A stretch of 57,996 bases of DNA, taken from NCBI GenBank assembly GCA_003576845.1, contig QEVJ01000015.1, positions 1-57,996 of the forward strand. The letters run 5' to 3'. The position numbers and the translations under genes were made by a program. This document shows positions 1 through 57,996 of the stretch, in pieces (position 1 is the first letter of the stretch; each line of letters starts with the position of its first letter). The notes beneath the pieces are model-generated. The model worked only from the letters and a program-made list of their open reading frames with translations, made no database searches and was not told the DNA's origin. This stretch comes from Planctomycetota bacterium (GTDB lineage Bacteria > Planctomycetota > Planctomycetia > Pirellulales > PLA5).

Positions 1-1
1 C

Positions 2-112
2 TACGAGGAATTGCTCGTCAACAGCGAAGCCATGATCCAAATCGCCGCCATCCAAACCATGCTTCACCGCCTATGCCGCCCACCCGTGCGGCAACGCCGC
101 GACAGCGTTTAA
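2..112 (+). CDS. IS5-type transposase, C-terminal fragment (cut by window edge)
   Basis: The frame opens at the window edge and ends with TAA at 110-112. The 36 visible residues include a helix of the form EELLVNSEAMIQIAAIQTML followed by a basic tail. From family knowledge, this matches the extreme C-terminus of IS5-type (IS427/IS1031-like) DDE transposases, which end in a similar Leu/Ile-rich helix. Just downstream, AACAAACAGCCTC reads on the other strand as GAGGCTGTTTGTT, a plausible IS5-family terminal inverted repeat, so the element probably ends near 125. The catalytic core and the other IS end lie outside the window. Confidence 0.6.
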   Translation, partial: YEELLVNSEAMIQIAAIQTMLHRLCRPPVRQRRDSV

Positions 113-513
113 CAAACAGCCTCTGAGGAGTCCGCTAACCACAGATTCGGAGACTTCTGGACCGAGATTTCGGGTTGCGGAGGGAACCGTGGGGATTCCT
201 GTTGGACCCAGGTTGCGATTTCTCGAAAGGCAGAGAGCGCTGGCCCGCTGGCGGGATCGCCGCAAAACGTTGCAACAAAAGGCCAGAAACGCGAAACGCC
301 CGGCGACCGACCTCTCGGGGCCAAGCGTTAACCGGTGTGCGGGCGGAACCCGCAGAAAATCAAAAAGCTCCCCGGAGCCAACCCTCTTCGTAACCATTCT
401 CTGTTTTTCACAGAGAGCTAAAGGTAAGCCCCAAAAGGATTTGCCGGTTTCCGTCCAATTCGGCTGGCGTGAAAACGAACCAAACCGCTTTGCGAAAAAC
501 CGCGAGGGCCGAA
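113..513. other. Non-coding stretch beside the IS end
   Basis: About 400 bases hold no convincing gene. ORFs here lack ribosome binding sites and overlap each other on both strands. The stretch contains the probable IS terminal repeat near 113-127 and, from 368, repeat R1 with its hairpin (annotated separately). It lies downstream of the giant secreted-protein gene, so the R1 hairpin could also act in 3'-end formation. Confidence 0.5.
368..510. repeat. Direct repeat R1 with internal hairpin
   Basis: The segment is similar to 12880-13020 (R2) in the same orientation. Both share CTCCCCGGA, then CCAACCCTCT, ATTCTCTGTTT, CAGAGAGCTAAAG and, about 50 bases on, TCCAATTCGG. Here the hairpin is TCTCTGT-ttttc-ACAGAGA. 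Identity is high over the first 60 bases and then decays. R1 and R2 flank the secreted-protein gene and tail cassette A. Confidence 0.5.
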
Positions 514-3500
514 TCAGGATCGGCGCGATCGAGCAGCACGTAATGTTCTGGCATCGTTGGTCTTCAGAGGTTCGGTCCCGACGAGGGAATTGCGATCCAT
601 ACCTTGATCAGTGCCCAGCGAAACTGCTCGGCGACGAGCACGCAGGGTTAGCGTTTCGCCTTTGTAGGTGGCAATCGCGGCATCCGCAGCCCGTGCGTCC
701 GCCGGTTGGGCCACTACGGCTGACGGCGCTGCCGCCGAAACGGGTAATAGATACGTCTTGCCGTAATTCTTGGCCAAAATCACGAGATCGCGGCGATCCA
801 CTACGCTGTCGCCATTCAGATCTCCCATTTCACGCTCCGCGCCCGATAGAACGCCGAAATTCTGTTGGAGGATCGCAAGATCAATTAGGTCCACGCGACT
901 ATCATCGTTGATGTCGCCATTGCGACTCAAGTTCTCGTACCAGGCGATGGTGTTGTCAGCGGACACCACATCGAGGTCACCGTCTGAGTCAATATCTGCG
1001 GGGAACACCCAGCTTGCCCCCGCCGTGCCGATCATGCGAGGCGTGAAGTTCTGGCTGCCATTATTCTCGTACCAAGAGGTGTTGCCGAATGCTGAAGCAG
1101 CGAGTACGTCCACGTCCCCGTCGCCATCCATGTCGGCCGCGAACACCGATACCGCGCCATCCGCCTCCGTGCTGATCGGATGGTAGTCGAATATCTGACT
1201 GCCGTTGTTTTCGTACCAAGCGATCTTGTCGTCGTTGACCGAGGCGGACAAGACATCCATGTCGCCGTCGCCGTCCACATCGGCGGCGAAGACGGAGGCG
1301 GCCTGATCGGCTTCGGCCGTGATTGTATGGGTCGTAGCAAATCCTTGCATGCCATCGTTCTCATACCAGGCGATTCGGTTGTCGGCGTTTGACGCCGAAA
1401 GCACATCAATGTCGCCATCGCCGTCCACGTCGGCAGCGAACACGGAAAGTGCCGAATCGGACATCGTGGTGATTACATGCGGGGTAAAAGCCTGATTGAC
1501 GTTCTCGTACCAGCTGATGGTATCATCTCGGCCGGACGCGGAGAGCACATCCAGGTCGCCATCGCCGTCCACATCGGCAACAAACACAGAGCGCACGCCA
1601 CTCGTAAACATCTCGCGCTCATGAATGATGTGCGGCGTGAAGACTTGCTGACCGTTGTTTTCATACCAGGCGAGCGTGTCATCGTCTTTCGACGCGGAGA
1701 CTACGTCCATGTGACCGTCGCCGTTCACGTCGGCGGCGACGACGCTCCAAGCCTGGTCCGCTGTGACGATGATCGGGTGCATCACAAATGCCTGTCCGCC
1801 GACGTTCTCGTGCCAGGCAACCATGTCGTCTTCGGAGGACGCCGAGAGAACGTCAATGTCTCCGTCCTGATCCATGTCGGCGGCAAAAACCGAACGGACA
1901 TAATTGACATCGGTCGAAACTACTCGAGCCGCGCCAAACACGCCGCTGGCGGACAACGGGGGATTCACCGTGACGGCATAATCCTCGACTTCGCCATCAG
2001 CGGCTAAGCCACGCATGCCAAGCCGGCCTGCTGTACTCAGCCGGAGGCGCGCAAACGTAGTCCCATCGACGGCCCAACTTGGCACGTCGAAGGAGAGCGT
2101 GTTGTTACCGTTGACGACCGCAACACTGCTGGCAACCTGCTCGCCCGGCCCGCCCCATGAGCCGTCGGCGTTCCAATCGATCCAGGCATCCAACTTCGCG
2201 CCCCCCGGGGCATTCTGAACGTTGACCGTCGCCATCGCTCCCAACTGGCCGATACGAATCGAGCCAAACGTCACGCCATCATCGTCGAGACCGTCGCCGG
2301 CGGCGTCGTTGCTATGGGCGCCCTGGCCATCCTCGTCGCGGCTTCCTCCTAATCGCGGACCCGAGACCACATGACGCGCTCCATTTTCTACCAATGTTGT
2401 CGGATACGGCATGGGCGCGTCGCCAAAGTCGAAGCCAAGATTCTCGTACCAGGCAATCTTGTCATCAAATGCTGATGCGGAAAGCACGTCTAAATCGCCG
2501 TCCCCGTCCACATCCGCTGCGAACACGCTATGAGCGGCATCGGCAGTCGTGCTGATCGTGAGGGGCGTAAAGTTCTGGTTGCCATCGTTCTTGTACCACG
2601 CAATCTTGTTATCGAATGATGAGGCGGACAGCACATCCATGTCACCATCGCCATCCATGTCCGCAGTGAACACTGAACGAACAGAATCGGCCATCGTGCT
2701 GATCGTATGGGGCGTCCATGTGCTGCTGCCAGGCGTTCCGTTGTTCTCATACCACGCAACGGTGTCGTCGGCTGCCGAAGCTGTGAGCACGTCCGTGTCG
2801 CCATCCCGGTCCATGTCCACTGCGAATACTGCGATCGCTCCATCGGCGTTCGTGCTGATCGAGTGGGGTATCCACTCACCGCTGGAGGGGATGCCGCCGT
2901 TTTCGTACCAGGCAATCTTGTCATCATCCACTGACGAGGAAAGCACATCCATGTCACCGTCACCATCCACATCGGCTGCGTACACGCTTCGCGCCGCAAG
3001 AGCGGCGGTCGTAATTGTATGATCCGCCCAAGTGCCGCTGGTTAGAGTTCCGTCGTTCTCGTACCAAGCAATTTTGTTGTCCAGGTCTGAGGCGGACAGC
3101 ACGTCCATATCACCATCCCCGTCCAAGTCCGCAGCAAATACCGAGATCGCATAATCAGCCATCGTGTTGATGATGTGGGGAATCCACGCGCCGCTGGCGG
3201 GCGTTCCGTCGTTCTCGTACCAGGCAATCTTGTCGTCATGCAATGACGCGGAAAGCACGTCTATGTCCCCATCACCGTCGACATCGGCCGCGAAAACAGA
3301 AATCACCCCATCGGCCGTCGTATTGATTGTGTGGCACATGGAAAACTGGCCACCGTTGTTCTCGCACCAAGCGATTTTGTCGTCATTGGATGACGCGGAA
3401 ACCACGTCCATGTCACCATCGCTGTCGATGTCCGCTGCGAATACCGAGAGTGCAGAATCGGCCGTCGTCGAAATCGGTTGGGGGACGCTGAACGCGCCGC

Positions 3501-6500
3501 TGGATGCAAGCGGGGTGGTGACGGTGACGGCGTAGTCCTCGACTTCGCCGTCGAGAGCCGCGCCACGCACACCCAAGCCGCCCGCCGTGCTCAAGCGGAA
3601 GCGGGCAAACGTCGTCCCGTCCACCGCCCAACTCGGAACATCGAATATCAGCCCGTTATTGCCGTTCACGACACCGACGCCGCTGGCAATCTGTTCGCCC
3701 GGCCCGCCCCAAGTGCCATCCCTATTGAAGTCGATCCAAGCGTCAAGTCGAGTGCCGGCCGGAGCGTTTTGCACGTTGACCGTCGCCATCGCTCCGAGCT
3801 GCCCGACTCGGATCGACCCGAAGGTCACACCGTCGTCGTCGCTGTCGCGGTTGGTCCCCAGCGTCGGGCCAGTGTCGACATGTCGTGCGCCGTTGTCCGA
3901 ATACGTTGTGGGGTACGGTAACGGAGCATCGCCGTAATCCGCTCGCACATTGCCAAAATCGGCCGACGCCACATCGCCGGAACCAACGGAAACCACTTGG
4001 TTCGTGGCCGACCAACTTGGAAACGTCGGCTGCCAACCGGTCTGAGCGACTTGCGCCACCGTATAGGTTCCGGGCACCAAGCCGGTGAACTCGTAGTGTC
4101 CGCTGGCATTCGTCACGGTCGTTGGCTCACCGAAGTCCAGCGTGCCGTTCTGAACTAAGTCGAGGAATACAATGCGGTCCGGCGCACCACCATCGCCCGC
4201 GTCACGAACGCCGTTGCCGATCAAGTCCTCAAATACTGTCCCCTGGATTATGGCGTCGCCAATTGTCGGTGGTGTGTCGCCGCTGTGCGCTGGCAGCGTT
4301 ATTCCAAACACATCGACTTGTCCACTCTGAACTGGCCGTGGACTGACGTTTAGAAGCGGGACATCGTAATCGCGGAGTGCCTCGCCTTCCAGTCGATACG
4401 TACCGTCGCCCGTTCCATAAACAATCACCTTGTAATTCGAGAACACCGCCCCACTAGTAATTGCAACTGTCGCCGGCTCGCCTTGTTCATCAAAGTCACC
4501 GGGCAGCTCACGATATCTAATGATGTTGTTTGGGTCGCGAGCATCCCATCCAAGCCGACGTCCCAGCGGGTCTTCAATGACGAGGGAAACCGGTGAATGA
4601 GCCGTCCAATACAACTGATTGTCGGGGCTTGCCTCACGCCTTCGCAGAAAACCCAGAGGGCCATTTTTTGTCCACGTGACGTTTGTCTTAGGAACCACAA
4701 CCATATTGTCGTTGTAAGGATTCCACGTCTTGTAAAATGCGCTGTAACCTGAAATCAACGATTCGGTCAATTGTCCGCGAATAACCGTTGGATCACTACC
4801 CGCCTCAGCAAGGAAGTCCACTATAATCTCGCTTATTCCCGGCACGAACTCTCCTAGCGCTGCGCCTAAGTCACCTGCCAAAAGAAATCGAAAAGCGCTA
4901 AGGCCGCTGAAAAGTGTTGCAGCCCCAGAGATCTGAGCCAGGATCTCGGCTCCAGTCCAGTCGATAAAACGGGTCTCCAGGTGCATCGACGACGATTTTA
5001 TTGACAAGTAGACATCATGAATGTCGTTTCCCAGGACAGACACTTGCCGCGTATCCCTATCGAAGCGCTCGTCATGATCCGCAAGTCCCGCGCCGGCTCC
5101 CGTGTAGGAGAATGCTTCTAACGTGTATGACCCAGGCGCCACATCCGTGAATTCAAAATGCCCAGTGTGGAGCTCGCTAGTTCGTTCCGGGTAAGCATTT
5201 GTCACTACGGAACCGGTGGAATTGTTGATAAGCGATACGCCACGCTTCACGGTAGAACACGTGAGGGACGGATTGCATCCGGGCCCACCCCAAGACACTG
5301 GGTGGTTTTGCCAGTCGCGAGTAAGGATGTATCCGCTGATCGTTGATCGCAGATCGACCGTGATCGTTGCGTCGTCAGTTGCAGACAGGCCATCGGGATC
5401 AGTCACAGTTAGAGTCGCCGTGAATACTCCATTTATCGTCGGCGTGAATAAGAGCGTGGACGACATGCTCGTCCCGACCGTGCTTCCGAGCGAGTTCTTA
5501 ACTTCCCATCTAAACGACAGATTCGCCACGTCGACGGGACTTGGGTCACTCCCCGTCCCTATGAGCGTTATCGGACCGGGAGTTGAAGCGATTCGATCGG
5601 ACCCAGCATTCGCGGTGGGTGCCGCCGGCGTGACAGAAACCGAAGCGACGTCATCGTCCGAACCGCTCCCATCAGACACGACCAGCCGGACAGAATACAC
5701 GCCATCATCGTTGATGCCTGCAGCTTTCAGTTGGTTCCATGTTGCCGTAGGCTGGGAAGCCGTTGAAAACACCGATGTGCTGCCGTTGAGATACCATGCG
5801 TAAGTCAACGGATCACCGTTTGGATCGGACGAGGCGCTGCCGTTGAGTTGCAGTGAACTGCCCTCAGGAAATGAATACGGAGTTCCAGCTCTCGCGACAG
5901 GACTTTGATTGACATCGTCGGTTCGGATCGTTCCGATGGCTTGGCTTCGCTGCAAGCTAACATTGGTGGGACTGGACAATGTCACGAAGAACGTCTCGTC
6001 GCTTTCAATTGTCACGTCTCCTTGAATGCGCACAGCTACTGACTTGCTAACTTCGCCAGGCGCAAATGACAACACGCCCGAGTTACTCAAATAGTCTATG
6101 CCCGATGTTGCTGTCCCAGGAGAGGTGGCGAAGGCAACACTGATCGGTTTGCCGCTAGCCTGTGTCAGCGTAACAACAAAAGCCATGTCGGCGACGCCCG
6201 AGTTACCCTCTGCGATTTGGGCATCAGCAATTGATATCTGGGGATCAGGATCATCGTCCCGAATCGTGCCCAGTCCGGTGTCATCTCCAATTTGTGCGTT
6301 TACGGCTGAAAACAGTCTCACCCGATACTGTTCGTCCGGTTCGGCCAGCGAGTCATTCACGATAGATACGTTAATGTCGGCGACCGGGTTCCCCGTCGTT
6401 AGAAACAGTGTCCCGCTACGAGGCGTAAAGTCACTGCCGGACGTCGCCGTTCCACTCTCAGTTGTGTAGCTGACGCTGACTGTGCCGCTCGGCGAGGAAG

Positions 6501-7083
6501 AAAGGCTAACTCGAAAACTGTTTGTGAATCCCTCAAGGGCCAGACTGTCGGTAATTGAAATGAGAGGAGTCGACGAATCATCATCGGTGATGTTGGCGCG
6601 ACCTTGCGTATCATTCACCACCAAGGGGTCGCAGTCCACTGAGCTCGCCCCAGACAAGTTTAGGAAAAAGTTCTCGGTCCCTTCAACTGCCGAGTCGTTT
6701 ATTAGCGGGACGGCAACATATCTCTCGTTGTCAAACGGTCCAAACTGTAAACCACCTTGACCGGACCCGCTGACACTGACGTAGTCCTGACCCGCAGACG
6801 CAGTGCCATTAGCGGTCTGGTAGCTAACACTGACTTGGCAGGCTGTACCAAAGTGGCCGTTAAGCCAAACCCGAAAAATGGCTTGCCCCGAGGATTCGCT
6901 TATCGTCACGTCGTCAATGTTGATGCCAACCAAAAGTAGCCTTCCTTCGAGAGGTTCGGGGCAATGGCAAACCCGCTGGTATAGCCGTCGTCGTAACCCC
7001 GTACCTGCGCGACCTCTCCGAGTTAGTGCCCTCATGGGAGATGAATGGGCACTGAATCGACGCAAAAACAATGGCAGTTTCAT
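514..7083 (-). CDS. Giant secreted planctomycete repeat protein (Calx-beta, PKD, GEVED, FG-GAP, dockerin)
   Basis: About 2189 residues from the ATG at 7083; a longer frame to 7200 would need a TTG start, and no clear ribosome site favours either. Residues 43-51 read EPLEGRLLL, a variant of the planctomycete LEDRRLL export motif. In order follow three Calx-beta-like repeats (about 50-395), two PKD/REJ-like domains (395-585), a SdrD_B-like collagen-binding fold (about 940-1040), GEVED domain 1 (1048-1195), seven FG-GAP/VCBS-type repeats (1198-1550), GEVED domain 2 (1550-1718), seven more repeats (1718-2050) and a dockerin with two Ca-binding loops (about 2052-2110). It is most likely a cell-surface or secreted adhesin or scaffold. 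Calcium should bind the DxDGDGDxD loops. It is single-copy, on the same strand as the phage genes but not phage-like. The C-terminal 90 residues after the dockerin are low in recognisable features. Confidence 0.9.
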   Translation of the reverse strand: MKLPLFLRRFSAHSSPMRALTRRGRAGTGLRRRLYQRVCHCPEPLEGRLLLVGINIDDVTISESSGQAIFRVWLNGHFGTACQVSVSYQTANGTASAGQDYVSVSGSGQGGLQFGPFDNERYVAVPLINDSAVEGTENFFLNLSGASSVDCDPLVVNDTQGRANITDDDSSTPLISITDSLALEGFTNSFRVSLSSSPSGTVSVSYTTESGTATSGSDFTPRSGTLFLTTGNPVADINVSIVNDSLAEPDEQYRVRLFSAVNAQIGDDTGLGTIRDDDPDPQISIADAQIAEGNSGVADMAFVVTLTQASGKPISVAFATSPGTATSGIDYLSNSGVLSFAPGEVSKSVAVRIQGDVTIESDETFFVTLSSPTNVSLQRSQAIGTIRTDDVNQSPVARAGTPYSFPEGSSLQLNGSASSDPNGDPLTYAWYLNGSTSVFSTASQPTATWNQLKAAGINDDGVYSVRLVVSDGSGSDDDVASVSVTPAAPTANAGSDRIASTPGPITLIGTGSDPSPVDVANLSFRWEVKNSLGSTVGTSMSSTLLFTPTINGVFTATLTVTDPDGLSATDDATITVDLRSTISGYILTRDWQNHPVSWGGPGCNPSLTCSTVKRGVSLINNSTGSVVTNAYPERTSELHTGHFEFTDVAPGSYTLEAFSYTGAGAGLADHDERFDRDTRQVSVLGNDIHDVYLSIKSSSMHLETRFIDWTGAEILAQISGAATLFSGLSAFRFLLAGDLGAALGEFVPGISEIIVDFLAEAGSDPTVIRGQLTESLISGYSAFYKTWNPYNDNMVVVPKTNVTWTKNGPLGFLRRREASPDNQLYWTAHSPVSLVIEDPLGRRLGWDARDPNNIIRYRELPGDFDEQGEPATVAITSGAVFSNYKVIVYGTGDGTYRLEGEALRDYDVPLLNVSPRPVQSGQVDVFGITLPAHSGDTPPTIGDAIIQGTVFEDLIGNGVRDAGDGGAPDRIVFLDLVQNGTLDFGEPTTVTNASGHYEFTGLVPGTYTVAQVAQTGWQPTFPSWSATNQVVSVGSGDVASADFGNVRADYGDAPLPYPTTYSDNGARHVDTGPTLGTNRDSDDDGVTFGSIRVGQLGAMATVNVQNAPAGTRLDAWIDFNRDGTWGGPGEQIASGVGVVNGNNGLIFDVPSWAVDGTTFARFRLSTAGGLGVRGAALDGEVEDYAVTVTTPLASSGAFSVPQPISTTADSALSVFAADIDSDGDMDVVSASSNDDKIAWCENNGGQFSMCHTINTTADGVISVFAADVDGDGDIDVLSASLHDDKIAWYENDGTPASGAWIPHIINTMADYAISVFAADLDGDGDMDVLSASDLDNKIAWYENDGTLTSGTWADHTITTAALAARSVYAADVDGDGDMDVLSSSVDDDKIAWYENGGIPSSGEWIPHSISTNADGAIAVFAVDMDRDGDTDVLTASAADDTVAWYENNGTPGSSTWTPHTISTMADSVRSVFTADMDGDGDMDVLSASSFDNKIAWYKNDGNQNFTPLTISTTADAAHSVFAADVDGDGDLDVLSASAFDDKIAWYENLGFDFGDAPMPYPTTLVENGARHVVSGPRLGGSRDEDGQGAHSNDAAGDGLDDDGVTFGSIRIGQLGAMATVNVQNAPGGAKLDAWIDWNADGSWGGPGEQVASSVAVVNGNNTLSFDVPSWAVDGTTFARLRLSTAGRLGMRGLAADGEVEDYAVTVNPPLSASGVFGAARVVSTDVNYVRSVFAADMDQDGDIDVLSASSEDDMVAWHENVGGQAFVMHPIIVTADQAWSVVAADVNGDGHMDVVSASKDDDTLAWYENNGQQVFTPHIIHEREMFTSGVRSVFVADVDGDGDLDVLSASGRDDTISWYENVNQAFTPHVITTMSDSALSVFAADVDGDGDIDVLSASNADNRIAWYENDGMQGFATTHTITAEADQAASVFAADVDGDGDMDVLSASVNDDKIAWYENNGSQIFDYHPISTEADGAVSVFAADMDGDGDVDVLAASAFGNTSWYENNGSQNFTPRMIGTAGASWVFPADIDSDGDLDVVSADNTIAWYENLSRNGDINDDSRVDLIDLAILQQNFGVLSGAEREMGDLNGDSVVDRRDLVILAKNYGKTYLLPVSAAAPSAVVAQPADARAADAAIATYKGETLTLRARRRAVSLGTDQGMDRNSLVGTEPLKTNDARTLRAARSRRS
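930..1925 (-). repeat. Tandem FG-GAP/VCBS coding repeats, block 2 (7 units)
   Basis: Seven degenerate units of about 140-150 bases encode the pattern SVFAADxDGDGDxDVLSAS, then (D)DxIAWYEN. The block follows the second GEVED domain of the giant secreted protein and ends just before the dockerin. Confidence 0.85.
2425..3490 (-). repeat. Tandem FG-GAP/VCBS coding repeats, block 1 (7 units)
   Basis: Seven units of the same pattern as block 2, several with a longer linker (NDGTPASGAWIP type). The block follows the first GEVED domain. The GEVED-plus-seven-repeats unit therefore occurs twice in the protein. Confidence 0.85.
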
Positions 7084-7248
7084 GAACAAGCTCTGTTGTT
7101 CCGGAGTTGCGTCGCGCCAATTCCACGGAGCGACATTCCGTAAGCATTTCCTTGGCGCAAGCGTCGCGATTAGGCCACAGTGCAAATACGCCAATTTCAA
7201 GGTGATGATGTCGGCCCCCCACGAGGTTAGGCGGGCAGGCCGGGGCCG

Positions 7249-8091
7249 TCAATCGTTTTTGTGAAAAATGGCAAGCGATTGTTGCGTAGCTGGGGATTGC
7301 GATACTTGGCTGGTAGCCTGTAAAAAATCGAGGGCGACTGCCCCACGCCGCGCCACAAGCACGTTCCCCGGATGCAAGTCTCTCAGTCCCGGAAACCGCG
7401 CCAACAACCGGTTGCACGCTTCGTGCGACGCCTGATCGCCCTCGACCCAGCGGGCCACGGTCCAATGCAGCCACGGCACGTACCACATTGAGTTGCAGAC
7501 GGGCACGTCGCGGCTGACGCGGCACCGTTCGCGGACTTCAGCGGGCGGGACGCGCGGGGACCAGCGTTTTATGCACAAAGGGCCGAGCTTCAAAATGTCG
7601 CGGCTTTCGCCGCCGCCGGGGAGTCGGGCGAGGCGGATGAACTCCCAAATGCGGTGGGCGAGGCGACGGACCGGACCTGGCTCAAACGCATCTGACGGCC
7701 AGTCAACGACTTCGTAGTCGATGATCTTCAGGCCCCGCTCCGTGGCCACGACGTTTGACGGATTGAGGTCGCGGGCCCACGGGTGCCGGCACGTTAGCGC
7801 ATTGCATTCCTCGAAATCGGCTTGCCGGCCTTCGACCCACGCGCCGATCGACCAATGCAGCCACGGCACGTACCAGCGCCGGGCAAAATCGGGATACCGG
7901 TGGCTAAGACGGCACTTGGCACGAACGGTCGCGGCGGGGATCGCAGGTTGCCAGCGCTTCACGCAAAACGGCCCCACCTTCCACACGTCGCGGCTCTCGC
8001 CACCGGATCGTTGGCGCACAAGCCAACCACGGCGGGCCAGGAACCGCCGGATGATGGCGCGGAGATGGCGACGGTTCGGGAGTCGGATCAT
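7249..8091 (-). CDS. Tandem kinase-fold protein, tail cassette A
   Basis: 280 residues built from two copies of a roughly 100-residue kinase-like unit, offset by exactly 130 residues. Each unit begins GESRD, has a beta-3-like lysine (K45, K175), a catalytic-loop motif RDLNPSN / RDLHPGN (D108/N113 and D238/N243) and a metal-binding-type acid (D125, D255). The pattern matches the aminoglycoside/lipopolysaccharide (APH/Kdo) kinase fold, but the unit is far shorter than any normal kinase and lacks a recognisable C-lobe. The start codon overlaps the stop of the upstream tail gene (ATGA at 8088-8091), so translation is probably coupled. Homologues sit at the same place in cassette B. Activity, substrate and timing cannot be read from the sequence; it could be a pseudokinase. 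Confidence 0.6.
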   Translation of the reverse strand: MIRLPNRRHLRAIIRRFLARRGWLVRQRSGGESRDVWKVGPFCVKRWQPAIPAATVRAKCRLSHRYPDFARRWYVPWLHWSIGAWVEGRQADFEECNALTCRHPWARDLNPSNVVATERGLKIIDYEVVDWPSDAFEPGPVRRLAHRIWEFIRLARLPGGGESRDILKLGPLCIKRWSPRVPPAEVRERCRVSRDVPVCNSMWYVPWLHWTVARWVEGDQASHEACNRLLARFPGLRDLHPGNVLVARRGAVALDFLQATSQVSQSPATQQSLAIFHKND

Positions 8092-9020
8092 GGCGCGGCG
8101 AACATTTGGCTGGTCGGAGTTTCGAGTTCGCCGAGGTAGCGAATCCGTAGCGACGTGACTTGGATTTCGGGATAGTTCACGTATTCGAGCCGCTTGTAGA
8201 CGAAATCAAGCCAATGGTTCCCCAGCGCCGTGCGGCGAATCCAGAACATGCACGACGCATCGGCCTCGTCGTGGTGGCCTTTGTCGTTGAGCGCGAGAAC
8301 GAGTTCGACGCCGCTACATGCAACATTCGTCGTTAGCGGCAACGTCGTCCCGGCTCGCATCGCGCCTTCCACGCGCGCGACGCCCTCGCCGGTCGCCGTC
8401 GAAAGGCCGAGGTGGAAGGCATGGAAGATCTCGTAGTAGCCGTCGCGTTTCAGGTTGATCGCGTGCTGGCTGGCGTTGATGCCGTAGGTGCTCGTGTCGA
8501 AGTTGGTCACCGACTGCAATGGAATCTGGTGCCAATTGTTATCGTCAGCCACCGTTTGAATGTGCGAGCCGCACATGAAGAGCAGACGTTCGACGGCCTG
8601 CTCGCTCTCACTCGGTTCCCAGCGAAGAGCGATGTAGCCAGGCTCGGCAACATTCTCGTCGTCGCCTTCGAGCGTCTGGTCGCGGAGCAGGAGCAACTCT
8701 TTGCCGTGCGAAATCGCTTCGGGCACGATGTTGTATGCCGGCGTCGGTAGATCGTCGAGGTCGATCACGGCGCTGCCGTCGGCGCGGAGGCGATGCATCT
8801 TGCACTCGCCTTTGCCGGGTTGAACGAGCGTCCCGCCGCCGTCGTACTGGGCGGGCGGAAGCGTACCGTAAGCAATACCGAGTCGCACGACGGGCAACTT
8901 GCCGGGATGCGACGGTCCCTGGACCGGCGGTCGATGATTGACCGGGTCCCCCCGCTCGCGCTGGGCCATGCGCCGCAGCGTGCGAACGTCCGCTTCCGAG
9001 AGAACATATCCGTCGGCCAC
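8088..9020 (-). CDS. Phage tail-tip/baseplate-associated protein, cassette A
   Basis: 310 residues from a GTG at 9020, preceded by GAGG five bases upstream; the homologue in cassette B begins at the corresponding residues. The N-terminal 110 residues (LSEADVRTLRRM, then DPVNHRPPVQG and PGKGECK) are nearly conserved between cassettes, while the C-terminal two-thirds diverge strongly and look like a beta-rich C1q/TNF-type head (TFxLGLSTATGEG, YxIxxAF patterns). A conserved anchor with a variable head is typical of tail appendages. It lies between the fibre gene and the kinase-fold gene, overlapping the latter by four bases. The family is not named with certainty. Confidence 0.6.
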   Translation of the reverse strand: MADGYVLSEADVRTLRRMAQRERGDPVNHRPPVQGPSHPGKLPVVRLGIAYGTLPPAQYDGGGTLVQPGKGECKMHRLRADGSAVIDLDDLPTPAYNIVPEAISHGKELLLLRDQTLEGDDENVAEPGYIALRWEPSESEQAVERLLFMCGSHIQTVADDNNWHQIPLQSVTNFDTSTYGINASQHAINLKRDGYYEIFHAFHLGLSTATGEGVARVEGAMRAGTTLPLTTNVACSGVELVLALNDKGHHDEADASCMFWIRRTALGNHWLDFVYKRLEYVNYPEIQVTSLRIRYLGELETPTSQMFAAP

Positions 9021-9027
9021 GATAACC

Positions 9028-10599
9028 TCACAGCTGATAGCGGACGACGAGCCGGGGGCGGTTGCCTTGCGTGGCATTTTGCTTGGAACCAAACTGAAAC
9101 CCGTCGAGCGACGTGCCGACGTTGATCAGCACCCAGCCGTAGTTCGGCTTCGTCCCATCGATCCAATCCTTGATCGTCTGCGGCGGAATCTTGATGCGGA
9201 CGGTGCCCGTGATCGCGTCGTAGCCGTGGTTGGCTGCGACGCTGGTCGGTGCGCCGTGGACGGCGTCTTCGAGCGACGACGCGGCCACACCGTTGCGCGG
9301 GATGCCCGCGCCGCCGTTCACGCTGTTGTAAGTTGATGACTCGTCCCACGGCACGAAGCAGCGATAGAGAGCGAAGTCCTGGCCCTCGGTCGTGATGACC
9401 AGATACAAGTCGCAGCCGATGATCGTCGCGCTGGCGGGAATCGACGACAGGTCGAACTTCAAGAGTCCCAAGCGCTCGTCGGCCGCGTCGAGGTCGACGA
9501 CGAACGTCGTCTCGGTGCCGTGCGGCGTCGTCGGCGTCGTGACCTGGATGTAAGTGTCGAGCGTGCCGGTGTAGCCGCTCGCGCCGTCCTGGAACGAGAC
9601 TTCGGTATACGGCTTGGCCAGCCGCGTGTACTTGAACACCGGATAATTGCTGGCCGACGCCGCCGTTCGATCGGGCGCGCCCGCTTCCGACGCGCTGTAC
9701 CACGTCCAGGGATCGGTGAAGCAGATGCCTTCACCCTGTGGTTCGTTGTTCGGATAACTCGCGGGCCGCCCGCCGCCGACATACGCGGGCACGTCGGTCC
9801 CGGCGGCTTGCAGCGCCTGAACGATCGTCTGTGTCGCCTTGTTCCGAGCGAAGTAGAAGACGTTGGCGTGATTCTTCAGGATGAGCTCGCGTCCGTCGGC
9901 GCTGATGTCGCCACCGACGTAGTAGCCACCGTTCGCGCCATCGTAGGGCGTGGCGAACGGGGCGGTCCAAATCGTGCCGAGCGATTCGAGCGTCTGCGTG
10001 CCGGAATAACTGGCCGCGTGCGCCAGGCGATAAACCTTTGCCGGCGTGATTCGCTTCGTGACAATATAAAGGTCGCCCGTGTCGGGATCGGCGATCAGCG
10101 TTTCGGCATCCTTGTGGCTCGGAATGTCGCCCGCCGGGTACTGGCAAACGATCGTCTCGTAGTCAGTGCCGGCGGCGAGCGAACCGTTCGAGCCGTTGAT
10201 GACCGGTTCCTTGATCCGGTAGATGGTGATCGTTGCCCGCGCGTTGCCGTTGTCTCCCATGTCGGCGAGGTAAATGTAGGGCTGGCCATTGACCGTTGCC
10301 GACGAAATGTCTTCCAGGTCCGTTGGCGTCGCGCCGGTTAGAGTCCATTCCCCGCGGGCGGCGCAATCGCTGGTCCGTAGCGAGAACAACTTGTTGACCG
10401 ATCCGTCGCTCTCGCACCAGATGTGGCCGGCATTCTCACCGCGCTGCGTTCGGCAGATGCCGCTCGTCTCCTGCCAATCGGCGGTGAACGGACGATTGCC
10501 GATCGACACGCCGTCGGCGAAGTACGGCCCGACGGGCGCGGCGGCCCGACGCCGGCGGTTGCCGAACAGGCGGAAGCGACTTTTCGTGCCGACGAGCAT
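9028..10599 (-). CDS. Tail fibre/receptor-binding protein, propeller plus DNRLRE domain (cassette A)
   Basis: 523 residues. The start, MLVGTKSRFRLFGNRRRR, matches the opening of the cassette B fibre (MLALSPSRFRFFGRRRTR), so a short conserved virion-attachment segment is followed by an unrelated body. Residues about 30-320 resemble a beta-propeller of the esterase/phytase-like kind (repeated YIYLADMGDNGNAR, LYIVTKR, ELILKNH strands). Residues about 340-523 resemble the DNRLRE carbohydrate-binding-like domain (LLKFDLSSIPASATI, then RPRLVVRY at the end). This is the best candidate for host recognition in cassette A. The binding target is unknown. Confidence 0.65.
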   Translation of the reverse strand: MLVGTKSRFRLFGNRRRRAAAPVGPYFADGVSIGNRPFTADWQETSGICRTQRGENAGHIWCESDGSVNKLFSLRTSDCAARGEWTLTGATPTDLEDISSATVNGQPYIYLADMGDNGNARATITIYRIKEPVINGSNGSLAAGTDYETIVCQYPAGDIPSHKDAETLIADPDTGDLYIVTKRITPAKVYRLAHAASYSGTQTLESLGTIWTAPFATPYDGANGGYYVGGDISADGRELILKNHANVFYFARNKATQTIVQALQAAGTDVPAYVGGGRPASYPNNEPQGEGICFTDPWTWYSASEAGAPDRTAASASNYPVFKYTRLAKPYTEVSFQDGASGYTGTLDTYIQVTTPTTPHGTETTFVVDLDAADERLGLLKFDLSSIPASATIIGCDLYLVITTEGQDFALYRCFVPWDESSTYNSVNGGAGIPRNGVAASSLEDAVHGAPTSVAANHGYDAITGTVRIKIPPQTIKDWIDGTKPNYGWVLINVGTSLDGFQFGSKQNATQGNRPRLVVRYQL

Positions 10600-10611
10600 G
10601 GGTAAATCGCC

Positions 10612-10920
10612 TCAGACAATGACGACGTGGAGTTGCTGATTGGCGGCCGACGCTACCGCATAGACGGTTCGCGGATCGGCCAGCGGTAGGAAGATTTCTT
10701 CGCCGGCCGCGAGGGGCCAGCCGTCGGTCGCGGGCGTCGTGCCGGCGGTCACGTCCGACGGGCCGACGTAGATCGTGCCGGTATTGGCTGGCGCTGCTTT
10801 GAGACCAACACCGCGCGTGCATTGCGTCGCCGCCGCCGTGATCGCCGCGGACGTGGTGCCGACTGCCACCCGGTATGGGTCAAAGGCGTTGGCCGTGTCA
10901 CGTTCAATGATGGCGAGCAT
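10612..10920 (-). CDS. Small phage structural protein (cassette A copy)
   Basis: 102 residues, strongly beta-predicted, with the phrase GTIYVGPSDVTAGTTPATDG then WPLAAGEEIFLPLADPRTVY and ANQQLHVVIV at the end. Proteins with this YVGPxxVT...PLxxGExxFLP...VYxxA pattern are common small components near tail fibres in many phages. The second copy at 23493-23801 is about three-quarters identical. It lies 12 bases upstream of the fibre gene and nine bases downstream of the 173-residue gene, in one transcription unit. Confidence 0.65.
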   Translation of the reverse strand: MLAIIERDTANAFDPYRVAVGTTSAAITAAATQCTRGVGLKAAPANTGTIYVGPSDVTAGTTPATDGWPLAAGEEIFLPLADPRTVYAVASAANQQLHVVIV

Positions 10921-10928
10921 CGTTCCTC

Positions 10929-11450
10929 CTATGCTGGGTTCTCGCGGTACTTGACGCTGACTTGCAGGCCCTGCCCCTGCGCGCCGGTCGTGCCGGAAAC
11001 CGCGACAGTGATCTTGATCTGGTCCCCGCGAGCGCCAGTCGTCGTCGTGGGAACGACGAATTGCACCTGCCGGTTGGCGATTGTGCTGTCGACCGTGACG
11101 GGCGTCGCGCTGGGCAGAATCGAGGCAAACGTCGTCGTCTGGTTACCCTTCAGCACGTCGACGGTGAACTTACGGGGATCGCCGCCCGAGCCGTCAGGCT
11201 TGGTTTCACAGACGATCGACACCTCAATCGCCGTTGCGTCGGCGAACAGCGACCCAATCACGCGAGACTCGGCTACGACCGATGTGCCCGACACCTGCTC
11301 GTAGCGGAGGATTTGCTCGTGGACGACCGAATCCGCCTTCCGCCGGCCGTTGGCGTCGAACTTGTCCTCGCCGTGTTTGCCGCCGCGAGCGCACAAGGTG
11401 GCGGCGTTCATATCGCCTTGCAGGAGGATGCTGCCTTCGAGTTGGCCCAT
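10929..11450 (-). CDS. Phage tail-associated protein, 173 residues (cassette A copy)
   Basis: The start at 11450 (MGQLEGSILLQGDM) is chosen because the cassette B copy begins with the same residues; the longer frame to 11582 would overlap the upstream gene. The beta-rich sequence has DGSGGDPR, then VDVLKGNQTT and VSVKYRENPA at the end, and is almost identical to the protein at 23810-24331. Position between the tape-measure-proximal tail gene and the fibre suggests a distal-tail component. No family was recognised. Confidence 0.65.
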   Translation of the reverse strand: MGQLEGSILLQGDMNAATLCARGGKHGEDKFDANGRRKADSVVHEQILRYEQVSGTSVVAESRVIGSLFADATAIEVSIVCETKPDGSGGDPRKFTVDVLKGNQTTTFASILPSATPVTVDSTIANRQVQFVVPTTTTGARGDQIKITVAVSGTTGAQGQGLQVSVKYRENPA

Positions 11451-11484
11451 GATCTTGTCCTTATTAATAGGCGCGCACAGCGGG

Positions 11485-12348
11485 TCAGCCGAGGAACGGA
11501 ACGCCGAGCGCCCCTTCATTCCGGATGCGGAACTCGATCGTCTGCGGGTCGGCCCCAGCGCCGAGCAGACCGCCAGCCCCATTCAAGAGGCTCTCTTCGC
11601 TGTACGGCTCCTTGGTAGCGGGATCGACGATGGTGACCAGTTTGCCGTTCTTGATCTGCTTGAATCCGGCGTCGATCACCTCGACACGGGCCCAATCGCG
11701 GTCGGGATGCGTCCAAACTTCGTAGGTGTTCTTGTAATACCGCGTTCGGACACCGGTTTGCTTGTTGACGTGCTCGGCGCTCTGATAACTGACGCTGGCC
11801 AGCAAGCGCCGGCCGTCAGCACGACCCTGGTTGGCCGTGTTGGCTGGATTCGCCTGGCTGACCGTGACGCGATCGACCTGAATCGTCACCGGGATCGGGA
11901 CGAGATTGCGGAACGGTTGCTTGGCCGAGTTGACGAATAATCGGCCGTCGAGGTCGCGGACGCGGTACTCCTCGACCGTCTGTCCGCCGCCGGAGAACTC
12001 GGGGCCGAATGGGTTTTCGGGCGAGTTGTTCTGCGACTGCGACATGAATTGGCTGAAACTGTCCGGCGGCGTCTCGGCCTTCGGAATCTCGTAGCGGGCG
12101 CTGACGTCCCAAATCTCGATGTCGTCGCGGGACGACGGGCGCACTTCGACGCACTTCAGACCACCCAGCGACGGATAGGCCGAGCCAACCTGAACCGTGC
12201 CATTCATCGCCGTGAAGATTTCATCCGCTTCGGACGCCACGATCACGCCGCTCGTTTCTTTCCAGACGGTCCATCCCCGCTCGAAGACGACGTTGTCGGC
12301 CGACTTCGTGGCGTCGCGGCGGAATTGTTCGCGGATGACGAATGGCAT
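11485..12348 (-). CDS. Phage tail protein following the tape measure (cassette A copy)
   Basis: 287 residues, nearly identical throughout to 24356-25219. It has an N-terminal FVIREQFRRDATKSADNVVF segment, a central region rich in N, P and G (SQNNSPENPFGPEFSGGG), and a charged C-terminal part with EVWTHPDRDWARVEVIDAGF. It starts three bases after the tape-measure stop, the position where distal tail or tail-tip proteins are encoded in siphoviruses. The role is inferred from position. Confidence 0.65.
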   Translation of the reverse strand: MPFVIREQFRRDATKSADNVVFERGWTVWKETSGVIVASEADEIFTAMNGTVQVGSAYPSLGGLKCVEVRPSSRDDIEIWDVSARYEIPKAETPPDSFSQFMSQSQNNSPENPFGPEFSGGGQTVEEYRVRDLDGRLFVNSAKQPFRNLVPIPVTIQVDRVTVSQANPANTANQGRADGRRLLASVSYQSAEHVNKQTGVRTRYYKNTYEVWTHPDRDWARVEVIDAGFKQIKNGKLVTIVDPATKEPYSEESLLNGAGGLLGAGADPQTIEFRIRNEGALGVPFLG

Positions 12349-12351
12349 GGT

Positions 12352-12877
12352 CTAGGCGAGGTTCGCCACGGCCAGCGTGGCGGCGTTGCGGAGGTTGCGG
12401 TCGATGTCTTCGAGCGCCCGGGTGGCCTTACGCTGTTCAGCCAATTGATCGCGTTGAACGCGGTCTTGCCGATCGCGGTCCCGACCTGCTTCGTGGCGCA
12501 GGATCGCCTCGGCCGCTTCGCGAGTTCCGACGGCGAGTAGGTCCGCCGCGTCGCCGGCGGATTTCTTGGCGGCGGCTTCCACGTCGCGCGTCGCGCCGTT
12601 GAGCGTTTCCAATTGGCCGATGATCTCTTTGAGCTTGTCGGACTGCTTCTCGGCGTCCGCTGGCGGTGTGGGCACTGACGGCGGCACGGTCGGCAATGTT
12701 GGGCGAGCGCCGATGCCGGGCGCTGTGCTGGCGGGCCGCGACGCGGCGTCCTGGGCGGCCCGGTCGGCGCGGACGCGGTCCCGTTCGGCCTGCATTTGGG
12801 CGATCAATTCGTCCCGCTCGCGTTTGAAGTCGGCTAGGATGCCGGTGAACGGCGTTTCCTGCGACATCTGGTCCTGA
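12352..12877 (-). pseudogene. Truncated tape-measure gene (C-terminal remnant)
   Basis: The frame encodes about 175 residues matching the C-terminus of the intact tape-measure protein at 25223-27463, from FQDQMSQETPFTGIL to the common end TLAVANLA. DNA similarity stops abruptly at 12877, directly after CTGGTCCTGAAA; in the intact copy the reading continues as ATGCTTCGG, while here repeat R2 begins. No start codon or 5' three-quarters of the gene remains, so it cannot act as a tape measure. It marks the broken edge of cassette A. Confidence 0.8.
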
Positions 12878-12879
12878 AA

Positions 12880-13020
12880 CCTCCCCGGAACCAACCCTCT
12901 ACGTGACAATTCTCTGTTTGTCTCAGAGAGCTAAAGCCAAGCGTAGACAAGACTTGCTGAGTTCAAGTCCAATTCGGTCTGCGCGCAGAAAAACGCTCTA
13001 CTAACTTTTTGCGACACTCG
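12880..13020. repeat. Direct repeat R2 with internal hairpin
   Basis: Same orientation and order of conserved blocks as R1 (368-510), with hairpin TCTCTG-tttgtct-CAGAGA. It abuts the exact point where the tape-measure homology breaks, so it probably took part in the rearrangement that left cassette A. Confidence 0.5.
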
Positions 13021-13229
13021 GCTTAACAACGCGCGCGAGAAAACAGAGAGCGCGAGAATAGAAATAGAGCGCTCGCGAAGGATCAGGCCGCGCCAGCGAT
13101 CAGGTGAGTCAGCGGCATCTAGGCCGCGGCGTCGAAAGTTGCCGCCGGATTTTGCCTGCCGGACCGCGAACCGGTGTGCGAAAATGAAGCCATCTTCTTG
13201 TGAGGCTTCAACTTGCGCAGATTCACGCC

Positions 13230-14306
13230 ATGCGGAATATCTATCGGTCCCTGCTGCTCATCATCGCCGGCGCGACGCAGAAGGAACTCGCCCGGCAGGT
13301 CCGTTACCTCAAGGTCGAGAACCAAATCCTGCGGAGCAAGCTGCCGGCGCGCGTTCCCGTTACCGAGAAGGAAAAGAACCGACTGGTGCGCTTCGCCGCC
13401 AAGCTCGGTTCGGCGCTGAATGAGATCGCCACGATCGTCCATCCCGACACGCTTCGGCGCTGGATGCGGGAACGGCGAAGAGGGCGGAAATACGTTCCCG
13501 CCAAGCGAGGCCGGCGGCCGACCGCGGACTCGATCCGTCGGATCATCCTCAAGCTCGCGCGCGAGACCGGCTGGGGCTACACCCGCATCCTCGGCGAACT
13601 CAAGAAGCTCGGCATCCAGTCGGTGTCGCGGAACACGGTCAAGAAGATCCTCCGCGGCAACGGTTACGACCCCGGCCCGAAACGGGGCCTCGGCACGTGG
13701 GACGAGTTCATCACGATTCACGCGACGACGCTGTGGCAGTGCGACTTCCTCTGCAAGCGAAGCCTCACGCCCAAAGGGTTCCGCGACCTGTTCGTGATCG
13801 TGTTCCTGCACGTCGGCACGCGGCGGGTGTTCGTCTCGTCGGCGACGGCGCATCCGAACGAAGCCTGGGTCAACGAGCAGGCCGAGGCTTTCCTCAAGCA
13901 CGTCAAGAAGACGAAGCTGCCGGCGGAAGTGCTGATGCATGATCGCGATACCAAGTTCACGGCTTCGTTCGACAAGGCGCTGAAACAGGGCGGCTTGCAG
14001 ATCAAGAAGACTGCCTACCGCTCGCCCAACACCTGCGCGTTCGTCGAACGGTTCATTCAGACCATCGGCCAGGAATGCCTCGACTACTTCGTGTGCTTTG
14101 GTCGCAGGCATCTGAACTATCTCATCAAGCAGTTCATCGAACACTATCATGAGGAACGGCCGCACCAGGGCATCGACAACAACCTGCCTGTACGGAAGAA
14201 ATGTCGCAAGAAGCCCCCCGCCGAATCGACGATAAGCACGGCGACGATCTGCTGCAAGTCGCGGCTTGGCGGGTTGCTGAAGCACTATCATCGCAAAGTG
14301 GCGTGA
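13230..14306 (+). CDS. DDE integrase-core (rve) transposase
   Basis: 358 residues from the ATG at 13230; a GTG at 13200 could add ten residues. The N-terminal half carries an HTH region (GWGYTRILGELKKLG, then SVSRNTVKKIL). The catalytic core shows D172 (WQCDFLC), D238 (MHDRDTKF) and E273 (AFVERFIQT), giving D-65-D-34-E spacing as in retroviral-integrase-type transposases, followed by HYHEERPHQGI, the usual C-terminal signature. It probably forms a complete single-ORF insertion element in the gap between the tail cassettes. Terminal inverted repeats were not identified with confidence. Confidence 0.85.
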   Translation: MRNIYRSLLLIIAGATQKELARQVRYLKVENQILRSKLPARVPVTEKEKNRLVRFAAKLGSALNEIATIVHPDTLRRWMRERRRGRKYVPAKRGRRPTADSIRRIILKLARETGWGYTRILGELKKLGIQSVSRNTVKKILRGNGYDPGPKRGLGTWDEFITIHATTLWQCDFLCKRSLTPKGFRDLFVIVFLHVGTRRVFVSSATAHPNEAWVNEQAEAFLKHVKKTKLPAEVLMHDRDTKFTASFDKALKQGGLQIKKTAYRSPNTCAFVERFIQTIGQECLDYFVCFGRRHLNYLIKQFIEHYHEERPHQGIDNNLPVRKKCRKKPPAESTISTATICCKSRLGGLLKHYHRKVA

Positions 14307-14351
14307 ATGGGCTTATCGTGTCGGTGAGACAAACTTCAAGCCTGGCCATTG

Positions 14352-15539
14352 TCAGGCGTCGTATTTGTACCATTTCGGAGCCGGTCCGAAGATGCGTTCC
14401 GCATGCGGCACCAGTCTGCCCTCCAAGTGCTTCACGATGACGGCCATATTGGCGCACATTCCGGCCCAGTGCGCCGTGTCATTGATTGCCGTGCTGGTGA
14501 TCAAATCGGACAGCGGACAGATCGTTATGCGTCGCCACCAGAGTGGACCATGAAAGTTGAAAGAAGCACTGCATTGTTGATATCGACTGCCCATATCGAA
14601 CTCGAGTTCGATCATGTTGTTCGCGTCCGTGCGCTTTTGCAGGAAGAAGCCGCCCTGGCCGCCCTTGCTGCTGACATACTTGTAGCCGAGGGGCTTGAAG
14701 GCCGCGACGAGAATCTTCTTCGGCGACTCAGTGTGTATCTTGAGCGCAGCAGGACCTTTCGCCAAGAGCTTCACCAAGGCCTTCACCTGATCCAATCCCG
14801 GCGGCTCCTGCCGAAACGGCAGCGCAAGTGATCGCAGTTCATCCTTGAATCGCGAAAGGTCGTCGCTGGCATTAATTTCGGCAAGCCGTCGGCTTTCATC
14901 AGCGTCGGGTTCCGCGCGGAACGATCGAAGTTGAATCGCGCCCAAGCCTTCAAGAAAGGCGCGGCTGGCCGCGGGAAGGTCAGGAAGGTTATCGCTTTCT
15001 GGCGGAGGAGGTTCGACCTCGATCGTTGCCAAGAGCGAGCGGGCACGCTTCGGGTAGTCCCAATCTTCCCTCAGGACGATACAGGACGAATAATAGTACG
15101 GTCCTAAACTGCTAACAAAACCTTGGTGACGAAGGATCGGTGGCTGTTCGATTACCTTTCCGAACCACGGGATTCGGTCAAACAAGAACATCGCATTGCC
15201 GAACGGGAATGATCGAGGTATCCCATTCGCGACTCCGAGCAACGTGTCGGTGTCGGCCGAGTCCGATGGCGGAAGCACAGCGGCATTTTCACAGTTACTG
15301 ATTGTCTGCGAGTCGACCAAGAATCGAGCGAGATCAGGAAACCGCTTAGTCGCTCGCTCACACGCCCAAATGCGTTGCTTTCCGGTGATGCTCTCACCGG
15401 GAAACTCTCGCAGATCAAAACCCAAAGTGGGAGCCACCGAAGCGCCAAGCTCGCCGAGTCCCGCGAGCACGCTCTGGAAAACCTGCCCGACGGGCGGCAG
15501 TTTTGACGCTCGATAGGTAACTTGCTGGAAGATTCTCAT
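14352..15539 (-). CDS. Unknown protein, about 395 residues
   Basis: The start is placed at ATG 15539 because the longer frame needs TTG. No signal peptide or membrane segment is seen. The first half contains aromatic-rich segments (FLFDRIPWFGKVIEQPP, LGPYYYSSCIVLRED). The last 120 residues (KKILVAAFKPLGYKYVSSKG onward) resemble in pattern the DUF4304-like fold, where an enzyme-like alpha/beta start is followed by a FxxQK strand, but this is weak. It converges with the transposase, 45 bases between stops. I do not assign a function. Confidence 0.6.
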   Translation of the reverse strand: MRIFQQVTYRASKLPPVGQVFQSVLAGLGELGASVAPTLGFDLREFPGESITGKQRIWACERATKRFPDLARFLVDSQTISNCENAAVLPPSDSADTDTLLGVANGIPRSFPFGNAMFLFDRIPWFGKVIEQPPILRHQGFVSSLGPYYYSSCIVLREDWDYPKRARSLLATIEVEPPPPESDNLPDLPAASRAFLEGLGAIQLRSFRAEPDADESRRLAEINASDDLSRFKDELRSLALPFRQEPPGLDQVKALVKLLAKGPAALKIHTESPKKILVAAFKPLGYKYVSSKGGQGGFFLQKRTDANNMIELEFDMGSRYQQCSASFNFHGPLWWRRITICPLSDLITSTAINDTAHWAGMCANMAVIVKHLEGRLVPHAERIFGPAPKWYKYDA

Positions 15540-15823
15540 GTTGCCATACGCATGAGGCACTCTGCTCAAGTGCTCCCGGTAGCGGACGTGGCCGCCTGAT
15601 CGCCAAGCGACAATTTATCCGGAAAAGGGGCACGCCGCCGCCTGGAAGAAAACAAGGCCGTGCAGACCCGTCTCTGCCGGCCTTCGGCCATGCCATGCCT
15701 TGTCGCGATCCCACATCATCTTTGCCTTTCCGGCGGACGGTCACCGCGTTGGTTGTCCAACAGCCCGGCTTGTGGTTATCCCCGCTGTTCAATGGGGTGT
15801 TTGGGCGTCACCGAAAAAGGATC

Positions 15824-16027
15824 ATGGCGAATCCTCCTTCACGTGAACTTCGCTCTGTCGGACCGGAGCTTGGCGAAATTCTAGCGGATGCTGCACTCGA
15901 TCGACAATTACACGGCGGTTGGAACACGGCTCGCTGCGCGGCATCTCGAATATTTCAGCCGAGGAGTCGGCTCCATAACCCCGCAGTCACCGGTTTGCAT
16001 CCGTTTCCCGCCACTTGTTTGCCCTGA
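15824..16027 (+). CDS. Short truncated or chimeric ORF with tRNA-like 3' part
   Basis: ATG at 15824 is preceded by AAAGGATC, a usable ribosome site, and the first 32 residues (ending ALDRQLHGG) look like a normal protein start. The 3' half (about 15968-16014) contains CTCCATAACCCCG, then CACCGGTTTGCATCCG and TCCCGCCA, resembling the anticodon-to-acceptor half of a tRNA-Met(CAU), but with an extra base in the loop and a mismatch in the T stem. Either it is a real 67-residue gene and the tRNA likeness is chance, or the gene was fused to a tRNA scar. Low confidence in both. Confidence 0.3.
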   Translation: MANPPSRELRSVGPELGEILADAALDRQLHGGWNTARCAASRIFQPRSRLHNPAVTGLHPFPATCLP

Positions 16028-16061
16028 TATCGACCTCAACCGACCCCAGGGTAAACGAACC

Positions 16062-16089
16062 AAGCCCAGGCCAACCCCTGGGCTTTTTT
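16062..16089 (+). terminator. Rho-independent terminator
   Basis: Perfect 9-bp stem AAGCCCAGG / CCTGGGCTT with a 6-base loop (CCAACC), continuing into a T run ending at 16089. It is oriented for + strand transcription and sits 35 bases after the short ORF/tRNA-like stretch. Confidence 0.8.
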
Positions 16090-16555
16090 CGTTTCTACGC
16101 CCGTTCCCGCAACGGTTTACAACCAGCGAGGTCTCTCGCCCGTTGTCTCTTTGGCGTCGCGCGCGACATTCGGTCCCGCTGCGTCGCCCACAAAATCGCC
16201 CCGATCTCGCCCAAAGTCTCAAAGGTCTCTTGTCGCGCGGCTCGTCCGGGTTAACCGACGGTGCGGCCCGGTATAGCGGGACGAAAAGTCACGTTCCGGT
16301 CCGGTGAGCGGGACGAACCCTCGCGTTCGTGGCTGACCAAGCGTCGGGGTTATAAGCCGTTGGGTTCCCTCTGGTTTGCAAAAAGTCCAGGGTTGGTTTC
16401 GATAGGGAAGGCAACTCGTTTCGAGCGCGCGCCGTCGGGTGATTCCTCGCGAATACGGAGTTGCTCTACTATTTCTAATCGCTTGCCGTCGACAGGTTTT
16501 CCAGAAGCGAGGCATGTGTTGCCGAAATTGAAAGTCATTGTTGATCGGCCATGTT

Positions 16556-17263
16556 TCAGGAGCCTGACGCGGCCGCGATCCACCTGACCACAAAGAATTG
16601 AACCACCGCCAACAGGGGCAGTCCAAGCGAAATAACGGCAGTCCAAATCCACAGCCCGCCGCGGACATGGGTCACGATGGCGTCGTCGATCGTCGCTTCG
16701 AGTTCGCGCCGGAGCTTCGGCAGTTTCACGCTCCCCTGCCGGGCGTTCTCGTCGCGAAACCGCGCCAGCGTGTACGTCTTCACGGACGCTAGCGTTTTCC
16801 GCTGAATCGTTCGCTTCACCCAGCCAGCCTGGCTGACATCGCCCGTCAGTTTGACCACCGCGGCGGAGAGCAACGCTTCCGCCTGAGCTAACGGCACGCG
16901 CTCCAGGCCGTCGGCGATCGGGCCGGTCATCGCGCCCTGAACCTCGTCCCCGACTCCAATGCGCTCGAACAACGCGCCGACGAGCTTGCCTCCCAGCCGA
17001 AGCCCGGTGAAGCCATACGCGACCGCGGCGACGATGGTTTGTTTCCAACCAATGAAGACGCCGAGCGCAATCGCCTCCACGAAAACGAGAACGCTTGCTC
17101 CGAGTCGGTACGGCCAGAGCGTCGCATCCAGGAAATAGTACGTGATTCCAGCCAGTGCGAGCCCCACCAGCGTGACGAGCAGCAATGCCCCGACGAAACC
17201 TCGCAAGGCATGCCAGGTGAGCTTGGTCGCGTGCCCGCCGATTGCACGAACATCAACCTTCAC
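16556..17263 (-). CDS. Unknown integral membrane protein
   Basis: 235 residues from GTG 17263, preceded by GAGAGGG at a good distance; the longer frame to 17371 has no such site. Two adjacent hydrophobic segments occupy about residues 20-75 (ALRGFVGALLLVTLVGLALA; LGASVLVFVEAIALGVFIGW), and a last one lies near the C-terminus (IWTAVISLGLPLLAVVQFFV). The middle is soluble, with a probable helical region (LAQAEALLSAAVVKLTGD). It shows no phage features and no family was recognised. Likely a chromosomal inner-membrane protein. Confidence 0.7.
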   Translation of the reverse strand: MKVDVRAIGGHATKLTWHALRGFVGALLLVTLVGLALAGITYYFLDATLWPYRLGASVLVFVEAIALGVFIGWKQTIVAAVAYGFTGLRLGGKLVGALFERIGVGDEVQGAMTGPIADGLERVPLAQAEALLSAAVVKLTGDVSQAGWVKRTIQRKTLASVKTYTLARFRDENARQGSVKLPKLRRELEATIDDAIVTHVRGGLWIWTAVISLGLPLLAVVQFFVVRWIAAASGS

Positions 17264-17714
17264 GAAGCCCTCTCTCGGTAAGACAACGGAAGTGCTAGCC
17301 GTTGAGAATCCGTTCCAGTCGCTCAGGCTCGTTCGGCAAGGTCGCCGCCGAGAAATCGCCGGAATTGCCAAGTGCGCATTTTACCAGGACGCCGCAACAT
17401 CGACGAGGAAGGTTGCCGCCCGCGATGCACGCGAGGCGATGGGAAAAACTACGCCGCTCCGACTTGCCCGCCAATTTTCCTCGTTCTGAATCTCCGCAAG
17501 AGAACATTCTCCGCCCCCCCGCCGCCGTCCGAAAGTCCTGGGCTATCGCACGAGCGCCGGGCGGTCAGGAATTGTGTCGCGATTGGACAGCATGCTTGGT
17601 ATGATTCATTCGTTTGGGCGGATAAATTTTGGGGTGGCGCGGTCGCTGCAGAAGACGAGGCTCCTTCGCGTTCGACTCTTTTCTTGTCCCCGCTCGTTGA
17701 ACGAACAAACCGTT
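17264..17714. other. Intergenic, no supported gene
   Basis: About 450 bases between divergent genes. A minus-strand frame ending at 17295 finishes in a protein-like PNEPERLERILNG but has no ribosome site and an unconvincing N-terminus, so it may be a gene remnant. No terminator or clear promoter was identified. Confidence 0.4.
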
Positions 17715-18143
17715 ATGAAGATCTCGGCTCAACGTCATTTGGATCTCACGCGGCGGCTTTCAGGCTGCTTCGTCTCGCTTATCTTCGTTTCCGCTCTCGT
17801 CGCATTTATTTTCACGGTCGGCGAGCGAGTTCTGCCATCGAAATGGGAATTCTGGTTCCTGGTCGCGGTATTCGGGGTGCCGATAGCCAGCATATTCCTA
17901 CGCATTTGCAGCGGTTTGCTTTGCGAAATGGCCCGGGATTGCACGAGTGCGCAATGTTGCCGATGCCGCAGTAGGGCCTATTACGATCCAAACTATAAAG
18001 GAATCTATTGCGATGACCTCATCACGTATACTTGCCGCGATTGCAAGTATCGTGAAGTCTTGAGCACGAGATACATCGACGACGACCCTCCTCCTCGCTT
18101 CCGAGCACCCGATTGCGGCGGCACTGGTGGTGGTGGGGGATAG
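17715..18143 (+). CDS. Small membrane protein with C-terminal zinc ribbon
   Basis: 142 residues from ATG 17715 (MKISAQRHLDL); the frame extends further upstream but without a good start. Two membrane helices (about residues 15-45 and 50-75) are followed by a CCRC...CRDC zinc-ribbon-like knuckle pair spaced about 24 residues and a Gly-rich end. The protein at 18180-18830, on the opposite strand, has the same design (membrane helices then CPKC...CRSC). The two genes converge with 36 bases between stops. Function unknown; the layout suggests diverged paralogues. Confidence 0.6.
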   Translation: MKISAQRHLDLTRRLSGCFVSLIFVSALVAFIFTVGERVLPSKWEFWFLVAVFGVPIASIFLRICSGLLCEMARDCTSAQCCRCRSRAYYDPNYKGIYCDDLITYTCRDCKYREVLSTRYIDDDPPPRFRAPDCGGTGGGGG

Positions 18144-18179
18144 TCCTGTCCGCCACAGGTCCGCATTGGAATTCGCCGA

Positions 18180-18830
18180 TCATAAATCTCCGCTGCCAGT
18201 ATCGATGGATACCCCAGTGTCGTGCGTGTGATTGCACGAGCGACAAACGAACGTAATCGGCTTTCCGCCGCGGCAATATGCCCGACCGTGGCATTTGGGA
18301 CATCGCGCCGGCACGAAGTACATGGCCAACCGTGGAACCACCGTCGCCACTCCCATCACACCAACGAACACCACGCCCGATTTAAACGGCGACTCGGCAT
18401 TCGCCCAAAACCCGATGAACAAGCCAAATGCCACGATCGACGCGACGACGGGCAACATGAATTGAAGTCCGATGTGCAAAGTCGTGCTGATCGGTAAGCC
18501 GCCCCTGTTGATTCTCGCGGCCACGTCGGAGTCTTCAATCTCGGCATCATCTAGGCCGGGGACTTGAGCCAGTATCCGGCCAACCATGCCCCGCCAAAAG
18601 CGTATGAAGATCACGCCGACAAAAGCGGCGGCGACCGAACCGAGTAATTGGCCGATCCAAAGCGCCGGCGTGCCCGAATAGGTGACGTTCGTCGGCACGC
18701 CAAGCAGCGCACCGAGAGCGAACACGGCCATCGCTCCACACGCCAACAGCCACAGCGCAAGGAAGATAGCCCCACCGGCCCGCATGATGCGTGCTACGAT
18801 CCTCGCGAATACGAGCTGTTCTCGTGTCAT
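18180..18830 (-). CDS. Membrane protein with C-terminal zinc ribbon
   Basis: 216 residues. About four hydrophobic segments (residues 15-45, 60-80, 115-140, 150-170) precede a zinc ribbon, CPKCHGRAYCRGG then FVCRSCNH, and a short acidic tail. A soluble cytoplasmic loop (about 85-110, VPGLDDAEIEDSD) separates the helix pairs. Related in layout to the convergent 17715-18143 gene. It lies 60 bases beyond the end of the prophage tail genes and is probably a host gene. Confidence 0.65.
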   Translation of the reverse strand: MTREQLVFARIVARIMRAGGAIFLALWLLACGAMAVFALGALLGVPTNVTYSGTPALWIGQLLGSVAAAFVGVIFIRFWRGMVGRILAQVPGLDDAEIEDSDVAARINRGGLPISTTLHIGLQFMLPVVASIVAFGLFIGFWANAESPFKSGVVFVGVMGVATVVPRLAMYFVPARCPKCHGRAYCRGGKPITFVCRSCNHTHDTGVSIDTGSGDL

Positions 18831-18889
18831 GGTGGGCTTGATCTACGGTCGTTGCAAAATGAGCCGTCCGCCGCCCGTGTTGCCACGAA

Positions 18890-19279
18890 TCACCAATCTA
18901 CTACATCCTTCACCCCGAAATCCACCACCACGACCCCGCGCCGCCCCACGACCACATTCCCCGGATGCAAGTCCCGCAGCCCCGGAAACCGCACCAACAG
19001 CCGATTGCACGCTTCGTGCGTCGCCGGTTCGCCGACGATCCAGCGGGCGAGCGTCCAGTGGAACCAGGGGGCGTGCCACATCGCGTTGCAGACAGGGATT
19101 TCGCGGGAAATGCGACACCGCAGGCGGACCTCGGCCGGCGAAACACGCGGCGACCAGCGTTTGATGCAGATCGGCCCCAGCTTCCACACGTCGCGGCTCT
19201 CGCCGCCGCCGGGGAGGCGGGAGATGCGGACGAGTTCCCATACGCCGCGGACGAAGCTGCACCTGCATTGCAAAGACAT
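18890..19279 (-). CDS. Minimal kinase-fold protein, tail cassette B (single unit)
   Basis: 129 residues, closely matching the second unit of the cassette A protein at 7249-8091. GESRDVWKLG leads to K40, the catalytic-like loop RDLHPGN (D103, N108) and D120 in VVVVDFG. It ends directly after the metal-binding strand, with no C-lobe. Its ATG overlaps the TAA of the upstream kinase-fold gene by one base (19279). Compared with cassette A, only one unit is present in this gene, the second being supplied by the divergent neighbour. Last gene of the prophage's late region. Confidence 0.6.
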   Translation of the reverse strand: MSLQCRCSFVRGVWELVRISRLPGGGESRDVWKLGPICIKRWSPRVSPAEVRLRCRISREIPVCNAMWHAPWFHWTLARWIVGEPATHEACNRLLVRFPGLRDLHPGNVVVGRRGVVVVDFGVKDVVDW

Positions 19280-19770
19280 TATGCGGTCTCAGACGACGGC
19301 CACTTGATCAGCTGCCCCAGCGCTCGCAGTTCACCTTCCGTCGCCGAGTTGATCGACACGAACTTTCCGCGACGATGGACGCCGCGCGGCTTGATCGGCA
19401 AGGCGGCAAAATACATCAGATCGAAGTCGATCAGCTTGCCACCGCGAATGTTCGATGGCGTCACGTCGTCGACCGAAAGACTGCGATGCAGAATCGTTTG
19501 CTTGATCGCGAGTAGTTCCTGCGCCGACGGCGGATCGTAGCCCATGAACCGCTGATGGAGTTGGTGGGAATTGAAGTCGTACTCAAACGGCTCGCAGATA
19601 TCCGCATGCTCGGCGGCGAACGCTCGATGCGAGCGAACGTAGTCGGGCGTGACGCGCTCCTTGAGCACTTTGACGACGAAGTCGTCAACTCGGTACACGA
19701 CGCGGCACTTGCCCGTCGCACGCGCGAGCACCTCCGCGCCCTTCGGAATCTTGAGACAGTTGCAACTCAT
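19279..19770 (-). CDS. Divergent kinase-fold protein, tail cassette B
   Basis: 163 residues from ATG 19770; the frame runs on to 19941 but this ATG overlaps the stop of the tail gene (ATGA), the arrangement also seen in cassette A. It keeps the fold's markers with little sequence identity to its neighbours: G20-K21 near a glycine-rich turn, K34 in FVVKVL, DDVTPSN (D101/D102, N107) and DFD (D115). The N-terminal MSCNCL may bind metal or be lipidated only by chance, as there is no signal peptide. Function unknown; possibly a virion or early-infection kinase or pseudokinase. Confidence 0.55.
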   Translation of the reverse strand: MSCNCLKIPKGAEVLARATGKCRVVYRVDDFVVKVLKERVTPDYVRSHRAFAAEHADICEPFEYDFNSHQLHQRFMGYDPPSAQELLAIKQTILHRSLSVDDVTPSNIRGGKLIDFDLMYFAALPIKPRGVHRRGKFVSINSATEGELRALGQLIKWPSSETA

Positions 19771-20807
19771 GGCGACAGGTCGTCCTCGAAGCTTTGGAAA
19801 TGTACGGAGAACTCGGCGTTCCAATCGACCGGATACGATCCTTTGCGGCCACCGACATCCAGCCACATGCTGAGCGTATCCCCGGCATCGAGCAGGCATG
19901 GAAGCGAATAATGGCGATCGCCCCACGTCAGTTCGCTGCATTCATATATGGCCCACGGCTCACCTTCGGCGATGGCATCCGTTGATGCCGGCGAGCCGAA
20001 GTTCTGATTCTTGACCAGCCAGAACCGCTCGCGACGAAACAGCCGATGTCCGCAGAGATCGTTCGTCGTGCCGCTCACGACGTTCGTGAAGGGATTGTTG
20101 GTGCCAGATACCACGGCGACTTTGTCCTGGTAACTGTACGGCGGAGGCGGTTGGGCAGGCGACACGAACCGGATTCGGCAATCGAACGTGAATCTGTAGA
20201 TGCCGGGGTCGTTGACGACGATGCGGTCAAAGCTCGTAGGCGCTCCGGCGGCCACTTGAAACGCGACCACCGGCTCGGTGTCGCTCGAATTGAAAGAGTC
20301 GGTAACCGTCGTCGTGAGATTGATGAGTCCGGTTTGTGTGCCTGAAGTCTGACCCGATGCCCGAAAGATTCCGTAGCCGCGACGGGTTTGGTTTTCCTGG
20401 AAATCGAAGACGAGATAGCCCGGCTCGGACTTGTTCTTGATGTCGCCCTCGATGGTTTGATCGCGGAGCATGAGGATGCTTGCGCCGTTGGCGATCTGAT
20501 GCGGCACAAGGTTGTAGCAGACGACTGGAAGATCGTCGCCAAGGTTGAGGATCGAAGTCCCGTCTGCCTTGACCTGGCGCAGCTTGCATTCGCCCTTTCC
20601 CGGCTTGATGAGTGTGCCGCTGCTGTTGTAGACCGCCGCGGGAATCGTGCCGTATGCCACGCCGATCCGGACTCCGGGCAGTCGGCCGGCATTTGAGTGG
20701 CCCTGCACTGGCGGACGATGGTTGACCGGATCGCCACGATCGCGCTGGGCGATCCGCTGGAGCGTGCGAACGTCGGCATCAGAGAGCACGTAGGCGTCGG
20801 CCATCAT
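19767..20807 (-). CDS. Phage tail-tip/baseplate-associated protein, cassette B
   Basis: 346 residues; two adjacent ATGs (20807, 20804) overlap the fibre stop. Residues 1-125 align closely with 8088-9020 (ADAYVLSDADVRTL, DPVNHRPPVQGHS, KPGKGECK, LMLRDQTIEGD), while the rest diverges into a different beta-rich head with an aromatic C-terminus. The conserved N-terminal anchor and variable head mirror the fibre gene. It is translationally linked to both neighbours. Confidence 0.6.
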   Translation of the reverse strand: MMADAYVLSDADVRTLQRIAQRDRGDPVNHRPPVQGHSNAGRLPGVRIGVAYGTIPAAVYNSSGTLIKPGKGECKLRQVKADGTSILNLGDDLPVVCYNLVPHQIANGASILMLRDQTIEGDIKNKSEPGYLVFDFQENQTRRGYGIFRASGQTSGTQTGLINLTTTVTDSFNSSDTEPVVAFQVAAGAPTSFDRIVVNDPGIYRFTFDCRIRFVSPAQPPPPYSYQDKVAVVSGTNNPFTNVVSGTTNDLCGHRLFRRERFWLVKNQNFGSPASTDAIAEGEPWAIYECSELTWGDRHYSLPCLLDAGDTLSMWLDVGGRKGSYPVDWNAEFSVHFQSFEDDLSP

Positions 20808-23479
20808 CGCCCCCAGCGGCGCACGAAGATGTCGCTGTCCGAACCGGCTTCGAGACCGAACGCCACGAAAATGTCGCCGTTCTCATCGCGGGCCAGGAAG
20901 GCGTAACTCATGCCGCCGTAAGCCGCGATCGTTGTCGTGCCGCCGGAGGAAAGATTCGTGAGCGGTTGCGGCGCACTCCACGTGTCGCCCCGATCATCGC
21001 TGTAGCTGTAGACCGGCAGTTCGCTGGTCGAGCGGTAGAACAGCCACACCCGTTCGTTCTCGTCGACGATCATCCGCGGGTTGCCCCAACCGTCGATGCG
21101 GTCGCTTACGGTCGGCTGCGATGGCGACCAGTTGTCGCCGGTGCCGGTCACGTCGCGGACGAAGTATATCCGCTCGTTGGGCGTATCGGCACGGATCGCC
21201 ATCAGCAATTCGCCGTCGGCGAAGCGCACGACGATCGGCTCTTGAATCCGTTCATCGACCGGGAAATCGCCAAGCCCCGGCTGGCGGCCGTAGTAAATTG
21301 GCACCGGCTCGGTCCAGGTGTCACCGCCGTCGAACGATTTGCATTGAACGATGTGCGGGAAGACGGCCGAATTGACGAGCGCCATGAAGTGCAACAACAG
21401 CGTGCCGTCGCCAAGTTCGATGATCGAGTTGACCCCTTCGTCGTATTGCAGGCCGCCGGCGAAGATGCCTTGATGCCAGGAGTCGGTGACCTTCGAGACG
21501 AAGACCGGGCCGTGCCAGTTGCCGCCGTTGTCATCGCTGTAGAGCACGCTCGCCGTGTAGGGCAGCAATCCGCTGCTCGTCGTCGACAGCTTCATGCCGA
21601 TGAAGATGCGGCCGGTGCTGATCTGACCGAGGAAGTTGGTGCCGCGCCAGTCGTAGTTGGCCGTGTCGCTGTAGATCACCCGCTCGGCGCTCCACCGGAT
21701 CGCATCGCTGCTGGTGACCATCACGCATTCGCCGGCCGAACTGCCGTGGTTGGGGGCGCGGCGATAAGTGCAGAGCCAGACGCCGGGCGTTCGTAACAGA
21801 CCGGGGAAGCCACGATGGGGTGTGGCGTCGTTGAGCGTGTTGGCGAGGCCGTTACCGGCCGCCAATGCGACGTGCGCCGTGTTCCACTTAGCGGCCAGAT
21901 GCTCGCAGAGAAGTTGGGCCTCGCCCGGCTCGCCCAGTTTGCGGTCGTAGACGATGATCTCGCCGATGTCGACGTTGCCGTAGACGCTGGCGTCGGCGAG
22001 CGCTCCGAGCGCGAGGCTGCCGGGCGGGTTGCTGGCCGATGGCGTCGTGCCCTGATCGGTGCCGACGTAGCGCTCGTTATCGAGCCACAAATGAAAATTC
22101 TCTTCGCTCGACGGAACGGTGCCTTCGTAGGCGAGCAGCGCAACGTGCCATTCGCCTGGACGCGATCCGTAGTTGCGTGAGTCGTGGCTGAGGACCGGCG
22201 TCGCGGAGACAGCGCCGACGCGCCACTGGACGCGCTGGGCGTCGCTCGCGGCGTCGTGGTAGAACCCGATGCCAGCGCTCGCCGTCGTGTCCCCTTCGAC
22301 CGAATCGAGGACGGGCGTGAACGCATTGGCGTTCTCCGGAACACGATACACAACGGCGACCGTCTTCTCGGTCGCATTATGTAGCTTGGCCCAGTCGCTT
22401 GGTGCGCCCGCGAACATCACGTGGCTGCCGCCGAACTGAAGGTAGCGGTTTCCGCTTGCGTCGAGCCGTACCGTCGGCCAGGCGGCGTCGAAACCCTCGC
22501 CTGCGCCCGACGGCGAGATGAAGTGCTTTCCGTCGACGGCGTCGGGCAGGGTGTTGTGCTTCGCGCCGACCGTGGCGGTCAGTTGGGCCGCGTCCCACCA
22601 GTTGGCGAGGCCGGGCAGGTCAGCCGGCGATTCGATCTCGCCGCGGATGTAGCGGCCCGTGAGATACTCGCTGACCAGTGATCGCTCATCGGCGGTCAAC
22701 TCCCGGTTGTAGACCAGCACGCGGGCCACATCGATCTCGCTCGGCCGCGAGGCGGAACTGCGAAGCTGAGCACCAATTGACCAGCGATTGAATGTGATTG
22801 TGCCGTGCGCCGTGTAGTCGCTAGCCGTGCCGTTCGTATTGGGGACAGCGTCGTAACGGAGATTCTGCGAAGCGCCGACCACGTAGATCGACGCCACCGT
22901 CCCCGAGAAACTCCAGCACAGTGTTTGTGGGCCGAAGTCGGTGATCTCGTTCATGCCGGTCGAGATCGTTGCGGCCGTGCCGGCGTCGTCTCGAACGTCG
23001 CTGTTGACTCGCTGGGAGTTGCTGTTCTGGTAGCGGTAGCCCCCGGAGATGTACGACTGCCCGGCCTGCGCGCTGTTACCGAGCGTCCAAAGATATTCGT
23101 CGGCGCTGATCTTCGTCGCCCGGCGGACCACGGCGAAGACGGTGAACGGCTTGTCGGCACCGGACAGTGCTGTGCAGATCGGCAGCGACGAACCGAACAG
23201 ATACGTCGTCGCCGCTTTGACGAACCGAACCGCCGGCCAACCTCGAAAATGTTCGCTCGACGCGACGTAGGTTGGTCGGTTGCCATCGGTGGCTTGTGCC
23301 AGGTTGTTACCGTTGCCTGTGGCGTCGGTCCAAGCGGAGACCTTTGTGGGCGTCGTTGTAACGCCGACCGCCGCGTCGTAATCGGCGGCAAGACCCGTGA
23401 TGCGGTACGGCAGCGGCGCAACTGGTCGCGTGCGGCGGCGACCGAAGAAGCGGAATCGGCTGGGGCTGAGGGCAAGCAT
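20804..23479 (-). CDS. Tail fibre/receptor-binding protein, two LamG domains plus sialidase-like propeller (cassette B)
   Basis: 891 residues from ATG 23479, chosen because MLALSPSRFRFFGRRRTR matches the start of the cassette A fibre. Residues about 20-220 and 230-560 are two LamG/concanavalin-like domains (WTDATGNGNNLAQATDGNRP; then NWWDAAQLTATVGAKHN; each ends with a VLVYNREL or IIVYDRKL strand and a SEYLTGRY or CEHLAAKW helix). Residues about 560-891 form a sialidase/BNR-type propeller with three Asp-box-like motifs: YSDDNGGNW, SFDGGDTW and YSDDRGDTW. A glycan-binding and possibly glycan-cutting tailspike is the natural reading. Whether catalytic Arg-triad, Tyr and Asp residues are complete was not established. 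Confidence 0.7.
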   Translation of the reverse strand: MLALSPSRFRFFGRRRTRPVAPLPYRITGLAADYDAAVGVTTTPTKVSAWTDATGNGNNLAQATDGNRPTYVASSEHFRGWPAVRFVKAATTYLFGSSLPICTALSGADKPFTVFAVVRRATKISADEYLWTLGNSAQAGQSYISGGYRYQNSNSQRVNSDVRDDAGTAATISTGMNEITDFGPQTLCWSFSGTVASIYVVGASQNLRYDAVPNTNGTASDYTAHGTITFNRWSIGAQLRSSASRPSEIDVARVLVYNRELTADERSLVSEYLTGRYIRGEIESPADLPGLANWWDAAQLTATVGAKHNTLPDAVDGKHFISPSGAGEGFDAAWPTVRLDASGNRYLQFGGSHVMFAGAPSDWAKLHNATEKTVAVVYRVPENANAFTPVLDSVEGDTTASAGIGFYHDAASDAQRVQWRVGAVSATPVLSHDSRNYGSRPGEWHVALLAYEGTVPSSEENFHLWLDNERYVGTDQGTTPSASNPPGSLALGALADASVYGNVDIGEIIVYDRKLGEPGEAQLLCEHLAAKWNTAHVALAAGNGLANTLNDATPHRGFPGLLRTPGVWLCTYRRAPNHGSSAGECVMVTSSDAIRWSAERVIYSDTANYDWRGTNFLGQISTGRIFIGMKLSTTSSGLLPYTASVLYSDDNGGNWHGPVFVSKVTDSWHQGIFAGGLQYDEGVNSIIELGDGTLLLHFMALVNSAVFPHIVQCKSFDGGDTWTEPVPIYYGRQPGLGDFPVDERIQEPIVVRFADGELLMAIRADTPNERIYFVRDVTGTGDNWSPSQPTVSDRIDGWGNPRMIVDENERVWLFYRSTSELPVYSYSDDRGDTWSAPQPLTNLSSGGTTTIAAYGGMSYAFLARDENGDIFVAFGLEAGSDSDIFVRRWGR

Positions 23480-23492
23480 CGGCGGTCTCGTT

Positions 23493-23801
23493 TCAGACAA
23501 GTACGACGTACAACTGTTGATTCGCCACCGACGCGATGGCATACACCGCTCGCGGATCGTCAAGCGGCAGGAACAGTTCTTCGCCGGCAGCAAGCGGCCA
23601 ACCATCCGTAGCCGGCGTCGCACCGGCGGTCACGTCGGACGGACCGACATAGATGACGCCCGCGTTGGCCGGCGACGCCTTCACGCCTACGCCGCGCTTG
23701 CATGCATAAGGGGCGCTGGTGATCGCGGCCGCTGTCGTGCCGACCGTAACGCGAAATGCGTCGACGGCATTCGTAGTATCGCGTTCGATGATCGTAAGCA
23801 T
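23493..23801 (-). CDS. Small phage structural protein (cassette B copy)
   Basis: 102 residues, collinear with 10612-10920: the openings MLTIIERDTTNA and MLAIIERDTANA correspond, and both share YVGPSDVTAG and LPL-DPR-VYA-AS-ANQQL at the end. Differences are scattered conservative changes, consistent with an old duplication or exchange rather than a recent copy. Located immediately upstream of the fibre gene. Confidence 0.65.
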   Translation of the reverse strand: MLTIIERDTTNAVDAFRVTVGTTAAAITSAPYACKRGVGVKASPANAGVIYVGPSDVTAGATPATDGWPLAAGEELFLPLDDPRAVYAIASVANQQLYVVLV

Positions 23802-23809
23802 GGTTCACC

Positions 23810-24331
23810 TTATGCTGGGTTCTCGCGGTACTTGACGCTCACGGAGAGTCCTTGGCCTTGCGTACCGGTGGTGCCGCTGACGCCGACCGTGATCTTGATC
23901 TGATCGCCCCGAGTGCCGGCGGTTGTCGTAGGCGTGACGAACTGCACCTGTCGGTTGGCGATGGTGCTGTCGACGGTGATCGGCGTGCCACCGGCCAGAA
24001 TCGAAGCGAACGCCGTCGTCTGATTGCCTTTCAGCACATCGACGGTGAATTCGCGGGGATCGCCGCCCGAGCCATCGGGTTTGGTCTCGCAGACGATCGA
24101 CACTTCGACGGCGGTCGCGTCGGCGAACAGCGATCCGATCACGCGACTTTCGGCGGCGACCGATGTGCCCGACAGTTGCTCGTAGCGGAGAATCTGCTCG
24201 TGGACGACCGAATCGGCCTTCCGCCGGCCGTTGGCGTCGAACTTGTCCTCGCCGTGTTTGCCGCCGCGCGCCGTGAGCGTGGCTGCGTTCATGTCCCCTT
24301 GCAGGAGGATGCTGCCCTCGAGTTGGCCCAT
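23810..24331 (-). CDS. Phage tail-associated protein, 173 residues (cassette B copy)
   Basis: Nearly identical to 10929-11450 along its length, both beginning MGQLEGSILLQGDMNAATL and ending VSVKYRENPA. The beta-rich composition and the place between the post-tape-measure gene and the fibre suggest a distal-tail component. The high conservation here compared with the divergent fibres shows that only the tail-tip end of the cassette is variable. Confidence 0.65.
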   Translation of the reverse strand: MGQLEGSILLQGDMNAATLTARGGKHGEDKFDANGRRKADSVVHEQILRYEQLSGTSVAAESRVIGSLFADATAVEVSIVCETKPDGSGGDPREFTVDVLKGNQTTAFASILAGGTPITVDSTIANRQVQFVTPTTTAGTRGDQIKITVGVSGTTGTQGQGLSVSVKYRENPA

Positions 24332-24355
24332 GACCGTTGTCCTTATATATAGGCG

Positions 24356-25219
24356 CTATCCGAGGAACGGCACGCCGAGCGGTCCTTCATTCCGAATGCG
24401 GAACTCGATCGTCTGCGGATCGCTCCCAGCGCCGAGCAGTTGGCCGTTGCCGTCCAAAAGGCTTTCTTCGCTGTACGGCTCCTTCGTGTCGGGATCGACG
24501 ATCGTGATGAGCTTGCCGTTCTTGATCTGTTTGAAACCAGCATCGATCACTTCGACGCGAGCCCAGTCGCGGTCGGGGTGCGTCCAGACTTCGTAAGTGT
24601 TCTTGTAGTAGCGGGTGCGGACGCCCGTTTGCTTGTTGACGTGTTCGGCGCTTTGATAACTGACGCTGGCCAGCAAGCGCCGTCCGTCGGCGCGACCCTG
24701 GTTTGCCGTGTTGGCCCGGTTCGCTTGGCTCACGGTAACGCGATCTACCTGGATCGTGACCGGAATCGGCACGAGGTTGCGGAACGGTTGCTTCGACGAG
24801 TTGACGAACAACCGTCCGTCGAGATCGCGGACGCGGTATTCCTCGACCGTCTGCCCGCCGCCGGAGAACTCTGGTCCAAAGGGGTTTTCGGGCGAGTTGT
24901 TCTGCGACTGCTGCATGAACTCGCTGAAGCTGTCGGGCGGCGTCTCGACCTTAGGCACTTCGTATCGCGCCGATACATCCCAAATCTCGACGTCGTCGCG
25001 GCACGACGGACGTACCTCGACGCACTTGAGGCCGCCGAGAGACGGATAGGCCGAGCCGACTTGCACCGTGGCGTTCATCGCCGTGAAGATTTCATCGGCT
25101 TCACTGGCGACGATCAGCCCGCTCGATTCCTTCCAGACGGTCCATCCGCGCTCGAAGACGACGTTGTCGGCCGACTTCGTGGCGTCGCGGCGGAATTGTT
25201 CGCAGATGACGAATGCCAT
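24356..25219 (-). CDS. Phage tail protein following the tape measure (cassette B copy)
   Basis: 287 residues, about 90 percent identical to 11485-12348 by eye. It begins MAFVICEQFRRDATKSADN and ends RNEGPLGVPFLG. It starts three bases after the tape-measure stop. By position it is a distal-tail or tail-tip protein of a siphovirus; no enzymatic motif is visible. Confidence 0.65.
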   Translation of the reverse strand: MAFVICEQFRRDATKSADNVVFERGWTVWKESSGLIVASEADEIFTAMNATVQVGSAYPSLGGLKCVEVRPSCRDDVEIWDVSARYEVPKVETPPDSFSEFMQQSQNNSPENPFGPEFSGGGQTVEEYRVRDLDGRLFVNSSKQPFRNLVPIPVTIQVDRVTVSQANRANTANQGRADGRRLLASVSYQSAEHVNKQTGVRTRYYKNTYEVWTHPDRDWARVEVIDAGFKQIKNGKLITIVDPDTKEPYSEESLLDGNGQLLGAGSDPQTIEFRIRNEGPLGVPFLG

Positions 25220-25222
25220 GAT

Positions 25223-27463
25223 CTAAGCGAGGTTCGCCACGGCGAGTGTGGCGGTGTTACGGAGGCTGCGGTCGATGTCTTCGAGGGCACGCGTGGCTTT
25301 GCGCTGTTCGGCCAACTGGTCGCGCTGGATACGGTCCGTGCGATCACGGTCTCGGCCCGCTTCGTGGCGGAGGATCGCTTCGGCGGCTTCCCGCGTGCCG
25401 ACGGCCAACAGATCGGCAGCATCGCCCGCAGACTTCTTCGCGGCGGCTTCCACGTCGCGGGTTGCGCCGTTGAGCGTGTCGAGTTGGCTGATGATCTCTT
25501 GCAGCTTGGCCGACTGCTCGTCGCCGGCGGGCGGTTGCGGAACCGGCGGCGGCGCTCCCGGCAACGTCGGCCGAGCACCGACGCCCGGTGAGGCTGTCGG
25601 ACGCGACGCGGCGTCCTGGGCGGCTCGGTCGGCGCGAACGCGGTCCCGCTCGGCCTGCATTTGGGCGATGAGCGCGTCCCGCTCCCGTTTGAAGTCTTCG
25701 AGGATGCCGGTGAACGGCGTCTCTTGCGACATCTGGTCCTGAAATGCTTCGGCGAACAGCGTCGCCATCCGAGCGCCGATGGCATCGAAGTCGCCCGAAG
25801 CAATCGCCGCGATCAGTTCACCAATGGCATCCGCCGCACCACGAATCACGCCGATGATTGCGTTAGCCGTTTTGGGCACGAGATCGAGGACGAAGAACAG
25901 CGCCGTGCCCGCCGCGTTTTTCGCCAGTTCCCAGGTCAGCGACCAATTCGTCGTGAGAAGACTCAGCATGTCGAGCACGTCGCGGACGAAACCGGCGAAC
26001 CAGCCGAACGCCGTCGAGAGACTTTGAGTGAACGTCTGCCCGAACAGGTTTTGCCACTGTTCGTTGATCCAGCCGAGCGCCGTGCTGGCCGCGTCGACGA
26101 TGCCGCCCCACAAAGCGATCACGCCTTCAGCCGCGTTCCGCCAGACCTCGACGAACAGCGTGCCCCACTGCTGAATCACGGCCCGATTGGCGTCGATCTG
26201 CTGGCCGATCCACCCGAATACCGCCGTGGCGGCGTCGGCGACCGATTGCCACGCGGTCGTGAGAGCGCCAGTGACGAGTTCGACGACCGGCTGCAAGCGT
26301 TGCCAGAGGTCGGCGGCGTGCGCCGCAATCGACGCGAAAACGGGTTGCGCCGCTGCTTGCACAGCCGAGAATCCGCCGGCGAGCGTTTCGAGCGCCGATG
26401 CGCCGAAATCCTTGATCGACGCCCACGCACCCGACCAATCGACGGTCGCCGCCGCGAGCGCGGCCAAACCGGCGACGAGCAGGCCGATCGGCGAAGTCAG
26501 CACACCTAGCAGTGCGCCGGCACCGGTAAGCAGTGCGTTGAAGCCGGTGAACGCCTTGGCGACGAGGTCGATGCCCGAACCGAGCGCCGAGACGGAAACA
26601 CCCACGCCGGCCAGCGCCGTGCCGGCCGCGGTCAGCCCCAGGCCGACTGCGCCGAGGATGGTGACCAGCTGCTGGTTATCGGCAATCCATGCCCGCACGT
26701 GGGCAGCAACCGCCGCGGCCTGGGCGGAGAATTGAGTAATTGCCGGCGCGACTGCCGCGCCGACCGTAAGTACGATCGCCTGCCAGACGCGGTTGAGGGC
26801 GTCGAGCGCGTCGTTGAGCGCCGCGGCGCTCTTGGCCGTCGGGCCGGACATGGTGAGGCCCAGCTGGTCTGCCTGCTGCATCATTTCCCGGATGCCGCTC
26901 GCGCCCATCTGCATCGTCGGCAATAGCGCCGCCCCGCCGCGCCCGAGCAGGTCCATCGCCGCCGACGTTTGCAACGCAGGGTCTTCGATCCGCGAGATCG
27001 CTTCGGCGACGGCGAAGAATTGCTCTTCCGGCGAGAGCGCGAGCAGCTTTTGGAAGTCGACGCCGATCGCGGCGAAGGCGTCCTGCGCCGTCTTCGATCC
27101 GGCCGCCGCCTCGCTCATGTTCTGCTGGAGCTTCCGAAACCCCTTCTCGAAATCTTCGAGGCTCGAACCCGATTGCGAGAACACGAACGCCAGTTGCGAG
27201 AGCGACTCGACGGCCAACCCCGTTCGCTGGCTCATCTTGTCGAACACGTCTCCCGTGTTCGAGAACGTCTTGGCGGCCAGCGCCAGCGGCGCGGTGATCG
27301 CGCTGCCGATGCCGGCCAATCCCAGGCCGACGTTGCGAATCGCCGCGCCGAAGTTTTTGAGCCGCTTCTCCGCCGATTTCAGCACGCGGACCATCTGCGA
27401 GTCGTCGGCGAACAATTCGACGAACGCACGGCCGGCTCGGATGGCGGAAGCGGATGCAGGCAT
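25223..27463 (-). CDS. Phage tail tape-measure protein (TP901-type)
   Basis: 746 residues. The N-terminal 200 residues resemble the TP901 tape-measure core (FVELFADDSQMVRVLKSAEK, then TGLAVESLSQLAFVFSQSGS, and a GASGIREMMQQADQLGL segment). The middle has several hydrophobic stretches (about 215-345: WQAIVLTVGAAVAPAITQF; LGAVGLGLTAAGTALAGVGV). The C-terminal 190 residues are charged and helical with a proline-rich linker (RPTLPGAPPPVPQPP); this is the part duplicated in cassette A. In siphoviruses the length of this protein sets tail length. It follows the chaperone frames and precedes the distal-tail genes, as expected. Confidence 0.85.
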   Translation of the reverse strand: MPASASAIRAGRAFVELFADDSQMVRVLKSAEKRLKNFGAAIRNVGLGLAGIGSAITAPLALAAKTFSNTGDVFDKMSQRTGLAVESLSQLAFVFSQSGSSLEDFEKGFRKLQQNMSEAAAGSKTAQDAFAAIGVDFQKLLALSPEEQFFAVAEAISRIEDPALQTSAAMDLLGRGGAALLPTMQMGASGIREMMQQADQLGLTMSGPTAKSAAALNDALDALNRVWQAIVLTVGAAVAPAITQFSAQAAAVAAHVRAWIADNQQLVTILGAVGLGLTAAGTALAGVGVSVSALGSGIDLVAKAFTGFNALLTGAGALLGVLTSPIGLLVAGLAALAAATVDWSGAWASIKDFGASALETLAGGFSAVQAAAQPVFASIAAHAADLWQRLQPVVELVTGALTTAWQSVADAATAVFGWIGQQIDANRAVIQQWGTLFVEVWRNAAEGVIALWGGIVDAASTALGWINEQWQNLFGQTFTQSLSTAFGWFAGFVRDVLDMLSLLTTNWSLTWELAKNAAGTALFFVLDLVPKTANAIIGVIRGAADAIGELIAAIASGDFDAIGARMATLFAEAFQDQMSQETPFTGILEDFKRERDALIAQMQAERDRVRADRAAQDAASRPTASPGVGARPTLPGAPPPVPQPPAGDEQSAKLQEIISQLDTLNGATRDVEAAAKKSAGDAADLLAVGTREAAEAILRHEAGRDRDRTDRIQRDQLAEQRKATRALEDIDRSLRNTATLAVANLA

Positions 27464-27473
27464 AGAACCGGGA

Positions 27474-27752
27474 CTACGGGCTGGGGACTGGAGGTTGGTG
27501 AGGGACGAAGTCCTTTAGCGCTTCAATGCCGACGACGATGTTCGGCTTAGGTTTGGCGAGCGGGTGGAAATCATCGGGCAGGAACGGCTTACTGCGTTTC
27601 TTCTTGTCGCGGTGGATGTTGGCCATCAGGGCGCACGTCATGGCGGTATGGTTCCAACGGTCGGTCTGCCGGGCTTCGTCCATCACGAGCAAGTCTCGCA
27701 GCGTCCACGGGCCAGGATCGATGCCCAGTCGACCGGCGAGCGCGAGGATCAA
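27474..27752 (-). CDS. Second tail-assembly chaperone frame (T-like)
   Basis: The frame runs open well upstream (to 27929), overlapping the previous gene in the -1 frame. Two routes are possible: a TTG at 27752 that overlaps the upstream TGA, with GAGGAG about 12 bases before it, giving 92 residues; or a programmed -1 frameshift making a fusion, as in lambda G/GT. The protein sequence starts RLILALAGRLGIDPGPWTLR and ends PHQPPVPSP, with DEARQTDRWNHTAMTCALMA in the middle. No perfect heptamer slippery site was found, so the start mechanism is open. It lies directly before the tape-measure gene. Confidence 0.6.
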   Translation of the reverse strand: MILALAGRLGIDPGPWTLRDLLVMDEARQTDRWNHTAMTCALMANIHRDKKKRSKPFLPDDFHPLAKPKPNIVVGIEALKDFVPHQPPVPSP

Positions 27753-28204
27753 TCGCCAGTTGGGCTCCTCGCTTGAACCGTCTTGGTGTTCATCGCCCTT
27801 TCGAGCATCGTTTGAATCAGCTTGTCGCCCTCGGTTTCCAGCAGCGTCATCGCTTCGGCCTGCTTGCGCTTCGTCGCCGCGAGGACCATCCGCAGAAATG
27901 TCCGCTGCGGCTCTTGGAAAAAATCGCACAGCGCCTCCAACAGCGCTGTCGTGGCCTCGGTCAACGTGTCGCCGCCGAGCGCCGAGGCGAATTGTTCGTC
28001 GGAGACGTTCTTCTCTTCCGCCTGCGGCAGCACGAGGACAAACAGCACGTCGACGAGCGTGACCGGATCGGCCAGACGCAAGAGCAGGTCGCCTTCCTGC
28101 AAGTCGGCCAGATTTAACTTGAGTCGCTGGCGCACGCGCCTAATCTGGGCCACGTCGACGGTGACGAGCCACTCGCGGCCGTTGGCATCTTTGAAGCTAG
28201 GCAT
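27749..28204 (-). CDS. First tail-assembly chaperone (G-like)
   Basis: 151 residues, mostly helical and acidic, beginning MPSFKDANGREWLVTVDVAQ and ending with TGD. Position between the tail tube protein and the overlapping second frame marks it as the tail chaperone. It is soluble, with no membrane segment. The overlap with the next frame and the shared -1 phase support a G/GT-type pair. Confidence 0.65.
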   Translation of the reverse strand: MPSFKDANGREWLVTVDVAQIRRVRQRLKLNLADLQEGDLLLRLADPVTLVDVLFVLVLPQAEEKNVSDEQFASALGGDTLTEATTALLEALCDFFQEPQRTFLRMVLAATKRKQAEAMTLLETEGDKLIQTMLERAMNTKTVQARSPTGD

Positions 28205-28287
28205 GGCACATCCACGGGTTTACGATGGGGCACGCAGGACAAGGGCAGGGGCGCGTGGGTGAGCACGCGTTGTCCTGCTTTGTTCGA

Positions 28288-28728
28288 TTACGGAACCGTG
28301 TACCAAAAGGGCGCATTGGCGGCATAGGTCGGCTTGATCGACACGTCGACGGTGACCGCTTCTTCGAGGTTCTGCGTCATCGAGAAGTTGATCACCATGC
28401 ACGTGGCCCGCAGACCCTGCTTGCCGCTGACCGTGATGTCGCCGTCCATCACGGCATACTCGACCGGCGTTTTGTTGAGATAGGCGTCGCGGATGGCGAC
28501 GAACCCGGCGTCGGCCGTGTCGTAAACCATCTGGAAGTCGATGCTGCCCCGGTTGAGCGCAGGCACGGTCGCTTCCCAGCCGTTGTTGCCGCGGGTGGTG
28601 ACGTCGGCCTCGCTGGTCTCGAAGTTCTTTGCGAGATCCTTCACGTTGGGAATCTCGTTCCAGGCGGGCGTGCCGAACGAACCCGTGTTGCGGTACAGCT
28701 TGCAATCTTTGCCGAGGACGAAGGCCAT
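28288..28728 (-). CDS. Major tail tube protein
   Basis: 146 residues. The N-terminal YRNTGSFGTPAWNEIPNVKD and the centre GSIDFQMVYD...FVAIRDAYLNKTPVEYAVMDG follow the pattern of TP901/HK97-type phage tail tube proteins. The absence of a tail-sheath gene nearby points to a non-contractile tail. It lies upstream of the chaperone pair and downstream of the tail-completion genes. Confidence 0.7.
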   Translation of the reverse strand: MAFVLGKDCKLYRNTGSFGTPAWNEIPNVKDLAKNFETSEADVTTRGNNGWEATVPALNRGSIDFQMVYDTADAGFVAIRDAYLNKTPVEYAVMDGDITVSGKQGLRATCMVINFSMTQNLEEAVTVDVSIKPTYAANAPFWYTVP

Positions 28729-28761
28729 GTGCTATCTCCTATGCGGAGCGATTGATTCGGG

Positions 28762-29214
28762 TTATTTGCGGACCGAGTTTCGCCACAGGTCCGGCAGGCG
28801 TTTCTGTTCTTCTACGAACGCGGGCGTCATGAACGGGCGCGGTCGATACCGGGCGGCAACCGGCCGGCGCTGGCGGGGCGGAACGAACCGCGACGTACCG
28901 CCGTGTTCGAGTAGTTCGGGGGCGGTGCCGGGGCCCGACGTCCGTGTCGGGCCGATCACCACCGACTTATTGGTTGGCTCGAAACTGAAGAAGATGAACT
29001 TCTTGAGCGTGCCGACGTGCGAACTGGGCGGCTGGCCCGGCTCGCTGATCCCTTTGCGCTTGCGGATGCTCGAACGGGACCGCGTGCGGACGAACGCGCC
29101 GAACCGCGACAGGTTGCGGTTGGTGGCACGGTCCGTAGCGTTCTGCACGGCGGGACGGTCGAAGAACCCGGCCTTCGCCTCGCGTAGTCCAATGGTGAAT
29201 CCGCTCGTCGCCAC
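28762..29214 (-). CDS. Putative tail-completion/head-tail protein
   Basis: 150 residues, highly basic (RTRSRSSIRKRKG in the middle, RRPVAARYRPRPFMTP near the end). HK97-gp10-like proteins and other tail-completion factors are of similar size and place. No diagnostic motif is visible, so the assignment is from position between the terminator-like gene and the tail tube. Confidence 0.5.
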   Translation of the reverse strand: MATSGFTIGLREAKAGFFDRPAVQNATDRATNRNLSRFGAFVRTRSRSSIRKRKGISEPGQPPSSHVGTLKKFIFFSFEPTNKSVVIGPTRTSGPGTAPELLEHGGTSRFVPPRQRRPVAARYRPRPFMTPAFVEEQKRLPDLWRNSVRK

Positions 29215-29221
29215 GGTTGCC

Positions 29222-29650
29222 TCACAGCGTGTACCGCACGGTGACGACGCTCGTCGCCACGCGCAGCTCTTCCAAATGCTCGGGCGAGTAGATCGGGTCG
29301 ATGCCGTGCCCGACGTAGCTCGCTTCTTTCTTTTCCGAGAGCGTTCGATTGAACAGAAACCCGGCGATCTCCTCGGCGACCGCCATCACGACGGCCGCGT
29401 CGACTTCGACGTCCTGTTTGACGCGCTGCTGCACGCCGATGTCGATCGTGTACGTTCGCCGCTCGCTGGTGCGGGCCAGCGGGACGCTCTCCATCGCCCG
29501 CGGAATGACGGTCACGCGCAGCTCGTCGAGTTCGGCCAACTCGCGGACCGGCAATAGTCGCCGCACGGGAGCGAATGCCGGCGTGAACTGGCCCGTGCGG
29601 AGTTCCGCGACGACGGCGTCGGCGATCTGGACACTAAAGGGAGTGGGCAT
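29222..29650 (-). CDS. Putative tail terminator protein
   Basis: 142 residues with an alpha/beta pattern: an N-terminal helix (VQIADAVVAELRTGQF), then strands LRVTVIPRAME, TYTIDIGVQQRV, a helix VVMAVAEEIAGFLF and the terminal strand VVTVRYTL. This helix-strand layout matches tail terminators that cap the tail at its head-facing end (lambda gpU/DUF3168-like). Identification rests on pattern and gene order. Confidence 0.5.
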   Translation of the reverse strand: MPTPFSVQIADAVVAELRTGQFTPAFAPVRRLLPVRELAELDELRVTVIPRAMESVPLARTSERRTYTIDIGVQQRVKQDVEVDAAVVMAVAEEIAGFLFNRTLSEKKEASYVGHGIDPIYSPEHLEELRVATSVVTVRYTL

Positions 29651-29662
29651 GGTGATGGACGG

Positions 29663-30199
29663 TTACGTGTCGCGGCCGAACACGATGATGTCGCAATCGG
29701 TTTGGCTACTGGTGGTTTCGAGGCGGAGCATTTTGTTGGTGCCGGAGAGGGCATAGCCCGCGACGGTCGGCGCGGTGAGCAGGATGAACCCACCCGGCCT
29801 GAGCGTGATCTTGGCGGTAGTCGGAGCGCCGCTTGCGACAAAGGGCGAGGTCCACGGATTCGACGAAGCGCCCCCAACGATCAGGTCGCCGGACGAAGTC
29901 ACCTTGTTGCGAATCAGGATCGCCACGATGTTCTCGAACACGACCGTATTGCGGAGCGGGTCGGTGGCCTGCTCGAAGCCGGCGAGCGTGGACAGGTCCA
30001 ACTCGAAGCTAGCCGGGCCGGACATGTGCCGGTCGCGTTCGACGGCGACGGCATTGATCTGGTTTACGCCAACCCCTTCGGTCAGCGACAGCGCCGCCTG
30101 AAGGTGAAACAGTGCCGACAGCCCGATGCCTTCCGACGTATCGGTGAGCTTCGCGGCGAGCGTTGCTTCGCAGGTAATCTCGGAATGAACGGACGGCAT
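29663..30199 (-). CDS. Phage structural protein of unknown family
   Basis: 178 residues, beta-rich with alternating Ser/Thr/Gly: LSLTEGVGVNQINAVAVERD, DLSTLAGFEQATDP, FILLTAPTVAGYALSG, terminal IIVFGRDT. The strand content resembles decoration or neck proteins. It lies between the head-tail connector and the terminator-like protein in a tight series of genes. No named family recognised. Confidence 0.55.
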   Translation of the reverse strand: MPSVHSEITCEATLAAKLTDTSEGIGLSALFHLQAALSLTEGVGVNQINAVAVERDRHMSGPASFELDLSTLAGFEQATDPLRNTVVFENIVAILIRNKVTSSGDLIVGGASSNPWTSPFVASGAPTTAKITLRPGGFILLTAPTVAGYALSGTNKMLRLETTSSQTDCDIIVFGRDT

Positions 30200-30207
30200 G
30201 GCGGCCT

Positions 30208-30591
30208 CTATGCAGTCGTGGTCTTGACGTGCTTGGTGTGAATCCGCAGCTCACGGCGGAAGTCGTCGGCATAGCGCCACGGCGTCTGTCCGGCTGGGGC
30301 CATGACTTCGTAGACGTACTTCACGCCGGCGTCGGTCTCCTCGATCTGATCGCCGCGCTTCGGCAGCATCACCTGCCCGCCGAACGTGATGTCGGCCGTG
30401 CGGACGATGTAGTCGCGGCTTTCCCACGTCTCAATCGTCGGTTCGGCCGCGTCGCTGGCGAACTCGGTTCGCCCGATCGTGGCCGACAACACCACGCCCG
30501 CATCGCCGTGGCGGTAGACCACGGACGTGGAGAGGTGCTGGTGCCGCTGATCGGCAAGCCACGCGGCTCCGGTGTCGAGGAGGTTGGGCAT
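30208..30591 (-). CDS. Head-tail connector/closure-like protein
   Basis: 127 residues from ATG 30591 (MPNLLDTGAAWLADQRHQHL), the frame beyond that lacking a good start. Mostly beta, with SVVYRHGDAGVVLSATIGRT and YIVRTADITFGG; size and place match the head-closure (head-tail joining) proteins of siphoviruses. Starts directly after the decoration-like gene. Confidence 0.55.
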   Translation of the reverse strand: MPNLLDTGAAWLADQRHQHLSTSVVYRHGDAGVVLSATIGRTEFASDAAEPTIETWESRDYIVRTADITFGGQVMLPKRGDQIEETDAGVKYVYEVMAPAGQTPWRYADDFRRELRIHTKHVKTTTA

Positions 30592-30593
30592 TG

Positions 30594-30923
30594 CTATTGG
30601 CTCATGCGAATGCGAACGGTGGTGTCGCTGGTGCCCGCGGCGCGGACGCACTTGCCGATCTGCTTATTGCCCGACGAGGTGGCCGTGGCCTGATTTGCGG
30701 TGTCATCCCAGTACAGAATCTGGCCGACCGTGAACGACACGCCGTTCGCCTTGGCGAAGTCGAAGACACCCTCGACGTGCAATGCGCCGAGCTTGTTGGC
30801 GGCAATCGACAACTTGGCGACGCCGACCAGATCGCCTTGCACGACCACGTCGCCCGCGGCAACGGCGCTGCCGGGCGTATAGTCGATCGCTTGGCCGACT
30901 TGAACGAATGTGGCTTGAGGCAT
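30594..30923 (-). CDS. DUF2190-type capsid decoration protein
   Basis: 109 residues, beta-rich: VGQAIDYTPGSAVAAGDVVV, then GVFDFAKANGVSFTVGQILY and IGKCVRAAGTSDTTVRIRMS. The pattern of an early YTP..AVAAGDVV strand pair and later FxVGQxLYWD is typical of DUF2190 proteins, which lie next to the major capsid gene and probably act as capsid cement. It follows the capsid gene by 39 bases in the same direction. Confidence 0.7.
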   Translation of the reverse strand: MPQATFVQVGQAIDYTPGSAVAAGDVVVQGDLVGVAKLSIAANKLGALHVEGVFDFAKANGVSFTVGQILYWDDTANQATATSSGNKQIGKCVRAAGTSDTTVRIRMSQ

Positions 30924-30962
30924 GATGAAAGCTCCGAATGCGTTGTGAAGGTTGGATTGGGG

Positions 30963-32987
30963 TTACGCAGCGCCCTTGCTCTTGACCCCGGCGCGGAACT
31001 CGGCGAGCGCGACGCCGAAGTCCCAATAGACGCGCCACGTGACGCCGAGGACGTTGGGATCGGCGTCGAGGCCGAAGAACTCGACCGTCGGCGTCTGCTG
31101 GCCGTTGAGATACGCGATTTCGATTGCCGCCATATCGGCCGGATCGGCCAGCAAGTACCACGCGGTGCTGCTCGCGCCGGTGAGGTTCGTGTTCGACAGC
31201 CACGGCGACGTGATCGGCGTAAAAGCGTTCTGCCAGATGTTGACGCCCGGTGTCTTGGCGGTCGTCGGGCCGAGGACGAACTGCGACGTCATCGCCTCGC
31301 GGGCGGTCGTTTCCAGCGCCGTCGGCACCAGCAGCAATCGCGGCTCGATCATGATCGGGTCGCCGTCTGGCCCCTTCAGATCGCGGAACATCTGCACGGC
31401 CGTTGAAATGCTGGAAAGCGACAGAGCGCTCGGTGCGCCCTCGAAATAGTTCGCACGGGCAGTCGTGAAGAAGCTCGCGCCCGCGGCGGTGGCGTTGAGC
31501 GACGTGAACAGCGCCTTCTCGCGGGCGGTCACCGCCTTGCGTCCCATCTCGGTGGCGCTGCGGGCGAACGCTCCCAGGTCGTCGTTCACCAAGTCTTTGC
31601 GCGTGACCGAAAGCAATGCGCCGCGCGTATCCACTTGCCGCGTGTAAGATTCCTCCGAGAGCGACAAGTGTTTGAGCTCGCCGTCCGGCCCGACCGGCTG
31701 CAACTCGCCGTTGAGGGCCAGCGAGTAGACCGTATGTGCGTGAAAGTTCGTATGCGACCGAGCAGCGGCAATCCGGTCGGCTACCGACGGGGCCGCGTCG
31801 AAGGCCGCTCGCAGCGCCTTGTTGGCGATATTGCCGACAATGCCGGAAAGCTCGCTCGTCGAGAACGCCGCCTGAATCCACTCGCGGGTTCCCGGATCGG
31901 CGTCGATCACGCGGCCCTGCGCCGCGCAAATCTGCTCGGCACACCACCGCAAACCTCGGCGACGATACTTGGTCGCCCGTTCGAGCGTCTGCTCGGGAAA
32001 CTGCTCTTCGCAGGGCACGCCCGCCTGCAAGCAGAGCGCCGCTTCGATGACTTGGGAGGCGACCGGACCACCGTTGCCGCCAGCAACGTGGATGGCAGGA
32101 CCCGATGGCCGACTGGCGCGGAGTACGGCGAGTTCCGCTTTCGTGGCGTCCCAGCCTTCTTTGATCGCTTGCGCCTCGATCTCCGGATGGCGACCGTCGC
32201 ACGACTTGCGGATCGCGTTGATTCGGTCGAGTTCGGCGATCGCCTCGGCGCGAATCTGCACCGTGGCGCTGGGCGGCGGGTCGTCGTTCTCGGCGGGTTT
32301 CGCCGCTTGCAGGTCGTAGAGCGTTCGCAGATTCTTGGTCTGCGATTCGTTCAAGGCATCGGGCGTGAACCCTTGGGCTTCGATCCAAGCGGCGAATTCC
32401 ATATCAAGCTCCTTTTTCGGTTGAGCGGAGGCGGCGATTTGAGCGGACGTGTTGTCGTCCGCGCCGAGCACGACGAAACTGATCTCGCCGAGCGTGGCTC
32501 GCCGGGCGATGTTCACGGGGCCGGCGAACTCACGGCCGTTGGCTTGGGAGGTTTTTCCTTCAGGCACGAACTCGACTTGGTCCGCGCGGGCACCGATCGA
32601 AGATTGCCACGCGAACCCTTTGTCGTTGAGCGCGATGACCTGCTTGGCCTTCGTCGATTCGCCCATCACGTGGCCGGCGACGACGAGTTGGTGGTTTACC
32701 ACGCCGACGCTGTCCGTCTGACCCATCACGAAGTCGACGTCGCGGGTGTGGTCGAGCAGAATCGGCCGGCGCTGACCACCGACTTGCAGCCCCTGTAGGT
32801 CGACGACAACCGGGTAGCGCCAACCGGCCAACTGCATCGGCCCGCCGGTGTACGCCGTCATCGAGAACCGCCGCAGCTTGTTCTGCTCGCCTTCCGGCGC
32901 TGCCGCTTCGAGTTCGACGGCCGATGCCAGCAGGTTCAGCTCGCGCGGCTCAGGCGGCTTGTCGGGTTGGAGTTTCTTCTTCGACAT
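30963..32987 (-). CDS. Prohead protease-major capsid protein fusion
   Basis: 674 residues. The first 190 form a HK97/Mu-like prohead protease domain: H80 in ILLDHTRDVDFVMGQTDS, S129/S130 in AWQSSIGARAD and a downstream strand pair with conserved R and E. Residues about 195-674 resemble a Mu gpT-like/HK97-fold capsid protein with an N-terminal helical delta-like stretch and strands such as NIWQNAFTPITSPWL and FGLDADPNVLGVTWRVYWDF at the end. Such fusions, with the protease releasing itself during maturation, are known in some phage lineages. It overlaps the portal gene's end by 38 bases. Confidence 0.8.
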   Translation of the reverse strand: MSKKKLQPDKPPEPRELNLLASAVELEAAAPEGEQNKLRRFSMTAYTGGPMQLAGWRYPVVVDLQGLQVGGQRRPILLDHTRDVDFVMGQTDSVGVVNHQLVVAGHVMGESTKAKQVIALNDKGFAWQSSIGARADQVEFVPEGKTSQANGREFAGPVNIARRATLGEISFVVLGADDNTSAQIAASAQPKKELDMEFAAWIEAQGFTPDALNESQTKNLRTLYDLQAAKPAENDDPPPSATVQIRAEAIAELDRINAIRKSCDGRHPEIEAQAIKEGWDATKAELAVLRASRPSGPAIHVAGGNGGPVASQVIEAALCLQAGVPCEEQFPEQTLERATKYRRRGLRWCAEQICAAQGRVIDADPGTREWIQAAFSTSELSGIVGNIANKALRAAFDAAPSVADRIAAARSHTNFHAHTVYSLALNGELQPVGPDGELKHLSLSEESYTRQVDTRGALLSVTRKDLVNDDLGAFARSATEMGRKAVTAREKALFTSLNATAAGASFFTTARANYFEGAPSALSLSSISTAVQMFRDLKGPDGDPIMIEPRLLLVPTALETTAREAMTSQFVLGPTTAKTPGVNIWQNAFTPITSPWLSNTNLTGASSTAWYLLADPADMAAIEIAYLNGQQTPTVEFFGLDADPNVLGVTWRVYWDFGVALAEFRAGVKSKGAA

Positions 32988-34437
32988 CCTCGTCCTCTTC
33001 TTCGTCGTCCTCTTCGGGCGCAGGGGCGGCCGGCATGGCGATCGCTTGCGCCGTGGTCAGACCAAGTTCGGTCATCAGCGCGAGTTCCTTCGCGCGCTGG
33101 CGAAGCTGGGTTTCCCAATCGAGACCGCGCCGCGCGTATTCGTCGGCGAGCGTGGTCGTGTGATTCGCTAAGCGCATCGTCTGCGCCGATGCTTCTTTGG
33201 CAGGGTCAACGTGTTCGTGGCCGTCCCAAAACCACTGGTGCGGCCAGTCGGCGATGAAACCGATTCCCGCGGGCAACAGGCCGGGGATCAAGACGGCCTC
33301 GTCGAACCATGCGGCGAGAATGTGGTCGAGCACGACGCATTCGAGATGCGCTTGCTCGACGCGCAGCGACTTGAAGTACGTTTGATGGTCGAGCCGACCA
33401 GAGGCGTAGTTGTACCCCGAGGAATTGCCCGCCGCGATGTTGAACGGGATATTGAGGCACCGGGCAATTTCATTGAGAACTTCCTTCTTGAACTCCGAAT
33501 ACCCGGTCGATGGTTGCTCGGCTTCGAGTTGGGACATCTTCCAGCCGCCGGGCATCGTGACCAGAGCCCGCTTCTCCAGTTCGACGGGCTCGAACGGCTC
33601 CGCGGCATCCGCTTCGCCGTTGGCCGGCGCGTCGGTGTAGAGGATGCCCGCGAAGTCGGCGGCCGTTTCGGCGGCGGCGAGAACTGCGAGCGTGAATCGT
33701 CGAAGCTGCGCGAATAGCGGCAACGCCGGCATGATGTCGGGGATGCCGCGCTGTTGGCCGGGCCGATCGGCACGGAACCAATGGACCACGGCACCGGCCG
33801 GAACGCGGTCGTACTCGCGGGATACGAGCGCCGACGTATCGCCGGGATGCGCTCGCAGCACGTGATACTCGACCGCGTTGCCGAAGGCGTCGAAGCCGAT
33901 CCCGTCAACGGCGTTCCGTGCGAACATGTTGATGTCGGGCGTGCAAACCTGATCGGCCTCGATGAGCCGCAGGTCGAGTTGCACGATGTTGGGCAGCACG
34001 GGGTTGTTCACCAGCACGCCGAACGCCTCGCCGTCTGAGGCGCGTGCCATCCGCATCGTGCGAAGCTTCTCAGCCAAGCCGATCGCCTTGGCCCAGGACA
34101 TGAACGCCAACTCGATGCGCCGGTTGGCTTCGGCGTCCTCCGTGAGCATTTGCAGACGGGGACCGGTTCCGACGACGTCGTTGGCCAGCGTCAGCACGAT
34201 CCCGCGGGCGTAGCTGTTGTTGGCGACCTCGTAGCGGGCGCGGTTCCGCAATAGCCGACGGACCTCGGGGCTATTGGCGGAGTTCGCCGACAGCCCGTCG
34301 GCGTTTGCCCAGTGCCGACGGTTGTCGTCGGTCGTTTGGGCCGCGTCGTAGCGGGCGCGAACGATCCGCACGTCCCGCGTTGGCGGCGCGGCCAGCGGCT
34401 TGGAGCGACGGAACGAATTGGCGATCCACCTGAGCAC
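32950..34437 (-). CDS. Portal protein, lambda type
   Basis: 495 residues from a GTG at 34437 that overlaps the preceding stop by one base. Features match the lambda gpB portal family: RARYEVANNSYARGIVLTLA early on, a WAKAIGLAEKLRTMRMARAS helix, and SGYNYASGRLDHQTYFKSLR near position 370. The acidic tail (EEDDEEEDEDVEEE) overlaps the capsid gene start. A dodecameric portal would sit at the capsid vertex and contact terminase. Confidence 0.85.
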   Translation of the reverse strand: MLRWIANSFRRSKPLAAPPTRDVRIVRARYDAAQTTDDNRRHWANADGLSANSANSPEVRRLLRNRARYEVANNSYARGIVLTLANDVVGTGPRLQMLTEDAEANRRIELAFMSWAKAIGLAEKLRTMRMARASDGEAFGVLVNNPVLPNIVQLDLRLIEADQVCTPDINMFARNAVDGIGFDAFGNAVEYHVLRAHPGDTSALVSREYDRVPAGAVVHWFRADRPGQQRGIPDIMPALPLFAQLRRFTLAVLAAAETAADFAGILYTDAPANGEADAAEPFEPVELEKRALVTMPGGWKMSQLEAEQPSTGYSEFKKEVLNEIARCLNIPFNIAAGNSSGYNYASGRLDHQTYFKSLRVEQAHLECVVLDHILAAWFDEAVLIPGLLPAGIGFIADWPHQWFWDGHEHVDPAKEASAQTMRLANHTTTLADEYARRGLDWETQLRQRAKELALMTELGLTTAQAIAMPAAPAPEEDDEEEDEDVEEETPTRQAA

Positions 34438-34631
34438 TACGTCGTCCCCGGCGGCACGAATTTGTTGAATACGAGGCCACGCGATTTGGATTTGGCGGCC
34501 GTCTTTGACGCCAGATAGCGGTCCGCGGCGATCTGGTCGGGCAGTTTGTGCTGCTCGACCGAACCGGTATCGCCCGAGGCCTTGGCCGGCCCCTGGGCGT
34601 TTTCGCGGATCGTGTCATCGAGTTCGGCCAT
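34437..34631 (-). CDS. Small head-tail joining-like protein (gpW position)
   Basis: 64 residues from ATG 34631 (MAELDDTIRENAQGPAKASG). Positively charged second half, ending RGLVFNKFVPPGTT. Lies between terminase and portal, the place of gpW-like joining proteins in lambda, but sequence likeness to gpW is weak. The frame continues to 34697 without a good start. Confidence 0.45.
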   Translation of the reverse strand: MAELDDTIRENAQGPAKASGDTGSVEQHKLPDQIAADRYLASKTAAKSKSRGLVFNKFVPPGTT

Positions 34632-34740
34632 CAGGTGCTCCCACGTCCGCGATTGAACGCGACCGCCTATTGGGATAAGGACCCGATGTGGTGACAAACT
34701 GACGAACCGAAAACGGAAGAATTAGGACTTGGTGCTATAT

Positions 34741-34932
34741 CTAGCAATGCGGTCGCGAGTTTCCCAACGGTGCCTCGAACGTCACAAGTTTCCGACCGCA
34801 ATGGCGACACTCCTTTCGCCGTCGCACCCGGCCATCACGAAGCGGTTCCGTATGCGTGGTCGAGAAATGCCGGCAGCCGCATTGCGGACACACGATGCCG
34901 GCGTCGCGGCGACTGTTGGGCTTCGAGGTCAT
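34741..34932 (-). CDS. NrdR-type stand-alone zinc ribbon
   Basis: 63 residues from ATG 34932, overlapping the terminase stop by four bases. The core CPQCGCRHFSTTHTEPLRDG followed by RRRKECRHCGRKLVTFE has the CxxC-x24-CxxC spacing and the R-rich knuckle of the NrdR N-terminal zinc ribbon, but the ATP-cone domain of NrdR is absent. Phage homologues could be regulators. Translation is probably coupled to terminase. Confidence 0.6.
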   Translation of the reverse strand: MTSKPNSRRDAGIVCPQCGCRHFSTTHTEPLRDGRVRRRKECRHCGRKLVTFEAPLGNSRPHC

Positions 34933-37199
34933 CGCCGACTCCGTCGTTGAAGCTCGGCGAAACTGACCCGTTCGCGTCTTGCCGGCGCAACGCTGCCTCC
35001 CGAACCTGCGAGAATCACTCCTTGCGCGGACGCGGCAACAGCGTTTCCGACGAGACAGTCGAGCCAATGGTTATCGCTCCGCTCCGGTCGGAGTTTCCAT
35101 TCGTCGACGGTCCGACCGCGGCCTTCGGTCTTCACGCGGTACTCGGCGGTCAGATGGTCGGCGAGGAGCCGATGCTGGTCCGGGCCGTCGCCGAACAGCG
35201 ACAGGCATCCACGTTCGCCCATCGAAACGGCCAAGCGTGCATGAACGAACGACTTCCAGAAGTTCGTGTCGAATACGACGTGCCGCACGGCGCGCTTGCC
35301 GTTGACGTTCGGCATCCGCCAGTTGTGGCCGATCCGATCGCCGGGCTTGCGCTTATATTCCGAAAACGGCTGACTCGAAGCGCCGACGAACCGACCGTGG
35401 CTTGGGATCACGATGCCCGCGTTGGCCGACTGCCGGCAGAACTGGTAAACCACGTCGGTGGAAGAACCCCAGTTGGCGTCGATCAGACAACGTTCAATCC
35501 GTAGCATCGCGCCGTCGTCGCGACGCCATTCGCGACCGAGGAACATCGCGGTGAGTGATTCGAGGCCAGCGTAGATCGCTCCTTCGAGGCCGCTGGCCTT
35601 CGTGGCGATGGTCAGCGTCTGCCGAGCGTCGCGGAGCGTGAAATACGGCCGGTGTTGGTCCGGAAACGTTCCGTAGTCAACCAAGTAACCGGTGAAGTCA
35701 TCCTCCCACGCGGCGACGACGTAGAACAGAAGCGATGCCTGCACGTCGACGAACATCGTCAGGTGGTTGCAGCCGATCGGTACTTCGTAGCGCTGCATGC
35801 GGTTGATTTTGCTGGCAATCTGGTCGGCGGTCAGTTCATCGTCGGTGCCAGCGTCGACGGGGAGCGGCTCGTTCTGATACTCGGCGAAGAAGGCTGCCTC
35901 GTCCTGCAGCTTCAGATTCATCGCGTGCTGAATCGCCGACGCCTCGTCATGATTGAACCGCTCGGGCCACGCGATCAATGCTCCCTCGTCCATCGCGGCG
36001 CGGTCGGCGACGTAGAACTCGGTGGCGACGTGGATGTCGCCGTGGCTGCGGAGGCTCTCGGCGCGGAGTTCGCCGTACCGCTGCCACTTCTTCTCATCAG
36101 TCGGGAACGAGTAGACCATCTTGGTCCGCTCGCCGTTCCATTCCGGATGCTTGTCGCGGCTGAGGATGTTGTCGGCCATGTCACCCGGCCGGATCACCGT
36201 ACAAGGCATGATTCCGGAGATCTTCTTGCCCGGCCCGCCGAGGCCGAGGACCGCACCGGCGAGAATCCCTTCGCGCGTTGCGCACTGTGAGAGCGACCGG
36301 GCCGATTCGTCAGTCTGCGGGTCGTCGAGAACGACGAGCGTCGGGCGGACTGTTTGGCCATCCGCCCGCTTGTATTTCATGCCGCGAATCCTCCCGGTGA
36401 TCCCGGCGACCTTGATGATCGCGCCGCTCGCCACGCTGCCCGGCATCGTCGGCAGCACGATCTCGCGGGCCGTCCAACCGATGTGCGTCCGCTCGCCTTT
36501 GTAGAGCTGGCCGTTGGCCCGGTTGGCGATGCCGTCGAGGGCTTGGATCGGATATGCGACCTCGGGGAAGTCGTCGAGCAGATAATCGCTGCCGTCGAAC
36601 TCCATCTTGATCGAATCGAGCATGTCCATCGCGTGGCCTTCGTCGCTACCGATCAGGCACACGAAATCGCGGTGGCCGTAGAGCACGGCCCAAATGCAGG
36701 CGCATTCGCAGATCGTGGTCTTGCCCGAACCTCGCGGCATCGCCATCGCGAAGAGTCCGCCGTGCAGCACGGCCTGCTCAATCTTGGCGATGACCTTCAA
36801 GTGGTCTGGCGACCACGGCAGGTGAAATGTCAGCGGGAAGTACGAATCGCAGAAGAAGCGAAAGTCCGATGCGGCCTTCTCTTTCCGCTCTGGATTAACG
36901 ACGTCTGGCAGATCACCAATGTCGCGGCCGGCGATTGCCAGCGCGATGTTGCGGGAGCGGGCCCGTTCCTTCAGTCGCTCATACGGATCGCCCTCCGGTT
37001 CGGGCTTTGGCGTATGGCGCTCATGGACCATCCAGGCGACATACCGCAGCAGATCGACGTGCCGCGCGTCGCCGATGCGTAGGCCAGCGCGAGTGCGGTG
37101 ACGATGCAACTGCCGTTCGTTGATCACCTCGCCCAGCGGCGTGCTGTTGAGCAGCCGGCACACTTCGGTCGGTCGCAATTGTCGCGGGTCACTCGCCAT
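34929..37199 (-). CDS. terL: Terminase large subunit
   Basis: 756 residues from ATG 37199, overlapping the upstream gene by 11 bases; frame to 37247 is possible but less likely. An N-terminal winged-helix-like region (RQLRPTEVCRLLNSTPLGEV) precedes the ATPase with Walker A PRGSGKTT (155-162) and Walker B VVLDDPQTD (about 290-298). A nuclease domain follows with the first acid in LTMFVDVQAS (about 480) and a late DNHWLDCLVGNAVAA motif. This motor packages DNA and cuts it at the ends of genome units. It is GpA-like in that the last segment is DNHWLDC. Confidence 0.85.
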   Translation of the reverse strand: MASDPRQLRPTEVCRLLNSTPLGEVINERQLHRHRTRAGLRIGDARHVDLLRYVAWMVHERHTPKPEPEGDPYERLKERARSRNIALAIAGRDIGDLPDVVNPERKEKAASDFRFFCDSYFPLTFHLPWSPDHLKVIAKIEQAVLHGGLFAMAMPRGSGKTTICECACIWAVLYGHRDFVCLIGSDEGHAMDMLDSIKMEFDGSDYLLDDFPEVAYPIQALDGIANRANGQLYKGERTHIGWTAREIVLPTMPGSVASGAIIKVAGITGRIRGMKYKRADGQTVRPTLVVLDDPQTDESARSLSQCATREGILAGAVLGLGGPGKKISGIMPCTVIRPGDMADNILSRDKHPEWNGERTKMVYSFPTDEKKWQRYGELRAESLRSHGDIHVATEFYVADRAAMDEGALIAWPERFNHDEASAIQHAMNLKLQDEAAFFAEYQNEPLPVDAGTDDELTADQIASKINRMQRYEVPIGCNHLTMFVDVQASLLFYVVAAWEDDFTGYLVDYGTFPDQHRPYFTLRDARQTLTIATKASGLEGAIYAGLESLTAMFLGREWRRDDGAMLRIERCLIDANWGSSTDVVYQFCRQSANAGIVIPSHGRFVGASSQPFSEYKRKPGDRIGHNWRMPNVNGKRAVRHVVFDTNFWKSFVHARLAVSMGERGCLSLFGDGPDQHRLLADHLTAEYRVKTEGRGRTVDEWKLRPERSDNHWLDCLVGNAVAASAQGVILAGSGGSVAPARRERVSFAELQRRSRR

Positions 37200-37416
37200 G
37201 TGTGCCTCCCGCGCTGCGGCCCATCTGCTTGGCGAGCCATGCTCCATAGTGGACCAGGTTCAACGTCCCATCCGGATTCGTCGGAGCGCCGGCGTCGATG
37301 TCGGCGCGAAGCATCATTTCGCTGATCGGCTCCCCGCCAACTTGCGACAGCGCGCGGGCGGCGTCTGCTAAGGCCAAAGCAGTCGGATTCAGCGGTAATC
37401 GCGGCGCATTCGACAT
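37189..37416 (-). CDS. Small protein upstream of terminase (small-subunit position)
   Basis: 75 residues from ATG 37416 (MSNAPRLPLNPTALALADAA). The much longer frame to 37809 covers the opposite-strand histone-like gene and is not credible. Helical first half followed by a short acidic loop (RADIDAGAPTNPDG) and a final helix (LVHYGAWLAKQMGRSAG). It may be the small terminase subunit or a cofactor; no HTH is obvious. Confidence 0.5.
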   Translation of the reverse strand: MSNAPRLPLNPTALALADAARALSQVGGEPISEMMLRADIDAGAPTNPDGTLNLVHYGAWLAKQMGRSAGGTHGE

Positions 37417-37570
37417 GGTTTCGGTCGCCCTAAAACGCCTCGGAAACGATTCTTGGAATTCTCGTCGATGTGCGGCGCACAGCGCTTGATGGCGTTCCGC
37501 CCGCATGGCTCTGTGTGTGTCGTGCGAAGCGATTTCCGCGACGCAAAACCAAACCGCAGGAGAATGAACC

Positions 37571-37918
37571 ATGTCCGCGAAGAAAACGACGACGAAGACT
37601 GCCGCCAAAAAACCAGCCGCGAATCCAAAGGCAAAGGTCGCCAAGACCTCGACGAAGACGACGAATGCCAAGAAGCCGAAGGTCGATGGCAAGATGAGCG
37701 CCCTCGACGCCGCCGCGAAGGTGCTGGCCGACGCCCGCGAGCCGATGAACACCAAGGCGATGATTGAGGCGATGGCCGCGAAGGGGTTGTGGACCAGCCC
37801 GGGCGGCAAGACCCCGCACGCGACTCTCTATTCCGCAATCGCGCGGGAGATCAACGACAAGGGCAACGACGCCCGGTTCGTCAAAGCGGAACGCGGCAAG
37901 TTCGCCGCCAAGAAGTAA
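37571..37918 (+). CDS. Histone-H1-like Lys/Ala-rich tail plus HARE-HTH winged helix
   Basis: 115 residues with AGGAG about eight bases before the ATG. Residues 1-40 are Lys/Ala/Thr-rich like eukaryotic H1 tails (KKTTTKTAAKKPAANPKAKV). Residues 41-115 form a HARE-HTH domain: MSALDAAAKVLADAREPMNT, KAMIEAMAAKGLW, GKTPHATLYSAI and a C-terminal basic tail. HARE-HTH domains bind DNA in restriction, methylation-linked and chromatin proteins. It is transcribed opposite to the late genes and could compact phage DNA or repress transcription. Placed between early and late operons. Confidence 0.75.
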   Translation: MSAKKTTTKTAAKKPAANPKAKVAKTSTKTTNAKKPKVDGKMSALDAAAKVLADAREPMNTKAMIEAMAAKGLWTSPGGKTPHATLYSAIAREINDKGNDARFVKAERGKFAAKK

Positions 37919-37929
37919 AGGACGAACCG

Positions 37930-38139
37930 ATGCAAGAAGTTGCCGATGCAATTCGGTCCGTGACGGCCAAGGTCCAACGGGCCATCGACGAAGGGCACCG
38001 TTCGCGCTGCATCGACGCGGACGACCTCGTCGATGTGCTCCTATCCGTGGCCGACGAACTGGATCCGCCGACGGGGCGGGCCAAGACGACGAAGCCGCCG
38101 CACGCACCACGCGGTCGGCGAACCCAACGCGGCCGCTAA
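37930..38139 (+). CDS. Small protein downstream of the histone-like gene
   Basis: 69 residues from ATG 37930, 11 bases after the preceding stop. Two amphipathic helices (VADAIRSVTAKVQRAIDEGH; DLVDVLLSVADEL) lead to a basic tail (APRGRRTQRGR). Likely a partner of the HARE-HTH protein by operon linkage. No family recognised. Confidence 0.55.
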   Translation: MQEVADAIRSVTAKVQRAIDEGHRSRCIDADDLVDVLLSVADELDPPTGRAKTTKPPHAPRGRRTQRGR

Positions 38140-38154
38140 CCCGGGCTGCCGACG

Positions 38155-38185
38155 ACGCCCCACGTTCGCCACGTCGGGGCGTTTT
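38155..38185 (+). terminator. Rho-independent terminator
   Basis: Stem ACGCCCCACGT / ACGT-c-GGGGCGT with a 5-base loop (TCGCC) and one bulged C, followed by TTTT. It ends the small + strand operon before the converging methylase gene. Confidence 0.75.
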
Positions 38186-38247
38186 CTCGTTGGTCGGAAC
38201 GGTGGCCACCTCGTCGGGCCGGCCGCGACACGGTGCAAACGTGGCGT

Positions 38248-39561
38248 TCACGCGGCCACCTCCGCGGCTGCTCGCCGCTCGGCTTTCCGGCCCGTGAACT
38301 TTTCCCACCGCTGGACGATCACGTCGCAGTACAACGCGTCGAGCTCCATTAGATAGGCGTGACGGCCGGTCTGTTCCGCAGCGATCAACGTTGAACCGCT
38401 CCCGCCGAAGAGATCGAGAACGTTCTCACCGGCCCGTGACGAGTACTGCATCGCGCGAACGGCGAGTTCCGTCGGCTTTTCGGTAAGGTGAACCATCGAC
38501 TGCGGATTCACCTTCTTGATCGACCAGACATCGACGGCGTTATTTGGCCCCAGGAATACATGCGCGGAACCCTCTCGCCAGCAATAAAAGCACCACTCGT
38601 GGTTGCCCATGAAATCTTTTCTGGTCAACACCGGATGTTCCTTCACCCAGATGATCGCCTGCGAGAAGTACAGCCCGTGGCGCTTCAGGACCGGCGGATA
38701 ATTCGCACAGTTCGCGTAGCCTCCCCAGCAATAGAGCGCCCGCCCCGGCAACAGCACGCGGGCGATGTTGCCGAACCAAGCGTCGAGCAGCTTGTCGAAC
38801 GCTTCCTCGGAGACGAAGTCGTTCGCCAACGGACGGTCCTTGGCGCGGAGCTTCTTCTGCGTTGGTTTTGCCTTGCCCGGATGGCGGGCCACGTCGAGAC
38901 CCTGGTGATGCGTCGTGCCCTGAAACGACGACAGGCCAGCGGCAATCGCGTTGTTCGATCGCGGCTCGACTTTGACGTTGTAGGGAGGGTCCGTGTTCAC
39001 CAAATGAACCGCCGCGCCGTCGAGCAGCCGATCGAGGTCTTCCGGCTTGCTGCTGTCGCCGCAGAGAAGTCGGTGGTTACCGAGCACCCAGAGGTCGCCC
39101 GGCCGGGTCGTCGCCTCGTCCGGCGGCGCGGGCACGTCATCCGGATCGCACAACCCGTCCGCGAGGCCGGGGCCGAGCAGCTTCGCCAACTCGTCGGCAT
39201 CGAAGCCCAGTAGCCCGAGGTCGTAGTTGCACGCCTTGAGGTCGGCCAACTCGATCGGCAACAGGTCATAATTCCATTCGGCGAGCGACGCCGTCTGGTT
39301 GTCAGCGATGCGGTATGCCCGAAGCTGCTCCGGCGTCAGATCGGTGGCGACGTGAACCGGCACCTTCTCCAGCCCCAGCTTCTGTGCCGCCTTGTAGCGG
39401 GTGTGGCCGCAGATAATGACGCCGTCGGGATCGACGACGATCGGTTGACGGAAGCCGAATTCTCGGATCGACGCCGCTACGGCGTCGACCGCGCTATCGT
39501 TGATCCGGGGGTTCTTGTCATACGGCCGGATATCAGCCAGCGGACGAAGTTCGATCTTCAT
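38248..39561 (-). CDS. ParB-like plus DNA (N4/N6) methyltransferase fusion
   Basis: 437 residues from ATG 39561, preceded by GAGGAGA. Residues 1-100 are a ParB/Srx-like domain (MKIELRPLADIRPYDKNPRI, then VICGHTRYKAAQKLGLEKVP). Residues about 155-437 are a DNA methylase with catalytic DPPY at 191-194 and a C-terminal SAM motif DLFGGSGSTL (about 384-393), the circularly ordered beta class. This combination is common in phages and protects DNA from restriction or marks packaging/replication. No cognate endonuclease is adjacent. Confidence 0.85.
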   Translation of the reverse strand: MKIELRPLADIRPYDKNPRINDSAVDAVAASIREFGFRQPIVVDPDGVIICGHTRYKAAQKLGLEKVPVHVATDLTPEQLRAYRIADNQTASLAEWNYDLLPIELADLKACNYDLGLLGFDADELAKLLGPGLADGLCDPDDVPAPPDEATTRPGDLWVLGNHRLLCGDSSKPEDLDRLLDGAAVHLVNTDPPYNVKVEPRSNNAIAAGLSSFQGTTHHQGLDVARHPGKAKPTQKKLRAKDRPLANDFVSEEAFDKLLDAWFGNIARVLLPGRALYCWGGYANCANYPPVLKRHGLYFSQAIIWVKEHPVLTRKDFMGNHEWCFYCWREGSAHVFLGPNNAVDVWSIKKVNPQSMVHLTEKPTELAVRAMQYSSRAGENVLDLFGGSGSTLIAAEQTGRHAYLMELDALYCDVIVQRWEKFTGRKAERRAAAEVAA

Positions 39562-39602
39562 GTCATTCTCCTCAGAAAAGCGTGCGGTTGTTGCCGTGTA
39601 TC

Positions 39603-39803
39603 TCACCGGCTGGAAGCGAATGCTGGCGGTTCGTCGCGATGATCTGGTCGATGAGCCGGAATGCACGTTCCGCCGAATAGCAATGCGAGCAGCACCGTGA
39701 ACCAAGCTACGTGCCAGAAGAACCGTTCGAGCCCCTTGGCGGTCGGCACGACGATGCGATTCCAGCGGTCGTGCGCAAGTTCGGATTCATTTCGCGGTGA
39801 CAT
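39603..39803 (-). CDS. Small membrane protein (possible holin-like)
   Basis: 66 residues, ATG preceded by GGAG at nine bases. One strong membrane helix at about residues 29-49 (FFWHVAWFTVLLALLFGGTC) with a charged N-terminus and a short acidic/basic tail. A single-helix protein downstream of replication genes might be a holin or pinholin, but no endolysin was recognised, so this is only a possibility. Confidence 0.45.
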   Translation of the reverse strand: MSPRNESELAHDRWNRIVVPTAKGLERFFWHVAWFTVLLALLFGGTCIPAHRPDHRDEPPAFASSR

Positions 39804-40131
39804 GGGTTATCTCCAGTTCGAGTTCGGACAACGAAAAAAAACTATCTCTGACTTGGCGATTGTTCCCGCACGCATCTCCTTTCCCAGCTTGCCAGGAAGG
39901 AACCATGCGACTTCTTTCTTCTTTCACCCCCTCCCTCGCGCACACACGGATTTCCTCGCGTACGCGCGTGCGCGGGCGGGCGTGCGTGAAAGAGAGAAGG
40001 AAGAGAGAGAGTATGTATATTTCCCGTATTTCTTCGCATGACTTCTTTCCCACTTCTTTCCCACTTCGTTCAACATCCTTCGCAGCCCAATCACGTCGTT
40101 GAGGCCAACTTCTTTCCCACGGGCACGTCGC
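39804..40131. other. GA/TC-skewed intergenic region with repeats
   Basis: About 330 bases between the membrane peptide and the replication gene. It contains a low-complexity patch (GCGCGTGCGCGGGCGGGCG into AGAGAGAAGGAAGAGAGAGA, about 39960-40010) and the start of the ACTTCTTTCCC repeat cluster. Frames on both strands are low complexity and not convincing as genes. Confidence 0.5.
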
Positions 40132-40148
40132 TCAGCCACTTCTTTCCC
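40041..40148. repeat. Four-copy ACTTCTTTCCC repeat cluster
   Basis: Exact 11-mers ACTTCTTTCCC at 40041-40051, 40052-40062 (directly tandem), 40108-40118 and 40138-40148; a variant ACTTCTTTCTT lies at 39910. The last copy falls over the end of the primase-like gene. Possible iterons, operators or translated KEV-type repeats. Confidence 0.6.
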
Positions 40149-42417
40149 CGTCGCCGTCACCAACCAAGCGATAGACTCGCTGGGGACGGCCGGCGGTCGA
40201 CTGCATCGCGGTCGTCACGTCGCCTTGCTGTTCGAGCGTGGTGATCAGCTCGTGTAGCGTCTTGGCGTCAACGCGCATCCGCTTGAGCAGGGCGCTGTGG
40301 GAGAGTTGTCGGTCCGGCGCTTCGCGGAGCTTACGGAGCAGCTTCAGGCACTCGGCGTGGAACGGGTTCTCGGCCACGTGACTGTGGGCCATGAACAACA
40401 TCCGCCGCGTCTGGTGGAGGATGAAGTCGGTGGCCCATCGCACCGCCGCGGCGTCGATCCGCGGCGACTGGTGGTTGGCGCTGGCGGCGTATAGCAGCGC
40501 CAGCTTGCGAATCTGCTCGGGCACCCGCCCCCATACGGTCGTGCCCACCGGATCGCCACGGCTTTCGGCGAGAGAATACTCGGCCTCGGCTGCCTCGCGC
40601 CCGTCGGTGATCAACCGGCGGGCCTCCTCATCGGCTTCGATTATGAGTGGTTGAGGATGGAAGCGTTCGAGATTGCCGGTACCGGGATTAAAATCTGCCC
40701 ACCACTGCGCGGTCTCCATGACGTGCGGCGGCGGGTCGATGATGCCCGGCTCCTGGCCGGCGTTGCGTGGACCGCTTTCGACGATCAGCATCCGTGCGAA
40801 AAACCCGTTGGTGAGCATCCGCTCGGACAGCGCCGAGTAGTAGTGCGTCGGGATCGCCGTGCCGTACACGACGAGACACGGCTGGTCGATCACGCCGGGT
40901 GCTTCCTTGCCGGCCTTGCGCCGCATGGGATAGATGCTGTTGGCTGCCGAGTACATCGTCAGCAGCGTGCCGAGGATGTTCTCGTGGCGGGCGTCGTGCG
41001 CCTTGTTGATCGACTGCAGCAGCCCGTCGATCTCGTCCGTCTGAAACAGCAGTGCCGGGCTGAGGAATAGCGAATCCTGGATGCCCTCGCCCGATGCGAA
41101 CTTTTCGCCGAGCGAACCGACCAGCCCGATCCGGTGCAAAATGTGCGTGTTGACTTTGCGCGGCCAATCCTTGCCGACCGATGAATACGCCAGCGCCAGC
41201 ACGTAGAGGTTCGTCCGATTGTCCCCCTGGTCACGGACCTTGCGCCCGGCGAGCACGGCCTGCAGCGACAATGCGCCACAGAACGCCAACGCCAGGTTCG
41301 GATAGGGCGCTGTCGTCAGGCAGTGGTCCATCACTTCTGAGATGAAACCGGGGACGCGACAAAGCTCGACGGGGAGCGGGCCAGGGTCGGGGTGTTCGGG
41401 AGCTCGCGTGGGGATCGGTTGGTGCGTGCCGTTGCAGCGAAAGTGCGAGAGATCGACGTCGGCGTCATCGCCGGTGTCGCCGTATCCGTCGGCGCGGAGC
41501 GCGGCGGCCGCCGCCGCGAAGTCGCCGGCGTGTTCGAGCAACGTGTAGACCGTGAACGGGGCGTAGGCCTTGTCCGGCTCGAACGGGGCGGCGTTCGACG
41601 AAAACACGTAGAACACGCCGCCGCGGAGCGTGGCGCTCCAGCCCTGGTTCTTGCCTGGCCGACGCCAGTATTCGTTCTCGCCGCCGCGGACCAGTTGCCA
41701 GTCGTGGTGTTCGAGCAGGGCGCGGACGTCGCCCCGCTCGTTGAAATCGTCACCAGGACGACCGTTCGCCGCCGATAGCGCGCGCCGCCGCTCGACCGGC
41801 GGCAGCGCCTCGTTGAGCGCATATGCCGCCTCGATCAGGATCGCATGCTCGGCTTCAGTCAGCACGGGCAAGTCGTCGAACGAGCCCTGCTCGATGACAT
41901 ATCCGGGTGTGGGCGCACAGAGAAATAGCCCGCCGTCGCCGCGCGTTTCGATGAGCGTGAGGGTGATCTCGTAGCGCCCAGCGACGAGGTGCGGCACAAG
42001 CCGCTTGCCGTGGATCACGACTGGTTCCGCGCTGGGCGCCGCGATTACCCGTTGCGCCAGCTTTCGATTGCCAGGAACTTCCGCTTCGCAGCGGTAGATT
42101 GCATGTCGGCCGCCCGACTGTGACCGCTCAATGACGAGGCGATCGAGCAGGCCGGGCGACTCGCTTTCCACGAGTTGCCGCCACGGCTCGAACATCTCGC
42201 CGCCGTTGTCGAAGTCGATCATTTCCAGGTTGCCGGACACGGTGCCCGCCAGAACGCAAACGGGCGGGGCGTCGGCGAACCACGCCGTCACCTGCCGTTC
42301 GGTCGGCAAGCGGCGCTGGTACTGTTTCCAGCCCGCCAGCGCCGGGCGCTTTTCCGCGAGGATCGCGGGCAGCACGCACAGACCGGAGCGCAGGTAGGAG
42401 GTGGCGACGTCGATCAT
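40132..42417 (-). CDS. Replication protein: PrimPol domain plus DUF3987-like helicase
   Basis: 761 residues from ATG 42417, two bases after the helicase stop. The N-terminus has the archaeo-eukaryotic primase/polymerase (Prim-Pol) pattern: WKQYQRRLPTERQVTAWF, then the metal-binding DFD (about 68-70, MIDFDNGGE) and a later conserved H in GGRHAIYRC. The C-terminal part has the DUF3987 pattern (AFCGALSLQAVLAGRKVRD; YSSVGKDWPRKVN; LLFQTDEIDGLLQSI), a DNA helicase-like ATPase with a degenerate P-loop. It would prime and unwind phage DNA. The C-terminal HTH-like end (LRKLREAPDRQLSHSALLKR) may bind DNA. Confidence 0.75.
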   Translation of the reverse strand: MIDVATSYLRSGLCVLPAILAEKRPALAGWKQYQRRLPTERQVTAWFADAPPVCVLAGTVSGNLEMIDFDNGGEMFEPWRQLVESESPGLLDRLVIERSQSGGRHAIYRCEAEVPGNRKLAQRVIAAPSAEPVVIHGKRLVPHLVAGRYEITLTLIETRGDGGLFLCAPTPGYVIEQGSFDDLPVLTEAEHAILIEAAYALNEALPPVERRRALSAANGRPGDDFNERGDVRALLEHHDWQLVRGGENEYWRRPGKNQGWSATLRGGVFYVFSSNAAPFEPDKAYAPFTVYTLLEHAGDFAAAAAALRADGYGDTGDDADVDLSHFRCNGTHQPIPTRAPEHPDPGPLPVELCRVPGFISEVMDHCLTTAPYPNLALAFCGALSLQAVLAGRKVRDQGDNRTNLYVLALAYSSVGKDWPRKVNTHILHRIGLVGSLGEKFASGEGIQDSLFLSPALLFQTDEIDGLLQSINKAHDARHENILGTLLTMYSAANSIYPMRRKAGKEAPGVIDQPCLVVYGTAIPTHYYSALSERMLTNGFFARMLIVESGPRNAGQEPGIIDPPPHVMETAQWWADFNPGTGNLERFHPQPLIIEADEEARRLITDGREAAEAEYSLAESRGDPVGTTVWGRVPEQIRKLALLYAASANHQSPRIDAAAVRWATDFILHQTRRMLFMAHSHVAENPFHAECLKLLRKLREAPDRQLSHSALLKRMRVDAKTLHELITTLEQQGDVTTAMQSTAGRPQRVYRLVGDGDGERSG

Positions 42418-42419
42418 GT

Positions 42420-44081
42420 TCAAAACGGGATGTCGTCAGGTTCGTAACCAACAAATGCACCGGCAGGGATCGCCTCCGGCAGCGGGCCGAGCTTGTAGGC
42501 GGTGATCTTGTCGTACTTCTCGCCGACGACCGTGCGGACGGTGATGCGTTCGGTGTGGGCCAGGCCGCCGGCCTCGGCGATCTCGACAGCCCGCTCGGCC
42601 GTGTCCGGCACGGCATCGGGCGTGCGCCGTCGCCACCACGCCGCAGCCTTCTGGCGGGCGTATCCTGCGTGCTCAACGCAAATGAACTCGCTCTGCCAGT
42701 GGTTCAGGCCGACGCAGTAGCTCACGCGCATCGTCCTGGGCGCGTCGGCCGCTGCGCCTCGCTTCGTGTGGACGCTGTAGGAAACGTCGCGGACCTCGTA
42801 CTCGGTATCCGTAATCTGACCCGAGAGAATCCCCGCCTCGGTCGCCTTGGCGTCGTGCTTCTTCCGGTTCGGCGGCGGAAACTCGTATCCGCATTCGGGG
42901 CAGTGAGCATAGCCGGTGGCGATGATCGCCATACACTCGGGACATTCCTTCATCGGCGCTTCACCGTCGCCGTTGGGTGTCGACTTGATCGTCAGGTTGT
43001 CGACTGGCCCGTGCCGCATTACGTTGCCGCCGAAGTCCAACACGAGGCAGTTCTGCTTTTCGGGATGGAGACGGAAGCCGCGACCAACCATCTGGTAATA
43101 CAATCCCGGTGACATCGTCGGCCGCACCAGCGCGACGCAGTCGATATGCGGCGCGTCGAAACCGGTGGTCAGCACGTTGACGTTGCAGAGGTATTTCAGT
43201 TCGCCGCGACGAAAGCGGCCGAGTACCGCGTCGCGCTCCTTGGCCGGCGTCTCGCCGGTGACGAACCCGCACTCGATGCCGTGCTCGTCGGCCAGGACAC
43301 GAACGATATGCTCGCCGTGCTTGATGCCGCTGGCGAAGATCAACACGGCGCGGCGATCGGCGGTGTAGCCAACTGTTTCACCGCATGCCGCCGCGACCAG
43401 CCGTTCGTCGTCCATGAGGTTCTCGACCTCGTCGGCGACGAACTCGCCGCCACGAACGTGCAGACGCTCGAAGTCGGCTTTGTTGATGCCGGCTTTCGTA
43501 ACTAACGGGCAAAGAAAGCCGTCGCGGATCAATTCGCGGACGCCGACCTCGAAGCAGATGTGATTGAGGAAACCGTCGGGCGTGCAGATCGGCCCCGTCT
43601 TCATCCGAAACGGGGTCGCCGTGAATCCGATGATCCGCACGTTCGGATTGAGCACCTTGGCGTCGGCCAAAAACTGCCGATACATTCCGTCGCCTTCCGG
43701 CGGGATGAGATGGGCCTCGTCCACCATGACAAGATCGAAGGCGTCGAGTTCGCAGGCCCGGCGGTAGACGGACTGGATGCCGGCGACGATCACCGAATGC
43801 GTCGTGTCGCGGCGCTTCAGACCGGCGGAATAGACACCGAACTCAACTTCTGGGCAGACGAGCCGCAGCTTGTCGGCCGTCTGTTCGAGCAGTTCCTTCA
43901 CGTGCGCGAGGATGAGAACGCGGCCGCCCCACGCGCCGACGGCGTCCTTGCAGATCGAAGCCATAATCGGTGTTTTGCCGCCGGCGGTCGGCACGACTGC
44001 GCAGGGATTGTCGTCCCGATCGCGCAGGTGCCTGTAAACCGCCTGCTTCGTCTGTTCCTGATAGGGGCGAAGCGTAAGCAT
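42420..44081 (-). CDS. SF2 DEAD/DEAH-box helicase
   Basis: 553 residues from ATG 44081; the frame to 44087 would start with TTG. Walker A PTAGGKTP (31-38), DEAH (121-124), SAT-like FTATPFR (about 160), and motif VI VGRGFRLHP are in order. A four-Cys zinc knuckle (CPECMAIIATGYAHCPECG) lies in the C-terminal third. The layout is the RadD/phage-type helicase. It could act in replication fork restart or recombination with the neighbouring Sak4-like ATPase. One continuous leftward operon. Confidence 0.85.
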   Translation of the reverse strand: MLTLRPYQEQTKQAVYRHLRDRDDNPCAVVPTAGGKTPIMASICKDAVGAWGGRVLILAHVKELLEQTADKLRLVCPEVEFGVYSAGLKRRDTTHSVIVAGIQSVYRRACELDAFDLVMVDEAHLIPPEGDGMYRQFLADAKVLNPNVRIIGFTATPFRMKTGPICTPDGFLNHICFEVGVRELIRDGFLCPLVTKAGINKADFERLHVRGGEFVADEVENLMDDERLVAAACGETVGYTADRRAVLIFASGIKHGEHIVRVLADEHGIECGFVTGETPAKERDAVLGRFRRGELKYLCNVNVLTTGFDAPHIDCVALVRPTMSPGLYYQMVGRGFRLHPEKQNCLVLDFGGNVMRHGPVDNLTIKSTPNGDGEAPMKECPECMAIIATGYAHCPECGYEFPPPNRKKHDAKATEAGILSGQITDTEYEVRDVSYSVHTKRGAAADAPRTMRVSYCVGLNHWQSEFICVEHAGYARQKAAAWWRRRTPDAVPDTAERAVEIAEAGGLAHTERITVRTVVGEKYDKITAYKLGPLPEAIPAGAFVGYEPDDIPF

Positions 44082-44139
44082 GTCCAAGCGTTTGCCAATG
44101 AGGTCAGGTTTGCAGCTGCGTCGCCAGATTGGTGCTCCG

Positions 44140-44601
44140 TCACGAACGCTTCCACGGCGGCGTGCTACTCGTCGCCGCCGCGACCGCGGTGGCCAACGAA
44201 GCCGAATCCTTCTTGGCGTAACCCTTGATTTCGTTGGTGATCTCGCCTGTATCCGCCCGCTTCTTGCAGCGGACGCTGATCACCAGCGGCAAGTTATGCA
44301 GATCGACGCTGTCCTTCGGCGCGAGCACGCCGACGGCGCGGCAGATGGCCGACAACTCGCCCTGCGCAATTTTGCGGGCCTGCTCGCTCGGGTTGTCGAG
44401 GTTGAGCCGCGCCCAGACCATGCGGTTCTTGAACTCGCCCTCGATGATCTGGAACGTCAGCTGCAGATAGCTGCCGTTGCCCGACTTCGTGGGCTTCATT
44501 TCGCTTTCGGTAACGACCACGACGTACTTGCCCGCGGGTAGAGGGTCGAATTCGCTGGCCGGTTCGACTTGGTTGGCATCGAATCCACTGAGATCAGCCA
44601 T
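44140..44601 (-). CDS. DUF669 phage protein
   Basis: 153 residues. The start MADLSGFDANQVEPASEFDP, then LPAGKYVVVVTESEMKPTKS and LQLTFQIIEGEFKNRMVWAR follow the DUF669 pattern. In phages DUF669 genes lie in the replication/recombination module next to Sak4-type ATPases, and a single-stranded DNA-binding role has been proposed for some. The C-terminus is flexible (STPPWKRS). Confidence 0.75.
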   Translation of the reverse strand: MADLSGFDANQVEPASEFDPLPAGKYVVVVTESEMKPTKSGNGSYLQLTFQIIEGEFKNRMVWARLNLDNPSEQARKIAQGELSAICRAVGVLAPKDSVDLHNLPLVISVRCKKRADTGEITNEIKGYAKKDSASLATAVAAATSSTPPWKRS

Positions 44602-44602
44602 G

Positions 44603-45379
44603 TTATTGGGCTCCTGGGGCTGGTTGATTGGTCATCGCGTTGACGAACGCCGGCCACGACAGCGGCAATTCGTCGGTGATTCCGTACCGGTTTTTGGCGA
44701 CGCACGATGGGCCGCCGACGCAACGCAGAATGCGTTCGCCGCCGTCTTTGCCGATCGCGTGGGCGATCGTCCGTTTGCGGTTGAAGCCGGCGTCCTCGGA
44801 CTGCGTGCGCACCTTCCGTGTGGCGAACAGCACGGCGTCGCACCACTCGCTCACGAGCGCGGCAGCATGTTTGTGCAAGCGCGGGCTGTAGCGGTCGTAG
44901 GCCGACGACTCGGGGTCCTCGAACCGTTCGACCTTCGAGTGCGCGATCAGCAGCACGACCATGCCGCGCTGGTTACGCAGCGCGTTGAGGTGGTCGATGA
45001 GTTCGCGCCAGAACGTCAGGGCGTGCGTGTAGCCTTTCGAGTAGCCACCGTCGACTTTCTCGATCGACGAGACGTTGTGCTGGATGCACAGCTTGTCCCA
45101 CACGAGCCGTTCCAACCAATCTAGCGAGTCGATCACGATGGTCTCGCGGTCGTGCGACTCCGTTCGCAGTTCCGTGAGCGCTGCGATCACGTCTTCGTAA
45201 CACCGGGCGAGCGGAAACCGCACGCAGTCGATCTCGTCGAGACCGTCTTCCGTCTGGATGAAGATCGGATTCGGCGCCTGCGCGCCGAGCGTCGATTTGC
45301 CGATGCCTTCGACGCCATACAGCAACACGCGCGGTGGCTTCGATGCTCGCCCGCGTTCGACTTGAGCCAGCATGCTCAC
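44603..45379 (-). CDS. Sak4-like RecA-fold ATPase (AAA_24)
   Basis: 258 residues from GTG 45379 overlapping the preceding stop by four bases. Walker A GVEGIGKS (22-29), Walker B-like IVIDSLDWLERL (81-92) and an arginine-containing GKDGGERIL region near the end. The family (phage nucleotide-binding protein/AAA_24, Sak4 type) includes single-strand annealing recombinases. Position between DUF669 and a small unknown gene fits a recombination module. Confidence 0.75.
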   Translation of the reverse strand: MSMLAQVERGRASKPPRVLLYGVEGIGKSTLGAQAPNPIFIQTEDGLDEIDCVRFPLARCYEDVIAALTELRTESHDRETIVIDSLDWLERLVWDKLCIQHNVSSIEKVDGGYSKGYTHALTFWRELIDHLNALRNQRGMVVLLIAHSKVERFEDPESSAYDRYSPRLHKHAAALVSEWCDAVLFATRKVRTQSEDAGFNRKRTIAHAIGKDGGERILRCVGGPSCVAKNRYGITDELPLSWPAFVNAMTNQPAPGAQ

Positions 45380-45678
45380 GCGGCAGCCTCCTTAGGTTGA
45401 TGATCGGTTCGGGTAATGCGTTCAATTCGGAACGAGTCCGGTCCAAGTTCGCGTTCGAGGAAACGGACGAAGAGGCGGTTCAGATCTCGTCCGACCAGCG
45501 TGCCCGCGTGAATCACGCAGGCACGGCTGGCCGGATGGAGATAGTGGGCCGCGTCGAGCCGGGTCTGCGACTCGCCGTGCAACGCCTCACAGCCCCACAC
45601 CGCCAAGAGCAATGCGGCCTCGACATCTTCCACGGACACGTTCTCGTCGAACTTGTAGCGGTAGAGGTCGGTGGCCAT
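45376..45678 (-). CDS. Small unknown early protein
   Basis: 100 residues from ATG 45678 with GAGGAG at seven bases; the frame to 45738 has no such site. Helical with VEAALLLAVWGCEALHGESQ and ALPxLDRxxVRFLERELGP-like segments, no known motif. First gene of the leftward early operon, with the regulatory site at 45714-45729 lying 35 bases upstream. Confidence 0.6.
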   Translation of the reverse strand: MATDLYRYKFDENVSVEDVEAALLLAVWGCEALHGESQTRLDAAHYLHPASRACVIHAGTLVGRDLNRLFVRFLERELGPDSFRIERITRTDHQPKEAAA

Positions 45679-45713
45679 GATTGGCTCCTCGTACTGTTGG
45701 ACATCGCCTACAT

Positions 45714-45729
45714 GGTTAACTACCCGGTC
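45714..45729 (-). promoter_or_regulatory. 16-bp regulatory site upstream of the early operon
   Basis: The minus strand reads GACCGGGTAGTTAACC, an exact match to 49499-49514 on the plus strand. It lies 35 bases before the ATG at 45678 and contains the palindrome GTTAAC. Distance and orientation relative to the gene are like those of the second copy, which suggests a shared operator or promoter. Confidence 0.65.
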
Positions 45730-45752
45730 CGCGTCCAAACTGACGACGCGGA

Positions 45753-46367
45753 TTACACGTAGTCCTGCAGCGAACGATCCTCAAAGCGGCGTCGTAGCTT
45801 GCCGAGCCAGGAATTGAGCGTCGTGCGCGGAATGCCCATGTCGCGAGCGACCTGGGAGATCGAGTCGTGCTTGAGCCGCTCGGCGAACTCACGCAACCTC
45901 TCGTCCGAGACGTCCGCCATGCATGCAGCGACATCCAGTTTCAGGTCCGCAAGGTCTTGTGGACTTCGCTTACTTGCGCTGCGGCACCCGTTGCGTTGGG
46001 AGTCGATCGTGTCCGCCAGCTCTACGCGGCCTTCGCCCTTGTCGCCAACGCCGATGTGGATGGACGAGACGCGGCGGTGGTCGCGTTTCGCCGCCAAGTT
46101 GTCCCGTATCATGTTGGCGATGTATCGCCGGACCACCCGTGCGACGAAAGCCTTCCAACGCGGGTCGCCCGCGTCGGCGGCATGAAGATGCCTGGCCAGC
46201 TTGAGGTACAGCTGCTGCTCGACTTCGTCTCGATCCTGGCGTTTGAAGCCGAATCGGCCGGCGAACTGCCGGGCGCTTTTCCGCACATAACCTTCCGTGA
46301 ATGGGTCGATGCCTTTACGAGCTCGCGACGATCCATCCGAACCTCCGAACCTTGCTTTCGTATGCAT
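45753..46367 (-). CDS. Sigma-70-like regulator
   Basis: 204 residues from ATG 46367, preceded by GGAG at nine bases. The N-terminus has an ECF sigma-2-like helix pair (YVRKSARQFAGRFGFKRQDR; VEQQLYLKLARHLHAA; WKAFVARVVRRYIANMIRDN). The end carries a sigma-4 HTH (HDSISQVARDMGIPRTTLNS, then WLGKLRRRF). It probably directs RNA polymerase to phage promoters. It is set off from the downstream early genes by the regulatory site at 45714. Confidence 0.7.
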   Translation of the reverse strand: MHTKARFGGSDGSSRARKGIDPFTEGYVRKSARQFAGRFGFKRQDRDEVEQQLYLKLARHLHAADAGDPRWKAFVARVVRRYIANMIRDNLAAKRDHRRVSSIHIGVGDKGEGRVELADTIDSQRNGCRSASKRSPQDLADLKLDVAACMADVSDERLREFAERLKHDSISQVARDMGIPRTTLNSWLGKLRRRFEDRSLQDYV

Positions 46368-46449
46368 GCCACTATCTCCGACGGGTGATGCTTCCCGCCG
46401 TGCCCAGTTGCACGACGGCACCCGCCGCCGGAATTGCAGCAATGCGCAC

Positions 46450-46489
46450 AAAAAAACCTGCGGCGCGACGTAAGTCGCTTTGCCGCAGG
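46450..46489 (-). terminator. Rho-independent terminator
   Basis: Minus-strand hairpin CCTGCGGC (with a 3-base AAA bulge) GCGAC / GTCGC GCCGCAGG around TTAC, followed by TTTTTT. It would end transcripts of the gene pair 46550-48659 before the sigma-like gene. Confidence 0.75.
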
Positions 46490-46514
46490 TCGTTACGAAG
46501 TCGGATTTCCGGTC

Positions 46515-46545
46515 TTGCACTTGCGCGAAAACGGCGCAAGTGCAA
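46515..46545. promoter_or_regulatory. Perfect 12-bp inverted repeat
   Basis: TTGCACTTGCGC / GCGCAAGTGCAA around seven bases, directly after the stop of 46550-47506 and before the terminator. Without a T run it is not a simple terminator, so an operator or RNA-stability element for the sigma-like gene is possible. Confidence 0.5.
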
Positions 46546-46549
46546 TTTG

Positions 46550-47506
46550 CTAGGTTCGTCGTCCTCGGCTGATTGGTCCCTTGAACTTCATGATTTGGTC
46601 CAAATCTTCGGTCATCTCCCAGTACAGGCGAAGCTCCCGCGCATCCTCGTCATCATGGCAGCGGGAGAAGTCGTAGGCCTCCAATCCCGCAAGGTCACAG
46701 AACTTCTTCTTGAAGGGGCGTTTCAGCAAATCCGGCTCTCCGTTCCGATCCATCGTATCGAAGGCATGGTTGCGAGCGGCTTGAAGGAACTTCACCACTT
46801 CCTTCGTCAACGCCTCGATCTTGGCGGCGATATCCGCCCGCTTCTTGGACGTGCGCTTCTTCTGAGGCGCCGATCCCATTCCCGCATCGATGATGCGTCC
46901 CTCAACGTCGTCTACGTCAAGCGAAAGGTGGTCGCCGTCGAGCGACACCACGGCGTCCAGTGAGATCACCAGATTGCCTGTTGCTTCACGCCAACGCCCA
47001 GCTCCGACTTCCGTCGGGGCAAATAGAATCGCTTTCGGATGGTGATTTAGTTTTTGGACGGCTGCCGCCACTTGATGACGCCGAAAGGCACGCGCGAACC
47101 AGATTTCGCGAGATCGGCCGGCCCAGTTGGCCTTGCCAACCTGCCAAAGCTGTCCCACGACGCGTTCCTGAATGGATATGTTGACGCCGGAAAAACATGC
47201 GCCGAGGAACGCCGCCGTATCGATCTCCCATCGCGCGAGCCGGTGGACGGGAGCTTTCGTGACGCCGCAGTAACGACAGTGGATGTATCCGTGCCGGGCA
47301 CCGGATTGGTCGGAAATGAACTCGACGCGACACCGTTCTCCGCACTCGGTGCAGTTTGTCGCGCCGGCGCTCGCCGTCGGACGTACTACGCCAAGACCGC
47401 AAAGATTGTCGAATATGTCCCGCAGTTCGCCGGACGCCTCCTCCGCGCAGATCACCGGCGGGTTAATCTCCCACCGTGACAGGACTTGGCGAAGTTGTTC
47501 CGACAC
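46550..47506 (-). CDS. Unknown zinc-ribbon protein in the LexA operon
   Basis: 318 residues from GTG 47506, preceded by GGAAG six bases upstream. Two WEIN/WEID motifs (RWEINP and ARWEIDTAAFLGA) are shared with the upstream 398-residue gene. An N-terminal zinc-ribbon-like CTECGERC...CRYC precedes them, and a Lys-rich stretch (KKRTSKKRADIAAKIEALTK) and charged helices end the protein. Overlaps the upstream gene by 44 bases. No family recognised. Confidence 0.5.
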   Translation of the reverse strand: MSEQLRQVLSRWEINPPVICAEEASGELRDIFDNLCGLGVVRPTASAGATNCTECGERCRVEFISDQSGARHGYIHCRYCGVTKAPVHRLARWEIDTAAFLGACFSGVNISIQERVVGQLWQVGKANWAGRSREIWFARAFRRHQVAAAVQKLNHHPKAILFAPTEVGAGRWREATGNLVISLDAVVSLDGDHLSLDVDDVEGRIIDAGMGSAPQKKRTSKKRADIAAKIEALTKEVVKFLQAARNHAFDTMDRNGEPDLLKRPFKKKFCDLAGLEAYDFSRCHDDEDARELRLYWEMTEDLDQIMKFKGPISRGRRT

Positions 47507-48659
47507 GATCGATCTTCCATCGCTTGAGGTACTTTTGGATCAGTTCGACGCGCTCCGGGCGGGCGTTGCGTAGGCTGCAAGATCGGGGGAATGTCACGTC
47601 AAAGCTCTGCTGGCCCGGCTTGCGATCTCCGTGCGGAAGAAACTCGAAACAGAACGTGACCTGCGTGACGTTCCATTCGGACAGCGGCATCTCGTCGAGA
47701 TTGATACATTCCGCGATGGCTTTGTGGATATTGTCATCGGGGTCATCGTCAATCTCGACGTGGACGCGTCGACCGCTGTGCTTGGCGGAAAGCCGCATCT
47801 TGTGAATGCGGACTCGCACTCGATCTTCCGCATCCGTATTTAACTTAAATGCCACATCTTTTAGTTGATTTAACTCGTATGCTGCATCCGGCTCATGCGT
47901 CCCGAGTTCCCAATGCAGAATCGCGTCGGCAAAGATGACTTCCAGCCGCTCCTTTATCGGCTTCGGCAGCTTGGCGAACGTCTCAAGCGTTCCTTCGTCG
48001 CGGTCGTAGGCGAACACAACAAGCATTGTTTGACGAATCGCCTCCGTTGTTAGTCTTCTGTGCTCGTTATGCCGAGTGATGTTCTGCACGAAATCATCAG
48101 GACGAGCGAAGAAGTAGTCAACGGAACCGCGGGTGAGCGTCTCGACGGTGCAATCCTTCCCTCTCCCCTGCGACTTCAACAGCGATGAGATGGCGTCTTC
48201 CAACTTCTCCTTCGCCTCGGCTGACGTGTCCGGCGCGTTCTTCGGCAGATCGTTTCGTTTCCGCCACCATGACAGCTGATCCACCTGATAAATGGTCTGC
48301 GCCTTATCGAAAACCTCCCGACATTTCAGCCAGGCCCACATCGCCAAACCGTAGGGACACAAGCCTTCGGGAACGAGAGACGCTAGGTCCGGCACGTCGC
48401 AATGCGGCCCGGCCTCCAGTAGGGCGTCGAAGCCGCTCGGGCAACCGAGGTCGAAGACGCTCCGAAGAACGCTTTCGATGTCGTTCGATTGGTCCAGCGG
48501 CAATTCGCCGATGTAGTCGAGGAGCGGGTCGATCTCCCATTTCTTCAAGTCGCCCCAGTGTGGATCGAAATCGCCGTGACCAAGCTCGATAAAGAAAGCC
48601 TGGAGCAGCTCGTTGGGAACCATCCGCAGGACGGTTGGAATCGAGAATTGCCGTGTCAT
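47463..48659 (-). CDS. Unknown protein in the LexA operon
   Basis: 398 residues from ATG 48659, with AAGGAG in the 17-base gap after the LexA stop. An N-terminal helix set (MVPNELLQAFFIELGHGDFD) leads to KKWEIDPLLDYIGEL, the same WEID motif as in the next gene. The centre has SWWRKRNDLPKNAPDTSAEA and a basic end. No enzyme motif was found. Together with LexA and the next gene it forms one damage-linked operon. Confidence 0.5.
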   Translation of the reverse strand: MTRQFSIPTVLRMVPNELLQAFFIELGHGDFDPHWGDLKKWEIDPLLDYIGELPLDQSNDIESVLRSVFDLGCPSGFDALLEAGPHCDVPDLASLVPEGLCPYGLAMWAWLKCREVFDKAQTIYQVDQLSWWRKRNDLPKNAPDTSAEAKEKLEDAISSLLKSQGRGKDCTVETLTRGSVDYFFARPDDFVQNITRHNEHRRLTTEAIRQTMLVVFAYDRDEGTLETFAKLPKPIKERLEVIFADAILHWELGTHEPDAAYELNQLKDVAFKLNTDAEDRVRVRIHKMRLSAKHSGRRVHVEIDDDPDDNIHKAIAECINLDEMPLSEWNVTQVTFCFEFLPHGDRKPGQQSFDVTFPRSCSLRNARPERVELIQKYLKRWKIDRVGTTSPSPVTVGD

Positions 48660-48676
48660 CAGCCGGTTTACTCCTT

Positions 48677-49333
48677 TCAAGCGTGTCTTACCGCGATCAC
48701 CTTTCCCAAGATCCGAAATTCTGTCTCCGGACCCACGAGCATCGGTTTGTAGCGACGGTTTTCCGCTCGCAGTTCGATGTGATCACCATGTATGAAGAGC
48801 CGCTTCACGGTCGCCTCGTCGTCGATGAGCGCCACGACGATCTCGCCGCTCTCGGCAATCGGCTGCTGGCGCACGATGACGACGTCTCCCTCGCGCATGC
48901 CGGCACCGATCATGCTGTCGCCGGAAACAGTCAGGGCGAAGCAGCGACCCCGATTGGTGACGCTCATTTCGACCAAGACCTCGCCGATGCGGTTCTCTTC
49001 CGCCAACATCGCCGGTCCGGCTTTCACGGTTCCGACCAACGGCACCGCGATGAGAAAGTCGATGGTCCGCCGCGGCTCTCGCAGGATCGTCAGACTTCGG
49101 GCCTTTAGCGGCTCTCGTTTTACGAAACCCTTGCGTTCCAACTGCACAATCAATTGGTGCGCGCTGGCGGCGGTGATTCCGAGTAACGCTCCGAGCTCGT
49201 TCATCGTAGGCGGGTATCCCTTCCGCGCGATGTGGTTCTTAACTTCCGTCAGCGCCCGTTGCTGCGCGTCGGTGATGTCGTCTTCCGTCGGACGCCCGCG
49301 ATGTTCTCGATTTGCGGGCATTCGACTTCCCAT
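48677..49333 (-). CDS. LexA-type repressor (S24 autoprotease)
   Basis: 218 residues; a second start at 49321, with GGGAAG just before it, is also plausible. The N-terminal HTH (PPTMNELGALLGITAASAHQ) matches LexA's winged helix. The autocleavage site is A105-G106 (VKAGPAM); catalytic S140 (VSGDSMIGAGM) and K177 (EATVKRL) are in place. It would repress phage or host genes until DNA damage triggers RecA-assisted self-cleavage. Being the head of an operon with two unknown genes, it would co-regulate them. Confidence 0.85.
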   Translation of the reverse strand: MGSRMPANREHRGRPTEDDITDAQQRALTEVKNHIARKGYPPTMNELGALLGITAASAHQLIVQLERKGFVKREPLKARSLTILREPRRTIDFLIAVPLVGTVKAGPAMLAEENRIGEVLVEMSVTNRGRCFALTVSGDSMIGAGMREGDVVIVRQQPIAESGEIVVALIDDEATVKRLFIHGDHIELRAENRRYKPMLVGPETEFRILGKVIAVRHA

Positions 49334-49498
49334 TCGGATTAGTGCTTACAGGCGTCAGTATGGGCTACTGGAATCTACCACAGACAGGGAGGTTAACACA
49401 ACATCTTGGGCCGAATTCGTCGCAAGTCGTTTTTTAGACACAACTTACAATCTGCCAACAATGACTCCCCGCGACATGGTTTCGTCAGTTTTTGGGGC

Positions 49499-49514
49499 GA
49501 CCGGGTAGTTAACC
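49499..49514 (+). promoter_or_regulatory. 16-bp regulatory site upstream of the recombinase operon
   Basis: GACCGGGTAGTTAACC lies 58 bases before the first + strand gene at 49573, the inverted counterpart of 45714-45729. Further toward LexA, GGTTAACACA at 49391-49400 shares the core GGTTAAC and sits about 60 bases upstream of the LexA start. LexA and the sigma-like protein are candidate binders. Confidence 0.6.
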
Positions 49515-49572
49515 GAGTATCGCCTTCGATTCTGGTTTCCTCGATTTCCCAGCTCGCATCGAGCCGTCCGCC

Positions 49573-49809
49573 ATGCACATCCACGCCTCTGTCGCCGACA
49601 TCTCATCCGATGAGCGCCGCCATGAACTGGCGACCATCCTCGCCCGCGGCGTTCTCCGCCTGCGACAGCGCCCCCGCAGCGCCGCAACCCCTTCCGCGCC
49701 TGCGGCAGACTCCCGCCGAGAATCCGCCGCCCGAGGCCTTGAGGTTCCGGCCAAGACCGTGCTCAGTGTGTCCACGCGGGTTAACGCACCCGAGAGTCTC
49801 GAACCATAG
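49573..49809 (+). CDS. Small ORF preceding DUF2924
   Basis: 78 residues, MHIHASVADISSDERRHELA, then ILARGVLRLRQRP and a Ser/Ala-rich end. A similar short frame is commonly placed before DUF2924-recombinase pairs, which supports it. It lies ten bases before the DUF2924 start region and shares its transcription direction. No function known. Confidence 0.5.
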   Translation: MHIHASVADISSDERRHELATILARGVLRLRQRPRSAATPSAPAADSRRESAARGLEVPAKTVLSVSTRVNAPESLEP

Positions 49810-49818
49810 GAGCACGAC

Positions 49819-50313
49819 ATGTTGAACGTTGCGAAAGAGGTCGCCGCGATGGAGCGGATGACCGTCGGCCAACTGCGGGCGAAGTATGTCGACGTGTTCG
49901 GCGAGCCGACGAACGGCCGTAACAAGCGGTGGCTGATCAAGCGGATTGCGTGGCGGATGCAAGCGAATGCCGAAGGGGACTTGTCCGAGCGGGCACGCCG
50001 CCGGGCGATGGAATTGGCGAACGACGCTGATCTACGGATGACGCCGCCGCGGGCACGGAAGGGAGCGCCGGTCCCCGATGCCCCGACGGCCACGGTCACC
50101 ACCGCGCTTGCCGCGACCACGAGCCTGCTGCCCGGCACGGCGCTCAAGCGCGAGTACAAAGGCCAAACGATTCGCGTCATGGTCCTGGCCGATGGCTTCG
50201 AGTATCTCGGCGAGCGGTATAAATCGCTGAGCGCCGTGGCCAAGGCAATAACCGGCCAGCATTGGAATGGTCGTCTCTTCTTCGGACTTGTTAAGAACGG
50301 AGGCGGCCGATGA
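49819..50313 (+). CDS. DUF2924 protein
   Basis: 164 residues, AGGAG before the ATG. Pattern MERMTVGQLRAKYVDVFGEP, RNKRWLIKRIAWRMQ, YKGQTIRVMVLADGFEYLGE and GRLFFGL at the end is that of DUF2924, consistently found directly upstream of large serine recombinases. Overlaps the recombinase start (ATGA). Confidence 0.8.
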   Translation: MLNVAKEVAAMERMTVGQLRAKYVDVFGEPTNGRNKRWLIKRIAWRMQANAEGDLSERARRRAMELANDADLRMTPPRARKGAPVPDAPTATVTTALAATTSLLPGTALKREYKGQTIRVMVLADGFEYLGERYKSLSAVAKAITGQHWNGRLFFGLVKNGGGR

Positions 50314-51866
50314 AGACCAAACGAGCCAAATCGTCTGCCGTGCCGGCGGTGCGGTGCGCGATCTATACGCGGAAGTCGACCGAAGAAGGCCTTGAGCAGG
50401 AATACAACACGCTCGACGCACAGCGCGACGCGGGCGAGGCGTACATTAAATCCCAGCAGCACGAAGGCTGGGTGTGCTCGCCGAACCGCTACGACGATGG
50501 CGGCTTCACCGGCGCGAACATGGAGCGGCCGGCGTTGCGTCGCCTCATGGCAGACATCGAGGCCGGCAAAGTCGACACTGTCGTCGTCTACAAAGTCGAC
50601 AGATTGTCGCGGTCGTTACTCGACTTCGCCCGGATGATGGAGACGTTCGAGAAGCACAAGGTGTCGTTCGTTAGCGTCACCCAGGCGTTCAACACGGCGT
50701 CGTCGATGGGCCGGCTCGTGCTGAACGTGCTGTTGTCGTTCGCGCAGTTCGAGCGGGAAATGATTTCCGAGCGGACGCGGGACAAGATCGCCGCCGCCCG
50801 TCGCAAGGGAAAATGGTCCGGTGGTATGCCAGTTCTGGGCTACGGAGTCGAGAGCACGAAGCTCATCGTCGATCCGATCGAAGCGCCGATGGTTCGGCAG
50901 ATCTTCGAGATGTACTTGGAACAGCAGTCGCTGCTGGCCGTCGTGCATGAACTCAACACCCGCGGTTGGCGGACCAAGCAGTGGAAGACGAAGAAGGGCG
51001 GACTCCGCGGCGGTCGCGTGTATGACAAGAACTCGCTCCACATGCTGCTCACCAACGTCGTCTACATTGGCAAAGTGCGGTACAAGGACGAGGTCCACAA
51101 CGGCGAACACGAAGCGATCGTCGGCAGCGGCATTTTCGAGAAAGCCCAAGCGATGCTGCGACGCAACTCGCGCAGTGGTGGCCGTGCTGTGCGGAACAAG
51201 CACGGGGCCCTGCTGCGTGGGATTTTACATTGCGTCCCATGTGGATGCGGCATGAGCCATGCTGCGACAGACAAAGGCTCGCGACAATATCGATACTATG
51301 TCTGCAACCACGCCCAGAAGCGCGGCTGGCAGACCTGCCCGTCGCCATCAATCCCCGCGGGCGAGATCGAGCGGTTCGTCATCGACCAGATCAAAGCCGT
51401 TGGCCGTGACCCGCAGGTGATCAAAGAGACGCTGGCCCAGGCGCGGTGCCAAGCCGAAGAGCAGATCGAGCGTCTAACGGCGGAACGTGCTGTCCTCGTG
51501 CGCCGCCTCCGCGACGACCACACCGAGATCGGACGGTTGGCGGCGACTTCGCGTCCGGGCGACCCGATGTTGGCGGACGCACACGACCGTATCGGCGAGG
51601 CCGAGCGTCGCGTGAGCGAGATTGACGCCGAACTGGCGACGCTCGATGGCGACTTGGTCGACGAGGCCGAGGTCGCGGCGGCGCTGGCCGACTTCGATGC
51701 CGTGTGGGACTGTCTCGCGCCACGCGAACAGGCCCGTGTCGTCGAAGTGTTGGTCGAGCGGGTCGCCTACGATGGCGGCGCGGGCAACATTTCAATCACG
51801 TTCCGCCCGGCGGGCATCAAGACGCTCGCGGGCGAACTGACGCAACGAAAGGACGAAGCAGCATGA
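50310..51866 (+). CDS. Large serine recombinase/resolvase
   Basis: 518 residues. Catalytic S23 in YTRKSTEEGLEQE; conserved DRLSRSLLDFARMM and LLSFAQFEREMISERTRDKI follow. A recombinase domain (WRTKQWKTKKGG, VYIGKVRYKD) and a zinc ribbon (CVPCGCGM...CNHAQKRGWQTC) precede a coiled coil near 370-440. It probably integrates or excises the element, though small-element resolution is also possible. It is linked to DUF2924 and the HTH protein by overlapping starts and stops. Confidence 0.85.
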   Translation: MKTKRAKSSAVPAVRCAIYTRKSTEEGLEQEYNTLDAQRDAGEAYIKSQQHEGWVCSPNRYDDGGFTGANMERPALRRLMADIEAGKVDTVVVYKVDRLSRSLLDFARMMETFEKHKVSFVSVTQAFNTASSMGRLVLNVLLSFAQFEREMISERTRDKIAAARRKGKWSGGMPVLGYGVESTKLIVDPIEAPMVRQIFEMYLEQQSLLAVVHELNTRGWRTKQWKTKKGGLRGGRVYDKNSLHMLLTNVVYIGKVRYKDEVHNGEHEAIVGSGIFEKAQAMLRRNSRSGGRAVRNKHGALLRGILHCVPCGCGMSHAATDKGSRQYRYYVCNHAQKRGWQTCPSPSIPAGEIERFVIDQIKAVGRDPQVIKETLAQARCQAEEQIERLTAERAVLVRRLRDDHTEIGRLAATSRPGDPMLADAHDRIGEAERRVSEIDAELATLDGDLVDEAEVAAALADFDAVWDCLAPREQARVVEVLVERVAYDGGAGNISITFRPAGIKTLAGELTQRKDEAA

Positions 51867-52276
51867 TCACGATCGAACGCAAGGTGCATTTCGGGCACGG
51901 CCACCGCGCGCGGAAGGAATTGCGGGACGGCGAGGCCAAGACGGTGCCGACGGGCCGCGTGCCGCGAGTGTCGCGGATAATGGCGTTGGCGATTCGGTTC
52001 GATGGGCTGATCCGTGACGGCGTTGTGAAAGATCAGGCCGAGCTGGCGCGGCTGGGGCATGTGAGCCGGGCGCGGTTGACGCAAGTCATGAATCTACTTA
52101 ACCTTGCGCCCGACATCCAAGAGCAAGTACTTAATTTGCCGATGACAAGTCGGGGCCGTGACCAAACTATCGAGCGGGAAATTCGGGAACTTGCCGCCGT
52201 GGTCAGTTGGCACAAACAGCGACGCGCTTGGACATGCATTGCAGGCAAATGGGCTGAATCACCACCGCCGACTTGA
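51863..52276 (+). CDS. ParB/KorB-like HTH protein
   Basis: 137 residues from ATG 51863, overlapping the recombinase stop. RKELRDGEAKTVPTGRVPRV leads into ALAIRFDGLIRDGVVKDQAE, then LARLGHVSRARLTQVMNLLN and LAPDIQEQVLNLP, a pattern of a ParB/KorB-type HTH. In such recombinase modules this gene could regulate the recombinase or serve as an accessory factor. Confidence 0.7.
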   Translation: MITIERKVHFGHGHRARKELRDGEAKTVPTGRVPRVSRIMALAIRFDGLIRDGVVKDQAELARLGHVSRARLTQVMNLLNLAPDIQEQVLNLPMTSRGRDQTIEREIRELAAVVSWHKQRRAWTCIAGKWAESPPPT

Positions 52277-52353
52277 CCCGAAAGTGCATTTTTGTACACT
52301 TATCGCAGAGGGCATCGACGTTTTGCAATCAGCTCAAGACGTCGCCAAATCAA

Positions 52354-53085
52354 ATGAGTGCGGCAACAAATATTTCTTGGACGCAGCATACTTGGAATCC
52401 GTGGAGAGGATGCACCAGGATTAGCCCAGGGTGCAAAAACTGTTACATGTTCACGGCTCAAGAACGATATGGCCGTGACCCACGGGTCGTCGTTCGGACA
52501 AAGACATGGAACGATCCTATTCGTTGGCAGCGCCGTGCAGAGAAGGATTCCAAGCAGGAAATGGTCTTCACCTGCTCGTGGTCTGACTGGTTTCATGAAG
52601 CAGCAGACACTTGGCGCGAAGAAGCATGGGATGTTGTGCGTCGTTGCCCCAATCTGGTTTTTCAGATTCTGACAAAACGTCCAGATCGAATTGAGAGCCA
52701 TCTTCCCGTTGATTGGGGCAGTGGATTCCCGAACGTCTGGCTGGGGACGAGCATCGAAACGAATGACTACGTGTGGCGTGCGGATGTTCTTCGCGGCATA
52801 CCTGCGTCTATCCGTTTTCTATCAGCCGAGCCGCTTCTCGGTCCCTTGCCGGATTTGCGGCTCGACGGGATCGATTGGCTGATCGTCGGAGGAGAATCGG
52901 GACCTGGTTTTCGACCAATGGACCATTCTTGGGCGAGGCAGCTTCGCGAGTTGTCTTTGGCCGAAGGCGTTGCCTTCTTCTACAAGCAGAGTGCAGCGCC
53001 ACGTTCAGAGACCGGAACGTATCTAGACGGACGGCAATGGCGAGAATATCCTAATTACACTCCTCTTGAGGTTGTGTCACGTTAG
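52354..53085 (+). CDS. DUF5131 (phage Gp37/Gp68-like) three-cysteine protein
   Basis: 243 residues from ATG 52354 (MSAATNISWTQHTWNPWRGC); the frame is open further upstream but without a good start. A C20-x6-C27-x2-C30 motif (GCTRISPGCKNC) is followed by YMFTAQERYGRDP, LTKRPDRIESHLP, WLGTSIETNDYVWRAD and RFLSAEPLLGPLP, a pattern of DUF5131. A metal cluster at the three cysteines and a radical-SAM-like chemistry have been suggested for this family but are not shown here. Its partner TcmP follows after 17 bases. Confidence 0.8.
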   Translation: MSAATNISWTQHTWNPWRGCTRISPGCKNCYMFTAQERYGRDPRVVVRTKTWNDPIRWQRRAEKDSKQEMVFTCSWSDWFHEAADTWREEAWDVVRRCPNLVFQILTKRPDRIESHLPVDWGSGFPNVWLGTSIETNDYVWRADVLRGIPASIRFLSAEPLLGPLPDLRLDGIDWLIVGGESGPGFRPMDHSWARQLRELSLAEGVAFFYKQSAAPRSETGTYLDGRQWREYPNYTPLEVVSR

Positions 53086-53102
53086 TCGGGCGGGCTGTCG
53101 TC

Positions 53103-54218
53103 ATGGCGTCATCTGAAGATGCGAGCCCGAAGTATTGGCTAGAATACTCGAACCTTCAGCGAACGAAGCACGAACTCATCCGCAACTACCTTAACGGATG
53201 GTTTCCCAAGCTCGGGTATTGGTCTGGTCGAGTCGTCTATCTCGACACGCACGCTGGCAGGGGGCGACACCTGCGCGGCGAACTCGGTTCTCCTTTGGTC
53301 GCGCTCACCACTCTCCTCGAACACAGCCACCGTGATCGCCTGCTTGAGCGATCCGAAGCAGTGTTCTCCTTCATCGAGCGAGACGAAGACAATCTTGCCG
53401 AGTTGCAGCGAGAGATCGCGCAGGTCGGAGATCTACCGCCTAATGTTAAGATCGAAACCATTGGCGATGAGTGCTTCCAAGCCTTGGATGAATTGCTGCG
53501 ATCGCTTCGTGAGGAAGGCAACCAACTAGCGCCCGCATTCATTTTTGTGGACCCGTACGGGTTTAAGGTTCCTGGGCGCATTCTTCGTGAGCTCATGGAG
53601 TTTCCACGTGTAGAACTGTTTGTGAACGTCATTTGGCGGGAACTCGACATGGCGATCAGCCAAGGTCATAAGGCAGGCATGGCCGCCGCGCTTGATTTTA
53701 TTTTTGATGGTCCTGAATGGAGAGAACGAATCACGTCGGAAGATTTCGACGTTAGGGCAGACGAGGCGATCGACTTGCTTCGCGAGAAGATCGGCGCTCG
53801 CTGGGCGACGTATATCCGAATGCTCGGCGATAACGGGGCAACCCGTTACATCTTGCTGCATTTGACGAACCACGACGACGGTCGCGATCTGATGAAAGAC
53901 TGCATGTGGAAAGTCTGTCCGGACGGCGGCTTTTACGTTCGGAAGTGGGACGATCCTTCCCAGCAATTCTTGATTACTCCCGAGCCGGACTTGGCTCCAC
54001 TGGAAGCATGGGTAATAGACAAGCTGTCGAAGGGGCCGAGGCGCTGGCAAGAGTTGATCGCCGATGTACGGCCTGAGATCTGGCGAGTTCCTCACCTAAA
54101 TGCAGTTATTCGGGATATGCGAAAAAAGGGCCGCATTGCTGCCGACCAATTTCAAGGGAAGGTCGTTCCCAGCAGAAACCCACGGCTCACGCTCGTTGCG
54201 GCCGCCCCGAACACATAA
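53103..54218 (+). CDS. tcmP: Three-Cys-motif partner protein TcmP
   Basis: 371 residues. N-terminal KYWLEYSNLQRTKHELIRNY then YLDTHAGRGR (D48, AGRGR 51-55) resembles a SAM-methyltransferase-like motif I. FIFVDPYGFKVPG near 155-167 and a C-terminal winged-helix region (RWQELIADVRPEIWRVPHLN) complete the TcmP pattern. TcmP is defined by its partnership with the three-cysteine protein next door. Role unclear; context suggests a defensive or nucleic-acid-modifying pair. Confidence 0.8.
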   Translation: MASSEDASPKYWLEYSNLQRTKHELIRNYLNGWFPKLGYWSGRVVYLDTHAGRGRHLRGELGSPLVALTTLLEHSHRDRLLERSEAVFSFIERDEDNLAELQREIAQVGDLPPNVKIETIGDECFQALDELLRSLREEGNQLAPAFIFVDPYGFKVPGRILRELMEFPRVELFVNVIWRELDMAISQGHKAGMAAALDFIFDGPEWRERITSEDFDVRADEAIDLLREKIGARWATYIRMLGDNGATRYILLHLTNHDDGRDLMKDCMWKVCPDGGFYVRKWDDPSQQFLITPEPDLAPLEAWVIDKLSKGPRRWQELIADVRPEIWRVPHLNAVIRDMRKKGRIAADQFQGKVVPSRNPRLTLVAAAPNT

Positions 54219-54297
54219 CCGAGGATGCGTGCCCCGTGACCTTTAGGCAACGTTGATAATTATTGTTTAGGACCAGATCACACACCTGATCACACAA
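54219..54297. other. Convergent intergenic spacer with a short direct repeat
   Basis: 79 bases between converging genes. GATCACACA occurs twice (54276-54284 and 54288-54296). No strong hairpin with a T run was found, so the terminators of both operons remain unidentified. Confidence 0.4.
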
Positions 54298-55809
54298 TCA
54301 AGACATTGCCACTCCATCGTCACACAATGCCCGAATGTCGCCAAGCACCACTTGTGGATCCTGCCACGCCGACCTCAACGACGGCGCAAGCTCCAGTGCT
54401 TTCACGATCATGTCGTCAAACTTCATACCGAAGAATGGGCCGTATCCCGGTATGAGGAGAGATCCTGACAATTTCCCGTTTGCCTTGGGGGATGACCCAA
54501 AGCGGGCTACTACGTCCAATAGAAAGTAACGCCGAACGAATTCACGCCTCTTGGAATTCAACTGGAGCTCGCCGTCCGTGCCTTTATCAATCACGCCTGA
54601 TTGCAAACAGTCTTCTATACAACGTGCAATCTCACCTTCATCGTATCCTTCGCCACGAAGTATCTCAGTCGTTGCAGTCAGATTTCCGCTTGCCCGCAGG
54701 ATGGCGTGTTCCAGATCGAGAGGGCAAAGAAACCCGACTGCCTGCAGTTCACGCCGCAGTCGGATCGGAGCACTCCGTATCTGAAAGAACGACCCCGTAT
54801 TCTCCATTGACAGCAGGTTTTGCAGGTCGCCATTCAACGACGAGAAGTAGCCCGCGCCGTCAAGGTACTCGACAAACCGCGGCTTCTCGATGAATCCACC
54901 GACGTATGCTCTTGAACTGCTCGTTTGATCAACATTTTTATGAGACACGCTGCCAGAATCTCCAGCGTAGAACTGGCATTGAACAAGAATGCGAGGCTTC
55001 CAACCTCGGGTTTGAAAAGGAAGTACAAAGTCATATGCCCGTGTCTTTGACCGTCGGGATGCAGCGGCGTTGTTTCCGATAATTATGTCCCCGACGTTAA
55101 AATCTACGCCACTCCGAAGCCCCCACTCTGTGAGTCGTTCACGCAGTAAATCTTCGGGATCGTGCCCACCAGAAGCGGATACGGAACCACGAATCTTGAA
55201 AACCACCAATGGCGTGAGCAGGTCTTTCTCCCGTTGAAACTGCTTGAGTATCACATAGCTCTTGCCGATACTCCAAAGTTGGGCAGCATACCTTTCGTCG
55301 CTCAAAATGAAGCTGCAAAACTCGCCTAATAGCAGTTTCTGTTGTTCGGGAAACTTGCGGAGAGCAACAACGGCCTTCATTAGCTTCTCAGCCTTCAGCT
55401 CACGCGGAAGCGCCACCTTTGCGAGTCCGCCTTTCTTCACAATGGGAAACGTGTCCCACTTTGCTACGTCACGCATGTGAATAGGAAGTTGGCACTTTGC
55501 ATTGTTGTCCGACTTTCCCGTGACAAGAAAAAGCACCGACGCGAGTGAATCGAGCATTGACAGACAATCGGCATTGCCCATTTTGTCTACGATGCCAATG
55601 AACGTATTTGCGATCGTCTTGGGATCGCAGTGGTCGATGTTCTCAAAACCTCCCGTTGCTTCCTCCATCGCGTCAAACACGTTTACGACTCGCCCCAACT
55701 CATCCAGGAACTTGTCCGTGTCACGTATTTCACCAAGTGATGGAGTAATCCATACATCAAATTCTGCCAAGGCAGATTGTAAGTCAAGTTCCTTCGCTGG
55801 GAGCTTCAT
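54298..55809 (-). CDS. Type II restriction endonuclease partner of the m5C methylase
   Basis: 503 residues from ATG 55809, overlapping the methylase stop (ATGA). A possible PD-(D/E)xK-like core lies at D260 (YDFVLPF) and Q277-x-Q279 (ILVQCQFY), with Q/Q replacing the usual E/K, so catalysis needs checking. A helix-rich N-terminus and a C-terminal winged-helix-like region (GYDEGEIARCIEDCLQSGVI) surround it. The tight coupling to the methylase and absence of other functions make an endonuclease the best reading. Confidence 0.6.
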   Translation of the reverse strand: MKLPAKELDLQSALAEFDVWITPSLGEIRDTDKFLDELGRVVNVFDAMEEATGGFENIDHCDPKTIANTFIGIVDKMGNADCLSMLDSLASVLFLVTGKSDNNAKCQLPIHMRDVAKWDTFPIVKKGGLAKVALPRELKAEKLMKAVVALRKFPEQQKLLLGEFCSFILSDERYAAQLWSIGKSYVILKQFQREKDLLTPLVVFKIRGSVSASGGHDPEDLLRERLTEWGLRSGVDFNVGDIIIGNNAAASRRSKTRAYDFVLPFQTRGWKPRILVQCQFYAGDSGSVSHKNVDQTSSSRAYVGGFIEKPRFVEYLDGAGYFSSLNGDLQNLLSMENTGSFFQIRSAPIRLRRELQAVGFLCPLDLEHAILRASGNLTATTEILRGEGYDEGEIARCIEDCLQSGVIDKGTDGELQLNSKRREFVRRYFLLDVVARFGSSPKANGKLSGSLLIPGYGPFFGMKFDDMIVKALELAPSLRSAWQDPQVVLGDIRALCDDGVAMS

Positions 55810-57137
55810 GCCACCTTGTCCGTTCGCAGGGAAACCACTTGGGCAGCACACTCGGCGAGCTTTCTCGATACGACTGGCGAGACGGCATTTCCAATGAGTC
55901 GATAGCCGTCCACAAGACTTACACGCTCGCTTGTAATCAAGAAGTTGTCATCAAACCCTTGAAGCCGGGCGCATTCTCTGAGCGAAAACGGCCTGTCTCG
56001 CAACGGATGCAAAAAATAGCGAGGATTGTGAAAGTTCGTTAATAGGGTTGGGCACGGCTCATTCCAACGAGGACGCTTGAACAGGCCGGAACAGAACATA
56101 GCACCTTTCAAATCAAACCCGCCAAGCTTTGCTTTCAAGTAGCCCTTCTGGACCAAGTCGTCGACATCTGGACTAATGTCCCTCAATCCGGTCAATTGTT
56201 CGATGTCCTCGATCGGAATCGGGTTTCCGTTGGGGATGAATCCGTATTTCTTATGCCGTCGATGCTTGGCAATGGCCTCCAGAATCAACTGTTGTTGGCT
56301 GGCTACTTCACCAAAGACTTCGGGAATATGCCAAGTGTAGACAGACGTGGCAGCGTGCCGAACGTTGCATAGCTTCTGTCCTTGCCCAATGGCGGCAAAA
56401 ACTGCGCGATACTTCTTTGGCCATTTATTAGTCACGCGGTGGTCCGGTGAAGTCGGGTCCAACTCGAGGAGGTCTCCGATCGCATCGCCAATGCTTGTCA
56501 ATGGCTTAAGGCGTGTTGCGTCATCGCCATCGACGAGAGGAAACGAATCACGAACCTTGAAATCTCCGTTGCGAGTATGTGCCGCATGTGTCGCGGTGGG
56601 CCAAGAGAACGGCCTCGCGCCCTTGCGCACGCCGACAAAGAATACGCGCCGGCGAAATTGAGGCAGGCCGAATGATGCGGCATCAAGGATCCTGTGGGCC
56701 ACGGCGTATCCGACTTGCCCAAAGTCTCTTGTTACCTGATCCAGAAAGGCCCCGCCAAAATTCTGAGAAATGCCGTCTACGTTTTCCGCAATGAAGACCT
56801 TGGGGCGCAATGCTTCCACTGCGCGGAGCATTTCCACGTACAATGCGTTACGAACATCGTCTTTGCGCTTAGGTCCAGCCTTCGAGAAGCCTTGGCAGGG
56901 AAATCCCCCAAGCACAACGTCGCAGCCGCCAAGTTCGCGGATATCAGCATGAAAGGCGACAGATGTTACGTCACGAATGTACGCGCGTTTATCGATGTTT
57001 CGAGCGTAGCAGTCGATGGCGCTAGGGTCGTTGTCGCAGGCGTAAACTAGGTCGAATCCGAGATCTCGAAAACCGACATCAAGGCCCCCACACCCAGCGA
57101 ATAGGCTAACAACACTACATCGCTTAGCTCGCTTCAT
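55806..57137 (-). CDS. DNA (cytosine-5) methyltransferase
   Basis: 443 residues from ATG 57137. Motif I SLFAGCGGL (11-19), motif IV GGFPCQGFSKAG with catalytic C81, motif VI ENV (118-120), motif VIII QFRRRVFFVG, and motif X GNAVSP near the end are all present. The target-recognition domain lies roughly between residues 210 and 360. It protects DNA from the partner endonuclease. The target sequence cannot be read from the protein. Confidence 0.9.
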   Translation of the reverse strand: MKRAKRCSVVSLFAGCGGLDVGFRDLGFDLVYACDNDPSAIDCYARNIDKRAYIRDVTSVAFHADIRELGGCDVVLGGFPCQGFSKAGPKRKDDVRNALYVEMLRAVEALRPKVFIAENVDGISQNFGGAFLDQVTRDFGQVGYAVAHRILDAASFGLPQFRRRVFFVGVRKGARPFSWPTATHAAHTRNGDFKVRDSFPLVDGDDATRLKPLTSIGDAIGDLLELDPTSPDHRVTNKWPKKYRAVFAAIGQGQKLCNVRHAATSVYTWHIPEVFGEVASQQQLILEAIAKHRRHKKYGFIPNGNPIPIEDIEQLTGLRDISPDVDDLVQKGYLKAKLGGFDLKGAMFCSGLFKRPRWNEPCPTLLTNFHNPRYFLHPLRDRPFSLRECARLQGFDDNFLITSERVSLVDGYRLIGNAVSPVVSRKLAECAAQVVSLRTDKVA

Positions 57138-57219
57138 CCTGATTCCTTTGCCCAAAAGCCCGATTCGTCAGCGATCTGCCGAAGAAACGAGTTCTTAGTT
57201 CCGTTGTCCGTTGGACTTG

Positions 57220-57237
57220 CGTCAAATTATATTGACG
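57220..57237. promoter_or_regulatory. Palindromic operator/promoter candidate of the R-M operon
   Basis: Perfect inverted repeat CGTCAA-attata-TTGACG, 83 bases upstream of the methylase ATG. Each arm reads TTGACG on its own strand, a -35-like hexamer. It could be an operator controlling methylase/endonuclease timing; no C-protein gene was found. Confidence 0.4.
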
Positions 57238-57548
57238 ACCCCATCGATCCACAATCAAGGCCTGCCGGCAGCCATCCCGAAATCCAAGCGGCGCACAGAC
57301 CGAACGCCGGCTGAGCTGGTTGACTAAGCCGCCGCGCGCGGATCGCCGCCCCCTTTAATGGAGGGTTTATTCCGGGGGCCGAACCAAACCAGGTTGTTAA
57401 CCCGGAGGCCCCTGTTAAACGGAGAGCGCGAGAGTTTCGGCGAGGTTTTGGGCCAGGGGGCGGCTGGGCGAGCCGTTACGGCTCTGGGCAGAGAGCGCGG
57501 CCACCAGGGGCCGCTCGCCCTAAGTCGTTGCGGGACAACGGGAAAAGA

Positions 57549-57582
57549 CAAAACGCCGAGGCTTGGTGCTCTCGGCGTTTTG
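57549..57582. terminator. Bidirectional Rho-independent terminator
   Basis: Perfect 12-bp stem CAAAACGCCGAG / CTCGGCGTTTTG with a 10-base loop, A/T runs on both sides, so it can end transcripts from either strand. It stands downstream of the tRNA-Asn 3' end on the minus strand, as expected for a tRNA terminator. Confidence 0.85.
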
Positions 57583-57623
57583 CGTTAACCGGACGGTCGG
57601 CGGAAAGTTCGCGACCGATTTTA

Positions 57624-57667
57624 GCTCCCCCGGTTGGACTTGAACCAACGACACGCGGATTAACAGT
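57624..57667 (-). tRNA. 3' fragment of tRNA-Asn(GTT), probable attachment-site scar
   Basis: Reading on the minus strand, CTGTTAA (anticodon loop, GTT) is followed by TCCGC, GTGTC, the T arm GTTGG-TTCAAGT-CCAAC and the acceptor strand CGGGGGA with G. CCA is not encoded. The 5' half is absent: upstream of the loop the sequence reads GGGATCAA instead of the GCGGA needed to pair with TCCGC. About 44 bases of tRNA 3' end followed by a terminator is the classical residue of integration into a tRNA gene. Confidence 0.8.
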
Positions 57668-57996
57668 TGATCCCGTGCGGGAGACACAAACTAGCGTTTT
57701 CGCCGCAAATCCTTATGCCGTAACGTGCGACAAGAGCGATTCGACAACCTTGATACCCGCTCGAAAGCGGTAGAAACCGGTCGATACGGTTGTCGGACAA
57801 CCGCAGTTTCAACCGAACGGAGCAACGTGCCCGATAGCTCCACCTATAACTGGTAGTCGCGACAACCGCAAGTAGCTTGTATTCAATATCGGTGGCGTTG
57901 TCCTGGTTCAGCGTGAATTGGAATTCGTGGTCGGTTGGGCTAGCGGGTTAGGGTGAATTGGTCGATCGGAATCCAGCGAGAATGGAACGGTTGGGT
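57668..57996. other. Sequence beyond the tRNA fragment, probable start of another element
   Basis: About 330 bases with no convincing gene. A frame crossing the tRNA fragment reads VGLEPTTRGL, the usual artefact of translating a tRNA. By tRNA-integration logic this side belongs to an element that would end at an intact tRNA-Asn outside the window. Confidence 0.45.

What the first reader, a model, noticed from the sequence alone, without database searches (positions are those of the whole stretch)
45714..49514. Identical 16-bp site, inverted, before the early operon and the recombinase operon
GACCGGGTAGTTAACC occurs on the minus strand at 45714-45729, 35 bases before the early operon start, and on the plus strand at 49499-49514, 58 bases before the recombinase operon. 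Each is oriented towards its own gene. A core GGTTAAC also occurs at 49391, about 60 bases before the LexA start. A 16-bp exact match is not expected by chance. It brackets the block holding a sigma-like regulator and a LexA repressor, so it is probably a promoter or operator that ties replication and recombination control together.
Basis: partly seen in the sequence, partly recalled or inferred. Interest (0 to 1): 0.66.

Follow-up and report, generated by a model that had tools for sequence, protein, structure and literature searches.

The report
Prophage sigma factor's private promoter
The repeated 16-bp site is the core of a promoter that occurs three times in this prophage and nowhere else in its host genome, and it is most likely read by a sigma factor that the prophage itself encodes, so one viral protein would switch on replication, the integrase operon and head assembly together.

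Summary
The 16-mer is real: exact at 45714-45729(-) and 49499-49514(+), absent elsewhere in the 7.05-Mb genome even with 2 mismatches. It is the downstream part of a 38-bp bipartite element, CGTCAGTTT-N7-GACCGGGTAGTTAACC. The relaxed pattern matches only these three places genome-wide. The window is a tailed prophage with a serine integrase in a planctomycete. Related prophages carry the element at the same places: directly after the stop codon of a sigma-like gene, before the integrase operon, and in several before the portal operon. Within each phage the copies match, while the spacer does not. Between phages they change together with the sigma protein (r 0.74-0.75), not with neighbouring proteins. 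Different prophages in one host carry different versions. The sigma protein folds as an ECF sigma factor. Best explanation: dedicated promoters of a prophage-encoded ECF-like sigma factor (not shown biochemically). The GGTTAAC core near lexA is coincidental, and LexA appears to use another operator. Wolbachia phage WO has a distant sigma with its own three-copy element. New variant of a known kind (cf. SigN of plasmid pBS32).

The parts
45708..45745 (-). P_early: CGTCAGTTTGGACGCGGACCGGGTAGTTAACCATGTAG, promoter of the early/replication operon, directly after the sigma stop codon; contains the 16-mer 45714-45729
49483..49520 (+). P_rec: CGTCAGTTTTTGGGGCGACCGGGTAGTTAACCGAGTAT, promoter of the small ORF-DUF2924-serine recombinase operon; contains the 16-mer 49499-49514
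34667..34704 (-). P_late: CGTCAGTTTGTCACCACATCGGGTCCTTATCCCAATAG, third copy, before a small head gene (start about 34631) and the portal gene
45753..46367 (-). prophage ECF-like sigma factor (204 aa), proposed reader of the three promoters
   Evidence: PHROG 1740 and weak Pfam hits, AlphaFold model and Foldseek, family scans, co-evolution
45376..45678 (-). first early gene (100 aa, unknown function)
   Evidence: conserved behind sigma in relatives
38248..45379 (-). early/replication genes: Sak4-like annealing protein, SSB, helicase, primase/polymerase, ParB-methyltransferase
30963..34631 (-). small head gene, portal, head protein/maturation protease (late operon)
48677..49333 (-). LexA-like S24 repressor (start perhaps 49321)
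49338..49349 (.). candidate operator of the LexA-like repressor (ATTAGTGCTTAC; relatives ATCAGCGCTAAT), different from the 16-mer
49373..49401 (-). probable host-type lexA promoter TTGTGT-17-GTAGAT; its spacer holds the GTTAACC 'core'
   Evidence: sequence comparison with L014 and L136
49573..51866 (+). small ORF, DUF2924 protein, large serine recombinase

Best explanation
The 16-mer is the -10 side of a 38-bp promoter recognised by the prophage's own ECF-like sigma factor (45753-46367). The -35 side is CGTCAGTT, at 17-nt spacing. Three copies place the replication operon, the integrase operon and the head operon under this one sigma factor. When sigma is made, host core RNA polymerase is redirected to the three promoters. 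Shown by computation: the three copies and their uniqueness in the genome, their conserved positions in relatives, their co-evolution with the sigma protein, and the ECF fold. Inferred: the exact -35/-10 and start-site assignment, actual sigma activity, and what triggers sigma synthesis (perhaps loss of LexA-like repression, as for SigN of pBS32).
For: The relaxed pattern finds only three places in 7.05 Mb, all in this prophage, with a reversed-pattern control of 0. The element follows the sigma stop codon in many relatives and recurs 294-378 nt (514-519 nt in two) before DUF2924 in most phages where both are present. Pairing of the two copies within phages: block 17-32 identity 0.81 against 0.58 shuffled, 0 of 5000 as high; spacer 10-16 shows no excess, which argues against recent duplication. 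Mantel tests against the sigma protein: P_early r 0.74, P_rec r 0.75, p < 0.0002; P_rec given recombinase still 0.72, recombinase given sigma -0.03. Late copies before portal in three further phages follow each phage's own version, e.g. CGACAA in L147/L161. The sigma model's best PDB matches are ECF sigma factors.
Against: No transcription-start or binding data. The window protein is below the curated cut-offs of Pfam Sigma70_r2 and TIGR02937. The -35 lacks the GGAAC of many ECF promoters. Some relatives break the pattern: no element after sigma in L013, L015 and L027; no clear partner in L018, L019, L032 and L153; no late copy found in the phage of L144/L160. P_early lies beside the sigma gene, so linkage alone could explain its correlation, but P_rec is several kb away.
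Confidence: 0.85

Rival explanations
1. The 16-mer is an operator of the LexA-like repressor or of one of the two unknown proteins between lexA and sigma.
For: The site lies next to these genes, and one GTTAACC lies upstream of lexA.
Against: The 38-bp element is not a dyad. It is present in phages where no lexA relative was detected on the stretch held (L138, L140, L144, L147), and in the last three no u405 or u318 either. A different near-palindrome, ATCAGCGCTAAT, recurs at lexA in the relatives examined. The two-block layout with fixed 17-nt spacing fits a promoter.
Confidence: 0.05
2. The sites are promoters of a host sigma factor (housekeeping or alternative), not of a phage one.
For: Phage early promoters are commonly host-read (own knowledge).
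Against: No other copy in the host genome. Prophages in one host carry different versions. Variation follows the phage sigma protein.
Confidence: 0.05
3. The sigma-like protein acts as an activator that binds the site but does not replace sigma in RNA polymerase.
For: The C-terminal part of the family also resembles several HTH families.
Against: Both sigma-2-like and sigma-4-like domains are predicted and the best fold matches are ECF sigma factors. Two blocks at -35/-10 distance co-vary with it.
Confidence: 0.04
4. The inverted copies are recombination sites used to flip the lexA-sigma block.
For: Inverted exact repeats 3.8 kb apart next to a serine recombinase.
Against: In L008, L009, L016 and L144 the two copies are in direct orientation. 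A third copy exists. The spacers have diverged, and copies within most phages are not identical.
Confidence: 0.01

Closest known systems
SigN (ZpdN) of plasmid pBS32, Bacillus subtilis (PMC6751061)
   Same: ECF-like sigma factor on a mobile element with many copies of a dedicated promoter before the element's own operons; linked to LexA and DNA damage.
   Different: No sequence membership claimed. SigN activates its own gene, whereas here no copy lies upstream of sigma and one lies directly behind it. Here the regulon is a tailed prophage's replication, integrase and head operons. LexA control of this sigma is not shown.
Lytic-phage sigma factors such as SPO1 gp28 and T4 gp55 (own knowledge)
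   Same: Phage-encoded sigma factors that redirect host RNA polymerase to phage-specific promoters.
   Different: Those serve middle or late genes of lytic phages in a cascade; here a temperate phage appears to use one promoter type for early, integrase and late operons.
Sigma-70 subunit of Wolbachia phage WO (a sigma-70 subunit is noted in PMC3173496)
   Same: Distant homologue (hhalign probability 99, E 7e-18). Its gene is also followed directly by a bipartite element that recurs three times in the phage record.
   Different: Element sequence entirely different (GCGGACGAATT...TCAnCGTACATATA); no promoter role has been described in what was read.

Membership tests
ECF sigma factors (sigma-70 group 4) | two-domain sigma2 + sigma4 architecture without sigma1/sigma3 | tested here: met
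   AlphaFold model with two helical domains; best Foldseek matches are ECF sigma factors such as SigL, SigE and SigH of M. tuberculosis
ECF sigma factors (sigma-70 group 4) | sequence match above curated cut-offs | tested here: inconclusive
   window protein matches TIGR02937 at E 1.4e-6 but 28 bits against a 42.9 cut-off; 28 of 29 family members match at E <= 0.01; the family profile finds ECF SigE chains
ECF sigma factors (sigma-70 group 4) | -35 element with GGAAC (common but not obligatory in the group) | tested here: not met
   conserved -35 block is CGTCAnTT
ECF sigma factors (sigma-70 group 4) | activity as a sigma subunit | not testable with these tools
   needs in vitro transcription
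SigN-like mobile-element sigma regulon | several operons of the element share a dedicated promoter absent from the host | tested here: met
   three copies only, all in the prophage
SigN-like mobile-element sigma regulon | sigma gene repressed by LexA | tested here: inconclusive
   candidate operators lie near lexA; none assigned to sigma in the window, and a terminator-like hairpin separates sigma from the lexA block
SigN-like mobile-element sigma regulon | sigma activates its own gene | tested here: not met
   no copy of the element upstream of sigma
LexA box | short dyad shared by lexA and other damage genes | tested here: not met
   element is not a dyad and is absent at lexA; a different site recurs there

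The most novel reading that the evidence does not exclude
A broad group of serine-recombinase prophages, reaching from Planctomycetota to Wolbachia phage WO, is run by self-owned ECF-like sigma factors, each with a private promoter that co-evolves with it. Prophages sharing a host would then be transcriptionally insulated from one another.
Probability: 0.65. Interest if true: 0.75.

Novelty: new variant of a known kind. Interest (0 to 1): 0.62.

Why it matters
It would explain how an uncharacterised but widespread group of prophages switches from silence to replication, integrase expression and assembly with one protein. It provides natural sigma-promoter pairs that have diverged in step, so specificity could be tested by swapping them. 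For phage WO, whose regulation is largely unknown, it gives three precise predicted start sites that existing Cappable-seq data of Wolbachia (PMC12558409) could check directly.

Tried and rejected
LexA operator: no dyad, and a different motif recurs at lexA. The GGTTAAC core at 49391: chance level for GTTAAC, and it lies in the spacer of a probable host-type lexA promoter, which the simple consensus scan did not list. The 57387 3-mismatch match: lacks the CGTCA block and is not in the relaxed scan. Host promoter: no host copies. Rfam on the window: no match. The WO element in IMG/VR: no exact match. Literature: nothing found on promoters of sigma factors of planctomycete phages. A second sigma-bearing contig in the same host (L173) has a different sequence after its sigma gene, and no partner copy was found on its 12 kb with the versions tried.

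Full report
Observation. The 16-mer GACCGGGTAGTTAACC is exact at 45714-45729(-) and 49499-49514(+) and occurs nowhere else in the 7.05-Mb genome with up to two mismatches. The shared sequence is longer than reported: CGTCAGTTT precedes the 16-mer by 7 nt at both places, and shuffled windows never gave this. A search of the whole genome for CGTCAGTT-N11-CGGGTNNTTANCC with up to two mismatches finds three places, all in this prophage, and none for the reversed pattern.

Setting. The window is a tailed prophage: DUF2924 protein and large serine recombinase on the right; LexA-like repressor, two proteins of unknown function and a sigma-like protein; then Sak4-like protein, SSB, helicase, primase, methyltransferase, terminase, portal, head and tail genes on the minus strand. 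Relatives of the first early gene occur in 17 of 146 searched genomes, nearly all from the same order. The named genomes with the closest LexA relatives are mostly planctomycetes such as Rhodopirellula rubra.

Conservation. In relatives the element follows the stop codon of the sigma gene directly. When each phage's own element is slid along its locus, the best other place is usually 294-378 nt before DUF2924 on the same strand as the recombinase operon (514-519 nt in L024 and L030). By my reading this holds clearly in 17 of the 22 phages where both stretches are present, with L136 a tie in the right place; L018, L019, L032 and L153 gave no clear partner, and L035 and L023 are cut by the contig end. 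In L008, L009 and L016 I disregarded a reverse-strand match that overlaps the element itself. Late copies before portal were found in the phages of L138, L143 and L147, each following the version of its own phage, but not in that of L144.

Co-evolution. In 13 phages with both copies aligned, the block 17-32 is 81% identical between the two copies of one phage against 58% when phages are shuffled (0 of 5000 as high); the spacer shows no excess. The two copies are therefore not recent duplicates but are held alike by something in the phage. Distances between elements follow distances between sigma proteins (r 0.74 for the early copy in 20 phages, 0.75 for the recombinase copy in 14). Controlling for the recombinase leaves 0.72, while the recombinase adds nothing once sigma is controlled for. 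The recombinase copy lies several kb from sigma, so linkage does not explain it. Different prophages of one host carry different versions (G087: L141/L142 against L143; G001: L144 against L147), which points away from a host factor.

The sigma protein. Sequence matches are weak for the window protein, but 28 of 29 family members match the sigma-70 ECF superfamily model. The AlphaFold model (mean pLDDT 75) shows two helical domains, and the best PDB matches by fold are ECF sigma factors. The relative orientation of the domains is uncertain (pTM 0.39).

Mechanism. I propose -35 = CGTCAG, a 17-nt spacer, -10 at about TAGTTA in GGGTAGTTAAC, and a start about 7 nt later, at the conserved TA. This assignment is inferred from spacing and conservation. 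One sigma factor would then switch on replication, the integrase operon and the head genes. How sigma itself is switched on is open: a terminator-like hairpin and a hairpin covering its ribosome-binding site precede it, and the LexA-like repressor may act upstream. The LexA-like repressor probably uses ATCAGCGCTAAT-like sites next to its own gene.

Known relatives. The closest working analogue is SigN of pBS32, an ECF-like sigma factor of a plasmid with a dedicated promoter before many plasmid operons, itself repressed by LexA (PMC6751061). Phage WO of Wolbachia carries a distant homologue; a sigma-70 subunit of WO has been noted before (PMC3173496). Directly after its gene lies a bipartite element that recurs twice more in the 87.7-kb record, before two other gene blocks. 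That is the same layout with an unrelated sequence, and it makes the idea testable in a well-studied symbiont.

Noticed in passing
window 46370-46550 (-): The sigma gene leader holds a terminator-like hairpin (CCTGCGGC...GCCGCAGGTTTTTTT) and a long hairpin that pairs the ribosome-binding site, conserved in relatives L014, L033, L136, L137 and L141; a different structured leader is conserved in L008, L016, L035, L138-L140, L143 and L144. No Rfam match in the window.
   Followed up: partly
L005-L007, L014, L036-L040, L136, upstream of lexA: Near-palindrome ATCAGCGCTAAT, often twice, with TGCTAGCA near or between the copies: probable operators of the LexA-like repressor.
   Followed up: partly
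L175 (MN180251), positions 8485(-), 9521(+), 15139(+): Wolbachia phage WO has a three-copy bipartite element, one copy directly after its sigma-like gene.
   Followed up: partly
L173 (G000 contig C176): A second prophage-like contig in the same host with a 35% identical sigma gene followed by a different sequence (CGTGAATTC...GGTACTTGAGGGATAACA).
   Followed up: partly
window 55806-57155 (-): C-5 cytosine DNA methylase beside a 517-aa protein without a Pfam match (54298-55851), perhaps a restriction-modification pair at the prophage end.
   Followed up: no
L155, L158, L161 and window, about 30 nt upstream of the late element: A further conserved stretch resembling CTAGATGTAGCAC precedes the late copy in four phages.
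   Followed up: no
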